Numbered from the stretch's first letter, positions 1 to 46,819 are shown. The stretch is DNA of 46,819 nucleotides from a virus (IMGVR_UViG_3300029448_000005:1-46819); one strand, 5' to 3'. A program made the numbers and translations. The notes: generated by a model not told the origin, from the letters alone.

Positions 1-45
1 CTTTTTTGTGCCCTGTAATATTTTTATCAAAAGTTACAAAATTGA

Positions 46-60
46 ATATTTATATATAAC
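46..60 (+). promoter_or_regulatory. Candidate late promoter, copy 1 (1-92 non-coding)
   Basis: The 15-mer ATATTTATATATAAC lies 33 bases before the first start codon and recurs identically at 13198-13212. The core ATATTTATAT is shared by seven intergenic gaps. Read on the opposite strand the core contains TATAAATA, the T4 late-promoter octamer, so both orientation and function are uncertain. The rest of 1-92 holds only a possible end of an upstream gene (in-frame TAA at 16-18). Confidence 0.4.
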
Positions 61-92
61 AACAATTCCAATAAATATCAATGAGGTAAAAT

Positions 93-482
93 ATGGCAAA
101 TGATTATGAAATATTTGAGGGTAAATCATTATCTGGTTTATTTAAGGATATATACGAAAATACCAAAACAAATAAGACTCAATTAGAAGTTCTTATGAAA
201 GAAGTTGTTGGTTTTATAAAAGATGGTGATACTGCTGTTCAGATTATCCCTATGTTAAAAGAATATTTAGAGATTAATGTTAAAAACGATGACCAATTGG
301 TTAAAGTGGCTGCTATAGTACAAAGAATAATAGCAGCTGAGAGTAAGGGTGGTTCAGAAGATGAGTTTGGTTTATCTGATGCTGAAAAGGAGCAATTGTT
401 AGGAGCGATTGAGGATGCAGCTACGGACTTACAAAAACATTCAGACGATATAACTGATGACATAAAAAGGGCTGAGGGTTAA
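93..482 (+). CDS. Hypothetical small acidic virion-region protein
   Basis: The product has 129 residues and I do not recognise its family. It looks largely helical, with no cysteine cluster, signal peptide or membrane segment. The C-terminal third is acidic (a D/E-rich stretch around residues 87-100, then an amphipathic end). A Shine-Dalgarno GAGGT at 83-87 supports the ATG at 93. Its stop overlaps the start of the gp5-like spike gene (TAATG at 480-484), so the two are translationally coupled. By position it may be a tail or baseplate component or an assembly chaperone, but nothing in the sequence proves that. Confidence 0.7.
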   Translation: MANDYEIFEGKSLSGLFKDIYENTKTNKTQLEVLMKEVVGFIKDGDTAVQIIPMLKEYLEINVKNDDQLVKVAAIVQRIIAAESKGGSEDEFGLSDAEKEQLLGAIEDAATDLQKHSDDITDDIKRAEG

Positions 483-1612
483 TGTCTTATCGTAAAAGTT
501 CTTTCGTTTATAATAGAGAAGTTACCAAAACTGGAGTAGCAAGTTATGAAGATGTCTACAGTATTATACGTGATAACGTAGATAATGAAGTTGAATTTTA
601 TGAGATTGAACCAGCTATAGTAACTAAAGTATATTTAGAACCTAAAGATTTACCATATTCAAATGGTATTTCAGATTATAGTAAGTATGGTACGATAAAA
701 GCTAGATTTTTATACAGTCAAAGCGGAGATGACGAGATTTCTGAATATATAAAACCACTATCTTCTCATATGGTGGTATATCCATTAGTTGGAGAAATTG
801 TAAATATAGCTAGTCACGGTGGACAGATGTTTTATTATTCACCTTTGAATTTAAGAAATAACGTAAATATGAATAGGTCTAAGGGTGTATTGCCTGATGG
901 TTCTGTAAAATTGAATATAACAAAATACAACAGAATGCTAGCTTCAAAAAAAGGTGATATAAATATAAATGGTAGATTTGGTCAGGGTATAAAATTTGGT
1001 AGTAATATAGATGGAAATGGAGATTACAGGTTTCCAACCGTAAAAATTACTAATGGACAAAACAACGATAGAAGAAAGATAAATAATGATTTTTTTCCAC
1101 ATATACAGAATATAAATTTGGATGGTTCTACAATATTAATTTCTTCTGGTGCATTAACAAATGAAAATGATATTTTAATACCAGCAGCTGATTCTTCTTG
1201 GTGGCCTGTAAAATGGAAAACATCTATTACAGGTAATATCATTATGTTAAATTCTGATAGTTTGGTTTTTAATGCTAAAGGTGAATCGGGAGATATTCAT
1301 CTTTCTGCTAATAGAAATATTGCTTTATCTTCTAATTACTCAATAACATTAGAAGCAGGAGAAACAGGTGTTATAAATTTAGGAGAAGCTGATGCTACGA
1401 ATCCTATTTTAAAAGGAAAAGAAACTCAAGATTTACTTGAAAAGGTATTCGTTGCTTTATCTGAATTTTCAAATACACTTAAAAACGTAAAAGGAACTGC
1501 AGAAATAAACGATGCTGCAGAATTAATGTTTGATAAAATTAAAAACATAGAAGAAACTGCTTTACCTAAAGTTTTTAGTAAAACAGTCTATGTAGTAGAT
1601 GAAAAGGATTAG
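482..1612 (+). CDS. Baseplate central spike, gp5/gpV-like, without lysozyme domain
   Basis: The 376-residue product fits the contractile-tail spike (T4 gp5, P2 gpV, VgrG superfamily), which sits under the tail tube and pierces the outer membrane. Residues about 45-130 look like an OB-fold, with the family-like element Y-P-L-V-G-E-I-V near the end of the barrel. Residues about 250-310 show alternating short beta strands with glycine and asparagine turns (GDIHLSANRNIALSS), as in the triple beta-helix. A helical tail follows. T4 gp5 is about 575 residues because it carries a lysozyme domain between these parts; no such domain is visible here. The gp25 and gp6 neighbours support a baseplate role. 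The OB and helix assignments are by pattern only. Confidence 0.7.
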   Translation: MSYRKSSFVYNREVTKTGVASYEDVYSIIRDNVDNEVEFYEIEPAIVTKVYLEPKDLPYSNGISDYSKYGTIKARFLYSQSGDDEISEYIKPLSSHMVVYPLVGEIVNIASHGGQMFYYSPLNLRNNVNMNRSKGVLPDGSVKLNITKYNRMLASKKGDININGRFGQGIKFGSNIDGNGDYRFPTVKITNGQNNDRRKINNDFFPHIQNINLDGSTILISSGALTNENDILIPAADSSWWPVKWKTSITGNIIMLNSDSLVFNAKGESGDIHLSANRNIALSSNYSITLEAGETGVINLGEADATNPILKGKETQDLLEKVFVALSEFSNTLKNVKGTAEINDAAELMFDKIKNIEETALPKVFSKTVYVVDEKD

Positions 1613-1623
1613 GGGAAAGTAAA

Positions 1624-2127
1624 ATGGCTATTGCGGCAAATCTTTTAAAAAAAGAAATAAAAAAAGAATTTGGTGAGATTACAAAGAAGTTAGATCACGA
1701 TGTTGATTGTATCGTAGAAGATTTAAGAAAAGGTAAGGGTGCTGGTTTAAACATTAAGAAAACTCAAGAATATATAGAAAAAGCTGAAAAGGCTATAGAG
1801 ATAATTCTTTTTGTAAGGGATAATGCTGATAGAGTAAAAAAGGCTACTGAGGCTACCACAATAACATCAGAAGCTACTGAAAAGTCAAGTGTAATCGCAT
1901 CTGCTTTAAATCCAGCCGCAGCTGCTATAGGATTTGCTACTAGATTTATAGTTGAAAAATTAAAACAAGAAGTAAAAGATTTAGATAATGTTATTGAAGT
2001 AGTTCCAGCTCTTACAAAAAATTTTAGCGATTTTTTGCAAAGGTCTAGAAGAAAAATTACTGTGGCATTAGTAGAAAAAGCCTTAAAGGATAAGGTTGCT
2101 AAAGATAGAACAAATATGATAGGTTAG
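1624..2127 (+). CDS. Hypothetical helical virion-region protein
   Basis: The 167-residue product is almost entirely predicted-helical and lysine/glutamate-rich, with an alanine-rich, weakly hydrophobic central stretch (about residues 95-115, around SALNPAAAAIGFATRF). That stretch could be buried or membrane-contacting. There are no recognisable catalytic motifs. It sits between the gp5-like spike and the gp25/gp6 wedge genes, preceded by GGGGAAAG as ribosome-binding site. A structural or chaperone role in tail or baseplate assembly is an inference from position only. Confidence 0.65.
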   Translation: MAIAANLLKKEIKKEFGEITKKLDHDVDCIVEDLRKGKGAGLNIKKTQEYIEKAEKAIEIILFVRDNADRVKKATEATTITSEATEKSSVIASALNPAAAAIGFATRFIVEKLKQEVKDLDNVIEVVPALTKNFSDFLQRSRRKITVALVEKALKDKVAKDRTNMIG

Positions 2128-2140
2128 TATATTTATATAA
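2128..2140 (+). promoter_or_regulatory. Candidate late promoter, copy 2
   Basis: TATATTTATATAA carries the shared ATATTTATAT core. It lies in the short gap just after the 1624-2127 gene and close to the next start, so an initiated transcript would have a very short leader. Confidence 0.35.
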
Positions 2141-2158
2141 AATAGTAAGGAGTTAATG

Positions 2159-2641
2159 ATGGCTAAATCAGCAAAATTAGTTAGTTTAATTAGAGAAATA
2201 GTTAGACAAGAAGTTAAAAAAGAGATTAAAGAGATATTTATTAAGGAAGGAATGAAGTCTATGACTCAGCAATCTAAAATAGTAGAGGATACAGTTGTAG
2301 AAGTTCTACCAAAAAGAAAGCCAAAACCAAAAAAAGAAGTAACTTACACAAAAAACCCAGTGTTAAATGATATATTAAATGAGACTGCTAGAGCTGGTGA
2401 AGAGGATGAATATCCAACAATGGGTGGTGAAACTTTTGATAGTTCAAAAATGGCAAGTATGATGGGCTATGGTAATGTGATGAGAAGCTCTGAAGATAAA
2501 CGAAAAGTGGGAGCTATACAGACAGCACAGGCAGTTGGCGCTGATACATCAAATCCAGCAGTTCAAGATGTAATGAGCAACCTTACTAAAGATTATAGTG
2601 GTGTAATGAAAGCTTTGAAGAAGAAGGATGGTAAAGTATAA
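2159..2641 (+). CDS. Hypothetical basic/helical virion-region protein
   Basis: The product has about 160 residues. ATGs occur at 2156 and 2159; the AAGGAG at 2147-2152 is better spaced for 2159, giving an M-A-K-S start. Residues 1-30 form an amphipathic helix rich in K, E and I that ends in I-K-E followed by G, resembling a prohead-protease-type site, although this gene lies in the baseplate region. A K/P-rich linker follows (around residues 50-63), then a flexible segment with M-G-G and M-M-G-Y-G. I do not recognise the family. It overlaps the gp25 start by one base (TAATG). Confidence 0.65.
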   Translation: MAKSAKLVSLIREIVRQEVKKEIKEIFIKEGMKSMTQQSKIVEDTVVEVLPKRKPKPKKEVTYTKNPVLNDILNETARAGEEDEYPTMGGETFDSSKMASMMGYGNVMRSSEDKRKVGAIQTAQAVGADTSNPAVQDVMSNLTKDYSGVMKALKKKDGKV

Positions 2642-3051
2642 TGAGTGTAATAGGAAATGACTTAAATGAAGATGTGTATATTGGAGTGGGATTACCGTTG
2701 GGACACAACCTACAAGGATTTTTTGAAAGGACAAAGACATCTTTAGAACAATCAAAACATAATATCAAAAATCTTTTATTGACAAGAAAAGGAGAAAGAT
2801 TGGGGAATCCTACCTTTGGTTCTGATTTATTTGCTGTCTTATTTGAACAAGAAGGAGATGATATAGAAACTAAGGTAGAAGAGGCTGTTCGTTCTGCTAT
2901 GAGTGAATTTTTACCATTTGTAAACATAATTAGTATACAGACTGTATTCTCACCGACAAATAGAAACGCTGTTAATGTTTCTATGCAATTTTCTTTAAAC
3001 ATAGATTCTTCTTCAACAGAAAATTTATCTATAGATTTAAATAATTATTAA
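2641..3051 (+). CDS. 25: Baseplate wedge subunit, gp25/GPW family
   Basis: The 136-residue product is close to T4 gp25 (132 residues). It has the family's layout: an N-terminal segment, then L-L-T-R-K-G-E-R-x-G-N-P-x-F-G-S-D-L with the conserved G-x-P-x-F-G core, then a helix (EEAVRSAMSEFLPFV) and paired C-terminal strands. In T4 and other contractile systems gp25 joins the gp6/gp7 wedge and contacts the first sheath ring. The start is coupled to the preceding stop by TAATG, and the gp6 gene follows after 11 bases, the usual gp25-gp6 neighbourhood. Confidence 0.92.
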   Translation: MSVIGNDLNEDVYIGVGLPLGHNLQGFFERTKTSLEQSKHNIKNLLLTRKGERLGNPTFGSDLFAVLFEQEGDDIETKVEEAVRSAMSEFLPFVNIISIQTVFSPTNRNAVNVSMQFSLNIDSSSTENLSIDLNNY

Positions 3052-3062
3052 GGAGAGGGGTA

Positions 3063-5036
3063 ATGCCATATTCAAAACCTAAAAAATCAGTAAAGGAAGT
3101 TAGATATCTAAATAAAGATTTTACATCTTTTAAAGATAACCTTATTGAGTTTACTAAAATCTACTTTCCTAATGAATATAATGATTTTAATGAATCCTCT
3201 CCTGGTATGATGTTTATTGAAATGGCATCTTATGTGGGTGATGTTTTATCCTACTATATAGACAACCAATTTAAAGAAAGTTTGTTAGCTTTTGCTGAAG
3301 AAAAAAAGACAATTTATAATATGGCGCAGTCTTTAGGATACAAACCGACATTAGCTACAGCGGCTTCTGTTGGGCTTGATATATTCCAAACTGTTCCAGC
3401 AACAACAAGCGGGGTAGGTGGTGATTTTACGACAAAGCCAGATTTGACATATGCTCTAAATATAAAATCTGGAATGGAAATTTTATCAGATTCTAACGTT
3501 ACATTTGTAACTACAGAAGATTGTAATTTTAAATTTTCAAGCTCATATGATCCAATGCAAGTTTCCATTTATGAAAGTTCAGGAGATACTCCTGTAACTT
3601 ATTTACTTCAGAAATCTGTAAAGGCTTCTAGTGGAAATATTACCACAGAATACATTCAATTTAGCGATGCTGAAAAGTACAAAAGGATTGCTTTGGCAAA
3701 TTCTAATATAACAGAAATAATTTCTTGTACGGATAGTGATGGTAATAGTTGGTATGAAGTTCCATTTTTAGCTCAAGATACTGTATTTACAGATATGGAA
3801 AATTTAGAAACCAATGATGATGAATTATATACTTACTCTGACCAAGCTCCATATTTATTGAAGCTCTTAAAAACATCAAGAAGATTTACGACATTTATTA
3901 GAGAGGATGGTAGAACGGAAATGAGGTTTGGTGCTGGTACATCAGATAGTCCTGATGAGGAGATTATTCCAAATCCTGATGAAGTTGGTTCATCTTTACC
4001 AGGCTCTCCTAGTTATTTAGATACCGCTTTTGATCCGTCAAACTTTTTAAAAACAAAAGCATATGGACAGGCTCCATCTAATACTCAATTAACTATTAGG
4101 TATAGATACGGTGGTGGTGTTAATCATAATGTAAGAGCTAACAGTATAAGACAGGTTCAATCTTCAAATACTAACCTAGATGATTCTGGTTTATCATCAG
4201 CATTAGTATCACAAACTAGAAATTCTGTTGGGATAAATAATCCATTACCTGCTGCCGGTGGTAGGGGTGCCGAAAGTGTAATTGAAGTTAAGAACAATGC
4301 TTTAGCCTACTTTCAGGCTCAGGCAAGAGCTGTAACTAAACAAGACTATATTACGAGAGTTTATGCCTTACCTGCAAAATATGGTAATATATCAAAGGCT
4401 TATATTGTACAAGACACTCAACTAGATAGCAGCTCAGGAGCAAACTCCGATAATAGGGTGATAAATCCATTGGCTCTTAATTTATATGTATTAGGATTTG
4501 ATGCTGGTAAAAGATTAGCAGTAGTCAATAAAGCAGTTAAAGAAAATATACAAACATATTTAACACAATTCAGAATGGTTACTGATGCTGTAAATATAAA
4601 AGATGCTTTTATAATTAATATAGGCGTACAATTTAGCTTACTAACTAAATCAGGTTATAACAAACAAGAAGTTGTTTTAAGAGCAATACAAAAAGTAAAA
4701 GACTTTTTTAATATAGATAAATGGCAAATTGGTCAGCCAATTGTACTATCTGATTTAGCTTATCAGATATCGTTAACTGATGGAGTATCTGCTGTAGTTC
4801 CTCCTGAGGATAACAACCCAAATGGTTTACCTGTATTGATAGGTAATAAGTTTCAAGAATCAGAAGGTTATTCGGGAAATGTTTATGACATTGTTTCGGC
4901 GACTAAGGATGGTATAGTTTACCCATCATTAGACCCAAGTTGTTTTGAATTAAAATTTCCAAATGCTGATATAGAAGGTCGTGTGGTTGGCGACTCAGCT
5001 GGAAGTCCAGGCAATTCTAACGGAGGATCTTACTAA
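3063..5036 (+). CDS. 6: Baseplate wedge subunit, gp6/baseplate J-like
   Basis: The 657-residue product is almost the length of T4 gp6 (660). The N-terminus has the family hallmark F-N-E-S-S-P-G-M-M-F-I-E-M-A followed by Y-x-x-D-x-x-x-Y-Y-I-D-N-Q (about residues 42-67), which describes the helical dimerisation/wedge region. Around residues 395-450 lies the J-like core with G-R-G-A-E-S-V-x-E-V and A-V-T-K-Q-D-Y. gp6 dimers form the inner ring of the baseplate and pair with gp7 and gp25. It has a strong AGGAGAGG ribosome-binding site and a TAATG junction with the next gene. Confidence 0.93.
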   Translation: MPYSKPKKSVKEVRYLNKDFTSFKDNLIEFTKIYFPNEYNDFNESSPGMMFIEMASYVGDVLSYYIDNQFKESLLAFAEEKKTIYNMAQSLGYKPTLATAASVGLDIFQTVPATTSGVGGDFTTKPDLTYALNIKSGMEILSDSNVTFVTTEDCNFKFSSSYDPMQVSIYESSGDTPVTYLLQKSVKASSGNITTEYIQFSDAEKYKRIALANSNITEIISCTDSDGNSWYEVPFLAQDTVFTDMENLETNDDELYTYSDQAPYLLKLLKTSRRFTTFIREDGRTEMRFGAGTSDSPDEEIIPNPDEVGSSLPGSPSYLDTAFDPSNFLKTKAYGQAPSNTQLTIRYRYGGGVNHNVRANSIRQVQSSNTNLDDSGLSSALVSQTRNSVGINNPLPAAGGRGAESVIEVKNNALAYFQAQARAVTKQDYITRVYALPAKYGNISKAYIVQDTQLDSSSGANSDNRVINPLALNLYVLGFDAGKRLAVVNKAVKENIQTYLTQFRMVTDAVNIKDAFIINIGVQFSLLTKSGYNKQEVVLRAIQKVKDFFNIDKWQIGQPIVLSDLAYQISLTDGVSAVVPPEDNNPNGLPVLIGNKFQESEGYSGNVYDIVSATKDGIVYPSLDPSCFELKFPNADIEGRVVGDSAGSPGNSNGGSY

Positions 5037-6163
5037 TGAATTATTTTATTTTTCCTGATATAGACACAACTATATATCAAGCAACTGGTAGTTCAAATAC
5101 CGGTCTTGATGAGATATTAGAAGTAACAAAAACTATGAGTACTTCTGGTGGTAATGTAAAAGTATCTCGTATTTTAATTAAATTTGACTTAACTGAAATT
5201 TCAGGTTCTATTGTAGATGGAACTATTACAAGTCCAAAATTTTATTTGAATATGTATGATGCTAATTCTCAAAATTTAACCACATCTCAAGAATTATACG
5301 CATATCCAATAAGTTCTAGCTGGGTTGAGGGTGAAGGAACTTATTCAGATAGTCCTATAACCACAGAAGGTGCTAGTTGGAAATTTAGGGATGGGGCAAC
5401 AAATGAAAGTTATTGGAGTGGTTCAGCTACTGAGCCAGAAGGTGGTGCTTGGTTTAGTGATGTCTATGCTAGTCAGTCATTTGAATATGAAACAAGTGAT
5501 ATGAGAATGGATGTTACTCCTATTGTAAATAAGTGGTTAGATGAAACATATGTAAATGATGGATTTATAATTAAGAGGAGTGGAAGCTTTAACAACGAAG
5601 ATGTTAACACAGATGAGGGTAGTTCGGAGAGATTAGGTGAATTTAGATTTTTTTCAAGAAACACCCATACAGTTTATCCACCAAAGCTAGAAGTAGAGTG
5701 GTTTGATTCTAAATGGAGTCCTGGTTCTTTAGAAGAACTATCCTCTACAGAATTAGAAGATTTATCTTTTTATATGAAAAGTCTAAGGCCTGAATACAAA
5801 GAGAAATCAAAAGTCAAATTTAGAATTGTTGGTAGAGCTAAATATCCTACAAAATCTTATTCAAATACTGCCTCTGAATACCTAACTGTAAAAACTTTAC
5901 CAAGTGGTAGTGTAGAAAATATAGGTGGTGATGGAACTTACTATTCGGTAAGGGATACTCAAACAGAGGATGTTATTATACCATATGGTACAGGTTCTTT
6001 AGTTAGTTGTGATTCAACAGGAAATTATTTTAACCTTTGGATGAACGGACTTCAATCGGAGAGATATTACAAATTTGAATTTAAGGTGATAAGTGGAAGT
6101 AATACAGTTGATGAAACTGTAGAATATTATGATGATGATTTTGTATTTAAAGTTGTGAGATAA
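5036..6163 (+). CDS. DNRLRE-like beta-sandwich tail/baseplate protein
   Basis: In the 375-residue product, the first about 200 residues match the DNRLRE/carbohydrate-binding beta-sandwich pattern. It opens with D-I-D-T-T-I-Y, followed by S-R-I-L-I-K-F-D-L, W-V-E-G-E-G-T, a tryptophan/glycine series (GASWKF, GGAWFSD) and D-V-T-P-I-V-N-K-W-L with G-F-I-I-K. Such domains often bind glycans or form lateral virion decorations. Residues 230-375 are a second beta-rich part ending in a fibronectin-like strand series. The opening motif recurs in the giant fibre-like protein encoded from 21544, suggesting a shared module. The gene lies between gp6 and the 2227-residue baseplate protein; its exact place in the particle is unknown. 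Confidence 0.6.
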   Translation: MNYFIFPDIDTTIYQATGSSNTGLDEILEVTKTMSTSGGNVKVSRILIKFDLTEISGSIVDGTITSPKFYLNMYDANSQNLTTSQELYAYPISSSWVEGEGTYSDSPITTEGASWKFRDGATNESYWSGSATEPEGGAWFSDVYASQSFEYETSDMRMDVTPIVNKWLDETYVNDGFIIKRSGSFNNEDVNTDEGSSERLGEFRFFSRNTHTVYPPKLEVEWFDSKWSPGSLEELSSTELEDLSFYMKSLRPEYKEKSKVKFRIVGRAKYPTKSYSNTASEYLTVKTLPSGSVENIGGDGTYYSVRDTQTEDVIIPYGTGSLVSCDSTGNYFNLWMNGLQSERYYKFEFKVISGSNTVDETVEYYDDDFVFKVVR

Positions 6164-6166
6164 AAA

Positions 6167-6481
6167 ATGCCATACACACAAGAGGAATTAAAAAACCTAT
6201 CATTTTATCAAAATTTAATTGATGAGGATGAACAACAATACCTACAGAGAAGAGATTTGCTTAGGCTGCAATCCACTATTTCAGGATCAGCTGCTGCAGA
6301 CAATCTCTTATCTAGAGATAAGGATGGAGCTGTTTTAATTTTTGAAAATCCATATAGCGATAGCTTAGTTGAGGATGATTCTTCAAAACTTATTCATAAT
6401 ACTACAGTAAAATTATTGAAAACAACAGCGACTGATACTATTATAGATGAGGTATTAGATAGGGATTTTGGGGAGTTATAG
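6167..6481 (+). CDS. Hypothetical small virion-region protein
   Basis: The product has 104 residues and no recognised family. The N-terminal half is an acidic/polar amphipathic helix (ELKNLSFYQNLIDEDEQQYL). The C-terminal half is mixed, with several threonines and an acidic end. It starts 4 bases after the preceding gene and ends on a TAG whose G is the first base of the GTG start of the 2227-residue gene, so all three genes are coupled. It could be a small adaptor for the large baseplate protein, by position only. Confidence 0.65.
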   Translation: MPYTQEELKNLSFYQNLIDEDEQQYLQRRDLLRLQSTISGSAAADNLLSRDKDGAVLIFENPYSDSLVEDDSSKLIHNTTVKLLKTTATDTIIDEVLDRDFGEL

Positions 6482-9400
6482 TGGCTAGTAAATTAACAGA
6501 AAAACAAAAACAATTACTTGATGCTAACATTAGTACTAGAGTAGGTCAAAAGCCTTATGAGGATGGTTTGTGGGGTGAGCAAGGAAATAAAGACTTTGTT
6601 CATTTACAATTATTTGACGAAAGTAATAATCTTATAGAATTTAAAAGTGTTCCATCTTCAGAATTTGTTATAAACACAGATAATAATAACATTGAATTTT
6701 ATCCTGGTAGACATATTAGAGAATTGGGATATCAGAGTGGCGTCTTTAATATAAAATATAACTTTTTAAGAAAATTAGCAGGTGATGAGATGCCTGTGTT
6801 GTTACATACAATACAAAAAAATGATACAAAAGTTGGTGATGTTTATACCAATATGAATGCAATATATGTAACAGAGGACTCTTTAGTTTATGCTGCTACA
6901 GAAGAAGATTATAAAAATAATCCCACCACTACTGAGCAATTGTCTATAGAAGATTTAACATATCAAATTGATACTATATCACCAAGCAGAACTGAAGTAA
7001 GATTAAAATCTAAAAAAATAAATGGATCGTATCAAGATGATTTTATCGATTTACAAACTGCTATAATACTAAAAGAAGTTCAGAATAAGATTAGTTTTAT
7101 AGGTGGAACGCTGTATGATTCTACACAATTAATTTTAACTTTAGAATCTTCTGGATTTTTATTTACGAAAAAAATGGTTGGTGGAACAATCACAATACCT
7201 AATGTTTTTCAAGTAAATCAAATTGATGTTCCTGTAAAGACAAATATAAATATAGTTCAAAATCCTGCAGGAGATTTAATTGAAACCGATAATCTTGGTA
7301 ATACATTAAATATTGCAACTCAAAATGAATGGGATGAAAGTTTACACGATAACGCTATTAGAGCAACACATTGGAGTGATGGGTTTGTTAATCACACAGG
7401 CACATTTGCTGGAACAGCACATATAGGTTATCACGCATATTGGGTTGCAGAAGAAGGTAAAGGTGGGGGAAGCTGTATAAAATTTACAGATCAAAATGAA
7501 CTTTTTATAGATTTACCTGAATGGCCTAATGAACAGAGATACAGGCCTCTACTGATAACGCAGGAGATAACAAACTTGTTAGGCCAGGGTGTTACTCATA
7601 ATGATATAGCTAATATAAATTTTGATATAAGAAGTACAGTTGCTAACAAGGGTGTTGAGATATCTTTAAGATATGCAGACGAAGTTTTGGTTGAAGAACA
7701 ACCTCAGAATCCTCCCCCTGGATTTTTTGATCCCAGCAACCCACAACCAACTGAAACACAACCAACCTCTCCACCAGCTGGTTATGAGCCTGCCGATTCT
7801 GCAGCAGCTAATGCTATAGAACAACAACCACCGATGAGCGAATTTGGTATAAGAGAGTTATATGGTGATTCTGTTCCCGTACCTCTTGATATTGCAGAGG
7901 GTGATGACACTACAGTTTGGGGTGGAGCAGGAGCTTGGGTTGTAACTATATTTCAACCAGAAAGACCAAGTCAAAAATATACTTGGGGTGTTAATACAGA
8001 TGTTGTAGGTAATATGATGCATGGTGAATTGAGTAATGAAGAAGAATGGGTTTGGAATGCTTATTCTGAGGTGTGGACTGTTAATCCCAATCTTGCAAAT
8101 TCTTTGATTGCTCCCGATGGTACAAGTGGTAAACCTAATGCAGTTAATTATCATCCTGCTCAAATACAAGGTCAGGGTAGAGCTTATTATGAAAGAACTA
8201 CCAATCGTGGTCAAAACTTAGGATGGCAAACGATGACAGTGATTGGTGATGCAAAAGTATTGTTATTCAAAGATGATTTAATTTGGGAACAAAGGCACGA
8301 TCGAGGTGACTTAGATAAATTTTATTTTTACGAATTTGACCAATATTTTCCGGCAGTGCGTAATACTGTTTTAAATGCTGGAACGGATGAAGAAAAAACC
8401 TTATATGATGATATCTTTCAGAATGGTTTTATTCAAACTGTTACAAGGGTTGGTAAGGGTAGAAATGATGGTACATATCATAATATGTTTTTAATATTTT
8501 ATAATAACGGCGATACAAATGCTAGCGGCCAGATGGATGAATCGTCAAATAGATTTTTTTACATCACAACCTATGCTGGAACTTTGGATAATAGTGGAAC
8601 AAATCAAGTACACAGCTATCCTAATCACGAGGGAGTAAGTACACCTTTACATTTTTTAAAAGATTTCGATGGTGGTGTGAATCAAAATGTTATTTCCAAT
8701 GAAGGTAAGATGGAGTGGTGGTTTAAAGAAGATGATGGTTACACTAGGTATTACATAGCCACCGGTACAGAATATTACGCTACCAACGAAGGAGATGATG
8801 CTGGAACAGATGGTGGTCTTTATGATAATAGCATTGACAGTTACTATCCGGCACCATTAGGAGATGGTTTCGGTGATACATTGGCTAATGGTGTCGATTG
8901 TGCGGTTGGTCCGGTTGGGGGTTTTGGTAGATATAGATATATCATTGGAGATCGTCAATATAGAGCAAAGGGTTCTGCAGCTGATGGTACGGATCGCGAT
9001 AAATCTTTAAATGATGTTTTTTTCAGATGTGGTGAGGTAATAAATCAAAATGGGGATTCTGTAACATTTGGTGTTAGGAATCCATCCGCAACGAACTACG
9101 GTGTATTTGGTGATTTTGCTGATGCCGGTGAGCTTACTGAAGCTGATGTAACACCGGTTTATGACAATGGTTTAGGTGAATATGATTTTCCTGATAATCC
9201 TCTTCAGATAGGAGTTCTTAGCGAAGGAGAAAATTGGGTATGGGATGGAAGCCAATGGAATGACAATTCTCTTAACCCACCAAGATACAATTATAAATCT
9301 CCACCATCAACAAAACAGATACTTGCTCCAGAAATAGCTGGTGAGTGGATAAATGTGAGTGCTCAAATACCTATACCAAGTGATTGGTTGCTTGGACAAA

Positions 9401-12400
9401 AATGGTATTTACAAATTTATGGTAGTGGTAAGAGCCAAAGTGGGGCTATGGAACAAGGTATAGTATGGGTAGATAATGTATATGTAGATTTTACCCTTAG
9501 AGAACAATCACAGACTATACCTGTATATAAATCCTATTCTGCACAAATACAAAACGTGTCGTCTGATGGATCTATAATCACTGTAAATAAAACCATAAGG
9601 GACGTGGCTGTAGAAATAGGAGCAAACGATGATGATGAGGATGGTAATCCCGATATATATAATCAACCAGAGGTTGGTGATTTTGATGATTTTAGATTAT
9701 CTTATACGAATTTAAATCCAAGAGATTTAAGAACTTATTTAAAATTTGAAAATAATTTGTTTTTAACTACAAATTTTAAATCAGATAGAGTTTCTGTAAC
9801 ATCTTTTCCTTATTCCATAGTCTATAAGTTATACGAACCTCTGCCAGATAATTATGAAAAATTTGATGAATGTATTGTAGTAAAAGAGATGGCAGACCCA
9901 TTAGAAGAAAAAATTAAAATAATAGATTTTGTTAATGCGGAAGAACCTAAATTGGTTCTTAAAACTCCTGATTTAAATAATGTAGAAAGTCCGGTTCAAA
10001 GAAGGCAGACCAAGTTTCAAACTGAGTCTGAAATTTTAACTTCTGATGCAGCTGTTTCTACCGCATTGAGAAGTGAATTTTTAAGTCAAAGTTTAGATAG
10101 TGTAAATATAAATACAGACTACTCTAGATTTGAAAATTTTGTAAACTTTGGTTCAGCTGAAGTTAGGATTAGAAATTTTAAAAGAAAATTAGAAGATATA
10201 GAACAATACAAAATCAATAGTGCTTCTTATGCTGGCGTAAGCGGTTCTTCGGGAGATATGAGCACTTATCATTATAAAATAATTGATACTGAGAATAAAT
10301 TTGATAGATTTGAAAATTATATGTATTTTAAAAGCTCTTCTTATGTAAGCAGCTCGATTGGAATATTTCACGACAACGCATGGCCTAAAGCTAGTGGTGA
10401 TGGAACATTAAACAGTCCTTATGTTTTAGCACATACAACATCATCACAAGCTGATACTTGGTTTGTAAATGCTGTAAATTCTGCATCTTTATATGATGAT
10501 GACAACTCATCTAAGCTGAGTACTATACTTCCAGAACATATTAAGGTTGATACAAAAAATGATACATACCTAAAATTTATAGATATGATAGGTCAACATT
10601 TTGATGGTATATGGGAATATATAAATGCTGTAACCGATGTTTCAGATAGAAGGGAAAGTTTAGATGAGGGTATTTCAAAAGACTTATTATATTCTGTTGC
10701 TAAATCTTTAGGTTGGAATTTAAATGACGGAAAAGATTTAATTAGCTTATCTAAGTTTGCATTGGGTAAAGAAGTTACCGGCTCCTCTTTTTCTAACTAC
10801 TCCACAACTTCAGAAAGAGATGTGTCGAGAGAAATTTGGAGTCGTATAATAAATAACATGCCATTTTTCTTAAAGAATAAGGGTACTGTTAGAGCTTTGA
10901 AAGGGTTAATAAATGTTTATGGAATACCATCTACAATTTTAAGAGTTAAGGAATATGGTGGACCTGATTTATCAGATGATGCTTCTCCTCAGTTTGAAAT
11001 AACAAGAAAATTTACAAAAGCTTTAGATTTTAAAGGTGCTCAATATGTAAAGGTTGGGTGGACTGATGATTTAGAATCACAGAGAAAGCCTGATACTGTA
11101 GAATTTAGGTTTAGAGCTGCTACCGGTTCAAATCAAATCCTTGTAGAGAAGCAGGATATTAATAATCAAGATTGGTTCATAAGGTTAAAAGATAATGGTT
11201 CATCCGATAACTATGGTCAGGTTTCATTTATGTTATCAGGCTCTGCTGTTGGACAGGATATCGGTCAGTTTAAAGAAATAACATCAACATCTTTACCTAT
11301 ATATGATGGTGATTTTTATTCTGTTATGGTTGCTAGAACATCTGGAAGTAGCAATACTGCAGTATCACAATCGTACCAATTAAATGTTGGCAAGTATGAT
11401 GCTAGTAGAAGTAAAATACACTTATATAGTACATCGACTATGGATGTAACACAAGCAGCTTCTTCATCTTTTAGTAACGCGTGGACGGGTAGTGGTGATA
11501 TTTACATCGGTGGTTCTGGTAGTATAGATGATGTTGGTGTACAATTTAGTGGTTCTATAATGGAATACAGGCATTGGACAGAAACATTAAATACATCATC
11601 ATTTAAGAATCACATAGCTAATCCAAAAGCTTATGATGGAAATACTGTGTCATCATCTTATAGCAACTTAGTATTAAGATACTCCTTTAATGATGATAAG
11701 GATTTAACTTCTGATGTAGAGGGTATACGAGATGTTAGTTCAAACCAAACACAAACCGTATCAGGATCTCACAGTGGATTTACAGGAAACTTTTTTAGAA
11801 GCGTGGTTGATGAACAGAAAACCCACATACCAAGCATAGGTGCTTTAAGAAGAACTACGAATAAAATTAGATTAGAAGATAATAAAATAAAGCAAGGATT
11901 TAATTTAAATTCAGAACACAGAGCTACTGTAAGTGCTTATGATACTGCACCAAGTGACTCTAATAAGGTTGGTATATGGTTTGCGCCAACGGATGTTATC
12001 AATACCGACATTATTAACTCAGTTGGTAATTTAAATTTTGATAATTATTTGGGTGATCCAAGAGATAAACAAGAGCTAAGTTATAGGGGTTTAGAGAATA
12101 TAGCTGATAATTATTGGAAAAAGTATAACTCACCAAATAATTTTTGGGATTACATTAGAATGATTAAATATTACGACCAATCATTGTATCCTCAAATAAG
12201 GAAATTAATACCAGCTAGATCAAAACCTGATATTGGGTTGTTAATTGAGCCAAATATATTTGAGAGACCAAAAGTTATTGTTGGAAAAGAACCAACCGCC
12301 GAAGATAGATTTTTTAGTTCTTCTATAAATATACCAAATGAGGTTATTATTGTAACTGGTTCTTATAATGCTGGATTTAGTATTAGTGATTATGATTCTT

Positions 12401-13164
12401 ATACTGGAAGAATTGATATATTTAGTTATGATTCTGGCTCATCAGTCATATCATCAAGTGGTGAGTATACTACCTATACAGGATCTAATTCTGAAATTAA
12501 GGATAGAAATACAGAACTTTCCATATGGCAAAGGTTAGGTGAGGGTAATTATAAAACCGCATCTATCACACAAGGGGATGTAAAGTATAATGAAGTTTTT
12601 CAACCAATAATAACAGGATCTAGAATATATGGTGTAAATCAAAAACTTATCCCACTATACTCATCATCATTGAGCGCTTCATTACAAATTGCATATTCAT
12701 CTTCTTTCTATAATGTGGATACGGATAATTATAATCATTTGACTCAAGGATTGATTAATTCCTTTTATGCTGGCGTTAAGAATACTAAAAAAACTACTCC
12801 GGATAGCCAGCCGCCGATAGAAGTAATCATATCCGCTCCAACTAAATTGGTAACTACAAAGGATGGGGAGTCTACATTAAAAACTGGAGATGGGGTAATA
12901 TCAGAGTTCAAAGAGGCAGTTAGTAAAGAAGAAAAAGAAAATTTAAAAGTAGAAAAACAAACAGGTATAAAGAAGAAGAAAAGAAGAGGTTTGAGAAGTT
13001 TGAAGGTTAAACCGGAAACAGATCAAATGAGAAAGAAAATGAGAAAAGAGGAACAATTTAAGAAGGAATCGGATTTGGGTGTTATGAAAGAAAGTAGGGC
13101 CGGAAAAGAATCGGATGATAAAGATAGTGACGATTCTAAATCTAAAATAGATCCTGACAAATAA
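6481..13164 (+). CDS. Giant baseplate/tail protein with gpI-like and LamG-like segments
   Basis: The 2227-residue product starts at GTG behind GGGGAG. Residues 1-240 are beta-rich. Residues about 407-437 are proline/threonine-rich. Residues about 480-960 form an aromatic, glycine/asparagine-rich insert bounded by two W-V-W motifs (523-525 and 919-921). Residues about 1347-1493 resemble phage tail protein I / gp7-type wedge elements (AKSLGWNLNDGKD, then FFLKNKGTVRALKGLI and Y-G-I). Residues about 1500-1740 look like a LamG/concanavalin-type sandwich. The last 80 residues are an extremely charged lysine/glutamate tail, probably disordered. By position after gp25 and gp6 it may do the job of gp7 and carry peripheral or receptor-contacting domains. 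The family assignment is by pattern only. Confidence 0.65.
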   Translation: MASKLTEKQKQLLDANISTRVGQKPYEDGLWGEQGNKDFVHLQLFDESNNLIEFKSVPSSEFVINTDNNNIEFYPGRHIRELGYQSGVFNIKYNFLRKLAGDEMPVLLHTIQKNDTKVGDVYTNMNAIYVTEDSLVYAATEEDYKNNPTTTEQLSIEDLTYQIDTISPSRTEVRLKSKKINGSYQDDFIDLQTAIILKEVQNKISFIGGTLYDSTQLILTLESSGFLFTKKMVGGTITIPNVFQVNQIDVPVKTNINIVQNPAGDLIETDNLGNTLNIATQNEWDESLHDNAIRATHWSDGFVNHTGTFAGTAHIGYHAYWVAEEGKGGGSCIKFTDQNELFIDLPEWPNEQRYRPLLITQEITNLLGQGVTHNDIANINFDIRSTVANKGVEISLRYADEVLVEEQPQNPPPGFFDPSNPQPTETQPTSPPAGYEPADSAAANAIEQQPPMSEFGIRELYGDSVPVPLDIAEGDDTTVWGGAGAWVVTIFQPERPSQKYTWGVNTDVVGNMMHGELSNEEEWVWNAYSEVWTVNPNLANSLIAPDGTSGKPNAVNYHPAQIQGQGRAYYERTTNRGQNLGWQTMTVIGDAKVLLFKDDLIWEQRHDRGDLDKFYFYEFDQYFPAVRNTVLNAGTDEEKTLYDDIFQNGFIQTVTRVGKGRNDGTYHNMFLIFYNNGDTNASGQMDESSNRFFYITTYAGTLDNSGTNQVHSYPNHEGVSTPLHFLKDFDGGVNQNVISNEGKMEWWFKEDDGYTRYYIATGTEYYATNEGDDAGTDGGLYDNSIDSYYPAPLGDGFGDTLANGVDCAVGPVGGFGRYRYIIGDRQYRAKGSAADGTDRDKSLNDVFFRCGEVINQNGDSVTFGVRNPSATNYGVFGDFADAGELTEADVTPVYDNGLGEYDFPDNPLQIGVLSEGENWVWDGSQWNDNSLNPPRYNYKSPPSTKQILAPEIAGEWINVSAQIPIPSDWLLGQKWYLQIYGSGKSQSGAMEQGIVWVDNVYVDFTLREQSQTIPVYKSYSAQIQNVSSDGSIITVNKTIRDVAVEIGANDDDEDGNPDIYNQPEVGDFDDFRLSYTNLNPRDLRTYLKFENNLFLTTNFKSDRVSVTSFPYSIVYKLYEPLPDNYEKFDECIVVKEMADPLEEKIKIIDFVNAEEPKLVLKTPDLNNVESPVQRRQTKFQTESEILTSDAAVSTALRSEFLSQSLDSVNINTDYSRFENFVNFGSAEVRIRNFKRKLEDIEQYKINSASYAGVSGSSGDMSTYHYKIIDTENKFDRFENYMYFKSSSYVSSSIGIFHDNAWPKASGDGTLNSPYVLAHTTSSQADTWFVNAVNSASLYDDDNSSKLSTILPEHIKVDTKNDTYLKFIDMIGQHFDGIWEYINAVTDVSDRRESLDEGISKDLLYSVAKSLGWNLNDGKDLISLSKFALGKEVTGSSFSNYSTTSERDVSREIWSRIINNMPFFLKNKGTVRALKGLINVYGIPSTILRVKEYGGPDLSDDASPQFEITRKFTKALDFKGAQYVKVGWTDDLESQRKPDTVEFRFRAATGSNQILVEKQDINNQDWFIRLKDNGSSDNYGQVSFMLSGSAVGQDIGQFKEITSTSLPIYDGDFYSVMVARTSGSSNTAVSQSYQLNVGKYDASRSKIHLYSTSTMDVTQAASSSFSNAWTGSGDIYIGGSGSIDDVGVQFSGSIMEYRHWTETLNTSSFKNHIANPKAYDGNTVSSSYSNLVLRYSFNDDKDLTSDVEGIRDVSSNQTQTVSGSHSGFTGNFFRSVVDEQKTHIPSIGALRRTTNKIRLEDNKIKQGFNLNSEHRATVSAYDTAPSDSNKVGIWFAPTDVINTDIINSVGNLNFDNYLGDPRDKQELSYRGLENIADNYWKKYNSPNNFWDYIRMIKYYDQSLYPQIRKLIPARSKPDIGLLIEPNIFERPKVIVGKEPTAEDRFFSSSINIPNEVIIVTGSYNAGFSISDYDSYTGRIDIFSYDSGSSVISSSGEYTTYTGSNSEIKDRNTELSIWQRLGEGNYKTASITQGDVKYNEVFQPIITGSRIYGVNQKLIPLYSSSLSASLQIAYSSSFYNVDTDNYNHLTQGLINSFYAGVKNTKKTTPDSQPPIEVIISAPTKLVTTKDGESTLKTGDGVISEFKEAVSKEEKENLKVEKQTGIKKKKRRGLRSLKVKPETDQMRKKMRKEEQFKKESDLGVMKESRAGKESDDKDSDDSKSKIDPDK

Positions 13165-13197
13165 GGTAAATAAAATTAACAAAAATTTGAAATAGTG

Positions 13198-13212
13198 ATA
13201 TTTATATATAAC
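13198..13212 (+). promoter_or_regulatory. Candidate late promoter, copy 3
   Basis: ATATTTATATATAAC is identical to the 15-mer at 46-60. It lies in the 93-base gap after the 2227-residue gene, 45 bases before the next start. A second candidate in the same gap, TATAAATC at 13219-13226, differs at one base from the T4 late octamer TATAAATA and is on the coding strand. Confidence 0.45.
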
Positions 13213-13257
13213 TCATATTATAAATCATATATCAAAAAAAATTATTAGGAGCTAATT

Positions 13258-13929
13258 ATGGGATTTCTAAACAACACTACTGTTACTGTAGATGCTATAC
13301 TAACTAAAAAGGGTCGTGAATTGTTAGCACAAGGTACAGAAGCATTTAATATTACAAAATTTGCTTTATCGGATGATGAAGTTGATTACAATTTATGGGA
13401 TGTAACACACCCAAATGGAAGTGATTACTATGGATCGGTAATTGAAAATATGCCACTTTTAGAGGCAATACCAGATGAAAATCACGTCATGAGATATAAG
13501 CTTGTTACCCTTCCAAAAAATAGTATTAGAATGCCTGTGGTTTCTGTAAGTCCAGGATCGGTTACTTTCGGTGTAAGTGGTGGTTTAAATCAAGTATCAC
13601 CGACAATCGAACCTTTAACTGCTAATGTTGCTGACGCTTCTTATACATTTATATTACACGATCAGTCTGTTTGTAGTATGACGGTACAAAATGCAGGTGG
13701 TGGATCGGTTGGTGCTACTACTCCATTCTTCTTAGGAGATGATGATGCACCAAATAGTAAAACTCTTGTTGCAGCTAGTGTAAAGGTTGGAGTTCTTCCA
13801 CTACAGAATGCATCAGCTACTCAACTAACTGTCATAGGTAATGATACCGGCGCTACAAATTCCATAACCATAACAAATAATGTAACACTTGCATCAATTG
13901 CTACGGTTGGTGGTGCTGGCGCTTTTTAA
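13258..13929 (+). CDS. Conserved virion structural protein
   Basis: The 223-residue product opens with a pattern I recognise from structural proteins of large tailed phages: N-N-T-T-V-T-V-D-A-I-L-T-K-K-G-R-E-L-L-A, then F-N-I-T-K-F-A-L-S-D-D-E-V-D-Y (about residues 30-44). The C-terminal half is small-residue-rich and beta-like, with many G, T, V and A. No enzyme motif is present. It is preceded by TTAGGAG and starts a four-gene run ending with the zincin. The exact position in the particle is unknown; a tail or fibre-attachment role is plausible given the neighbours. Confidence 0.65.
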   Translation: MGFLNNTTVTVDAILTKKGRELLAQGTEAFNITKFALSDDEVDYNLWDVTHPNGSDYYGSVIENMPLLEAIPDENHVMRYKLVTLPKNSIRMPVVSVSPGSVTFGVSGGLNQVSPTIEPLTANVADASYTFILHDQSVCSMTVQNAGGGSVGATTPFFLGDDDAPNSKTLVAASVKVGVLPLQNASATQLTVIGNDTGATNSITITNNVTLASIATVGGAGAF

Positions 13930-13948
13930 TAAATTAAAGGAGTAAAAG

Positions 13949-15004
13949 ATGGCAATCTATAAAGATTTTAACATACAACCTGAAAACAGCTTGGTTTCAG
14001 GAGATGTAGTCACTAATGTAAAAGATACAGTTTCTTCAGGAATGTGGGCTGATGGGGATGGTAGTATGACTACTTTCTTTACTTCATCTACTCAAAGTTC
14101 AAGCAATCATCAATATTATTTAGATGTTTACGCATCTAATCCACAAACTGATGCAACTGCTAAATCCCAATTTTCAGTCGCTTTTGGTCACTTTGAGGGA
14201 AGTGGTTCTGTTGGTACTAAAGGTGTTGATGGAAATAGAGCATCTGCTGCTATATATAGGCAATTATCCAATACTTTATTAGGACCAAATGAAGAGAAAT
14301 TCTCATTTGCAGATTCTGGCGGAGATCACACAACTCCTTCTTATATCTATGCGATATCAATTGCTAGACAACAACTTCGTGAGAAGATGGATCCAGGTAA
14401 TTGGGAATTGCATTTAAGTGGTAGTGGAACATCAACGTTAAAATTAATTGACGATAGTGGTGCTACAACAAATCCAACTGTAAATCAAGGTGGTAGGGTA
14501 TTTAACATTGTTAGTGGTTCTATATCTGGTGGTACAGCAACAACAAAAACACCAGCTACTTCACAAGATGGTGGGGGATTTGGATTGTTTTATCCTGATA
14601 TGGGATTAATGGTATTTAATGGACCTGTTTTAGCTGCACAAACATCTGCGTCATTATCAGCGTCTGTTGCTTCAAATACAGAGGGTGGAAACGTTGGTAA
14701 ATTTTATGAAAAAATAGAAGGTGCTGGATATTTTGCTGCTAGAAGAGAAGAGGTGATAAGCTCTCAACATTATTTCTGTAGAGTACCTAATAAAGAGTTT
14801 AATTTTAGTTCCAATCCTACTTTTACATCAGGTTCAAACGGAGACTTTACTGTTCCAACTTTCTTTAAAAATCCAAAGTCTTTTATAACACAAGTGGGAT
14901 TGTATAATGATAACAATGAACTCTTGGCTGTTGCTAAACTGAGTAAACCATTATTGAAAACTTATTCAAGGGAAGCTATAATCAAAGTTAAATTAGACTT
15001 TTAA
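13949..15004 (+). CDS. Virion structural protein, paralogous C-terminus with next gene
   Basis: The 351-residue beta-rich product is rich in serine, glycine and threonine. It contains a mostly hydrophilic N-terminal domain and a central low-complexity stretch (GSISGGTATTKTPATSQDGG). The C-terminus, about the last 55 residues, ends with a strand pattern F-I-T-Q-V-G-L-Y-N-D-N-N-E-L-L-A-V-A-K-L followed by a lysine/aspartate end. The next protein ends with a clearly similar pattern (ITKVGLYNDFNELIAIGQL), so the two appear to share a C-terminal domain. Strong AAAGGAG ribosome-binding site. Likely a tail/baseplate or fibre-base protein; no family name can be given with confidence. Confidence 0.65.
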   Translation: MAIYKDFNIQPENSLVSGDVVTNVKDTVSSGMWADGDGSMTTFFTSSTQSSSNHQYYLDVYASNPQTDATAKSQFSVAFGHFEGSGSVGTKGVDGNRASAAIYRQLSNTLLGPNEEKFSFADSGGDHTTPSYIYAISIARQQLREKMDPGNWELHLSGSGTSTLKLIDDSGATTNPTVNQGGRVFNIVSGSISGGTATTKTPATSQDGGGFGLFYPDMGLMVFNGPVLAAQTSASLSASVASNTEGGNVGKFYEKIEGAGYFAARREEVISSQHYFCRVPNKEFNFSSNPTFTSGSNGDFTVPTFFKNPKSFITQVGLYNDNNELLAVAKLSKPLLKTYSREAIIKVKLDF

Positions 15005-15022
15005 GCTTGGGAGATATAGGTC

Positions 15023-15997
15023 ATGTTTAAAAGGCTAGACCCAAGAGACATTAATGTAACGCCATTCAAGGCTTATAAACAGTTTAATGTTACTAATGTA
15101 GATAGTGGTAGTGGTGTATATGGTTTTAGAGCTGTAAGTGCGAGTATATACAATTTTGATACCGATAATGCTCAAAAAACAACCTTTGAATCTGCTAGTT
15201 TTTATTACATTCCAACCTGGTTTATGTTAAATCATATGTACTATCGTGATACTGAAAATAATTTCAATAATTTCGGACAAAATAATGGTAAACAATATAG
15301 ATTATTACAACCATCTGCTTCTGTAATATCAGTTCCTAAAGATTTATATGGAGAAAGAATAAAACCAAAGTCTATTGTACTGAAAGATGATAGCTCATCT
15401 TCAACAGTTACAATTGTAGATGATGGTAATGGTAACCTTTTTGATAATAGTTTATCATCTAGTTTTGCTGATTTTGCTGCTAGTGGATTTAATGATGAAA
15501 ATATAATTCAGTCTACTGCTAGCTTTGCTGGTAATGTATTTTACGAACAAGGAGTTTTAGTATTTACAAATACTGGATCTAAGTTTGTAGATGTTGGAAC
15601 TGGACTGGGTACTGATGGGTATGATTTAGAATATAAAGCGCAAGTTACATTAAGAGAACATTCATATACTTGTATAGTAGGTGAAGGTGAGTTGAATAGT
15701 ACTAATAATATATCAGTAACTACTGATAGGAGTGGTAGCATAAGTGTCTCAGGCTCACATAGTTGGAAACTTTTTCCACCTGGCCATGCAGCTGCTAAGT
15801 CAGGCTCATATAAACATTATTACGGGCAATCTCCTACATTTAATAATTTCGTGACACATTCTGAGTTTCAGCCATATATAACAAAAGTAGGATTGTATAA
15901 TGACTTTAATGAATTAATAGCTATTGGTCAATTATCACATCCTATAAAAAATGATGAGGAGTTAGCTTTGGGTATTCAAGTGAGGTTTGATGTATAA
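15023..15997 (+). CDS. Virion structural protein, paired with the preceding protein
   Basis: The 324-residue product begins M-F-K-R-L-D-P-R-D-I-N-V-T-P-F-K-A-Y-K. A tyrosine/asparagine-rich stretch follows (around residues 65-95), then beta-rich repeats with S-G-S motifs. The C-terminal domain is related to that of the preceding protein (T-K-V-G-L-Y-N-D-F-N-E-L). Adjacent paralogous tails suggest the two assemble in the same sub-structure. The start is preceded by GGGAGATATAGG. The stop overlaps the zincin gene by one base (TAATG). No enzymatic motifs are seen. Confidence 0.65.
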   Translation: MFKRLDPRDINVTPFKAYKQFNVTNVDSGSGVYGFRAVSASIYNFDTDNAQKTTFESASFYYIPTWFMLNHMYYRDTENNFNNFGQNNGKQYRLLQPSASVISVPKDLYGERIKPKSIVLKDDSSSSTVTIVDDGNGNLFDNSLSSSFADFAASGFNDENIIQSTASFAGNVFYEQGVLVFTNTGSKFVDVGTGLGTDGYDLEYKAQVTLREHSYTCIVGEGELNSTNNISVTTDRSGSISVSGSHSWKLFPPGHAAAKSGSYKHYYGQSPTFNNFVTHSEFQPYITKVGLYNDFNELIAIGQLSHPIKNDEELALGIQVRFDV

Positions 15998-16524
15998 TGG
16001 GTAAGTTTAAAAAAATGATGGAAGTAACTTCTGTAAAAGAAAGTACAACTTCAACTAGTTCTCCAGGTCCAAAAGGATATGCCGCTTTTCTAAAAGACTC
16101 TGATGAATTTAAAAAGAAAAACAAGAGTATGGCTTCTTTTTATAAAAAAGCTATGGGTTATTTACTTGTAGAAAGAATAGACTATTTAGACACCGCAAAA
16201 CAGATGGTTAAAAAATATGGTTTAAAATCTAAAGTAAAAATAGGTTCTGGTAAAAACTTTGGTGAGTATGTGCCTGAAACTGATACTTTAACATTAAGAC
16301 CATCTTACAAATCAACCAAAGACTTTCTGATGACAGTTCTGCACGAAATAGGACATGCACTTGATTCTAAAAGACTAGGTAAAATAAAGTTTATGAAAAA
16401 ATACACACAGGCTGGCACAATGGCTGCTTATGATGGATTAGATCCTCACGATGATAATAAGTGGGAAGAGAAAGCTGAAAGATTTGCTAAAAAAGAAATA
16501 AAAAAATATTTGTATAATAAATAA
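15997..16524 (+). CDS. Small zincin metallopeptidase-like protein (HEIGH motif)
   Basis: The 175-residue product has the zinc-binding helix H-E-I-G-H at residues 116-120, preceded by hydrophobic F-L-M-T-V-L. About 37 residues downstream comes E-E-K-A-E-R-F-A (157-164). This is the HExxH...ExxAxxFA arrangement of gluzincins such as the ImmA/IrrE (M78)-like group, with Glu157 or Glu158 as probable third ligand. The basic N-terminal third ends near residues 14-30 in a serine/threonine/proline/glycine linker (STTSTSSPGPKGYAAF). That linker resembles the one in the prohead-core protein at 42428. It is translated by TAATG coupling from a structural gene, so it may be a virion-borne peptidase or a maturation protease. 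Its substrate is unknown. Confidence 0.7.
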   Translation: MGKFKKMMEVTSVKESTTSTSSPGPKGYAAFLKDSDEFKKKNKSMASFYKKAMGYLLVERIDYLDTAKQMVKKYGLKSKVKIGSGKNFGEYVPETDTLTLRPSYKSTKDFLMTVLHEIGHALDSKRLGKIKFMKKYTQAGTMAAYDGLDPHDDNKWEEKAERFAKKEIKKYLYNK

Positions 16525-16636
16525 TTTCTGTATATATATTATTATGTTAACATACAATTTGGTTATTGAAAAATTCTTGATAGGTTTTTTAATAAGAAAT
16601 CTTTGCCCTGAAGTACCAAATATTAATTTAACTAAT

Positions 16637-16682
16637 AACAAGTAACAAGTATAACAAGTACAAGTATAACAAGTACAAAGTA
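16637..16682 (+). repeat. Direct repeats AACAAGTA upstream of the DNA-metabolism island
   Basis: AACAAGTA occurs at 16637-16644, 16644-16651, 16653-16660 and 16668-16675. A fifth CAAGTA lies at 16661-16666 and a degenerate CAAAGTA at 16676-16682. The 15-base unit CAAGTATAACAAGTA is exactly duplicated in tandem (16646-16660, 16661-16675). The rest of the 165-base gap 16525-16689 contains the palindrome ATGTTAACAT and no gene. AACAAGTA also appears once at the far end of the island, at the stop of the Mre11-Rad50 gene (about 21300-21307). The repeats could be a regulator binding site, a replication element or recombination scars. Confidence 0.7.
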
Positions 16683-16689
16683 ATTAATT

Positions 16690-17046
16690 ATGAAATCAAG
16701 AAGTGCTAAAAATAAAGGTAAAAGACTTCAAAACAATATAAGAGATCTTTTATTAGAAACATTTAATCAATTAGAGCCCGATGATGTTCGTTCAGCTATT
16801 ATGGGTGAACAAGGAGAAGATATTAAATTATCTCCAGCAGCTCGTAGACTCATACCTTATTCATTTGAGTGTAAGAATCAAGAAGCATTGAATATATGGT
16901 CATCACTACAACAAGCAGAAGAAAATAGTGGTGATTACGATCCTGTTTTGATATTTAAAAGAAACAGAAGTAAAACATATGCAGTTATTAACATAGAAAA
17001 ATTTATAGAACTAATAAATGAATCAAATAGTAAATCTACTAAATAG
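16690..17046 (+). CDS. PD-(D/E)XK nuclease, Holliday-junction-resolvase-like
   Basis: The 118-residue product has a basic N-terminal helix (KNKGKRLQNNIRDLL). Then come G-E-D-I-K-L-S with Asp44 and F-E-C-K-N with Glu60 and Lys62, an arrangement matching the D...ExK active site of the PD-(D/E)XK fold seen in archaeal-type Hjc resolvases and many small phage nucleases. The segment DPVLIFKRNRSKTYAVI fits the following beta strands. It heads the island carrying primase and Mre11-Rad50, consistent with a role in recombination or replication-fork processing. No Shine-Dalgarno is visible before the ATG, unlike the flanking structural genes. Whether it acts on junctions or other ends cannot be told. 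Confidence 0.7.
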   Translation: MKSRSAKNKGKRLQNNIRDLLLETFNQLEPDDVRSAIMGEQGEDIKLSPAARRLIPYSFECKNQEALNIWSSLQQAEENSGDYDPVLIFKRNRSKTYAVINIEKFIELINESNSKSTK

Positions 17047-17959
17047 AGTAATAGGAAATAGAGGGAGACAATTAAAGAAAGCCAATGAGTACATGTATTG
17101 GTCTCCGTTTACCTCACACCATAAACCTAAATTACAAATAAATACACAAACTCAGAAATGGCATTGTTGGGTTTCAAATCAAGGTGGTCATAAACTTTAT
17201 CAGCTATTTAAAAAATTAAAAGCTAGTAAAGAGCAATTTGATGAACTTACAGAGCTTGTGGGTGGATTCCAATCACTATCATCAAATCGTGAGAAAGTCA
17301 AGAGAAATATTGTAAGATTACCAAAAGAATTTAAGCCGCTTTGGAAAAATGGTTCTAGTATAATTGGTAGACACTCAAAAGCATATCTCAATAACAGAAA
17401 TGTTTCTAGTGGGGATATTCTTCGATATGGGATAGGTTATTGTGAAGATGGTATATATGCTAACCGTACCATTGTACCTTCCTATAACAGCGAAGGAGAG
17501 CTTAATTATTTTGTCGGTAGAGACATATACAATGGTGGTATGAAATATAAAAATCCACCTGTATCTAAGGATGTTATTGGATTTGATTTATTTATCAATT
17601 GGGATGAGCCGATTGTATTATGTGAGGGTGTTTTTGATGCGATGGCTATAAAAAGAAATGCTGTTCCTTTATTTGGTAAAACTATACCGAAATCTCTTAT
17701 GAAAAAAATATACGAAAAAAAGGTTAAGAAGATATATATATTATTAGATAGGGATGCTGTTAAAGATGCTATAAAAATAACAGATGATTTAACTAAAAAT
17801 GGCATAGATGTTTATTTCGTAAGACTGTCGAAAGAAGATCCTTCAGATATGGGATTTAAAAGAGTTATTAATCTCATAAAAGAAACTAAACAAACTTCTT
17901 TCTCTGATTTAATGAGGATGAAATTAAATGGTAAAAAAAGAAAATATTTGGAAATTTAA
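17018..17959 (+). CDS. 61: DNA primase, gp61/DnaG-like TOPRIM, degenerate zinc site
   Basis: The 313-residue product is near T4 gp61 in length (342). Its TOPRIM domain shows the catalytic Glu203 in I-V-L-C-E-G-V-F-D-A and the D-x-D pair Asp244/Asp246 in I-L-L-D-R-D, followed by D-P-S-D (275-278). Residues about 27-65 follow the layout of the CHC2-type zinc-binding domain (YWSPFTSHHKPKL, then W-H-C-W-V-S-N-Q-G-G), but the usual cysteines are mostly absent. It would synthesise RNA primers for lagging-strand replication with a replicative helicase located elsewhere. It overlaps the nuclease gene by 29 bases and the next gene by 32 bases; its ATG lacks a clear Shine-Dalgarno. Confidence 0.85.
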   Translation: MNQIVNLLNRVIGNRGRQLKKANEYMYWSPFTSHHKPKLQINTQTQKWHCWVSNQGGHKLYQLFKKLKASKEQFDELTELVGGFQSLSSNREKVKRNIVRLPKEFKPLWKNGSSIIGRHSKAYLNNRNVSSGDILRYGIGYCEDGIYANRTIVPSYNSEGELNYFVGRDIYNGGMKYKNPPVSKDVIGFDLFINWDEPIVLCEGVFDAMAIKRNAVPLFGKTIPKSLMKKIYEKKVKKIYILLDRDAVKDAIKITDDLTKNGIDVYFVRLSKEDPSDMGFKRVINLIKETKQTSFSDLMRMKLNGKKRKYLEI

Positions 17960-18149
17960 TGATGAAGAATGGAAGGTTCATTTTGATGATTCTGAGCTGC
18001 TCAAACTAGCAAAGAAAAAATTTAATTTGGGAAATTCTATGACTATTTATTATGAAAGTGGAAGTCTCTCCGAAGAAACTTCTTGGGATATTATAGTACC
18101 AAATAATAAAATCGATGAAGTTAAAAAATTCATAAAGGATAATTCTTGA
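17928..18149 (+). CDS. Hypothetical small protein between primase and Mre11-Rad50
   Basis: The 73-residue product has an N-terminal half of charged helix (DDSELLKLAKKKFNLG), then a strand-like segment (MTIYYESG, WDIIVPNN) and a final lysine-rich helix. The family is not recognised. GAGGATGA upstream serves as ribosome-binding site inside the primase gene. The stop overlaps the TTG start of the Mre11-Rad50 fusion (TTGA), so its translation is coupled to both neighbours. A role as accessory factor in the same replication/recombination operon is inferred from position. Confidence 0.65.
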   Translation: MVKKENIWKFNDEEWKVHFDDSELLKLAKKKFNLGNSMTIYYESGSLSEETSWDIIVPNNKIDEVKKFIKDNS

Positions 18150-21100
18150 TTAAAGAAAATGTTGTTAAAGTACCTTTTCGTAAGTTAAAATATATTCACC
18201 ACATATCTGATATACAAATCAGAAATTTAAAGCGACACACAGAATACGAAGAAGTGTTCAATCGTACATACGAACAGGTAAAAAAACATAAAGATAATGC
18301 CGTAGTCTATATCGGTGGTGATATAGCACACTCTAAAACCGAAATGTCACCTGAGTTAGTCGACCAGCTCTCACGATTATTTAAGAATCTGGCAGACATC
18401 TGCCCTACGATTCTAATCGCAGGCAATCACGATTGTAATTTAAATAATCTTTCGAGAATGGATGTTCTTTCCCCAATTGTAAATAATCTACAACATAAAG
18501 ATTTACATTACCTAAAACATAGTGGTGTGTATAAATGTGCTGATGTAAAGTTTGTTGTATGGGATGTATGGGAAAAGGAAGATGATTATATTGAAGCTAA
18601 GGATTTTGAGGGTGATACAAAGATAGTTCTCTTTCACGGAACAGTAGATAAGTCTGAAACAGATTTAGGATTCTTTCTTCCATCGGATGTTAAGATTGCT
18701 AAATTTGATGGTTATGATATGGGATTGCTTGGAGACATTCACAAAAGACAGCATCTCAATAAAAAAGAGACTATTTCTTACTGTGGTTCATTGGTACAAC
18801 AGAACCACGGAGAAGGATTAAGTCATGGTTATCTACTATGGGATGTTCCGAAGAGAAAGTCTGAGTATATAGAGATACCGAATGACTACGGCTATTATAC
18901 AATTAATATAGATGATGGTAAGGTGCCTGACTGTCCAGATATACCAAAAATGGCTAGGTTAAGAGTTAGGGTATCCAACACAACACCATCAAAATTAAAA
19001 AAAGCTATGAGCCTTATTCATAGTAAGTATGGTATAAAAGAAGTAACAGTTACAAAAACAGATTCTATAAACTCCATTGAAAAAGTTAGAGGGCAGCACA
19101 TATCGGTTGGTAATGTAAGGGATGCTGACTATCAATATAATCTAATAGAGGAATATCTAAAAACAAATCACTTTGTAGACAAGCAAACTTTAATTGATAT
19201 AAAAAAAATAAATGAAGAATTAAATGGAAGTTTACCAGAAGATAATGTAAATAGAGGAGTAAACTGGCAAGTTAAAAAGTTAGAATTTGATAATATGTTC
19301 TCATATGGAGAAGATAATGTTGTGGACTTTACTAAATTAAGTGGGATAGTTGGTATGTTTGCACCGAATGCTAGTGGAAAATCTTCTTTATTAGACGCAC
19401 TTTCATTTTGTTTATTTGACAGATCTTCAAGAGCCTATAAAGCAGTAAATGTTCTAAATAATAAAAAAGACTATTTTAGTTGTAAAGCTACCTTAGAGGT
19501 AGAGGGTATAGAGTATTTTATAGAAAGAAATGCTAAAAAACAAAAGAATGGTCATGTTAAGGTAAATGTAGATTTTTATTCATTCTCTGATGATGGAGAT
19601 AAAATATCTTTTAATGGTGACCAAAGAAGAACTACAGATGTAAATATTCGTAAGTTGATTGGAACTTATGATGATTTTGTAATGACATCCCTTTCTTTAC
19701 AGACTAACTCAACTGTATTTATTGATAAGACACAAAAAGAAAGAAAAGACTTGCTCGCACAATTTATGGGAATTGGTGTATTTGACCAACTTTATACATT
19801 GGCTAGTGATGAAATACACGATGTATCTTCTCTACTAAAATCATTCAGTAATAATAACTACGATACGGAATTAGCTAAAATAAAAGATTCTTTGGTTGGT
19901 ATGAAGAAAGATTCTAAAAAGCTAACTTCAAATAAAAAAGAATTGGTTATTGATAAAAAACGTGAAGATAGAAAAATTATCAGTTTAACTAAGCAGCTTA
20001 GAAAAGTAGATGAAACTGCTGAAAGTTTAGATGTATTAGAAGAGAAAAAATTATCTTTAAATAGTGAACTAAAATCAACAGATGAAAAATTTGGTAAATT
20101 AAAAACATTATCTGAGCAATATAAAGTTGAAGAAACAGAATTAACAGAAAAAATTAAAATTTATAAAGAAAATGAGGTGGATAAAAAGTTTGCTCAATTT
20201 GAACAATATAGTTTAGAAAAATCAAATCATCAAATTGAAATAGATAAATTAAAAATAGAAGTTCAGCACAAATTAGACAAGATTGAAAAGCTTGGTAATT
20301 TAGAACATGACCCTGATTGTGATTATTGTATGAGTAATCCATTCACATTGGATGCTATAGAAACTAGAGAAAAACTAAATGAGGATAAAAATTTAGCAGA
20401 CACTTTTCTAAGGAAATCATCTGATTTAGATAGTATAATAAATGGGTTATCTCACATTACCGCTCACAAAAAACAAATGGATTCTTGTATAAATGATTTT
20501 AATTTACTTACTTCTAATATCAGTAAGGTAGATAGTGAAAGAAAATTAACTACAGAAAAGAAAAAAAATCTAATAAGTCAATTAGCTATCATTGAGGATA
20601 AGATTAATATCTATCACGAACAAGAAAAGGATATTATTTATAATAAAGGTTTAGTGAATGATATAGAAAATGCACAAAACAATTCTGATAATTTAGAAAT
20701 CGAAATAGAAGAATTGGATAAAAAGCTTGGTTCTGTAAATGGTGAAATAAAGGTATTAGAAACTAATAGAAAAAACATTTTAACAAATATTAAAAAGGTA
20801 GAAGAGTTAGAAGGAAAGTATGCTGCTTATCAGTATTATATGGATGCAATCAAACGTGATGGTATTCCTTATGAACTAATATCCAAAGCTCTTCCAACCA
20901 TTGAGGGTGCTGTAAATGATATACTTTCTCAAATTGTAGACTTCTCTATGATATTGGAAATGGATGGTAAGAATGTAAATTGTTATATCGTTTATGATAA
21001 TGACAATGTTTGGCCTCTTGAATTAAGTAGTGGTATGGAAAGATTTATATCTTCATTAGCTATGAGGGTTGGATTGATAAATGTATCCAATCTACCAGCA

Positions 21101-21301
21101 GCTAATTTTCTTGCAATAGATGAGGGGTGGGGTACTATGGACTCCGACAATTTAAACTCCGTATACAACCTATTTCAGTACTTAAAAACGCAGTTTCAAT
21201 TTACAATGATTGTTTCTCATATAGACTCTATGAGAGATGCTGTGGATACCTTATTAGAGATAAAAAAAGAAGATAATTTTAGTAACGTTTCTTTTGACTA
21301 A
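18146..21301 (+). CDS. 47-46: Single-chain Mre11-Rad50 (gp47-gp46/SbcD-SbcC) fusion
   Basis: The product has 1051 residues with a TTG start behind AAGGA. The Mre11/SbcD nuclease (about 1-350) shows S-D-I-Q (Asp22, with Gln24 where His is usual), G-G-D (Asp59), G-N-H-D (93-96), F-H-G (His164) and G-D-I-H (196-199). The Rad50/SbcC ATPase follows, with Walker A A-P-N-A-S-G-K-S-S (406-414). A long coiled coil carries a zinc-hook C-D-Y-C (725-728). Then come the signature L-S-S-G-M-E (960-965) and Walker B F-L-A-I-D-E (Asp992/Glu993). In T4 these are separate proteins of about 339 and 560 residues that process DNA ends for recombination-dependent replication. No stop codon or second start separates them here. 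Confidence 0.92.
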   Translation: MIKENVVKVPFRKLKYIHHISDIQIRNLKRHTEYEEVFNRTYEQVKKHKDNAVVYIGGDIAHSKTEMSPELVDQLSRLFKNLADICPTILIAGNHDCNLNNLSRMDVLSPIVNNLQHKDLHYLKHSGVYKCADVKFVVWDVWEKEDDYIEAKDFEGDTKIVLFHGTVDKSETDLGFFLPSDVKIAKFDGYDMGLLGDIHKRQHLNKKETISYCGSLVQQNHGEGLSHGYLLWDVPKRKSEYIEIPNDYGYYTINIDDGKVPDCPDIPKMARLRVRVSNTTPSKLKKAMSLIHSKYGIKEVTVTKTDSINSIEKVRGQHISVGNVRDADYQYNLIEEYLKTNHFVDKQTLIDIKKINEELNGSLPEDNVNRGVNWQVKKLEFDNMFSYGEDNVVDFTKLSGIVGMFAPNASGKSSLLDALSFCLFDRSSRAYKAVNVLNNKKDYFSCKATLEVEGIEYFIERNAKKQKNGHVKVNVDFYSFSDDGDKISFNGDQRRTTDVNIRKLIGTYDDFVMTSLSLQTNSTVFIDKTQKERKDLLAQFMGIGVFDQLYTLASDEIHDVSSLLKSFSNNNYDTELAKIKDSLVGMKKDSKKLTSNKKELVIDKKREDRKIISLTKQLRKVDETAESLDVLEEKKLSLNSELKSTDEKFGKLKTLSEQYKVEETELTEKIKIYKENEVDKKFAQFEQYSLEKSNHQIEIDKLKIEVQHKLDKIEKLGNLEHDPDCDYCMSNPFTLDAIETREKLNEDKNLADTFLRKSSDLDSIINGLSHITAHKKQMDSCINDFNLLTSNISKVDSERKLTTEKKKNLISQLAIIEDKINIYHEQEKDIIYNKGLVNDIENAQNNSDNLEIEIEELDKKLGSVNGEIKVLETNRKNILTNIKKVEELEGKYAAYQYYMDAIKRDGIPYELISKALPTIEGAVNDILSQIVDFSMILEMDGKNVNCYIVYDNDNVWPLELSSGMERFISSLAMRVGLINVSNLPAANFLAIDEGWGTMDSDNLNSVYNLFQYLKTQFQFTMIVSHIDSMRDAVDTLLEIKKEDNFSNVSFD

Positions 21302-21452
21302 CAAGTAAATTCTTAGGTTTGCTCTCTCCCCTTTTAAGACTTAGTATATGCTGATTAAGTACTGCGCTCATCGTGGTACTTTCTTCCCTAACATACACTC
21401 TAAACCAGTCTACTAATCCCTCTTCTATAGTAAATGAATATTTCTTTTTCAT
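21279..21452 (-). CDS. Ribbon-helix-helix-like DNA-binding protein, only minus-strand gene
   Basis: The 57-residue product opens with a basic strand (MKKKYSFTI), then helix E-E-G-L-V-D-W-F-R-V-Y-V, turn E-E-S-T-T-M-S and helix A-V-L-N-Q-H-I-L-S-L. This is the strand-helix-helix layout of Arc/CopG/MetJ-type repressors. The reading can extend upstream to an ATG at 21467, but GGAG (21465-21462) is correctly spaced for the ATG at 21452. TATAAT (21475-21470) lies just upstream. The gene ends convergently inside the last 23 bases of the Mre11-Rad50 gene, and its upstream side faces the giant fibre gene. It could autoregulate or govern the early/late switch at this divergent gap. The product is short, so moderate confidence only. 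Confidence 0.6.
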   Translation of the reverse strand: MKKKYSFTIEEGLVDWFRVYVREESTTMSAVLNQHILSLKRGESKPKNLLVSQKKRY

Positions 21453-21480
21453 ACCGATAATCTCCATATATTATACATAT

Positions 21481-21488
21481 AATAAATA
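21481..21488 (+). promoter_or_regulatory. Candidate late promoter octamer before the giant fibre gene
   Basis: AATAAATA, close to the T4 late element TATAAATA, lies 55 bases before the ATG at 21544. GATATTTATTAATG (about 21506-21519) is a diverged version of the ATATTTATAT motif in the same divergent gap 21453-21543. Confidence 0.3.
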
Positions 21489-21543
21489 TTAAAATTTTTA
21501 ATAATGATATTTATTAATGATATCAAACAATAGGAAATTCTTA

Positions 21544-24500
21544 ATGGCAACCGTAAAAAGATTTAATAAATTACTTGGGCTTGAGAATATAGATGTATTA
21601 ATTGATGAAAGAGACACTTCTAGACACATCATAATTACAGATATGCCTCAGAGTTTACCTCAAGGTAAAAGTTCATTTCTAATAGAAGTCTCGCCTTATA
21701 TGAAAGAGGGTGTTGAACTTCAAGTAGATTTTATGGATTCAGAAGGTAATAGCATATACCTTGAACCAGTTCAAAATTATCTAGAGGGTTCTTCAAGAAC
21801 TATGTCGGTTGAGATTTATGATACTACAGCTGCTGGTGTAGCCACTATGATATTGGTTGGTGAATTAGATAGGATACCAACAACTCCAGGAAATTTTAGT
21901 GAAACTGAAGAAGTTCCTGTAGATTTTCAAGGTGTGTATAATGTAAGACTCACTCGTGAAGTTATTATAAATACAGCAGAATTAAATACTCAACCTATAA
22001 AATTTTATTCATCACCAAGACTTATAGCAAATGAGCAAAGATTTGGAACGATGGAGAGAGAGGTTGTAGAAGGTGAAGTAGCTTCAGCTGCTTTTACTGT
22101 CATTGGTAGACCAGTAACCCAACAATCTTATGAGGTATTTACTACAGAAGAAAATGAATCTAATGCACAAGGTTCTGGTGTTACTGAAACTAATGATAAT
22201 AAATCTATAAAGCCACCTGATGGTGATGTAAAAGGCGATAAAGCAGAAAAAGAAAAATTAAAACAACACACTAAAAAAAGAAGTGTCCGCACAGATAGTA
22301 GATTTAAAAGGTCTAGAAGAATTAGGAGAAGAAGGTCTCCTGTGGAATACCCCTATTCATTTTCTATATCTGATGAAGAGCATGAATTTACTACAAATGA
22401 AATTGGAGGAGAAATAAGATTTTCTGATATAGACACCACTATATATAACAGCGAAGATTTAACAAACAATGGTTTAGAAACACCCACATTTAATGTGGTG
22501 AGTGACACACTTGATGAAAATTTCCCAACACATTATACAGCCTCTATTGCTGATTTAAATAACAGCCTTACTGCTTATACAAATACACCATTTACAAAAC
22601 AAGACAGAGAGGGAAATTATAGAATATTAGAATTAAAAGCTACTGGTCAAACTTTTTATGAAAAACAACCATCTGCTTCCTTTAGTTTAACAAATATAGT
22701 TTCTTATGCTGATATAACTTTAAGTCATTTAAGAACATTTTCAGGAGAATTATTTAAAGCAAAAGTTTATGTTAGAAGTGAGGGTTCTTTTGATGATTAT
22801 AAATTATTGGCTGAAGTTCCTATAGAATCCCCTGAACTTATGATAAACTCAAATTCTGTTGGTATAGGTGAGCGAACAGGTTATTTTATTTCTGAAGAAG
22901 ATAAAAATACATATTGGGATTTGTTTGGTAGTACTAACGGATTGACAGCAGCTTCATCAACATCAACAGCTTCTTTTGATAACAACACATTATTAGACTC
23001 AATTATGGTTTCAGGAAGTACATCTACATTTTCAGACCAAATAAGATTTCAATTAAAAGAAGATTATAAATTTGTATTAACAAAGGATATAGATTACACA
23101 TTGTCTTTCAACACCGTTGGTCAAAAGGATACTGATGGTAGAGCTTTAATGTTAGTATACATTTCAGGTTCTTGTATGAATCAAGCTAATAGTTTGTACA
23201 ATGACGAATTTACTGAAATTAATATTGAAGAATCTTCAGCTTATGGTAAAAGAATGGGTGTATTGGAAGTGGAAACCAGTGATGATGATAGAAAAGATTT
23301 TAATTTAGTTAGTCACAATTTTAATACAGATTCAACTGGTGAGGCAACAATTCAATTCAGAGTAATATCAGGACAATGGAACTTATCTGATATATCTGTA
23401 ATTCCAGCAACAGACACCGGATTCTCTCCGTCCTTTGTTAAGTTTCAACAACAATTACCACCTGAATTAACACATAAGAGACCTGAAACATTAGAATTTC
23501 TAACAGAATTTTATGATATGAATAATAATTTGGCTGATGAAATAGCAGTAACAACTGGCTCTATATTCACAGGTGCTAATATGGTTATTACTGGCGATGA
23601 TAATACAATGAGTGGTGACTTATTTATCGGTGGTGATACTACCGGTAGTGGAATGCACTTTGGTGGTGTAGACTCTAACTTGCCAGAAACAGGTACTGAT
23701 GGTGCTACCGGTTCTGGCTTTATGAGGTCGGTTGGTTATTTAGGATTTGCTTCAGCTTCAGATGCATCATTGGATGGTAAACCTGGCTTTATGATTTATA
23801 GTGGTTCTGTTTTACCTGATAGTGGTGAAAATTATGCTGGTGTTGGCTTGGAATTGGTTGGTGCTAGTGGTTCTCTAAAATTTAGAACAAATCCAAGTTT
23901 ATTTGATGTTCAAGCAGATGCATTTTTTGTAGGTAAAACTACAACCCAATTCATAAGTGGTTCAGGAGAAAAGATAGAAATAAGTTCATCAAACTTTCAT
24001 TTAGATGACGCAGGTAATGTGGATATGACGGGTACTATTACTGCTAATGCTGGAGAAGTCGGAGGCTTTACAATAAAGGATAGTAGTCTTAGAGCTGGTA
24101 CAGGAAACTCATCAGTTACAATGAGTGGCGCAGACCAATTAATGAAATTTGGTAGTGGTTCTACATTTACTGCTAGTGAAATAGATGGAATACTTTTTGG
24201 TAAAGATACGGATGGTAAGTATAAATTTGGTGTTGGTAAGGGCGGCTCTTATGTATTTTTTGATGGTGATGCTGTACAAATAGCCTCAGAAGATATCAAT
24301 GTAACTGCTTCAGTTTTCTCTATTGATGTGGATGAATTTAAGTTAAGTGCTACAAATTTATTTGTAAGTTCTAGTGAAGGTGGTTTTGTATCTCTTGGAA
24401 ACCCAAGACCATCTGGTATAGGTGGTACTAATAATGGTATATTTATGCAGGGTAGAAATCCAGACGATACCAAACCTAAGTTCTTAGCAGGTAATGCAGC

Positions 24501-27500
24501 TGGCGGTCATATATCATTCGATGGTGATAATGTTTTTATGTCATCTTCTGCTTTCTTCTTAGGCTCACCATCTCAATTTGTAAGTGGTTCTTTGGGTAAT
24601 GTAGAAATAAGCTCATCAAATTTTCATTTGGATAATGCTGGTAATGTAATAATGAGTGGTAAGATTACTGCTAATGAAGGTGCGATTGGTGGTTTTAATA
24701 TAACAGATGATGCATTATCTTCTACAAACTTTTTTATAAGTGGTAGTCCAACTGCTGGTGGAGATGATACTCCCGAACATATGTTTATTAGTGCTTCTAA
24801 TTTTAATGTTAAGGCTAGTGGTGATGTTACTGCATCTGCTCTTTCATTAACTGGAGGTGATGTAGGTGGTTTATCTGTAGAAAGTGGAGTTATATCAGTA
24901 GGCTCTATTCTAAAATTAAAAGATAGTGGTCAAATAACTGGTTCAAAAGTATTATTTAGTGGTGGTACAATTGGCGGCTTTACTGTAAATGGTGGAGCAG
25001 GTCAGAGTAGTTTAATTGGTAAAACGAGTGATCCAGCTGAAAGATTTAGACTGGATTTGCTGAGTGGAGAATTGCAAGTAGAAGGAAATGATGGTTTTGG
25101 AATAACTTTAGGCGGCGATGCTTCTAGTGGTTATGAAGCAACAACTGACACTAGTATACCAATAGTTTTAGCTACTACAGAAGATGCTAGTAGGACTGTT
25201 GTTAGATTTGGTGATTCGGGTCAGTTCTTTAAATTTGATTCTGGCGCAACGCCAAAATTAACTATTAGCTCAAGTGATTACTTTCTTGGCACATCTACTA
25301 CTTTTATAAGTGGTTCTAACGGAAATATTAAAGTTAGTGGAAGTAATTTAGAATTAGAAACACCAAAGTTTTTCTTAGGTAGAAAGGGTAATCAATTTGT
25401 AAGTGGTTCTAATGGTAATGTAGAGATAAGTTCATCGGATTTTCATTTAACTGCGCAAGGAGATGTAACTGCTTCTGCTATATTGTTAGGCGACAAGGAT
25501 GGTAGTAATTTTTTACAATTTGCTGGTGATACTTTAACTGTAAGAGGAGATTTAGCAGTTGATTCATTATTCTTACCATCAACTATAGATGGTGCAACAT
25601 CAACAGCCGTAAACGCTTCTTCATCTTTAGATTCAAATGGTTTTGCTAAATTCGTATCAGCCTCCATCGGTGGATTTATAGTAAATTCATCACAAATAAA
25701 TTCCGTAAATAATAATATAGTCTTACAATCCAATGGTGCGGCTACGATAAGTGGTAGCTCTGTAAATTTACAAGCTCCTATATTTTATTTAGGAAACCAA
25801 ACAAATTTCATAAGCGGCAGTAATGGAAATATAGAAATATTCAATAGTGGTGCAACCACAATAAGTGGTAGTTCTGTAAATGTTCAAACTCCAAAGTTTT
25901 ATTTAGGGGAAACTGATAATTTTATAAGTGGTAGTAATGGGAATATAGAAATATTTAATACAGGAACTACAACTATTAGTGGAAGTGCGGTAAATATTCA
26001 AACACCTAAATTTTATTTAGGAGAAACTGGTCAATTTATAAGTGGTAGTAATGGAAATATTGAGATAAGTTCTTCTAATTTTCATTTAGATAGTGCTGGT
26101 AACGTTGTTATGTCAGGTAAAGTAACCGCTGATACAGGAGAAATAGGTGGATTTACAATAGGAGATGATTTAGATTCTACAGCCGGTACATTAAAATTAA
26201 AAGGAGCTAGTGGACAAATAACAGCATCAGCTGCTCAGATAACCGGTAAGATAACCGCTCAAACAGGAACTATTGGTGGGTTCAACATCGGAACAGATTT
26301 AGATTCATCTGCTGGTACATTAAAATTAAAAGGAGCAACAGGACAGATTACTGCTTCAGCTGCTCAAATTACAGGTAAGATTACAGCTACAAGTGGGCAA
26401 ATTGCTGACTTTACAATTGACGGAACAAAACTAAAACAAGGAACAGCATTTCATTTAGATGGGGCTTCCAGTGCTGAATACTTTATATCATCTTCCGACT
26501 TTCAAGTTACCCCAGCTGGACAACTTACAGGTTCAAGCGCTTTATTTGACGGAACAATAGATGTAACCGGTACAGGAACAATAGCTGGTTGGACTATAGC
26601 TTCGGGAAGATTTAATGATTCCGGAGATAATCTTAGACTCGATGGTGATGAAAGTCAGATATCAGTAAAAAATCATACTTTTGGTCAAGCTGGTATTCAG
26701 TTACAATATAATAGTGGAACTACAAGAATGTATGTTGGTGATGGTGCCAATAAACATTTAAAATTTGATGGTTCTGATGTTGATATAAAATCTGCTAAAT
26801 TTGAATTGGATGCTACTAATTTAGAATTATCATCAACACACGCTTCAATGAGTTTGGGTGAAGGTAAGATTAGATTAGTTGGTGCTTCCACATCAACAAT
26901 CACAGTTGGTGCTGCTAACGCAATAAAACTATCGGATGATGGTAGTGACAGATTTTTAGTTGTAGGAAGTAAAACTTCGTTTACACATTTTGACCAATCT
27001 ACTGCTGGTTTAATATTAGGAACTGATAATGGAACTACAAAGTTTGAGTTAGCAGCCGATGCAAATAATTACATATCGTTTGATGGTTCTGCTTTTGATA
27101 TTAAAACTGAAGTTTTTACTTTAGATACCACAAATTTAGATATAAATTCATCCACAAAAAGAATTGAGGTTTCAGATGGTAGTAATGTAAGGGTTAGAAT
27201 AGGTGAGGTTGATTCTACTTCAGCTAATCATTTTGGTATAACAATATATGATGGAACCGGTACAGCAGCTTCAGATGAGATAGTTCATCTTAGTGATGCT
27301 AAAAATCAAATAGCTAGTTGGTCTTTAAGTCCTAATCAGATTTCAAGTAATAATTTAATATTAGATTCAGATGGAACTATACAAACAGCAGATTTTGCTA
27401 GTAATGTAAAGGGTTGGAGAATAACATCAGCAAATAATGGTGAGGCAGAATTTGAAAATGTAAGAATTAGAGGAACTTTATCCACTGCTGTATTTGAAAA

Positions 27501-30500
27501 AGAAACAGTAAATGCTGTAGGTGGACAATTGTATGTTGCTAATTCTACTGCAATAACAGGCTCTGATACTTTAGCTGCTACTGCAACTACGATGAGTGTG
27601 GTTAATGTAACCGGATTTGCAGAAAACGAAGTTTTATCTGCAAAGAAGGTAACTTCCACCGGATTTGGTACGGAATATATGTTAGTTCAGAGTTCTTCAA
27701 GGGATAACCCATCAAGCGAATCAGACTTTGCTGGAAAGCTTTTTTTAATTAGAGGATACAGAAGTGGTAGTAATGGAATATCTGGATCTTTAGGTGATAT
27801 AGCAAATGCTTCACAATCATATGAGCCAGGTCAAGTTATAGTATCAACCGGAAAAGTAGGAACCGGTTACATAAGATTAAATGCAAATCCAAATGATTCG
27901 ACAACTCCGTATATGGATATTGTTGAAAGAACTGGTAGTGGAGTCTATGATGTAGATTTGAAGGCTCGTTTGGGTGATTTGAGTGGATTAAGTAGTGGGT
28001 TACTTTATGGGGAATCAAATCCTGGCTTTGGATTATTTACAGAAAATGTATTTTTAAGCGGAGCTATAACTGCTACTACGGGTTCTATAACCGGAATACT
28101 TCATGTTAGAACAGATTTATTAAATCAAGTAACAATAGGAACAAATGTTAAAAATTCTCTTGATGGTATTCACATAAATGATAATAACTTTTGGTATACC
28201 AATGGTCATTTTAGAACAGGATTCGATAGTGATAATTTTATACACCAATCGGGTTCTGCTCTTACCTTAAAATCAGAAACGTTTACGTTAAAAGGTGGAA
28301 CTACTTTAATATTAGATAGTACTACACCTAAATTAGTAATGGGAAGCAGTGCTGCTTCAATAACAGATACGGATAATACCGGTATCTATATGGATGGTAG
28401 TGGTAAGTTTAGGGTTGGTGAAGATCAGGGAAGTGGTGATAACTTTATTTACTTCAATGGAACTACCATACAGATGAAATCAACTGTATTTGATTTGGTT
28501 GCCGGTTCTACCCTCGTTATTAATAGTTCTACACCTAAGATTGCATTGGGTGCTAGTGCTACTGGACAAAGTTTGACTAGTGGAACTGGTATCTTTATGA
28601 ATGGAAGTGGACATTTTAAGGCTGGTAAAGCAGGTCACGGTAGAATTGAATGGGATGGGACTGATGTATATGTAAGTTCATCTGCATTCTTCTTAGGAAG
28701 TGATTCACAATTTTTAAGTGGTTCAAATGGTAACTTAGAAATAAGTTCTTCTAAATTTCATTTACAGCCAGATGGTGACACCATTATGCAGGGTAAAATT
28801 ACTGCTACAAGCGGTGAAATAGCTGGTTTGAGCATAGAATCAGACAAAATTTATGTTGGTACTGGTAATCATAACAACAGTGATACATCATTCTATGTAG
28901 AGAATGACGGAAAATTTAGTTTAAAAGATAAGTTATCTTGGGATGGGAGTGATTTATCAATTGAGGGTTCGATAACAATTACAGGAGGAAGTGGTTTTGC
29001 TTCACCAGCTGCTGTTAGTGGTAGTGTAAGCGATTTAAGTGGTTCGGTAGCTACTGATGTTGGTGGATTAGCGGTAGCTTCTTCATCAATGGCATCAACT
29101 GCAAGATTGACAAGCACTGGTATGGAAATACTGAATAGTGATGATAATGTAATAGCAGCGTATAGTGCTGACGCGGTTATTGGTAGAACTGATGCAGGAC
29201 AAAGTAATGTATTAATTGATTCGGACGGGAGTATTGATATTAGAAGGGGAACTGAAGTATCTGCATCCTTTGGTACAACAACTACAATAGGTCCAACTTC
29301 CGGTAATCATGTTGAAATTACTTCAACTTCTTTGGCAATAAAAACATCCTCAAATGTAACTGCTCTATCAGCATCAGCGGCTGGTTTGGATATGGCTGGA
29401 ACTATAAAGGCGAGTGGTGGAACAATTGGTGGGTTTGATATAGGAACTGATTTAGAATCACAATCCGGAACTTTAAATTTAAAAGGTAGTACCGGACAGA
29501 TTACAGGTTCAGCTGTATTATTTGATGGTGGTAAAATAGGTGGATTTACAATTGATGCTGATGAGATTAAAAGTGGAACTAATATAGGTTTAGATTCTAC
29601 TAATAAAAAATTAACAATAAACGATACCACATTTGGAAATGAAGGAATACAATTAGAATATAATGGTGGTACGCCAAGACTTTATGTTGGTGATGGTTCA
29701 AATGAATTTTTTAAATACGATGGAACTAATATAGACATTAGAACACAAAAGTTAAATGCTAGTGGTAGTAGTATAATACTAAAATCATCTGATTTTTATC
29801 TTGGTGATAGCTCAAACTTTGTAAGTGGGAGCGGTGGTAATCTCAGTATATTTAGTACCGGAGATACCACATTGAGTGGTAGTTCTATTACTTTGTCTAC
29901 TCCGAAATTTTTTATGGGAGAAGTATCTCAATTTATAAGTGGTAGTAATGGAAACATTGAAATAAGCTCTTCCAACTTTCATTTACAACCTGATGGTAAT
30001 GTAATAATGAGTGGTACGGTTACTGCTGGTGCTGGTGAGATAGGTGGATTCACACTATCCGATACAGAAATAAGTGCTAGTGGATTAGTATTAAAGGCTA
30101 GTGGACAAATGACTGCTTCTGCAGTATCGATGTCTGGAATGATAAATGCTAGTTCAGGACAGATTGGTAACTTTGCTATAGACAGTAATAATTTAGTGGG
30201 TGGAGGGACCTTTCAATTAAATCCAACTAACAATAGTGGTGAGGTTAGAATGGGTAGTAGTTTTGGACCAAACTCAGCTGATAGTACGACTACCGGTATT
30301 TACCTAAGTGGTACTGGTGAGTTTGGTTTCATTCAAGACACAAATAATAGGGTTTTTTCGGATGGAAATGGTCTTGATATACGTTCAACCGAATTTGTTT
30401 TGAATGCAGGAACATTAGAATTAGAAAATAAAACAACAACAACAGGAAAACTTCGTTTGGGTGGAACATTACCAACAGCATACGATAGTGGGGTTGGTTT

Positions 30501-31698
30501 TTATGCTGATGGTACTGGTAAATTTCTTGTTGGTAACTCAACTGGTTCAAGGATTCAATATGATGGTAATAATACACTTATATTGAGTTCATCTAAATTT
30601 GTTATTGGTGATATAGGTAGTAACTTTGTTAGTGGTAGTGATGGTAATTTAGAGATAAGTTCATCTAAATTTCATTTAGACAGTAAGAATGAAATTTTTA
30701 GCGTAGGACAACCATCTGGTAGTAGAATACAATTTGATGGAACTGAGTTAATTATGAGTTCATCTAAATTTTTATTGGGTGGTGGGGAACAATTTGTAAG
30801 TGGTTCAAATGGTAACATAGAAATCAGCTCATCAAATTTTCACTTACAGCCAGACGGTGATGTTGTTATGTCAGGTACTGTTACTGCAAATGCTGGTGCT
30901 ATAGGTGGGTTTACAATAAATTCTGGCGCTATAGAATCATCTAACATCAAAATTTCTTCTACGCACGCTTCAATGTCACTAGGAGGAAACGTAAAGATAG
31001 TTGGAGGAACAGACAGTTTTATTGCTGGTGGATCTTCACATTTAGATGATCCTTTTGGTGCTGCTTTTGACAATGATAATACTGGCTTTGTTCTTGGTAT
31101 AGATGATGATGTTGTAAAATTTGAAATATCTGATGATTCTGGTGATAATAAAATAGTTTTTGATTCATCGGCTAGTGATGTATTAGTATTAAAGGCTGAA
31201 AGTTTTTCATTTGGTTCAACAAACTTTAAGCTTACAGACTCGTCACTTAAATTAGGTACAATAGATAATGTGACAGATACAGCATCTACTGAAACAGGAT
31301 TCTTTGTAGACAGCAGTGGTAATGTATTAATAAAAACAGGCACTAGTTCCGAGACGGGCTATATGCAATTTAACAGTAATAATTTAAAAATAAAGACAAG
31401 TAATTTTGAAGTAGATGGTGGAGATGTAACAATAACAGGTGCTGTTACAGCAACCAGTGGTAATATTGCAACGTTTTCTATAACATCGGGTAGTATTGAT
31501 TCAAATTCTAATAATGCAAAGCGTGGAATAAAAGTAGAGCCAGGCGCATCAATTAGAGGTTACGGAAATGAGGTACATAAAACAACTACAGTGGCAGGAA
31601 AATTTAGTTTTTCTGTGGGCTCAGTATCGCCATCAGCAACAGCTAACGTTCCGTTTAATAGCAACTACTCAGCACCGCCTGGTTTGAGTGGTGATTAA
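21544..31698 (+). CDS. Giant repetitive fibre-like virion protein
   Basis: The product has about 3384 residues. The ATG at 21544 has TAGGA at the right spacing; an ATG at 21517 has none. Residues 1-145 form a globular start. Residues about 218-266 are a lysine/arginine-rich disordered linker. D-I-D-T-T-I-Y at 295-301 opens a segment echoing the DNRLRE-like protein at 5036. From about residue 670 to 3300 the chain is built of glycine/serine/threonine-rich modules. Twelve carry F-[I/V/L]-S-G-S-x-G-N or a close variant; most of these continue into E-I-S-S-S-x-F-H-L, and many then lead into G-G-F-x-I. Such repeats suit a long trimeric beta fibre. No clear C-terminal chaperone or catalytic motif is seen. 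It is likely a tail or side fibre. Confidence 0.75.
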   Translation: MATVKRFNKLLGLENIDVLIDERDTSRHIIITDMPQSLPQGKSSFLIEVSPYMKEGVELQVDFMDSEGNSIYLEPVQNYLEGSSRTMSVEIYDTTAAGVATMILVGELDRIPTTPGNFSETEEVPVDFQGVYNVRLTREVIINTAELNTQPIKFYSSPRLIANEQRFGTMEREVVEGEVASAAFTVIGRPVTQQSYEVFTTEENESNAQGSGVTETNDNKSIKPPDGDVKGDKAEKEKLKQHTKKRSVRTDSRFKRSRRIRRRRSPVEYPYSFSISDEEHEFTTNEIGGEIRFSDIDTTIYNSEDLTNNGLETPTFNVVSDTLDENFPTHYTASIADLNNSLTAYTNTPFTKQDREGNYRILELKATGQTFYEKQPSASFSLTNIVSYADITLSHLRTFSGELFKAKVYVRSEGSFDDYKLLAEVPIESPELMINSNSVGIGERTGYFISEEDKNTYWDLFGSTNGLTAASSTSTASFDNNTLLDSIMVSGSTSTFSDQIRFQLKEDYKFVLTKDIDYTLSFNTVGQKDTDGRALMLVYISGSCMNQANSLYNDEFTEINIEESSAYGKRMGVLEVETSDDDRKDFNLVSHNFNTDSTGEATIQFRVISGQWNLSDISVIPATDTGFSPSFVKFQQQLPPELTHKRPETLEFLTEFYDMNNNLADEIAVTTGSIFTGANMVITGDDNTMSGDLFIGGDTTGSGMHFGGVDSNLPETGTDGATGSGFMRSVGYLGFASASDASLDGKPGFMIYSGSVLPDSGENYAGVGLELVGASGSLKFRTNPSLFDVQADAFFVGKTTTQFISGSGEKIEISSSNFHLDDAGNVDMTGTITANAGEVGGFTIKDSSLRAGTGNSSVTMSGADQLMKFGSGSTFTASEIDGILFGKDTDGKYKFGVGKGGSYVFFDGDAVQIASEDINVTASVFSIDVDEFKLSATNLFVSSSEGGFVSLGNPRPSGIGGTNNGIFMQGRNPDDTKPKFLAGNAAGGHISFDGDNVFMSSSAFFLGSPSQFVSGSLGNVEISSSNFHLDNAGNVIMSGKITANEGAIGGFNITDDALSSTNFFISGSPTAGGDDTPEHMFISASNFNVKASGDVTASALSLTGGDVGGLSVESGVISVGSILKLKDSGQITGSKVLFSGGTIGGFTVNGGAGQSSLIGKTSDPAERFRLDLLSGELQVEGNDGFGITLGGDASSGYEATTDTSIPIVLATTEDASRTVVRFGDSGQFFKFDSGATPKLTISSSDYFLGTSTTFISGSNGNIKVSGSNLELETPKFFLGRKGNQFVSGSNGNVEISSSDFHLTAQGDVTASAILLGDKDGSNFLQFAGDTLTVRGDLAVDSLFLPSTIDGATSTAVNASSSLDSNGFAKFVSASIGGFIVNSSQINSVNNNIVLQSNGAATISGSSVNLQAPIFYLGNQTNFISGSNGNIEIFNSGATTISGSSVNVQTPKFYLGETDNFISGSNGNIEIFNTGTTTISGSAVNIQTPKFYLGETGQFISGSNGNIEISSSNFHLDSAGNVVMSGKVTADTGEIGGFTIGDDLDSTAGTLKLKGASGQITASAAQITGKITAQTGTIGGFNIGTDLDSSAGTLKLKGATGQITASAAQITGKITATSGQIADFTIDGTKLKQGTAFHLDGASSAEYFISSSDFQVTPAGQLTGSSALFDGTIDVTGTGTIAGWTIASGRFNDSGDNLRLDGDESQISVKNHTFGQAGIQLQYNSGTTRMYVGDGANKHLKFDGSDVDIKSAKFELDATNLELSSTHASMSLGEGKIRLVGASTSTITVGAANAIKLSDDGSDRFLVVGSKTSFTHFDQSTAGLILGTDNGTTKFELAADANNYISFDGSAFDIKTEVFTLDTTNLDINSSTKRIEVSDGSNVRVRIGEVDSTSANHFGITIYDGTGTAASDEIVHLSDAKNQIASWSLSPNQISSNNLILDSDGTIQTADFASNVKGWRITSANNGEAEFENVRIRGTLSTAVFEKETVNAVGGQLYVANSTAITGSDTLAATATTMSVVNVTGFAENEVLSAKKVTSTGFGTEYMLVQSSSRDNPSSESDFAGKLFLIRGYRSGSNGISGSLGDIANASQSYEPGQVIVSTGKVGTGYIRLNANPNDSTTPYMDIVERTGSGVYDVDLKARLGDLSGLSSGLLYGESNPGFGLFTENVFLSGAITATTGSITGILHVRTDLLNQVTIGTNVKNSLDGIHINDNNFWYTNGHFRTGFDSDNFIHQSGSALTLKSETFTLKGGTTLILDSTTPKLVMGSSAASITDTDNTGIYMDGSGKFRVGEDQGSGDNFIYFNGTTIQMKSTVFDLVAGSTLVINSSTPKIALGASATGQSLTSGTGIFMNGSGHFKAGKAGHGRIEWDGTDVYVSSSAFFLGSDSQFLSGSNGNLEISSSKFHLQPDGDTIMQGKITATSGEIAGLSIESDKIYVGTGNHNNSDTSFYVENDGKFSLKDKLSWDGSDLSIEGSITITGGSGFASPAAVSGSVSDLSGSVATDVGGLAVASSSMASTARLTSTGMEILNSDDNVIAAYSADAVIGRTDAGQSNVLIDSDGSIDIRRGTEVSASFGTTTTIGPTSGNHVEITSTSLAIKTSSNVTALSASAAGLDMAGTIKASGGTIGGFDIGTDLESQSGTLNLKGSTGQITGSAVLFDGGKIGGFTIDADEIKSGTNIGLDSTNKKLTINDTTFGNEGIQLEYNGGTPRLYVGDGSNEFFKYDGTNIDIRTQKLNASGSSIILKSSDFYLGDSSNFVSGSGGNLSIFSTGDTTLSGSSITLSTPKFFMGEVSQFISGSNGNIEISSSNFHLQPDGNVIMSGTVTAGAGEIGGFTLSDTEISASGLVLKASGQMTASAVSMSGMINASSGQIGNFAIDSNNLVGGGTFQLNPTNNSGEVRMGSSFGPNSADSTTTGIYLSGTGEFGFIQDTNNRVFSDGNGLDIRSTEFVLNAGTLELENKTTTTGKLRLGGTLPTAYDSGVGFYADGTGKFLVGNSTGSRIQYDGNNTLILSSSKFVIGDIGSNFVSGSDGNLEISSSKFHLDSKNEIFSVGQPSGSRIQFDGTELIMSSSKFLLGGGEQFVSGSNGNIEISSSNFHLQPDGDVVMSGTVTANAGAIGGFTINSGAIESSNIKISSTHASMSLGGNVKIVGGTDSFIAGGSSHLDDPFGAAFDNDNTGFVLGIDDDVVKFEISDDSGDNKIVFDSSASDVLVLKAESFSFGSTNFKLTDSSLKLGTIDNVTDTASTETGFFVDSSGNVLIKTGTSSETGYMQFNSNNLKIKTSNFEVDGGDVTITGAVTATSGNIATFSITSGSIDSNSNNAKRGIKVEPGASIRGYGNEVHKTTTVAGKFSFSVGSVSPSATANVPFNSNYSAPPGLSGD
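26143..26400 (+). repeat. 129-base tandem duplication within the giant fibre gene
   Basis: Two adjacent 129-base units (26143-26271 and 26272-26400) encode 43-residue modules that start I-G-G-F and share D-L-D-S-x-A-G-T-L-K-L-K-G-A and S-A-A-Q-I-T-G-K-I-T-A. The protein copies are nearly identical while many third codon positions differ, so the duplication is not brand new. A related module occurs near 29430-29520. Confidence 0.85.
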
Positions 31699-31714
31699 TA
31701 ATAAGGAGTAAATA

Positions 31715-32881
31715 ATGGCAGATTATCCATTTAGAGTAAATATGATGCCCAAAAATGGAGAAGGCACAGTAGCTTTTTTCACATCATCTTTAGCAGATGA
31801 TAACGAGGGTGATCAAGTACTAACTGCGGCTGATATGGTAGAAAAAATTAATTTAATGCCCAGCGCGTCATATGAGGATGGGACACTAACTCCATCATCC
31901 GTAGAAGCGGCACATAATTTTGGGGGTGCTAGAAATATACACTTATCGTGTTCGGTTTCATCTCCACTAACAGGTAGTATAATATTTCAAGATAAAGAGA
32001 CTGCTACAAATGGTGGATTAGATTTTTACACATTTTGGGGAACAAAGGTTTGTTCTGTTTTAGGTTTACCTGAGGGAATACCAATATACACAGAAAACTT
32101 TAAACTATCAGATGACTCTAATAATCCTGACAATTATCTGTCGGGTGATGTTATTGCGAATGGTGTATCGATAAAAGATACCTTTAAATTATCTCCACAA
32201 GCTAGATTGAAAAGTAATTTAATATGGGATAAAGAAAATGGAGAAGGTTTAGCACAATGGGTTAGTGGTAGTATAACCCAAGCAAGTATTGGCTATGATG
32301 ACCAAAACGATAGGTATAAGCTAAATATAGCTACAGCATCAATCTCTAGATTAGAGGTCGATTCGGGTGTAAATGGTACATCAGATGTTTTTTTTCGTGG
32401 AATAACAGGTACCGCCAATAAGGAATATTGGATTCCACAGATGTTTATGTCTGGTTTTAATTATGGTTCAGGTGGAGGAACTCAGGTGGTGGTGCCGTTC
32501 ACATCGGTTCAAGAACAAACCTCTACAACAAATACTATGGAATATAGTAACATTATAATGCCCTTTGATGCTATGGTGAAGAGTGTATCTGTACGCGCTT
32601 CGAGTGCAGGTAGCGCCGCCTTTATTAATATGTTTAAATTAACAGATGGTACGGAAGGGGTAACTCTTGGAGGCGGTGGTCCTACTGAAGGTGATGCTAT
32701 GGCTTCTGTTAACATAACTGCTGATGATACTGTATATTCTGCAGGTTTTTCTTCAGTTACAACTGATGGTCTATATGTTTCTAAGGGAGAAGCAGTATTG
32801 TTTACTTTTGATCCAGCTTCCGACACAAACGATACTAGAATAACAGTTTTATTTATGGTAAACCCATCCTCACTTGGATAG
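31715..32881 (+). CDS. Virion structural protein downstream of the giant fibre
   Basis: The 388-residue product has an N-terminus beginning M-A-D-Y-P-F-R-V-N-M-M-P-K and a middle of mixed strands. The C-terminal about 140 residues are a beta-rich, small-residue domain with alternating hydrophobics (MPFDAMVKSVSVRASSAGS, GEAVLFTFDPAS), resembling jelly-roll-type receptor-binding or collar heads. No enzyme motif. AAGGAG precedes the ATG, 16 bases after the giant gene stop. It may cap or attach the long fibre. This is an inference from order and composition, not from a recognised family. Confidence 0.65.
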   Translation: MADYPFRVNMMPKNGEGTVAFFTSSLADDNEGDQVLTAADMVEKINLMPSASYEDGTLTPSSVEAAHNFGGARNIHLSCSVSSPLTGSIIFQDKETATNGGLDFYTFWGTKVCSVLGLPEGIPIYTENFKLSDDSNNPDNYLSGDVIANGVSIKDTFKLSPQARLKSNLIWDKENGEGLAQWVSGSITQASIGYDDQNDRYKLNIATASISRLEVDSGVNGTSDVFFRGITGTANKEYWIPQMFMSGFNYGSGGGTQVVVPFTSVQEQTSTTNTMEYSNIIMPFDAMVKSVSVRASSAGSAAFINMFKLTDGTEGVTLGGGGPTEGDAMASVNITADDTVYSAGFSSVTTDGLYVSKGEAVLFTFDPASDTNDTRITVLFMVNPSSLG

Positions 32882-32900
32882 ACTGATAATTAACAAATCT

Positions 32901-32915
32901 TATATTTATATATGA
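32901..32915 (+). promoter_or_regulatory. Candidate late promoter, copy 4
   Basis: TATATTTATATATGA is identical to the 15-mer at 41538-41552. It lies 18 bases before the start of the kinase-NMNAT-ligase gene, in a 52-base gap that has no other feature than the ATAGGAAATT leader. Confidence 0.4.
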
Positions 32916-32933
32916 ATAATAACATAGGAAATT

Positions 32934-35900
32934 ATGGATAAACTAACAGAATTTTTAACAAAACCCTTTCTAAATGAGGGAGCTAGAGATCCAGGTATAT
33001 TTAAAGCTATCTTTTTAGCTGGTGGGCCAGGAAGTGGTAAATCCTTTGTTGCACAAAAGCTATTTGGCATACCAGAAAAGATAAATGTATCCAAGACCGG
33101 TTTAAAGATGGTAAATTCCGACAATGAATTAGAGGTATTACTCAAAAAGTATTTCGGTACAACCGACATTGATTTAATGCCTGATGAGCTATTTGCTGAT
33201 TTAACAGGTGTGGATAAGTCAGGTAAGCCTGTAGATTATGATACAAGTGGCTTAAGAGATTTTGCTAAATCACTAACCAAACAAAGGTTAAAACTTTATA
33301 CGGATGGTAAGTTGGGTGTTATCATAGATGGTACTGGTCACAAATATGCTAAGATAAAAGATAAAAGAAAAAAATTAATGGATATGGGTTACGATACCTA
33401 TATGGTATTTGTAAATACAAGCTTAGATGTTGCTTTAGATAGAAATGAAAAAAGAGCTAGGGTGGTGCCAGAAAAGATTGTTCGTAAGAGTTGGCAGGAT
33501 GTTCAAAATAATATGGGTGCCTTTCAAGGTTTATTCGGTGGTTCAAATTTTCAGATTATATCAAATAACGAACACCTATCCGAAAAACAAATACACAAAA
33601 GATTTAAGATGTTGGTTAGCAAAGGAATAGATAAATTTTTAAAAAAACCAATTAAAAATAAAATTGCTAAGGCTTGGTTGAGAAGAGAAAAGAAACATCA
33701 AAAGGTATTTAAAGATCCAGGCCAATCTCGTTTCTTTGAGAGTATAAATGTTCCTGTTGATATAGGTGATACAGTTCTTATGGGTAGATTTAAAAACAAA
33801 AAGGTAGTTGTTAAGTCTATTGATTATAATGAAAAGGGTGACTTACTTATCAATGGTAGGACTGCTCTTAAATTTAGGGTTATGAAAAAAGATGAAGCAG
33901 CTAGAGTTCCTCGTAAGAAAGGACAACATCGTGGTTCAAAGTCTCATTCAGATTTATACACAGATGAGAATCCAAAAGGAACAATAAAAGGGTTAAAGTT
34001 TGCTACAGTAAAGGATGCTAAGGCATCGGTGAGTAAGATAAAAGGAAGTGGTAAAAAACACGCACATAAGATACAAGCCGCTGTAGCTATGGAACAGAGA
34101 GCTAGGGAAATGGGTAAAAGTTCAGAGGCTGCTGTCTATAGAGCTTACATCAATAAGATGAAAAAGAAAACCAAAGCTAAGAACGAAGAGTTTGGTGCGC
34201 CAGCAGGAACATTACCATCACCAAGTCGTAAGATGGTAAAGAAGATGAAGAAGAAAGGCAATACCTCAGTTCCTTATGGTAGTGGTTATAAGAAAGTAAA
34301 TGAACAAAAAGAAATCAAAAAAACAATTGGTGTATTCGGTGGTAGATTTCAACCATTTCATAGTGGACATCTAGCAACATATAAATGGTTAACTTCTCAA
34401 GTTGATGAGGCCTATATAACTACATCTAATATTAAACAACCACCACGACACCCTATGAACTTTAAAGAAAAAGTTAGACATATGGTTAAGATGGGTATTC
34501 CGGCAAATCGTATTATTATGGAAAAATCTCCTTATGTAGCAAAAAATTTATTAAAGAAGTTTAACAAAGATACAACGGCTGTTGTTTATGCTTTCGGTCA
34601 AAAAGATGCTGGTAGATTAAAAGCTGGTAAGGGTAAATATTTCCAAGACTATAAAAAAAGTAAAGGTGATATCAAAGGATATGAGGAGAACGGATATTTT
34701 ATAACAGCGCCCCAATTTGGTTCGGTTAGTGGTACACAGATGAGAAAACTTTTAGGTGACCCGAAACTTGATGATAGTGAAAGAGTAAAAGCATTTAAAA
34801 AAGTCTTTGGATATTACGATAAAGGTGTGTATAGTATGATGACAAATAAATTTAAAAAATTATTTGAAACATATACTCTATCTAAAGAGTTAATAGAAAA
34901 TTTTCTGTTAGAATCATCAGCCACTCCAGCTGGTAATTTGGATGACGGTCCTTCTACATACTATTCGGATTATAAAGTATATAAAAAAACTTCAAAAGAA
35001 TGGTTAGATTCTATTTATAAAAATGCTGGTTGGGAAATTGTAAATTATATTTTAGATGACAGAGCACAGAATGGAATAGAAAAAAATTATCATTCAGTTC
35101 CACTAACTTATTTAGACCACGGTCAAGCAAATGGTTCTACCAGGGCAGTTTCCAAATACAAAACTTGGATAGAAAATGTTGTAAAACCACTTGGTTGGAA
35201 AGTTGTAAATTGGATGGGTACTGATGCTGCTATTGATAATATCATAGGTTCATTATTTGCGGCTGGTGCAGATGGGGATTCATATGATGTTACATCCTTA
35301 TATGAAAAAATAAATTTAGATAAGGAAGTTGATTTATTATTAGAAGGTGGCGCTTATGGTCATTTAAACCACCCATTTGATAATAAAAATCTTACATTTT
35401 CAGATTTTAAAACACTAATTATTAATACATTACAAGGTAAACTTGATAATGAAGGAACGGTTACAGAAAAAACAGATGGACAGAATATAATGGTAAGTTG
35501 GAAGAATGGTAAACTTTTAGCTGCTCGTAACAAAGGACATATTAAAAATCACGGTGCTAATGCTTTGAATATAGATGGTGTAAAAAGTATGTTTGCCGGT
35601 AGAGGTGATATAGAAAAAGCTTTTGTTTATGCTATGAGAGATTTACAGAATGCTGTTGGTAAACTTAGTGATGCACAAAAAACAAAAATATTTGATGAAG
35701 GAAAGAAATTTATGTCTTTAGAGGTTATTTATCCTAAGACAGCCAATGTAATACCTTATGATAAAGCACTATTACAATTTCACGGAACAATAGAGTATGA
35801 TTCTGCTGGCTCTCCAATAGGAGAGGATAGGGGAAGTGCTAGAATGTTAGCTGGTATGATAAAACAGATAAATCAAGATGTTCAAAAAGCATTTAAAATT

Positions 35901-36575
35901 GAAAAACCATTTGTAACTAAATTACCAAAGGTAAAAGATTTTAGTAAAAAGCAAAGTTACTTTTTAGGAAAACTAAAAAAATTACAGAGTGAATATAATT
36001 TAAAAGGAAATAATACACTATCTGAATATCATCAAGCTTATTGGATGGAGTATATTTATAATGGCGCAAAACAAACAGATTATAAACATCCTGATAATAG
36101 GGTGTTAATGAAGCTAACAAAAAGATGGGCTTTCTTTGATAAGTCTTATAAGATACCACAGATTAAAAAAGATTTAAAGGACTATCCAAAGTTTTTAAGT
36201 TGGGTATTAAGTACAGATAAAATGGATCACGCTAGACTACAAAAACAACATATCAGAGATTGGGAAGTTCTTTTCTTTGAGTTAGGAGCTGAGATACTCT
36301 CTAATCTTAGTGATTTTATAGCTGCTAATCCATCTAAAGCTGCTCAACAAATTCGTAAGGATTTAAAAACAGCAATTAACAAAGTTAAAAAATCTAAAGA
36401 TCCAAAAGTGTTAAATACTTTAAAAACTCAATTGGATAGATTGAATGCTATCGGTGGATTGAAATCAGTAGTGCCAAGTGAAGGAATTACATTTGTGTAT
36501 AAAGGAAAACTTTATAAATATACAGGCGCTTTTGCACCAGCAAATCAAATCTTAGGTATGTTAAAATTCGTATAG
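32934..36575 (+). CDS. Kinase / NMNAT-like / ligase fusion protein
   Basis: The 1213-residue product has three enzyme-like parts. (1) A zeta-toxin/polynucleotide-kinase-like P-loop kinase, Walker A G-G-P-G-S-G-K-S at 30-37 and V-I-I-D-G-T-G further on. (2) After a small SH3-like piece (about 272-320) and a basic helical module (about 350-410), an NMNAT/cytidylyltransferase-type domain with H-S-G-H at 476-479 and S-G-T-Q-M-R at 599-604. (3) A ligase-type nucleotidyltransferase with K-T-D-G at 846-849 (Lys846 as adenylate acceptor), Arg865, Glu930, E-G at 1183-1184 and K at 1190-1195. The first 15 residues end in L-N-E followed by G, and L-L-E804|G805 lies just before the ligase; both fit prohead-protease sites. 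Possible roles are RNA or DNA end repair and NAD metabolism. Confidence 0.8.
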   Translation: MDKLTEFLTKPFLNEGARDPGIFKAIFLAGGPGSGKSFVAQKLFGIPEKINVSKTGLKMVNSDNELEVLLKKYFGTTDIDLMPDELFADLTGVDKSGKPVDYDTSGLRDFAKSLTKQRLKLYTDGKLGVIIDGTGHKYAKIKDKRKKLMDMGYDTYMVFVNTSLDVALDRNEKRARVVPEKIVRKSWQDVQNNMGAFQGLFGGSNFQIISNNEHLSEKQIHKRFKMLVSKGIDKFLKKPIKNKIAKAWLRREKKHQKVFKDPGQSRFFESINVPVDIGDTVLMGRFKNKKVVVKSIDYNEKGDLLINGRTALKFRVMKKDEAARVPRKKGQHRGSKSHSDLYTDENPKGTIKGLKFATVKDAKASVSKIKGSGKKHAHKIQAAVAMEQRAREMGKSSEAAVYRAYINKMKKKTKAKNEEFGAPAGTLPSPSRKMVKKMKKKGNTSVPYGSGYKKVNEQKEIKKTIGVFGGRFQPFHSGHLATYKWLTSQVDEAYITTSNIKQPPRHPMNFKEKVRHMVKMGIPANRIIMEKSPYVAKNLLKKFNKDTTAVVYAFGQKDAGRLKAGKGKYFQDYKKSKGDIKGYEENGYFITAPQFGSVSGTQMRKLLGDPKLDDSERVKAFKKVFGYYDKGVYSMMTNKFKKLFETYTLSKELIENFLLESSATPAGNLDDGPSTYYSDYKVYKKTSKEWLDSIYKNAGWEIVNYILDDRAQNGIEKNYHSVPLTYLDHGQANGSTRAVSKYKTWIENVVKPLGWKVVNWMGTDAAIDNIIGSLFAAGADGDSYDVTSLYEKINLDKEVDLLLEGGAYGHLNHPFDNKNLTFSDFKTLIINTLQGKLDNEGTVTEKTDGQNIMVSWKNGKLLAARNKGHIKNHGANALNIDGVKSMFAGRGDIEKAFVYAMRDLQNAVGKLSDAQKTKIFDEGKKFMSLEVIYPKTANVIPYDKALLQFHGTIEYDSAGSPIGEDRGSARMLAGMIKQINQDVQKAFKIEKPFVTKLPKVKDFSKKQSYFLGKLKKLQSEYNLKGNNTLSEYHQAYWMEYIYNGAKQTDYKHPDNRVLMKLTKRWAFFDKSYKIPQIKKDLKDYPKFLSWVLSTDKMDHARLQKQHIRDWEVLFFELGAEILSNLSDFIAANPSKAAQQIRKDLKTAINKVKKSKDPKVLNTLKTQLDRLNAIGGLKSVVPSEGITFVYKGKLYKYTGAFAPANQILGMLKFV

Positions 36576-36584
36576 GAGTAGGTT

Positions 36585-37112
36585 ATGGGATATAGTAAAG
36601 AATCAGAAAGACAAAATAAAGCTTTAGGTGATATATTAGCCGGAAGAAAAACTGAAAAGAGAGTGATGGTAGGTTACAAAGGTAAGGAAAAAGAAAAAGG
36701 AGACATCATTCCAGATATAACACAATTGATGCAAGATGTTAGAATGCCATGGTTTTGTCCAAAATGTGAAGTTGTAATGAAACAACGTTTGGATGATAAG
36801 ATGTGGAGATTATTTGGTCATTGCTTTGATTGTCAAGTAAAAATAGAAAATAAACTTCGTATTCAAGGAAAGTATGAGGAGTGGGCGGAAAATAAAATTA
36901 AACAGAATAAAATATCTTTTATTAAAGACCAAATACAGGCTATTTCTGAATGGAGAGATTCAAAAGCTCCTGAGTGGTATAACAATGTCGGAGTTAATAC
37001 TCCTGAGTTAGAAAAAGAAAAATGGGATGTTGATATGAATAAGGTAAAAAAAGAAGCTACCGAAGCCTTAGAAAAATATGAAGAAGTTTTAGAACAATTG
37101 GAGAGCGAATAA
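36585..37112 (+). CDS. Zinc-ribbon protein of unknown function
   Basis: The 175-residue product has a four-cysteine zinc ribbon: C-P-K-C at 58-61 and C-F-D-C at 80-83, in the context M-P-W-F-C-P-K-C and F-G-H-C-F-D-C. A long charged C-terminal helix follows (about 85-175), likely coiled-coil. The N-terminal 30 residues are basic. I believe this is a conserved protein of T4-like marine phages, but I have no function for it. AGGAG precedes the ATG, and the stop overlaps the next start (TAATG). By position upstream of terminase it might bind nucleic acid during packaging or late transcription. Confidence 0.75.
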   Translation: MGYSKESERQNKALGDILAGRKTEKRVMVGYKGKEKEKGDIIPDITQLMQDVRMPWFCPKCEVVMKQRLDDKMWRLFGHCFDCQVKIENKLRIQGKYEEWAENKIKQNKISFIKDQIQAISEWRDSKAPEWYNNVGVNTPELEKEKWDVDMNKVKKEATEALEKYEEVLEQLESE

Positions 37113-37420
37113 TGAAGATATGGAAAATAATACTTGGATTTTTTGGAGTTGTTGGTGCACTCTTTGCTGCTAAGTCTGTTAAAAGTAAAGAGGTTGAAGA
37201 ACTTAAAGAGGTTATAAAAGAAAACAAAAAAGAAGAGAAAAAAGTTGAAAAAGAAATAAAGGTATTAGAGGAGAATAAAAAATCTTCTAAAAAAGAGATA
37301 GGAAATCTCAAACGTAAATTAACAAATTCAAAAAAGAAAACTCAAAAGATGCAGGATGCTTATGATAATGATGAGGTCGAATCGGCTGAAGATTTTTTGA
37401 AGAAATTCGCTAAAAAATAG
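37112..37420 (+). CDS. Membrane-anchored coiled-coil protein
   Basis: The 102-residue product has a single hydrophobic segment at the N-terminus (IWKIILGFFGVVGALFAAK, about 3-21). A long lysine/glutamate heptad region follows (about 25-85) and an acidic end. It would sit in the inner membrane with the coiled coil exposed. Size and plan are compatible with an i-spanin- or holin-accessory-like lysis protein, but no defining motif is present, so this is only a possibility. It is coupled to the zinc-ribbon gene by TAATG. Confidence 0.65.
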   Translation: MKIWKIILGFFGVVGALFAAKSVKSKEVEELKEVIKENKKEEKKVEKEIKVLEENKKSSKKEIGNLKRKLTNSKKKTQKMQDAYDNDEVESAEDFLKKFAKK

Positions 37421-37431
37421 GGAGAAATAAA

Positions 37432-37737
37432 ATGGCAAACATGCATGACGCACCATCAGAGTATGATGATTTTCAAAATAAAGGTATACCTGGAGAATAT
37501 TATGGTACAGTGATTATTTCAGGATCAGCCGCATCGAATCCGGTAACAAATTTTACAGGTTCAAATTATGGAGCAGCTGCAATTATAGTTAAAACAGGTT
37601 CGGCTGATATTCAGACAGTTAATGGTGGGGTGATAGCAGCTACAGATTTGACTGCTGGCGAACTTTATCCAATTTCAATATCTAAAATATCAGGTGGCGC
37701 TAGTGCTTACATATATGTTCTTAAAAAGAATGGTTAG
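37432..37737 (+). CDS. Hypothetical small beta-rich protein
   Basis: The 101-residue product has alternating small/hydrophobic residues and glycine (GSAASNPVTNFTGSNYGAAA), typical of a compact beta domain of a virion decoration or fibre-tip protein. No cysteines, signal or membrane segment. GGGAG precedes the ATG. It lies among small genes between the fusion enzyme and terminase. The function is not recognised. Confidence 0.6.
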   Translation: MANMHDAPSEYDDFQNKGIPGEYYGTVIISGSAASNPVTNFTGSNYGAAAIIVKTGSADIQTVNGGVIAATDLTAGELYPISISKISGGASAYIYVLKKNG

Positions 37738-37738
37738 T

Positions 37739-38137
37739 ATGAAGGTATTAAAATATTTTCTGATATTCTTTTTTGCTTTATCTATGGCAGATGGACAAAG
37801 TATAAAGAAAGATGGTAAGGTAGTAAAAACTTTTACATACGATGAAGCATTAGATATGTTGAAAGCTCGTGACGCACAATGGGAAGGTAAAATAGAAAAA
37901 GCTGATTCATTAATTGCATCACAAAAAGTGGTGATTAGTGATTGTGAGAACTTAGTGGTAAAATTAGAAGAATCTGCTAATGTTGATTCATTATTAATTA
38001 TTGCCAAAGATTCACAGATTAAATTACTTAAAGCTCGTGACGAAGCTAATGAGAAGATGGTAAAGTTGATTGAACCAAAGTGGTATGAAAACCAATATCT
38101 TTGGTTGGGTATAGGATTTATTTTAGGAAAGATATAA
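37739..38137 (+). CDS. Small exported or membrane protein with coiled coil
   Basis: The 132-residue product starts at the ATG at 37739. A longer reading from 37694 would overlap the upstream gene and spoil the leader. Residues 1-18 look like a signal peptide or membrane anchor (MKVLKYFLIFFFALSMADG). Residues about 35-115 are a helical, coiled-coil-like region. The C-terminus ends in a hydrophobic segment (NQYLWLGIGFILGK). Two hydrophobic ends around a coiled coil would suit a lysis/spanin-type or membrane-bridging protein. No clear Shine-Dalgarno; translation probably re-initiates from the stop at 37737. TAATG coupling to terminase. Confidence 0.6.
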   Translation: MKVLKYFLIFFFALSMADGQSIKKDGKVVKTFTYDEALDMLKARDAQWEGKIEKADSLIASQKVVISDCENLVVKLEESANVDSLLIIAKDSQIKLLKARDEANEKMVKLIEPKWYENQYLWLGIGFILGKI

Positions 38138-39714
38138 TGAAACCAGGACAACTAAAAGAGGTAATAAAAACCGAATATAAGAAGTGCGCTAAAGACCCTA
38201 TATACTTTTTAAAAAAGTATTGTGTTGTCCAGCACCCAATAAAGGGTAAAGTTCCATTCCATCTTTGGTCTTACCAAGAACAATCACTAAAAACCTTTGA
38301 AGAACATAGGTTTAATATTATTCTTAAAGCTAGACAGTTAGGTTTATCTACGTTATCAGCCGGATACTCCCTTTGGATGATGACATTTCACCAAGACAAA
38401 AATATCTTGGTGATTGCAACTAAACAAGATACTGCTAAGAACTTGGTTACTAAGGTTAGGGTTATGCATGCTAACTTACCAAGCTGGCTAAAACAAAAGT
38501 GTACAGAAGATAACAAGCTGTCGTTGAGATACAACAATGGCTCACAAATTAAAGCAGTCTCAAGCGGAGAAGATTCTGGTCGTTCTGAGGCTCTTTCATT
38601 ATTAATATTGGATGAGGCTGCTTTCATTGATAAGATTGAACCGATATGGGCTGCTGCTTCACAGACACTTTCTACTGGTGGACAATGTATTGCTCTTTCT
38701 ACACCAAATGGTATAGGTAATTGGTTTCATAAGACTTGGGTTGGTGCAGAAGATGGAACAAACGATTGGAACTTTATTAGATTACATTGGAACTTACATC
38801 CTGAAAGAAATGATGAGTGGAGAGCTGAGCAAGACAGACTATTGGGTCCTTCGTTAGCTGCTCAAGAATGTGATTGTGACTTCTTAACCTCAGGACAAAC
38901 TGTTATTGATGGTGTGATATTAGAAGAGTATAAACAAACACACGTTACAGAACCATTGGAGAAGAGAGGAATAGATAGTTGCCTTTGGATATGGCAACCA
39001 GCAAACTATACTAGAGATTATGTGCTGAGTGCTGATGTTAGTAGAGGAGATGGTTCAGATTTTTCTGCATTTCACGTTATGGATATAGAAACTATGGAAC
39101 AGGTAGCAGAGTATAGGGGTAAGATATCAACAAAAGATTTTGGAAACTTATGCGTAAATACAGCAACAGAATATAATAATGCTTTGCTGGTGGTTGAGAA
39201 TAACAATATAGGTTGGGCTACACTTCAACAATGTATTGATAGAGGATATGAGAACCTTTTTTACACGAGTAAAGATTTGAAGTATGTGGATACAGAACAT
39301 CAAATTAATAATCGATATAGAACACAAGATCGTAATATGGTAGCTGGATTTAGTATGACAATGAAAACAAGACCTTTGGTAATTGCTAAATTAGAAGAAT
39401 ACTTTAGAGAAAAATCAGTAATTGTTCGTTCAAATAGATTAATTGATGAACTTTTTGTATTTATATATAACAACAATAAAGCTGAAGCGATGCAGGGATA
39501 TAACGATGATTTGGTGATGAGCTTTGCTCTTACCCTTTGGGTAAGAGATACTGCATTGAGATTAAAAAATGAAGGAATAGAGCTAACTAAAAGAACTTTA
39601 GGTGGTGTAGCATCACAGATGTTACCACAGAAACCAACCAATCAAAATAATTCTTGGGAAATGGAAGTAGGACCCAATGGAGAAAAAGAAAATTTAGATT
39701 GGTTAATTAACTAA
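38137..39714 (+). CDS. 17: Terminase large subunit, gp17-like
   Basis: The 525-residue product starts at the ATG at 38137 with AGGAAAG; a TTG at 38101 would give 12 extra residues and is less likely. The ATPase motor shows the Walker A-like A-R-Q-L-G-L-S-T (65-72), Walker B L-L-I-L-D-E (Asp159/Glu160) and the coupling motif S-T-P-N-G. The nuclease domain has D in S-A-D-V-S-R-G-D-G (Asp300), E in V-V-E-N-N-N (Glu354) and D-D in G-Y-N-D-D-L (457-458), the RNase-H-like metal ligands. T4 gp17 is longer (610). It packages DNA into the prohead through the portal encoded next. No obvious gp16 small subunit is recognised upstream. Confidence 0.95.
   Translation: MKPGQLKEVIKTEYKKCAKDPIYFLKKYCVVQHPIKGKVPFHLWSYQEQSLKTFEEHRFNIILKARQLGLSTLSAGYSLWMMTFHQDKNILVIATKQDTAKNLVTKVRVMHANLPSWLKQKCTEDNKLSLRYNNGSQIKAVSSGEDSGRSEALSLLILDEAAFIDKIEPIWAAASQTLSTGGQCIALSTPNGIGNWFHKTWVGAEDGTNDWNFIRLHWNLHPERNDEWRAEQDRLLGPSLAAQECDCDFLTSGQTVIDGVILEEYKQTHVTEPLEKRGIDSCLWIWQPANYTRDYVLSADVSRGDGSDFSAFHVMDIETMEQVAEYRGKISTKDFGNLCVNTATEYNNALLVVENNNIGWATLQQCIDRGYENLFYTSKDLKYVDTEHQINNRYRTQDRNMVAGFSMTMKTRPLVIAKLEEYFREKSVIVRSNRLIDELFVFIYNNNKAEAMQGYNDDLVMSFALTLWVRDTALRLKNEGIELTKRTLGGVASQMLPQKPTNQNNSWEMEVGPNGEKENLDWLIN
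39458..39471 (+). promoter_or_regulatory. Promoter-like motif inside the terminase gene
   Basis: TATTTATATATAAC matches 14 of 15 bases of the copies at 46-60 and 13198-13212, but lies within coding sequence (Y-N-N-N region of terminase), 254 bases before the portal start. It could be an internal promoter for portal and head genes, or a chance match. Confidence 0.2.
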
Positions 39715-39724
39715 GAGGTAAATT

Positions 39725-41530
39725 ATGGCAGAACAAGATTTATTTTCAAGACTAAAACGATTGTTTTCAACAAATACAATTGTTAGAAATATAGGTGGTA
39801 GAAAGCTAAAGGTAGTAGACACGGGACAATTACAATCGAATATTCAAACTAATCTGGTAGACAGGTATACTAAATTATACTCTACTTCACAGAATATGGG
39901 ATATAACGACCAATTATATCAACAACAATTGAGGTTAGGTCTATTCAAAGATTATGAATCAATGGATTCCGATTCAATAATTTCCTCAGCCTTAGATATT
40001 TACTCTGATGAATCAACAATGAAAAATGAGTATGGTAAGGTATTAGATATTAAAACAGACAATGACCAAATATATGATATACTGCATAATCTTTTTTATG
40101 ATGTGATTAATATTGAATTTAACCTATGGCCTTGGATTCGTAATATGACTAAATATGGTGACTTCTTTTTACAATTAGAAGTTGCTGATAAGTATGGTGT
40201 TGTAAATGTAACTCCTATGTCTGCTTATGATGTGGCTAGATTAGAGGGTCATGATGAGGACAATCCTCAAAATGTACAATTTATGTTAACTCCACAAGCA
40301 GATAGCAATAGACACACAGGAAAAACCAAAGAAACACAGACATTTGAAAATTATGAGGTAGCTCACTTTAGATTATTATCAGATTCTAATTATGTTCCTT
40401 ATGGTAAATCTATGTTAGAAGGTGGTAGGAAAGTTTGGAAACAAGTTACTTTGATGGAAGATGCTATGTTGATTCATAGGATTATGAGAGCACCTGAAAA
40501 AAGGGTATTTAAGTTGGATATTGGAAACATACCACCAGCAGAAGTAGATAACTATATGCAGCAGGTAATTAATAAGATGAAGAAGGCTCCTGTTATTGAC
40601 GAAAAGACAGGTGACTATAACCTTAGATATAACATACAGAACTTAACAGAGGACTTCTTCTTACCAGTTCGTGGTGGGGATAGTGGAACATCTATTGATA
40701 GTCTTAGTGGTTTAAGCTATGATGCTGTTGATGACATAGAATATTTAAAGAATAGATTACTTGCATCCCTAAGAGTGCCAAAGGCTTTCTTAGGATATGA
40801 GGAAGGATTGGGTTCTAAAGCTACATTGGCTGCTGAGGATGTTAGGTTTGCTAGAACAATTGAGAGAATACAGAGAATTGTTGTTAGTGAATTGACAAAG
40901 ATTGCTGTGGTTCATCTATATTCACAAGGATTTAGAGACCAAGAGCTTGTAAACTTTGATTTAGGTTTGACGAATCCATCTACAATATACGAACAAGAAA
41001 AGATTGAGTTGTGGAATAACAAAACATCTTTAGCATCTTCTATGATGCAGGACGGTTTGGTATCTTCTGAATGGATTTATAAAAATATATTTGGATTTAC
41101 GGATGAACAAATTAAAGAAACCGATGAGCAGATAACTTTTGATTATAAAACTAAATTTAGAAGGCAACAAATTGAAACAGAAGGTAACGATCCAGCTAAA
41201 AGTGGACAATCTCAAGGTACACCATCAGATATGGCTATGGGTAGAACAGGTCATGAGTTAGATGACGAGGGCGGTTCTGAAAAAGGTGGACAGCCAGGTG
41301 CAGGTCGACCTAAAGAAGCTAATAAATATGGTAAAGATGGTAGTGCGAGAGGAAGAGATCCATTGGGTGCTCACGATAAAAAGAAAGCTTATGGTGGTGT
41401 AGCTACAAAACATTACGAAAATTTGTTTAAACACTTAGGTTCTGATGCAAAAAAATTACTTTCAGAGGCTAATGATTTAGAGGATGAATATAAAACAGAA
41501 GTTTCTTCTCTTAATACTAAGAAAAACTAA
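39725..41530 (+). CDS. 20: Portal vertex protein, gp20-like
   Basis: The 601-residue product is longer than T4 gp20 (524). Family features include the N-terminal D-L-F-S-R-L-K-R-L-F, the block H-R-I-M-R-A-P-E-K-R-V-F-K-L-D-I-G-N (about 250-267), D-D-I-E-Y-L-K-N-R-L and R-V-P-K-A-F-L-G-Y-E. The C-terminus is glycine-rich (SGQSQGTPSDMAMGRTGHE onward) and ends with L-S-E581|A582, which fits a prohead-protease consensus. Twelve copies would form the portal ring that nucleates head assembly and docks terminase. GAGGTAAATT precedes the ATG, 11 bases after terminase. Confidence 0.93.
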   Translation: MAEQDLFSRLKRLFSTNTIVRNIGGRKLKVVDTGQLQSNIQTNLVDRYTKLYSTSQNMGYNDQLYQQQLRLGLFKDYESMDSDSIISSALDIYSDESTMKNEYGKVLDIKTDNDQIYDILHNLFYDVINIEFNLWPWIRNMTKYGDFFLQLEVADKYGVVNVTPMSAYDVARLEGHDEDNPQNVQFMLTPQADSNRHTGKTKETQTFENYEVAHFRLLSDSNYVPYGKSMLEGGRKVWKQVTLMEDAMLIHRIMRAPEKRVFKLDIGNIPPAEVDNYMQQVINKMKKAPVIDEKTGDYNLRYNIQNLTEDFFLPVRGGDSGTSIDSLSGLSYDAVDDIEYLKNRLLASLRVPKAFLGYEEGLGSKATLAAEDVRFARTIERIQRIVVSELTKIAVVHLYSQGFRDQELVNFDLGLTNPSTIYEQEKIELWNNKTSLASSMMQDGLVSSEWIYKNIFGFTDEQIKETDEQITFDYKTKFRRQQIETEGNDPAKSGQSQGTPSDMAMGRTGHELDDEGGSEKGGQPGAGRPKEANKYGKDGSARGRDPLGAHDKKKAYGGVATKHYENLFKHLGSDAKKLLSEANDLEDEYKTEVSSLNTKKN

Positions 41531-41537
41531 GTAATCA

Positions 41538-41552
41538 TATATTTATATATGA
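41538..41552 (+). promoter_or_regulatory. Candidate late promoter, copy 5
   Basis: TATATTTATATATGA is identical to the copy at 32901-32915, in the 50-base gap after the portal gene, 28 bases before the next start. Confidence 0.4.
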
Positions 41553-41580
41553 AGAATTATAAAAACGATTGGAGTTTAAT

Positions 41581-42435
41581 ATGAGTTCAAAAACAAAACA
41601 CTCAAAAATCCGTAATACGGGTATATTATTTGAGTTACTAACTAGACAGATTACGGTTGATGTGTTAAATAATGATAAAAATGGTTCAGCTGCAAAATTA
41701 TTAAAGAACTTTTTTAACAAAAACACAGAATTGGGTAAAGAATATGAACTGTATAGGGTATTGACTGTAGAAAATTATAAATCAGAAACAAAAGCAAATC
41801 ATTTAGTCAATGCTGTCATAAATGCTCGTACTAAACTAAACGAAAGTTCTTTAAAAAGAGAAAAATATAATCTAATTAAAGAGGTTCGTACCAATTATGA
41901 TATAAATAATTTTTTTATGGCTAGAATACCGAATTATAAAGTGAATGCTTCAATATATAAACTATTTTCTATAAAGGAATCTACAAATCCTAAGATAGAA
42001 ACAGAAAGTCGATTTACAATCGTAGAAAACATAACAAGAAAAAAGATTTCTGATAAAAAGAAAGAAAATGTTATGGTAGAGGGTTACAAAAAGCAAGAAA
42101 AAGACTTGAGATTACTTGCATATGGTATATTAGTCGAAAAATTTAATAAAAAGTATAGTTCTCTTAGCAAAAATCAAAGAAACTTACTAAAAGAGTACAT
42201 AAATAACATTTCTAACACCAATTCTCTTAAAGAGTTCATCGAAGCTGAGACAATTAAGGTAAAAAAACAACTCCAATCGTATTTACCTCAAGTTACAGAC
42301 AAAGTTACGAAGATTAAGCTAAAAGAAGCTGTAAATCAAGCAGAAACTCTTATGAAAGGAAGAATAGTAGAGGATAAACAGGTAGTTACCCTAATGAGAT
42401 ATTATCAATTAGTTAAGGAGCTAAAGAATGTCTAA
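41581..42435 (+). CDS. Hypothetical helical head-region protein
   Basis: The product has 284 residues from the ATG at 41581, which has GGAG at 41571-41574; a TTG at 41569 in the same frame is disfavoured. It is mainly helical and basic, starting M-S-S-K-T-K-H-S-K-I-R-N-T-G, then I-L-F-E-L-L-T-R-Q-I. I do not recognise the family. Its slot after portal and before the core proteins and the gp21 protease suggests a head-assembly or scaffolding function, an inference from position. It overlaps the next gene by 8 bases, with AAGGAG inside. Confidence 0.65.
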   Translation: MSSKTKHSKIRNTGILFELLTRQITVDVLNNDKNGSAAKLLKNFFNKNTELGKEYELYRVLTVENYKSETKANHLVNAVINARTKLNESSLKREKYNLIKEVRTNYDINNFFMARIPNYKVNASIYKLFSIKESTNPKIETESRFTIVENITRKKISDKKKENVMVEGYKKQEKDLRLLAYGILVEKFNKKYSSLSKNQRNLLKEYINNISNTNSLKEFIEAETIKVKKQLQSYLPQVTDKVTKIKLKEAVNQAETLMKGRIVEDKQVVTLMRYYQLVKELKNV

Positions 42436-42856
42436 ATTGGATAAACTCAAAGAAATTATCAGAGAGTTAATCAAAAAAGAGCTTGATGAGGCTAGCACCT
42501 CAGCTGCTACGCCTGGATACCAGACACCTTATGCATTTAGTGGTGGTAGAAAAAAGGACAAGAAGAAAAAGAAGAATATAGCTACCAATTCTACTGGATA
42601 TAGTAAGGTAAATGAGGGAAAGTATCACGATTACAGAAATGATGATACTTTATCACCAAAACAAAAGATTGGTCGTTCAATGAGAGAGATTAGAGATAGT
42701 CTTAATGAATTGAACAAGTTAGTAAAGATGAATGTTCGTCTTAAAAATGAATTGAAAGTTGATTCTAGGTCATATTGGAAAAATACACATAAGGCTTTAA
42801 ACAAAATAAGTGAAAGGTTAGTAAAACTTGCAAATAAAGTAGGACAATTACAATAA
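42428..42856 (+). CDS. Prohead core-like protein with candidate capsid-targeting leader
   Basis: The 142-residue product has an N-terminal amphipathic helix (MSKLDKLKEIIRELIKKEL) followed by L-D-E|A at residues 19-22, the T4 gp21 cleavage pattern. Then comes S-T-S-A-A-T-P-G-Y-Q-T-P-Y-A-F, a lysine cluster (K-K-D-K-K-K-K-K), and a helical C-terminal half. The position between portal and protease is where T4 has genes 67 and 68, the small prohead core proteins. That homology is inferred from position and the cleavage-like site, not from direct similarity. Confidence 0.65.
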   Translation: MSKLDKLKEIIRELIKKELDEASTSAATPGYQTPYAFSGGRKKDKKKKKNIATNSTGYSKVNEGKYHDYRNDDTLSPKQKIGRSMREIRDSLNELNKLVKMNVRLKNELKVDSRSYWKNTHKALNKISERLVKLANKVGQLQ

Positions 42857-42867
42857 CTGGAACTAAT

Positions 42868-43053
42868 ATGCCGTTTGAAGATAAGAAGAAGTCCTATATG
42901 GACACGCTTTTTAGTATTTCGACTTTGCTGAAAAGATGGCAGATTGAAATACAAAAAAAAGATGTAGATAAGAATTATATGATAAGGAGACTTGGCCAAT
43001 GGATAGAACAATTGGAAAGTCTTAGAACCGAAATTATGATGGAGAAAGATTAA
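42868..43053 (+). CDS. Hypothetical small helical protein
   Basis: The 61-residue product has two helical halves with tryptophans (LLKRWQIEIQKKD and RRLGQWIEQLESL). It overlaps the next gene by one base (TAATG) and sits in the prohead-core cluster. I do not recognise it. The compact helical make-up would suit an assembly factor. Confidence 0.55.
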   Translation: MPFEDKKKSYMDTLFSISTLLKRWQIEIQKKDVDKNYMIRRLGQWIEQLESLRTEIMMEKD

Positions 43054-43682
43054 TGATTTCACTATTAGAAATTGCACAAAATATGAATGAAGTTGATGAC
43101 GACAAAATCATCAAGTATAGGGATGAGGAAGGTGAGTCTCAAGAAATGCCAGCCGGTTCTGCAAAAAAACTCCCTAAAGATCATCCGGCAAAGATAGCTT
43201 ATGATACGATGGGTAAATATGATGATTATCAGGACAAAAAAGATGATAATGAAAAGGATGATGTTGGTAAACTAAGTGATACTGATTTTGATAGAGATGG
43301 AAGTGAAGATGATAATGATAAAAGTGATGATGTAGAAATATCCGATGCTAACTCCGGTCCTATTGATAGAGATGATATTATGGATATGTTGAAGAACGAT
43401 TCTGAGATAATGGATAAGATAGGTACAGGTGATGACGATGATTTATATTGGGATGGTTTAGATTTAGTAAGTTCAAAAATGGATGACCAAACAGTTGCAT
43501 CTATAGATGGTGATTCTAATATGACTCTTGGTGATTTGAAAAAACAAATAATGAATTTTGAGAATGAAGAAGATATGGATGAAACCATCACAATCAATGG
43601 AAAAAAATATAAAGCAATAAAGGAATCAAAGAAACATTCTCTAAAAGAAAATTACGATAGAATATTTAGGAGTTTAAAATGA
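43053..43682 (+). CDS. Highly acidic prohead core-like protein
   Basis: The 209-residue product is extremely aspartate-rich in residues about 55-150 (such as KKDDNEKDDVGK and EDDNDKSDD), hence strongly negative. The N-terminal leader M-I-S-L-L-E-I-A-Q-N-M-N-E|V resembles a short capsid-targeting peptide. The C-terminus is basic and helical (I-K-E-S-K-K-H-S-L-K-E-N-Y-D-R-I-F). Acidic core proteins are typical of T4 heads (for example gp67), and the gp21 protease gene overlaps its stop (ATGA). It is probably degraded or cleaved in maturation, by inference. Confidence 0.65.
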   Translation: MISLLEIAQNMNEVDDDKIIKYRDEEGESQEMPAGSAKKLPKDHPAKIAYDTMGKYDDYQDKKDDNEKDDVGKLSDTDFDRDGSEDDNDKSDDVEISDANSGPIDRDDIMDMLKNDSEIMDKIGTGDDDDLYWDGLDLVSSKMDDQTVASIDGDSNMTLGDLKKQIMNFENEEDMDETITINGKKYKAIKESKKHSLKENYDRIFRSLK

Positions 43683-44278
43683 AACAATTAATAGTAGATT
43701 ACTTACCATTTGAAATACAGGCCGACCAAATCAATGAGGCTATGAAAGAGAACAACGGAAAGTTAGTTGTTAAGGGTGTATTGCAAAGAGCAGACACTAA
43801 AAACCAAAATGGTAGGGTGTATCCAAAAGAAATTTTAGTAAGAGAAGCGAAGAAGTATTCTTCTAATTTCGTAAAACAAAAAAGAGCTATGGGCGAACTC
43901 GACCATCCTGAATCATCTGTTGTTAATTTACAGAATGTATCTCATAATGTAACAGATATGAATTTTAATGGAGATGATTTAGTTGGTACAGTAGAAGTCC
44001 TAACTACACCAAGCGGAAACATTCTAAGAGAATTATTTAAGAATGGTATTAAGTTGGGTATATCTTCTCGTGGTATGGGTTCGGTTGAATCTGTAAATGA
44101 GAGTGGAGCTCAAGAAGTGCAGGATGATTTTGAACTAATCGCTTTTGACTTTGTATCTAATCCATCTACACATGGTGCTTTTCTACATCCAATGAATGAG
44201 AGTGTAGAAAATATTGCTGTGCGTGATACTAAGTATGGTAAAGTCGAAGCAGTAATAAATGATATACTGAGAGGGTAA
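43679..44278 (+). CDS. 21: Prohead maturation protease, gp21-like
   Basis: The 199-residue product is close to T4 gp21 (212). It has the serine-protease fold signatures G-E-L-D-H-P (His76), L-G-I-S-S-R-G (Ser129/Ser130) and the later F-D-F-V-S-N-P-S-T. It matures the head by cutting scaffold and shell proteins, and in T4 it also cuts itself. An I-N-E20|A21 site near its own N-terminus fits self-removal of a propeptide. AGGAG at about 43668 gives strong initiation. It is surrounded by several proteins carrying matching candidate sites, which are its likely substrates. Confidence 0.93.
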   Translation: MKQLIVDYLPFEIQADQINEAMKENNGKLVVKGVLQRADTKNQNGRVYPKEILVREAKKYSSNFVKQKRAMGELDHPESSVVNLQNVSHNVTDMNFNGDDLVGTVEVLTTPSGNILRELFKNGIKLGISSRGMGSVESVNESGAQEVQDDFELIAFDFVSNPSTHGAFLHPMNESVENIAVRDTKYGKVEAVINDILRG

Positions 44279-45538
44279 ATGCCATCTAAGTCCAAACAAC
44301 AACAAAAGTTTATGGGTATTGTTAGGGCGATACAGAAGGGCGAAGCGCCCGCTGGAAAGTTTTCAAAAGCAGCTCAAAAGGCTGCTAAGTCTATGAAGAA
44401 GGGTAGTGTAAGAAAGTATGCTAAAACAAAGCATGATGACTTACCTAAAAAGGTAAAGGAAGAAAGAGACTATAAGGATGAGTATAAGAAATTTCAATCT
44501 TCTACAAAGTCTAAGAAATACAGAGCAGAATTAAATAAGTATAATCGTAAGAAGGGTACTTATGGAAATGGTGATGGCAAAGACGCTTCACATAAAGGGG
44601 GAAAGATTGTGGGATTTGAATCAGAGTCTAAGAATAGAGGAAGAGCTGAGAAGAGTCGTTTGAAGAAGGAAGGATCCGTAAATGAAGCTCCTATGGAATT
44701 GAATAAAATCAAAGATGCTATCAAAATGTTTCAAAAGAAAATTGAGAAACAAGGTAGAGTTACCAATGCTAGAGATGAAGAACATCTGAAAAATTTAATT
44801 AAACTTTATATACAGATGGGTGGAAGGGGTGTTAAAGAATCTAAACTCAACGAAAACCCAGCTGCTATGTCAGCCGTACAAGCCATGACAAAACTTAAAA
44901 TGAACAACCCCAAAACAGGTAAAAAAGTATCTGCTGCCAGCGCTTTAAAAAATAAAGATAATCCAAATCATAAGAAAGCTAAAAGCATCTTTCAAAGATT
45001 AAAGGATAAGTTTTCTAAGAAGAAAAAAGAAGAACCTAAAAAACAATCAAAGGCAGATGCTGACTTTTATAAAAGACAATATGAATCCGTAAATGAAGGC
45101 CAAAAAAGAGAAGCCAGTAATATACTAAGAAAATTTGATATGGCTTATATAAAATTCTCAAGAGAGATTAGAGATGTTATTAAAATGATGGATAGGTCAA
45201 CCGGTAGTAAAGTGGACGGAAAGATTATAGAAAAGGCATATGGAAAAGGTCTTATTCCACTTAATAAACTAATGATAGAATGGGATAGAGGACAACAATC
45301 AAATCCTGGTATAGATGAAGCTAAAGATCCTGATATAATTTCTAAAATTAGGGATGTTTTAAAGAATGGTATTACAAATATTAAAGATCCTGTATCAGGT
45401 AAAAATATGAAAGTTGATTCTTTTTCTGCATCTGCTATAACTCAGGTATATGATAAGATTAATAGAGCTAATAAGAAAAAATTTGTAAAGCTATCATTAC
45501 CTAAAATGGCTAAATTAGCTATGAAATTCGTAAAATGA
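44279..45538 (+). CDS. DUF3008-like head protein, possible polyprotein
   Basis: The 419-residue, very basic product begins with the DUF3008-type pattern M-P-S-K-S-K-Q-Q-Q-K-F-M-G and A-A-K-S-M-K-K-G-S. Helical modules are separated by four cleavage-like tripeptides: V-N-E136|A137, L-N-E192|N193, V-N-E273|G274 and I-D-E347|A348. Two agree only in part with the T4 rule, which prefers L/I before x-E. This looks like a string of internal-head peptides freed by gp21. Basic peptides could neutralise packaged DNA. It starts directly after the protease stop, with GAGAGG as ribosome-binding site. Confidence 0.65.
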   Translation: MPSKSKQQQKFMGIVRAIQKGEAPAGKFSKAAQKAAKSMKKGSVRKYAKTKHDDLPKKVKEERDYKDEYKKFQSSTKSKKYRAELNKYNRKKGTYGNGDGKDASHKGGKIVGFESESKNRGRAEKSRLKKEGSVNEAPMELNKIKDAIKMFQKKIEKQGRVTNARDEEHLKNLIKLYIQMGGRGVKESKLNENPAAMSAVQAMTKLKMNNPKTGKKVSAASALKNKDNPNHKKAKSIFQRLKDKFSKKKKEEPKKQSKADADFYKRQYESVNEGQKREASNILRKFDMAYIKFSREIRDVIKMMDRSTGSKVDGKIIEKAYGKGLIPLNKLMIEWDRGQQSNPGIDEAKDPDIISKIRDVLKNGITNIKDPVSGKNMKVDSFSASAITQVYDKINRANKKKFVKLSLPKMAKLAMKFVK

Positions 45539-45798
45539 TAAAGCTTAAAGACATTTTAACCGAAGCTGACGACCACGAAGGTAAGATGGCTAAATCACAA
45601 TTAGAACGTTCTATGAAATATTCTAAGATGATTTACAAAATGATTGATAATGTCGGTAAGGGTGGTGAAGTAGAAATGCCGGCTTGGGTTCAGTCTAAAC
45701 TAACTAAGTCTATGGACTATTTACAGAGTGTGTACAATTACTTAGACGGTAAAGATGGTTTAGAAGATAAATTTCAAAAAGAAAATTCAAAAAAGTAA
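45535..45798 (+). CDS. Small internal-head-like protein with candidate targeting leader
   Basis: In the 87-residue product, M-I-K-L-K-D-I-L-T-E|A is a compact leader matching L-x-E|A, very like the T4 internal-protein targeting peptide that gp21 removes. The rest is helical (DDHEGKMAKSQLERSMKYSK, then a tryptophan and a second helix). Its start overlaps the stop of the preceding gene (ATGA). A packaged internal protein is the most likely reading, inferred from the leader and context. Confidence 0.65.
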   Translation: MIKLKDILTEADDHEGKMAKSQLERSMKYSKMIYKMIDNVGKGGEVEMPAWVQSKLTKSMDYLQSVYNYLDGKDGLEDKFQKENSKK

Positions 45799-45808
45799 TA
45801 TTTATATC
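45798..45808 (+). promoter_or_regulatory. Candidate late promoter, copy 6
   Basis: ATATTTATATC carries the common 10-mer at the end of the small-head-protein gene, 14 bases before the next start. Confidence 0.35.
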
Positions 45809-45822
45809 TAAGGAGATAAATT

Positions 45823-46458
45823 ATGGCTAACATTAAATTAAAAGATTTACTAAACGAAGTGACATTAGCTGGTGGTATTGTTTCTGAAAGTCCTTGGGCT
45901 AAGAATGAGGAAGAAAAACCATCCGTAAATGTAAAAGAATTGGTAGAATCCATTCGTAACTTTAACTCTATAGGTGAATCCATCTATGGTAAGGGTAGCC
46001 TGAAAGAAATAGCTGAAAGTCTTTCATCAATTGCTGAAGGTGCTGCTCAACATACTTTATCTGAAGCAGGTGATATGTTCGATAAGATTACGGTTAGTCG
46101 TAATATGAAAGAACTTACAAATCTATCCAAACAATTTGGTAAAGTATCCAGCGAAGCTAACTCTTTACAAGAAAGAATGAGTGGTTTATATGAAGATATG
46201 GGTAATATTTTAGGTAGATACTATGAAATTGGTGAAAAACATATACCAGGTCATGATGACGATGATAGAGATGTGAGAGATGATATGGATGAAGCCGATA
46301 CTATGATGTTCAGAGAAGAGGATAATTATAAGGCATTCTTTAAAAAAGCTATGAAAAAATTTAATGTATCTGATATTGAAGATATGAGTGATGATGATAA
46401 AAAAGATTTCTTCAATTATGTAGATAGAAACTATAAGGCGAAAAACGAAAAAGACTAA
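45823..46458 (+). CDS. Prohead scaffold/core-like protein
   Basis: The 211-residue helical, acidic product starts M-A-N-I-K-L-K-D-L-L-N-E|V, a leader nearly the same as that of the preceding protein (K-L-K-D-[I/L]-L). Further candidate sites are I-A-E|G and L-S-E|A around residues 70-85. A heptad-rich central helix follows, then a D-rich patch (HDDDDRDVRDDMDEAD). In T4 the major scaffold gp22 lies at this place in the gene order (21-22-23), and this protein is a candidate functional equivalent. Sequence homology to gp22 is not established. AAGGAG precedes the ATG. Confidence 0.6.
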   Translation: MANIKLKDLLNEVTLAGGIVSESPWAKNEEEKPSVNVKELVESIRNFNSIGESIYGKGSLKEIAESLSSIAEGAAQHTLSEAGDMFDKITVSRNMKELTNLSKQFGKVSSEANSLQERMSGLYEDMGNILGRYYEIGEKHIPGHDDDDRDVRDDMDEADTMMFREEDNYKAFFKKAMKKFNVSDIEDMSDDDKKDFFNYVDRNYKAKNEKD

Positions 46459-46467
46459 GAGGTATTT

Positions 46468-46695
46468 ATGTCAATAAAAGTTGTAGTAAAAAATAATAAT
46501 GTTGAAAAAGCTATCAGCATATTTAAGAGAAAAGTAAAAGACTCAAATATGATGTATGAGCTGAGAGAAAGAGAGTTTTACAAAAAACCATCTTCTATAA
46601 AAAAAGAGATGAAAAATAAAGCAAGAGCTCGTAACCATTGGAAAAATATAAAACTAATGGAAGAAGATTCGCGAAAAAGAGGAAGAAAATTTTAA
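46468..46695 (+). CDS. rpsU: Ribosomal protein bS21 (phage-encoded)
   Basis: The 75-residue product shows the bS21 pattern: a strand start M-S-I-K-V-V-V, then A-I-S-I-F-K-R-K-V, E-L-R-E-R-E-F-Y-K-K-P-S-S and a long basic helix with K-A-R-A-R-N-H-W. In E. coli bS21 is the last protein to join the 30S subunit and helps initiation near the anti-Shine-Dalgarno region. Phage copies are known from marine viruses. It lies between scaffold-type genes and the leader of the next gene, so it is probably made late. GAGG precedes the ATG. It could favour translation of phage messages. Confidence 0.9.
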   Translation: MSIKVVVKNNNVEKAISIFKRKVKDSNMMYELREREFYKKPSSIKKEMKNKARARNHWKNIKLMEEDSRKRGRKF

Positions 46696-46700
46696 TTTGT

Positions 46701-46717
46701 TATATTTATATATATAA
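46701..46717 (+). promoter_or_regulatory. Candidate late promoter, copy 7
   Basis: TATATTTATATATATAA follows the bS21 stop and precedes a leader of about 100 bases that ends with a Shine-Dalgarno AGGAG (46807-46811), so a strong gene, perhaps the major capsid gene, should start just past the window. Confidence 0.45.
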
Positions 46718-46726
46718 AAACTAAAC

Positions 46727-46751
46727 ACACCGTTCCTATCATATACGGTGT
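46727..46751 (+). promoter_or_regulatory. Leader stem-loop 1
   Basis: Perfect inverted repeat ACACCGT (46727-46733) / ACGGTGT (46745-46751) with an 11-base loop. No T-run follows, so it does not look like a Rho-independent terminator and is more likely a structured 5' leader element. Confidence 0.5.
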
Positions 46752-46773
46752 AACCGAAATATAATAATTCTAT

Positions 46774-46793
46774 TATAGTTCCCAATAACTATA
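46774..46793 (+). promoter_or_regulatory. Leader stem-loop 2
   Basis: Perfect inverted repeat TATAGTT (46774-46780) / AACTATA (46787-46793) with a six-base loop CCCAAT, just upstream of the AGGAG at 46807-46811. It may affect translation of, or stabilise, the next mRNA. Confidence 0.45.
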
Positions 46794-46819
46794 CTAAATC
46801 CTAAATAGGAGAATAATAA

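Follow-up and report, generated by a model that had tools for sequence, protein, structure and literature searches.

The 46,819-nucleotide stretch of viral DNA analysed here (the window) carries a gene of a marine T4-like virus (32934..36575, + strand) that encodes 1213 amino acids, with in-frame stops absent, and places several enzymes on one chain. Comparison with its relatives strongly supports that this polyprotein would be packaged and cleaved by the prohead protease. The reading that is favoured here, and considered rather probable, is that of a virion polyprotein which would be cut by the prohead protease, injected, and used to mend RNA, tRNA first, that has been cut by the defence nucleases of the host. 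According to this model, the polyprotein would be guided into the prohead core by its first 15 residues and then be cut by the gp21-like protease that the phage itself encodes, with sites after [L/I/V/F]xE at the edges of the domains (predicted at E15, E269, E457, E660, and E804). The cuts would release, within the head, a polynucleotide-kinase-like kinase and an NMNAT-like adenylyltransferase, with a basic KOW/helical piece for nucleic-acid binding between them, followed by an acidic piece and, last, an RNA-ligase-like enzyme. The freed enzymes may then be injected along with the genome, and their purpose would be the end-healing and sealing of RNA ahead of phage protein synthesis. A large minority of relatives would instead make the ligase separately, from an in-frame Shine-Dalgarno sequence and ATG located at the very place of the protease site in the others.

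Reading frame and genomic setting

A sequence-only reading of this DNA had proposed a kinase, an NMNAT-like nucleotidyltransferase, and a ligase-type domain in one frame. This arrangement was borne out by Pfam for the first two domains and by fold searches, in which the ligase fold is recovered weakly. The motifs GGPGSGKS (residues 30-37), HSGH (476-479), SGTQMR (599-604), and KTDG (846-849) all lie at the residues given earlier. Two or more unlike catalytic domains share one chain near the portal and terminase genes.

The genes downstream, all on the + strand, include a large terminase (38101..39714; Terminase_6N, E=1.3e-10), a T4-like portal protein (39725..41530; Portal_T4, E=3e-76), and, 7 kb downstream of the polyprotein gene, a gp21-like prohead (head maturation) protease (43679..44278; phrog_207, E=4.6e-55), which is the presumed processing enzyme. 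A small protein (45535..45798, +) starts with MIKLKDILTE|A, a targeting peptide of like style. A homologue of gene 36585 and TerL are found downstream of the polyprotein gene in 32 of 32 long related loci, with portal and gp21 further along where the locus extends so far. The record has no tRNA genes, and none of PF01068 DNA ligase, PF09414 RNA ligase, PF01743, and PF04095 was found in it. The PADLOC search and the plasmid search returned no match.

Targeting peptide and predicted cleavage sites

The polyprotein opens with a putative capsid-targeting peptide, MDKLTEFLTKPFLNE (32934..32978, +; predicted cut E15|G16), which is common to relatives with different first domains. A peptide of the form M[DN]KLTxxLxxPFLxE heads a kinase, a KOW, or a nucleotidyltransferase module in different relatives, and its end is always xE. 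As it stands before different cargo domains, the peptide would travel independently of its cargo, like the capsid-targeting sequences of T4. The earlier description of the first 15 residues as capsid-targeting-like and ending in LNE|G is therefore well supported by comparison. The gp21 protease of T4 recognises L/I-x-E and cuts behind it, and IPIII needs no more than its first 10 residues for packaging (PMC9026906).

Within the window protein, three strict L/I-x-E-[AGS] sites are present where shuffled sequences lead one to expect 1.5 (P=0.18); for a strict site within the first 25 residues, P=0.024. The two cut-type sites first pointed out, LNE|G (15) and LLE|G (804), are present and, although weak by themselves, become convincing as candidate sites through comparison; the number of junction sites, however, is five (E15, E269, E457, E660, and E804) and not two. 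The motif [LIVMF]xE is found directly before the kinase in 29 of 29 distinct junctions, before KOW in 33 of 33, and before the nucleotidyltransferase in 53 of 55; its average in interior windows is 0-16%. Likewise, 74 of 91 junctions behind the nucleotidyltransferase have [LIVM]xE[AGS], versus 13.8 in shuffles. Before the nucleotidyltransferase, xE stays though the upstream sequences are wholly unrelated. Each module also shows the same kind of site whichever element precedes it. For example, the kinase has LLHE|G after the N-terminal peptide and VTE|G after another module, KOW has FLDE|D and MAE|S, respectively, and the nucleotidyltransferase has TLDE|A and LNE|A. The ligase has LILE|GG in LR756500, where it is first or alone, and LLE|GG after another module. 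Sites of this type also stand before the kinase of HTVC008M (FILKE, then G) and the ligase of Mel-JY01 (IIAE, then G). The residues past the predicted cuts are more varied than in classic T4 sites, which have E|A/G; before KOW they include S, D, and K, and before the nucleotidyltransferase Q or N predominate.

The xE motifs might rather be structural caps at domain starts, with the intact polypeptide working in the infected cell, and several [LIVMF]xE motifs do occur inside domains too. In addition, the in-frame fusion is retained even in relatives that have an internal start for the ligase. An uncut chain is nevertheless quite improbable, as the motif occurs at every junction despite unrelated upstream sequence, the N-terminal peptide ends in the same motif, and the last site is replaced in some relatives by an internal start that would yield the same N-terminus.

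Kinase, KOW, helical, and nucleotidyltransferase modules

The PNK/zeta-like P-loop kinase module (32979..33740, +; residues 16-269, 28.8 kDa; predicted cut FFE269|S270) has its Walker A motif at 30-37, D63, and a lid with R170-R174. Two Pfam families match above their curated cut-offs, namely AAA_33 (26-194, E=7e-9) and Zeta_toxin (E=2e-8). AlphaFold2 models were made for residues 1-660 and 655-1213 from alignments of relatives. The best PDB match of the kinase model is bacterial Pnkp 4mde, a DNA-bound complex (E=1.3e-6, TM 0.63 by target), with zeta toxin close behind. T4 Pnkp has the Arg of a D-x-x-R motif after the P-loop. In the window kinase, the Arg of this substrate motif is missing (D63-N-E-L66), which weakens a simple Pnkp reading.

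The KOW/SH3-like module (33741..33899, +; residues 270-322) has a weak Pfam KOW match, and in relatives it is found first, second, or behind the kinase. It is followed by a conserved helical module (323-418) and a basic linker (419-457) (together 33900..34304, +; predicted cut VNE457|Q458). The helical part shares 74-77% identity with a portion of cyanophage structural-cluster proteins.

The NMNAT-like HxGH nucleotidyltransferase module (34305..34913, +; residues 458-660, 23.4 kDa; predicted cut LLE660|S661) matches CTP_transf_like at 467-553 (E=4.6e-9, above the curated cut-off). Its HSGH and SGTQMR stretches correspond to the HxGH and SxTxxR motifs and are conserved in relatives, and its model matches NaMN/NMN adenylyltransferases in the PDB at 1e-5 to 5e-5. 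NAD synthesis, which had been among the proposed activities, gains no support beyond this fold and is the weakest reading, a doubtful one. The module scored 22.6 bits against the NadM family TIGR01527, whose curated cut-off is 181.2, and the 93.5-kb record and six relatives, all seven of them possibly incomplete, yielded no NAPRTase.

These two results also bear on a small-molecule or NAD-type pathway, in which a nucleoside or sugar, phosphorylated by the kinase, would be activated by the HxGH enzyme to an NAD-like or NDP conjugate and then transferred by the ligase-like domain. Such a pathway recalls NadR-type enzymes, which consist of a kinase and an HxGH enzyme, and no solved structures are nearer to the nucleotidyltransferase domain than those of NMNAT; NAD synthesis has also been suggested by the authors of the S-SCSM1 study (PMC9602691). 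The low NadM score and the lack of an NAPRTase in these possibly incomplete records, together with a kinase that is nearest to polynucleotide kinase and zeta toxin, render it a rather remote explanation.

Module X and the ligase-like domain

The acidic module X (34914..35345, +; residues 661-804, 16.1 kDa; predicted cut LLE804|G805) is variable; its AlphaFold2 model is of low confidence, and other domains take its place in relatives. The chain ends with an RNA-ligase-like covalent nucleotidyltransferase (35346..36572, +; residues 805-1213, 46.4 kDa) with motifs I (K846-TDG), Ia (AARNK, 863-867), III (E930), IV (EG, 1183-1184), and V (K1195). EKxDG, A-R-N, the motif-III Glu, EG, and K-x-T (motif V in this form only) are invariant among 17 sequences of at least 37% identity, as is the pattern in covalent nucleotidyltransferases; motifs III and IV lie about 250 residues apart.

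No Pfam family, ligase models included, matched the C-terminal part, and the ligase profile gave only chance matches against PDB by sequence. With the model of the ligase half, RNA or DNA ligases fill the first 11 places among the PDB matches (best E=0.011, low TM), and among viral models (BFVD) the matches are RNA ligases at 8e-4 to 0.1. The models thus weakly suggest that the C-terminal domain is RNA-ligase-like, and not that it is a proven ligase. Homology of the ligase with DUF6267 (PF19782) was considered and is not established by hhalign (probability 8% and 2%), nor is there a Pfam match. In cellular genome collections, relatives of the ligase were found at four loci only, all in metagenome bins, which are likely stray phage contigs. 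A side observation is that motif I and an H-x-x-H stretch of the ligase and DUF6267 align by eye.

Two types of junction before the ligase

The junction before the ligase was compared in 115 distinct relatives. The position of Glu reads [LIM]xE|GG in 74, Met in 40, and Cys in one. The LLE|G site noticed earlier is thus present at 804, and the junction of the window polyprotein is of the protease-site type, but a universal site at this point is rejected, since Met replaces Glu in 40 of the 115 junctions. In the Met class, a Lys-Glu pair is located 5-6 residues upstream of the ligase start in 39 of the 40 junctions, and it is encoded as AAG GAG in 39 of 39 cases. Other Lys-Glu pairs of the same ORFs are AAGGAG in 0 of 248, AAG and GAG making up 27% and 24% of their codons (binomial 5e-47 for the excess at Met junctions, relatedness left uncorrected). 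At that place, AAGGAG is found in 0 of 75 other (non-Met) junctions. The flanks of AAGGAG differ, and the Leu codons between it and the ATG vary. The arrangement is AAGGAG-N9-ATG-GGN-GGN, and its AAGGAG-N9-ATG part is, judging from this pattern, an in-frame internal ribosome-binding site with its start. Internal SD-ATG sites are nearly absent elsewhere in the related ORFs.

A Met that stands before Gly is normally removed, so that a ligase starting with GGAYGH would be expected by either route. A tree of the ligase domain, built with the junction excluded, has 10 state changes, 7 of which are forced by well-supported branches, with long branches blurring the exact number. The protease site and the internal start would thus have been swapped at least seven times, and we read them as two interchangeable ways of freeing the ligase. 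The other explanation is that the Met variant has no translational role and owes its AAGGAG to common descent. Modules do recombine, so that the linker may have spread, and Met rows cluster on the tree. This is very improbable, however, in view of an AAGGAG kept at all 39 Lys-Glu pairs of the Met class despite differing flanks and variable Leu codons and found at none of the other Lys-Glu pairs, of the repeated switches, and of the scarcity of any other internal SD-ATG in these ORFs.

Modular relatives and function

Two IMG/VR scans returned 312 and more than 589 related stretches, and 144 distinct loci were read. More than 130 related ORFs on marine viral contigs are modular polyproteins. Across them, modules (kinase, KOW, helical, nucleotidyltransferase, X, and ligase) drop out, change place, or give way to others. 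For example, KOW is first and the kinase absent in L024, L025, L062, and L072, KOW is ahead of the kinase in L039, L114, L135, L142, and L149, and the kinase is a separate gene in L080, L129, and L154. Some relatives have long extra modules. One of them has an inserted CCA-adding enzyme (a PolyA_pol head at 2.3e-30, an RNA-binding part, and an HD domain), another opens with the RNA-binding part of a CCA enzyme, and three further relatives have HD domains before the nucleotidyltransferase. Mel-JY01, which lies outside the main group, has only the nucleotidyltransferase and ligase fused, a huge phage has the ligase domain standing alone, and HTVC008M has a ligase-like DUF6267, KOW, kinase, and nucleotidyltransferase as adjacent genes.

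Repair of RNA, and especially of tRNA, is the best guess at the function, as CCA-adding enzymes act on tRNA; taken on its own, this role has about an even chance. The combination of kinase and ligase-like domain is also reminiscent of T4, with its Pnkp and RNA ligase, and of the bacterial Pnkp chain. The packaged enzymes may otherwise act on DNA, where the kinase and ligase would mend nicks or ends in the injected genome while the nucleotidyltransferase would supply NAD or adenylate. The protein would enter with the genome, its gene adjoins the terminase gene, and PNK-like enzymes work on both DNA and RNA, the best PDB match of the kinase being bound to DNA. Since the fold of the ligase matches RNA ligases best, and the CCA-adding and HD modules added by relatives act on RNA, a role in DNA repair is considered unlikely.

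Comparison with known systems

Some support for packaging comes from cyanophage virions. The NMNAT-like ORF91 of S-SCSM1, which starts with MKSFLQFLKE|A, was detected in purified virions by mass spectrometry (PMC9602691), and a cytidylyltransferase was detected in virions of S-CREM2, with the authors warning of carry-over (PMC10665884). These are homologous or analogous modules, not the window protein, and by analogy they would support its packaging indirectly. ORFs 89, 90, and 92 of S-SCSM1, considered as candidates for a virion DUF6267, have no Pfam match and were rejected. In Atu_ph07, the gene of the kinase protein is approximately the 53rd CDS, inside a cluster (CDS 31-76) rich in virion proteins.

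The T4 internal proteins IPI-III and Alt share with the window a short N-terminal peptide ending in L/I-x-E, a gp21-like protease, and a late head-gene location. They carry one cargo each, whereas the window has one long chain of several enzymes with a predicted site at nearly every border. The gp21-like proteases of phiKZ and SPN3US make multiple Glu-directed cuts in injected proteins, whose cargo is unrelated to that of the window (PMC5694885, PMC9026906). Polyvalent proteins, known from phages and conjugative elements, likewise have several unlike catalytic domains per chain and are located beside portal and terminase; they are thought to be injected, and in-head proteolysis has been proposed by the authors (Iyer et al., 2017, PMC5512222). 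By comparison with the parts of that article drawn on here, the window differs in its PNK-like, NMNAT-like, and ligase-like domains, a combination that those parts do not mention, in the predicted cutting by a shared prohead protease rather than built-in peptidases, and in the internal start that some family members have for one module.

Bacterial Pnkp (kinase-phosphatase-ligase, as in Clostridium thermocellum), which is the nearest solved structure to the window kinase, and T4 Pnkp with RNA ligase resemble the window in a PNK-like N-terminal and a ligase-like C-terminal part. However, the window polyprotein lacks the central metallophosphatase of bacterial Pnkp and has the HxGH nucleotidyltransferase (CTP_transf_like) in its place. 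Its ligase also differs by a long helical stretch inserted between motifs III and IV, and it falls outside the Pfam ligase families. The cyanophage/pelagiphage cluster of DUF6267 (T4-GC_71), KOW, kinase, and cytidyltransferase (T4-GC_190) has comparable activities in neighbouring, unfused genes, and its nucleotidyltransferase, bearing a targeting peptide, was detected in virions. The module architecture of the window polyprotein is not described in the reviews and literature searched, a search of incomplete coverage. Injected multi-enzyme phage proteins are a known kind, and what is unusual here is the exchange between protease site and internal start.

Implications

It is possible, and put forward tentatively, that marine T4-like phages bring along in the head a ready-made set of RNA-repair enzymes, in equimolar amounts, as a cleavable polyprotein whose modules pass from phage to phage, and that the family switches repeatedly between protease site and internal start, either of which gives the ligase the same N-terminus. 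The exchange at one junction would be an unusual natural experiment on the freeing of one enzyme from a polyprotein. If the proposed reading is true, exact protein N-termini are predicted that are open to proteomics, and xE at module borders would be a readable rule for spotting packaged enzymes in abundant marine phages. Repair of RNA damage inflicted by host defence would then begin with proteins borne by the particle and not with those synthesised in the infected cell, and this might account for the ability of these phages to outpace fast suicidal tRNA nucleases.

The helical module of the window polyprotein (residues 323-418; window 33900-34187) shares 74-77% identity with part of cyanophage proteins (S-SM2 SSM2_109, T4-GC 119). 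This conservation is far above that of the adjoining polyprotein modules, and on these grounds the helical module is evidently a recently exchanged one. In cyanophages, T4-GC 119 is placed between gp16 and gp17.

Other modules have been swapped into related loci, which include AAT acyltransferase (C45)-like domains (L080:8157-9173; L057:9090-10220, a weak match) and a Zn_protease-like domain (L136:2569-3840). ParB-like stretches in L126/L127 were recognised by eye. In several related polyproteins the nucleotidyltransferase is preceded by parts of a CCA-adding enzyme, namely its RNA-binding part (L077:1-1560) or a PolyA_pol match (2.3e-30) with an HD domain (L108:880-2691), or by an HD domain (L125:3-1130, L131:3-728, L106:1-612). 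Contigs L037, L045, and L078 carry two ORFs in place of one continuous polyprotein frame, either genuine split genes or assembly errors.

The 778-aa Atu_ph07 protein AUZ94865 (L088:4254-6590; N-terminus MKWNDLNEA) has a kinase homologous to the window kinase directly following VTE|G (bar, predicted cut), and an ART-like part seen by eye only. Its gene lies within a cluster rich in virion proteins. In the window, three further late proteins have N-terminal peptides resembling that of the polyprotein, namely KELDE|A (42428-42856), MIKLKDILTE|A (45535-45798), and MANIKLKDLLNE|V (45823-46458), and are candidate targeted or processed head proteins. The window also holds very large ORFs of 2227 aa (6481-13164) and 3393 aa (21517-31698), the latter with no significant Pfam match.

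DUF6267 (T4-GC_71) proteins (L087:8251-9483, L156:5995-7188, L157:5977-7182, L159:2995-4206, L160:4944-5906) are usually encoded beside a cytidyltransferase gene. Their invariant K-W/Y-D-G-A-P motif and E-G-x-V...K-x-V tail suggest an unrecognised ligase-like family.
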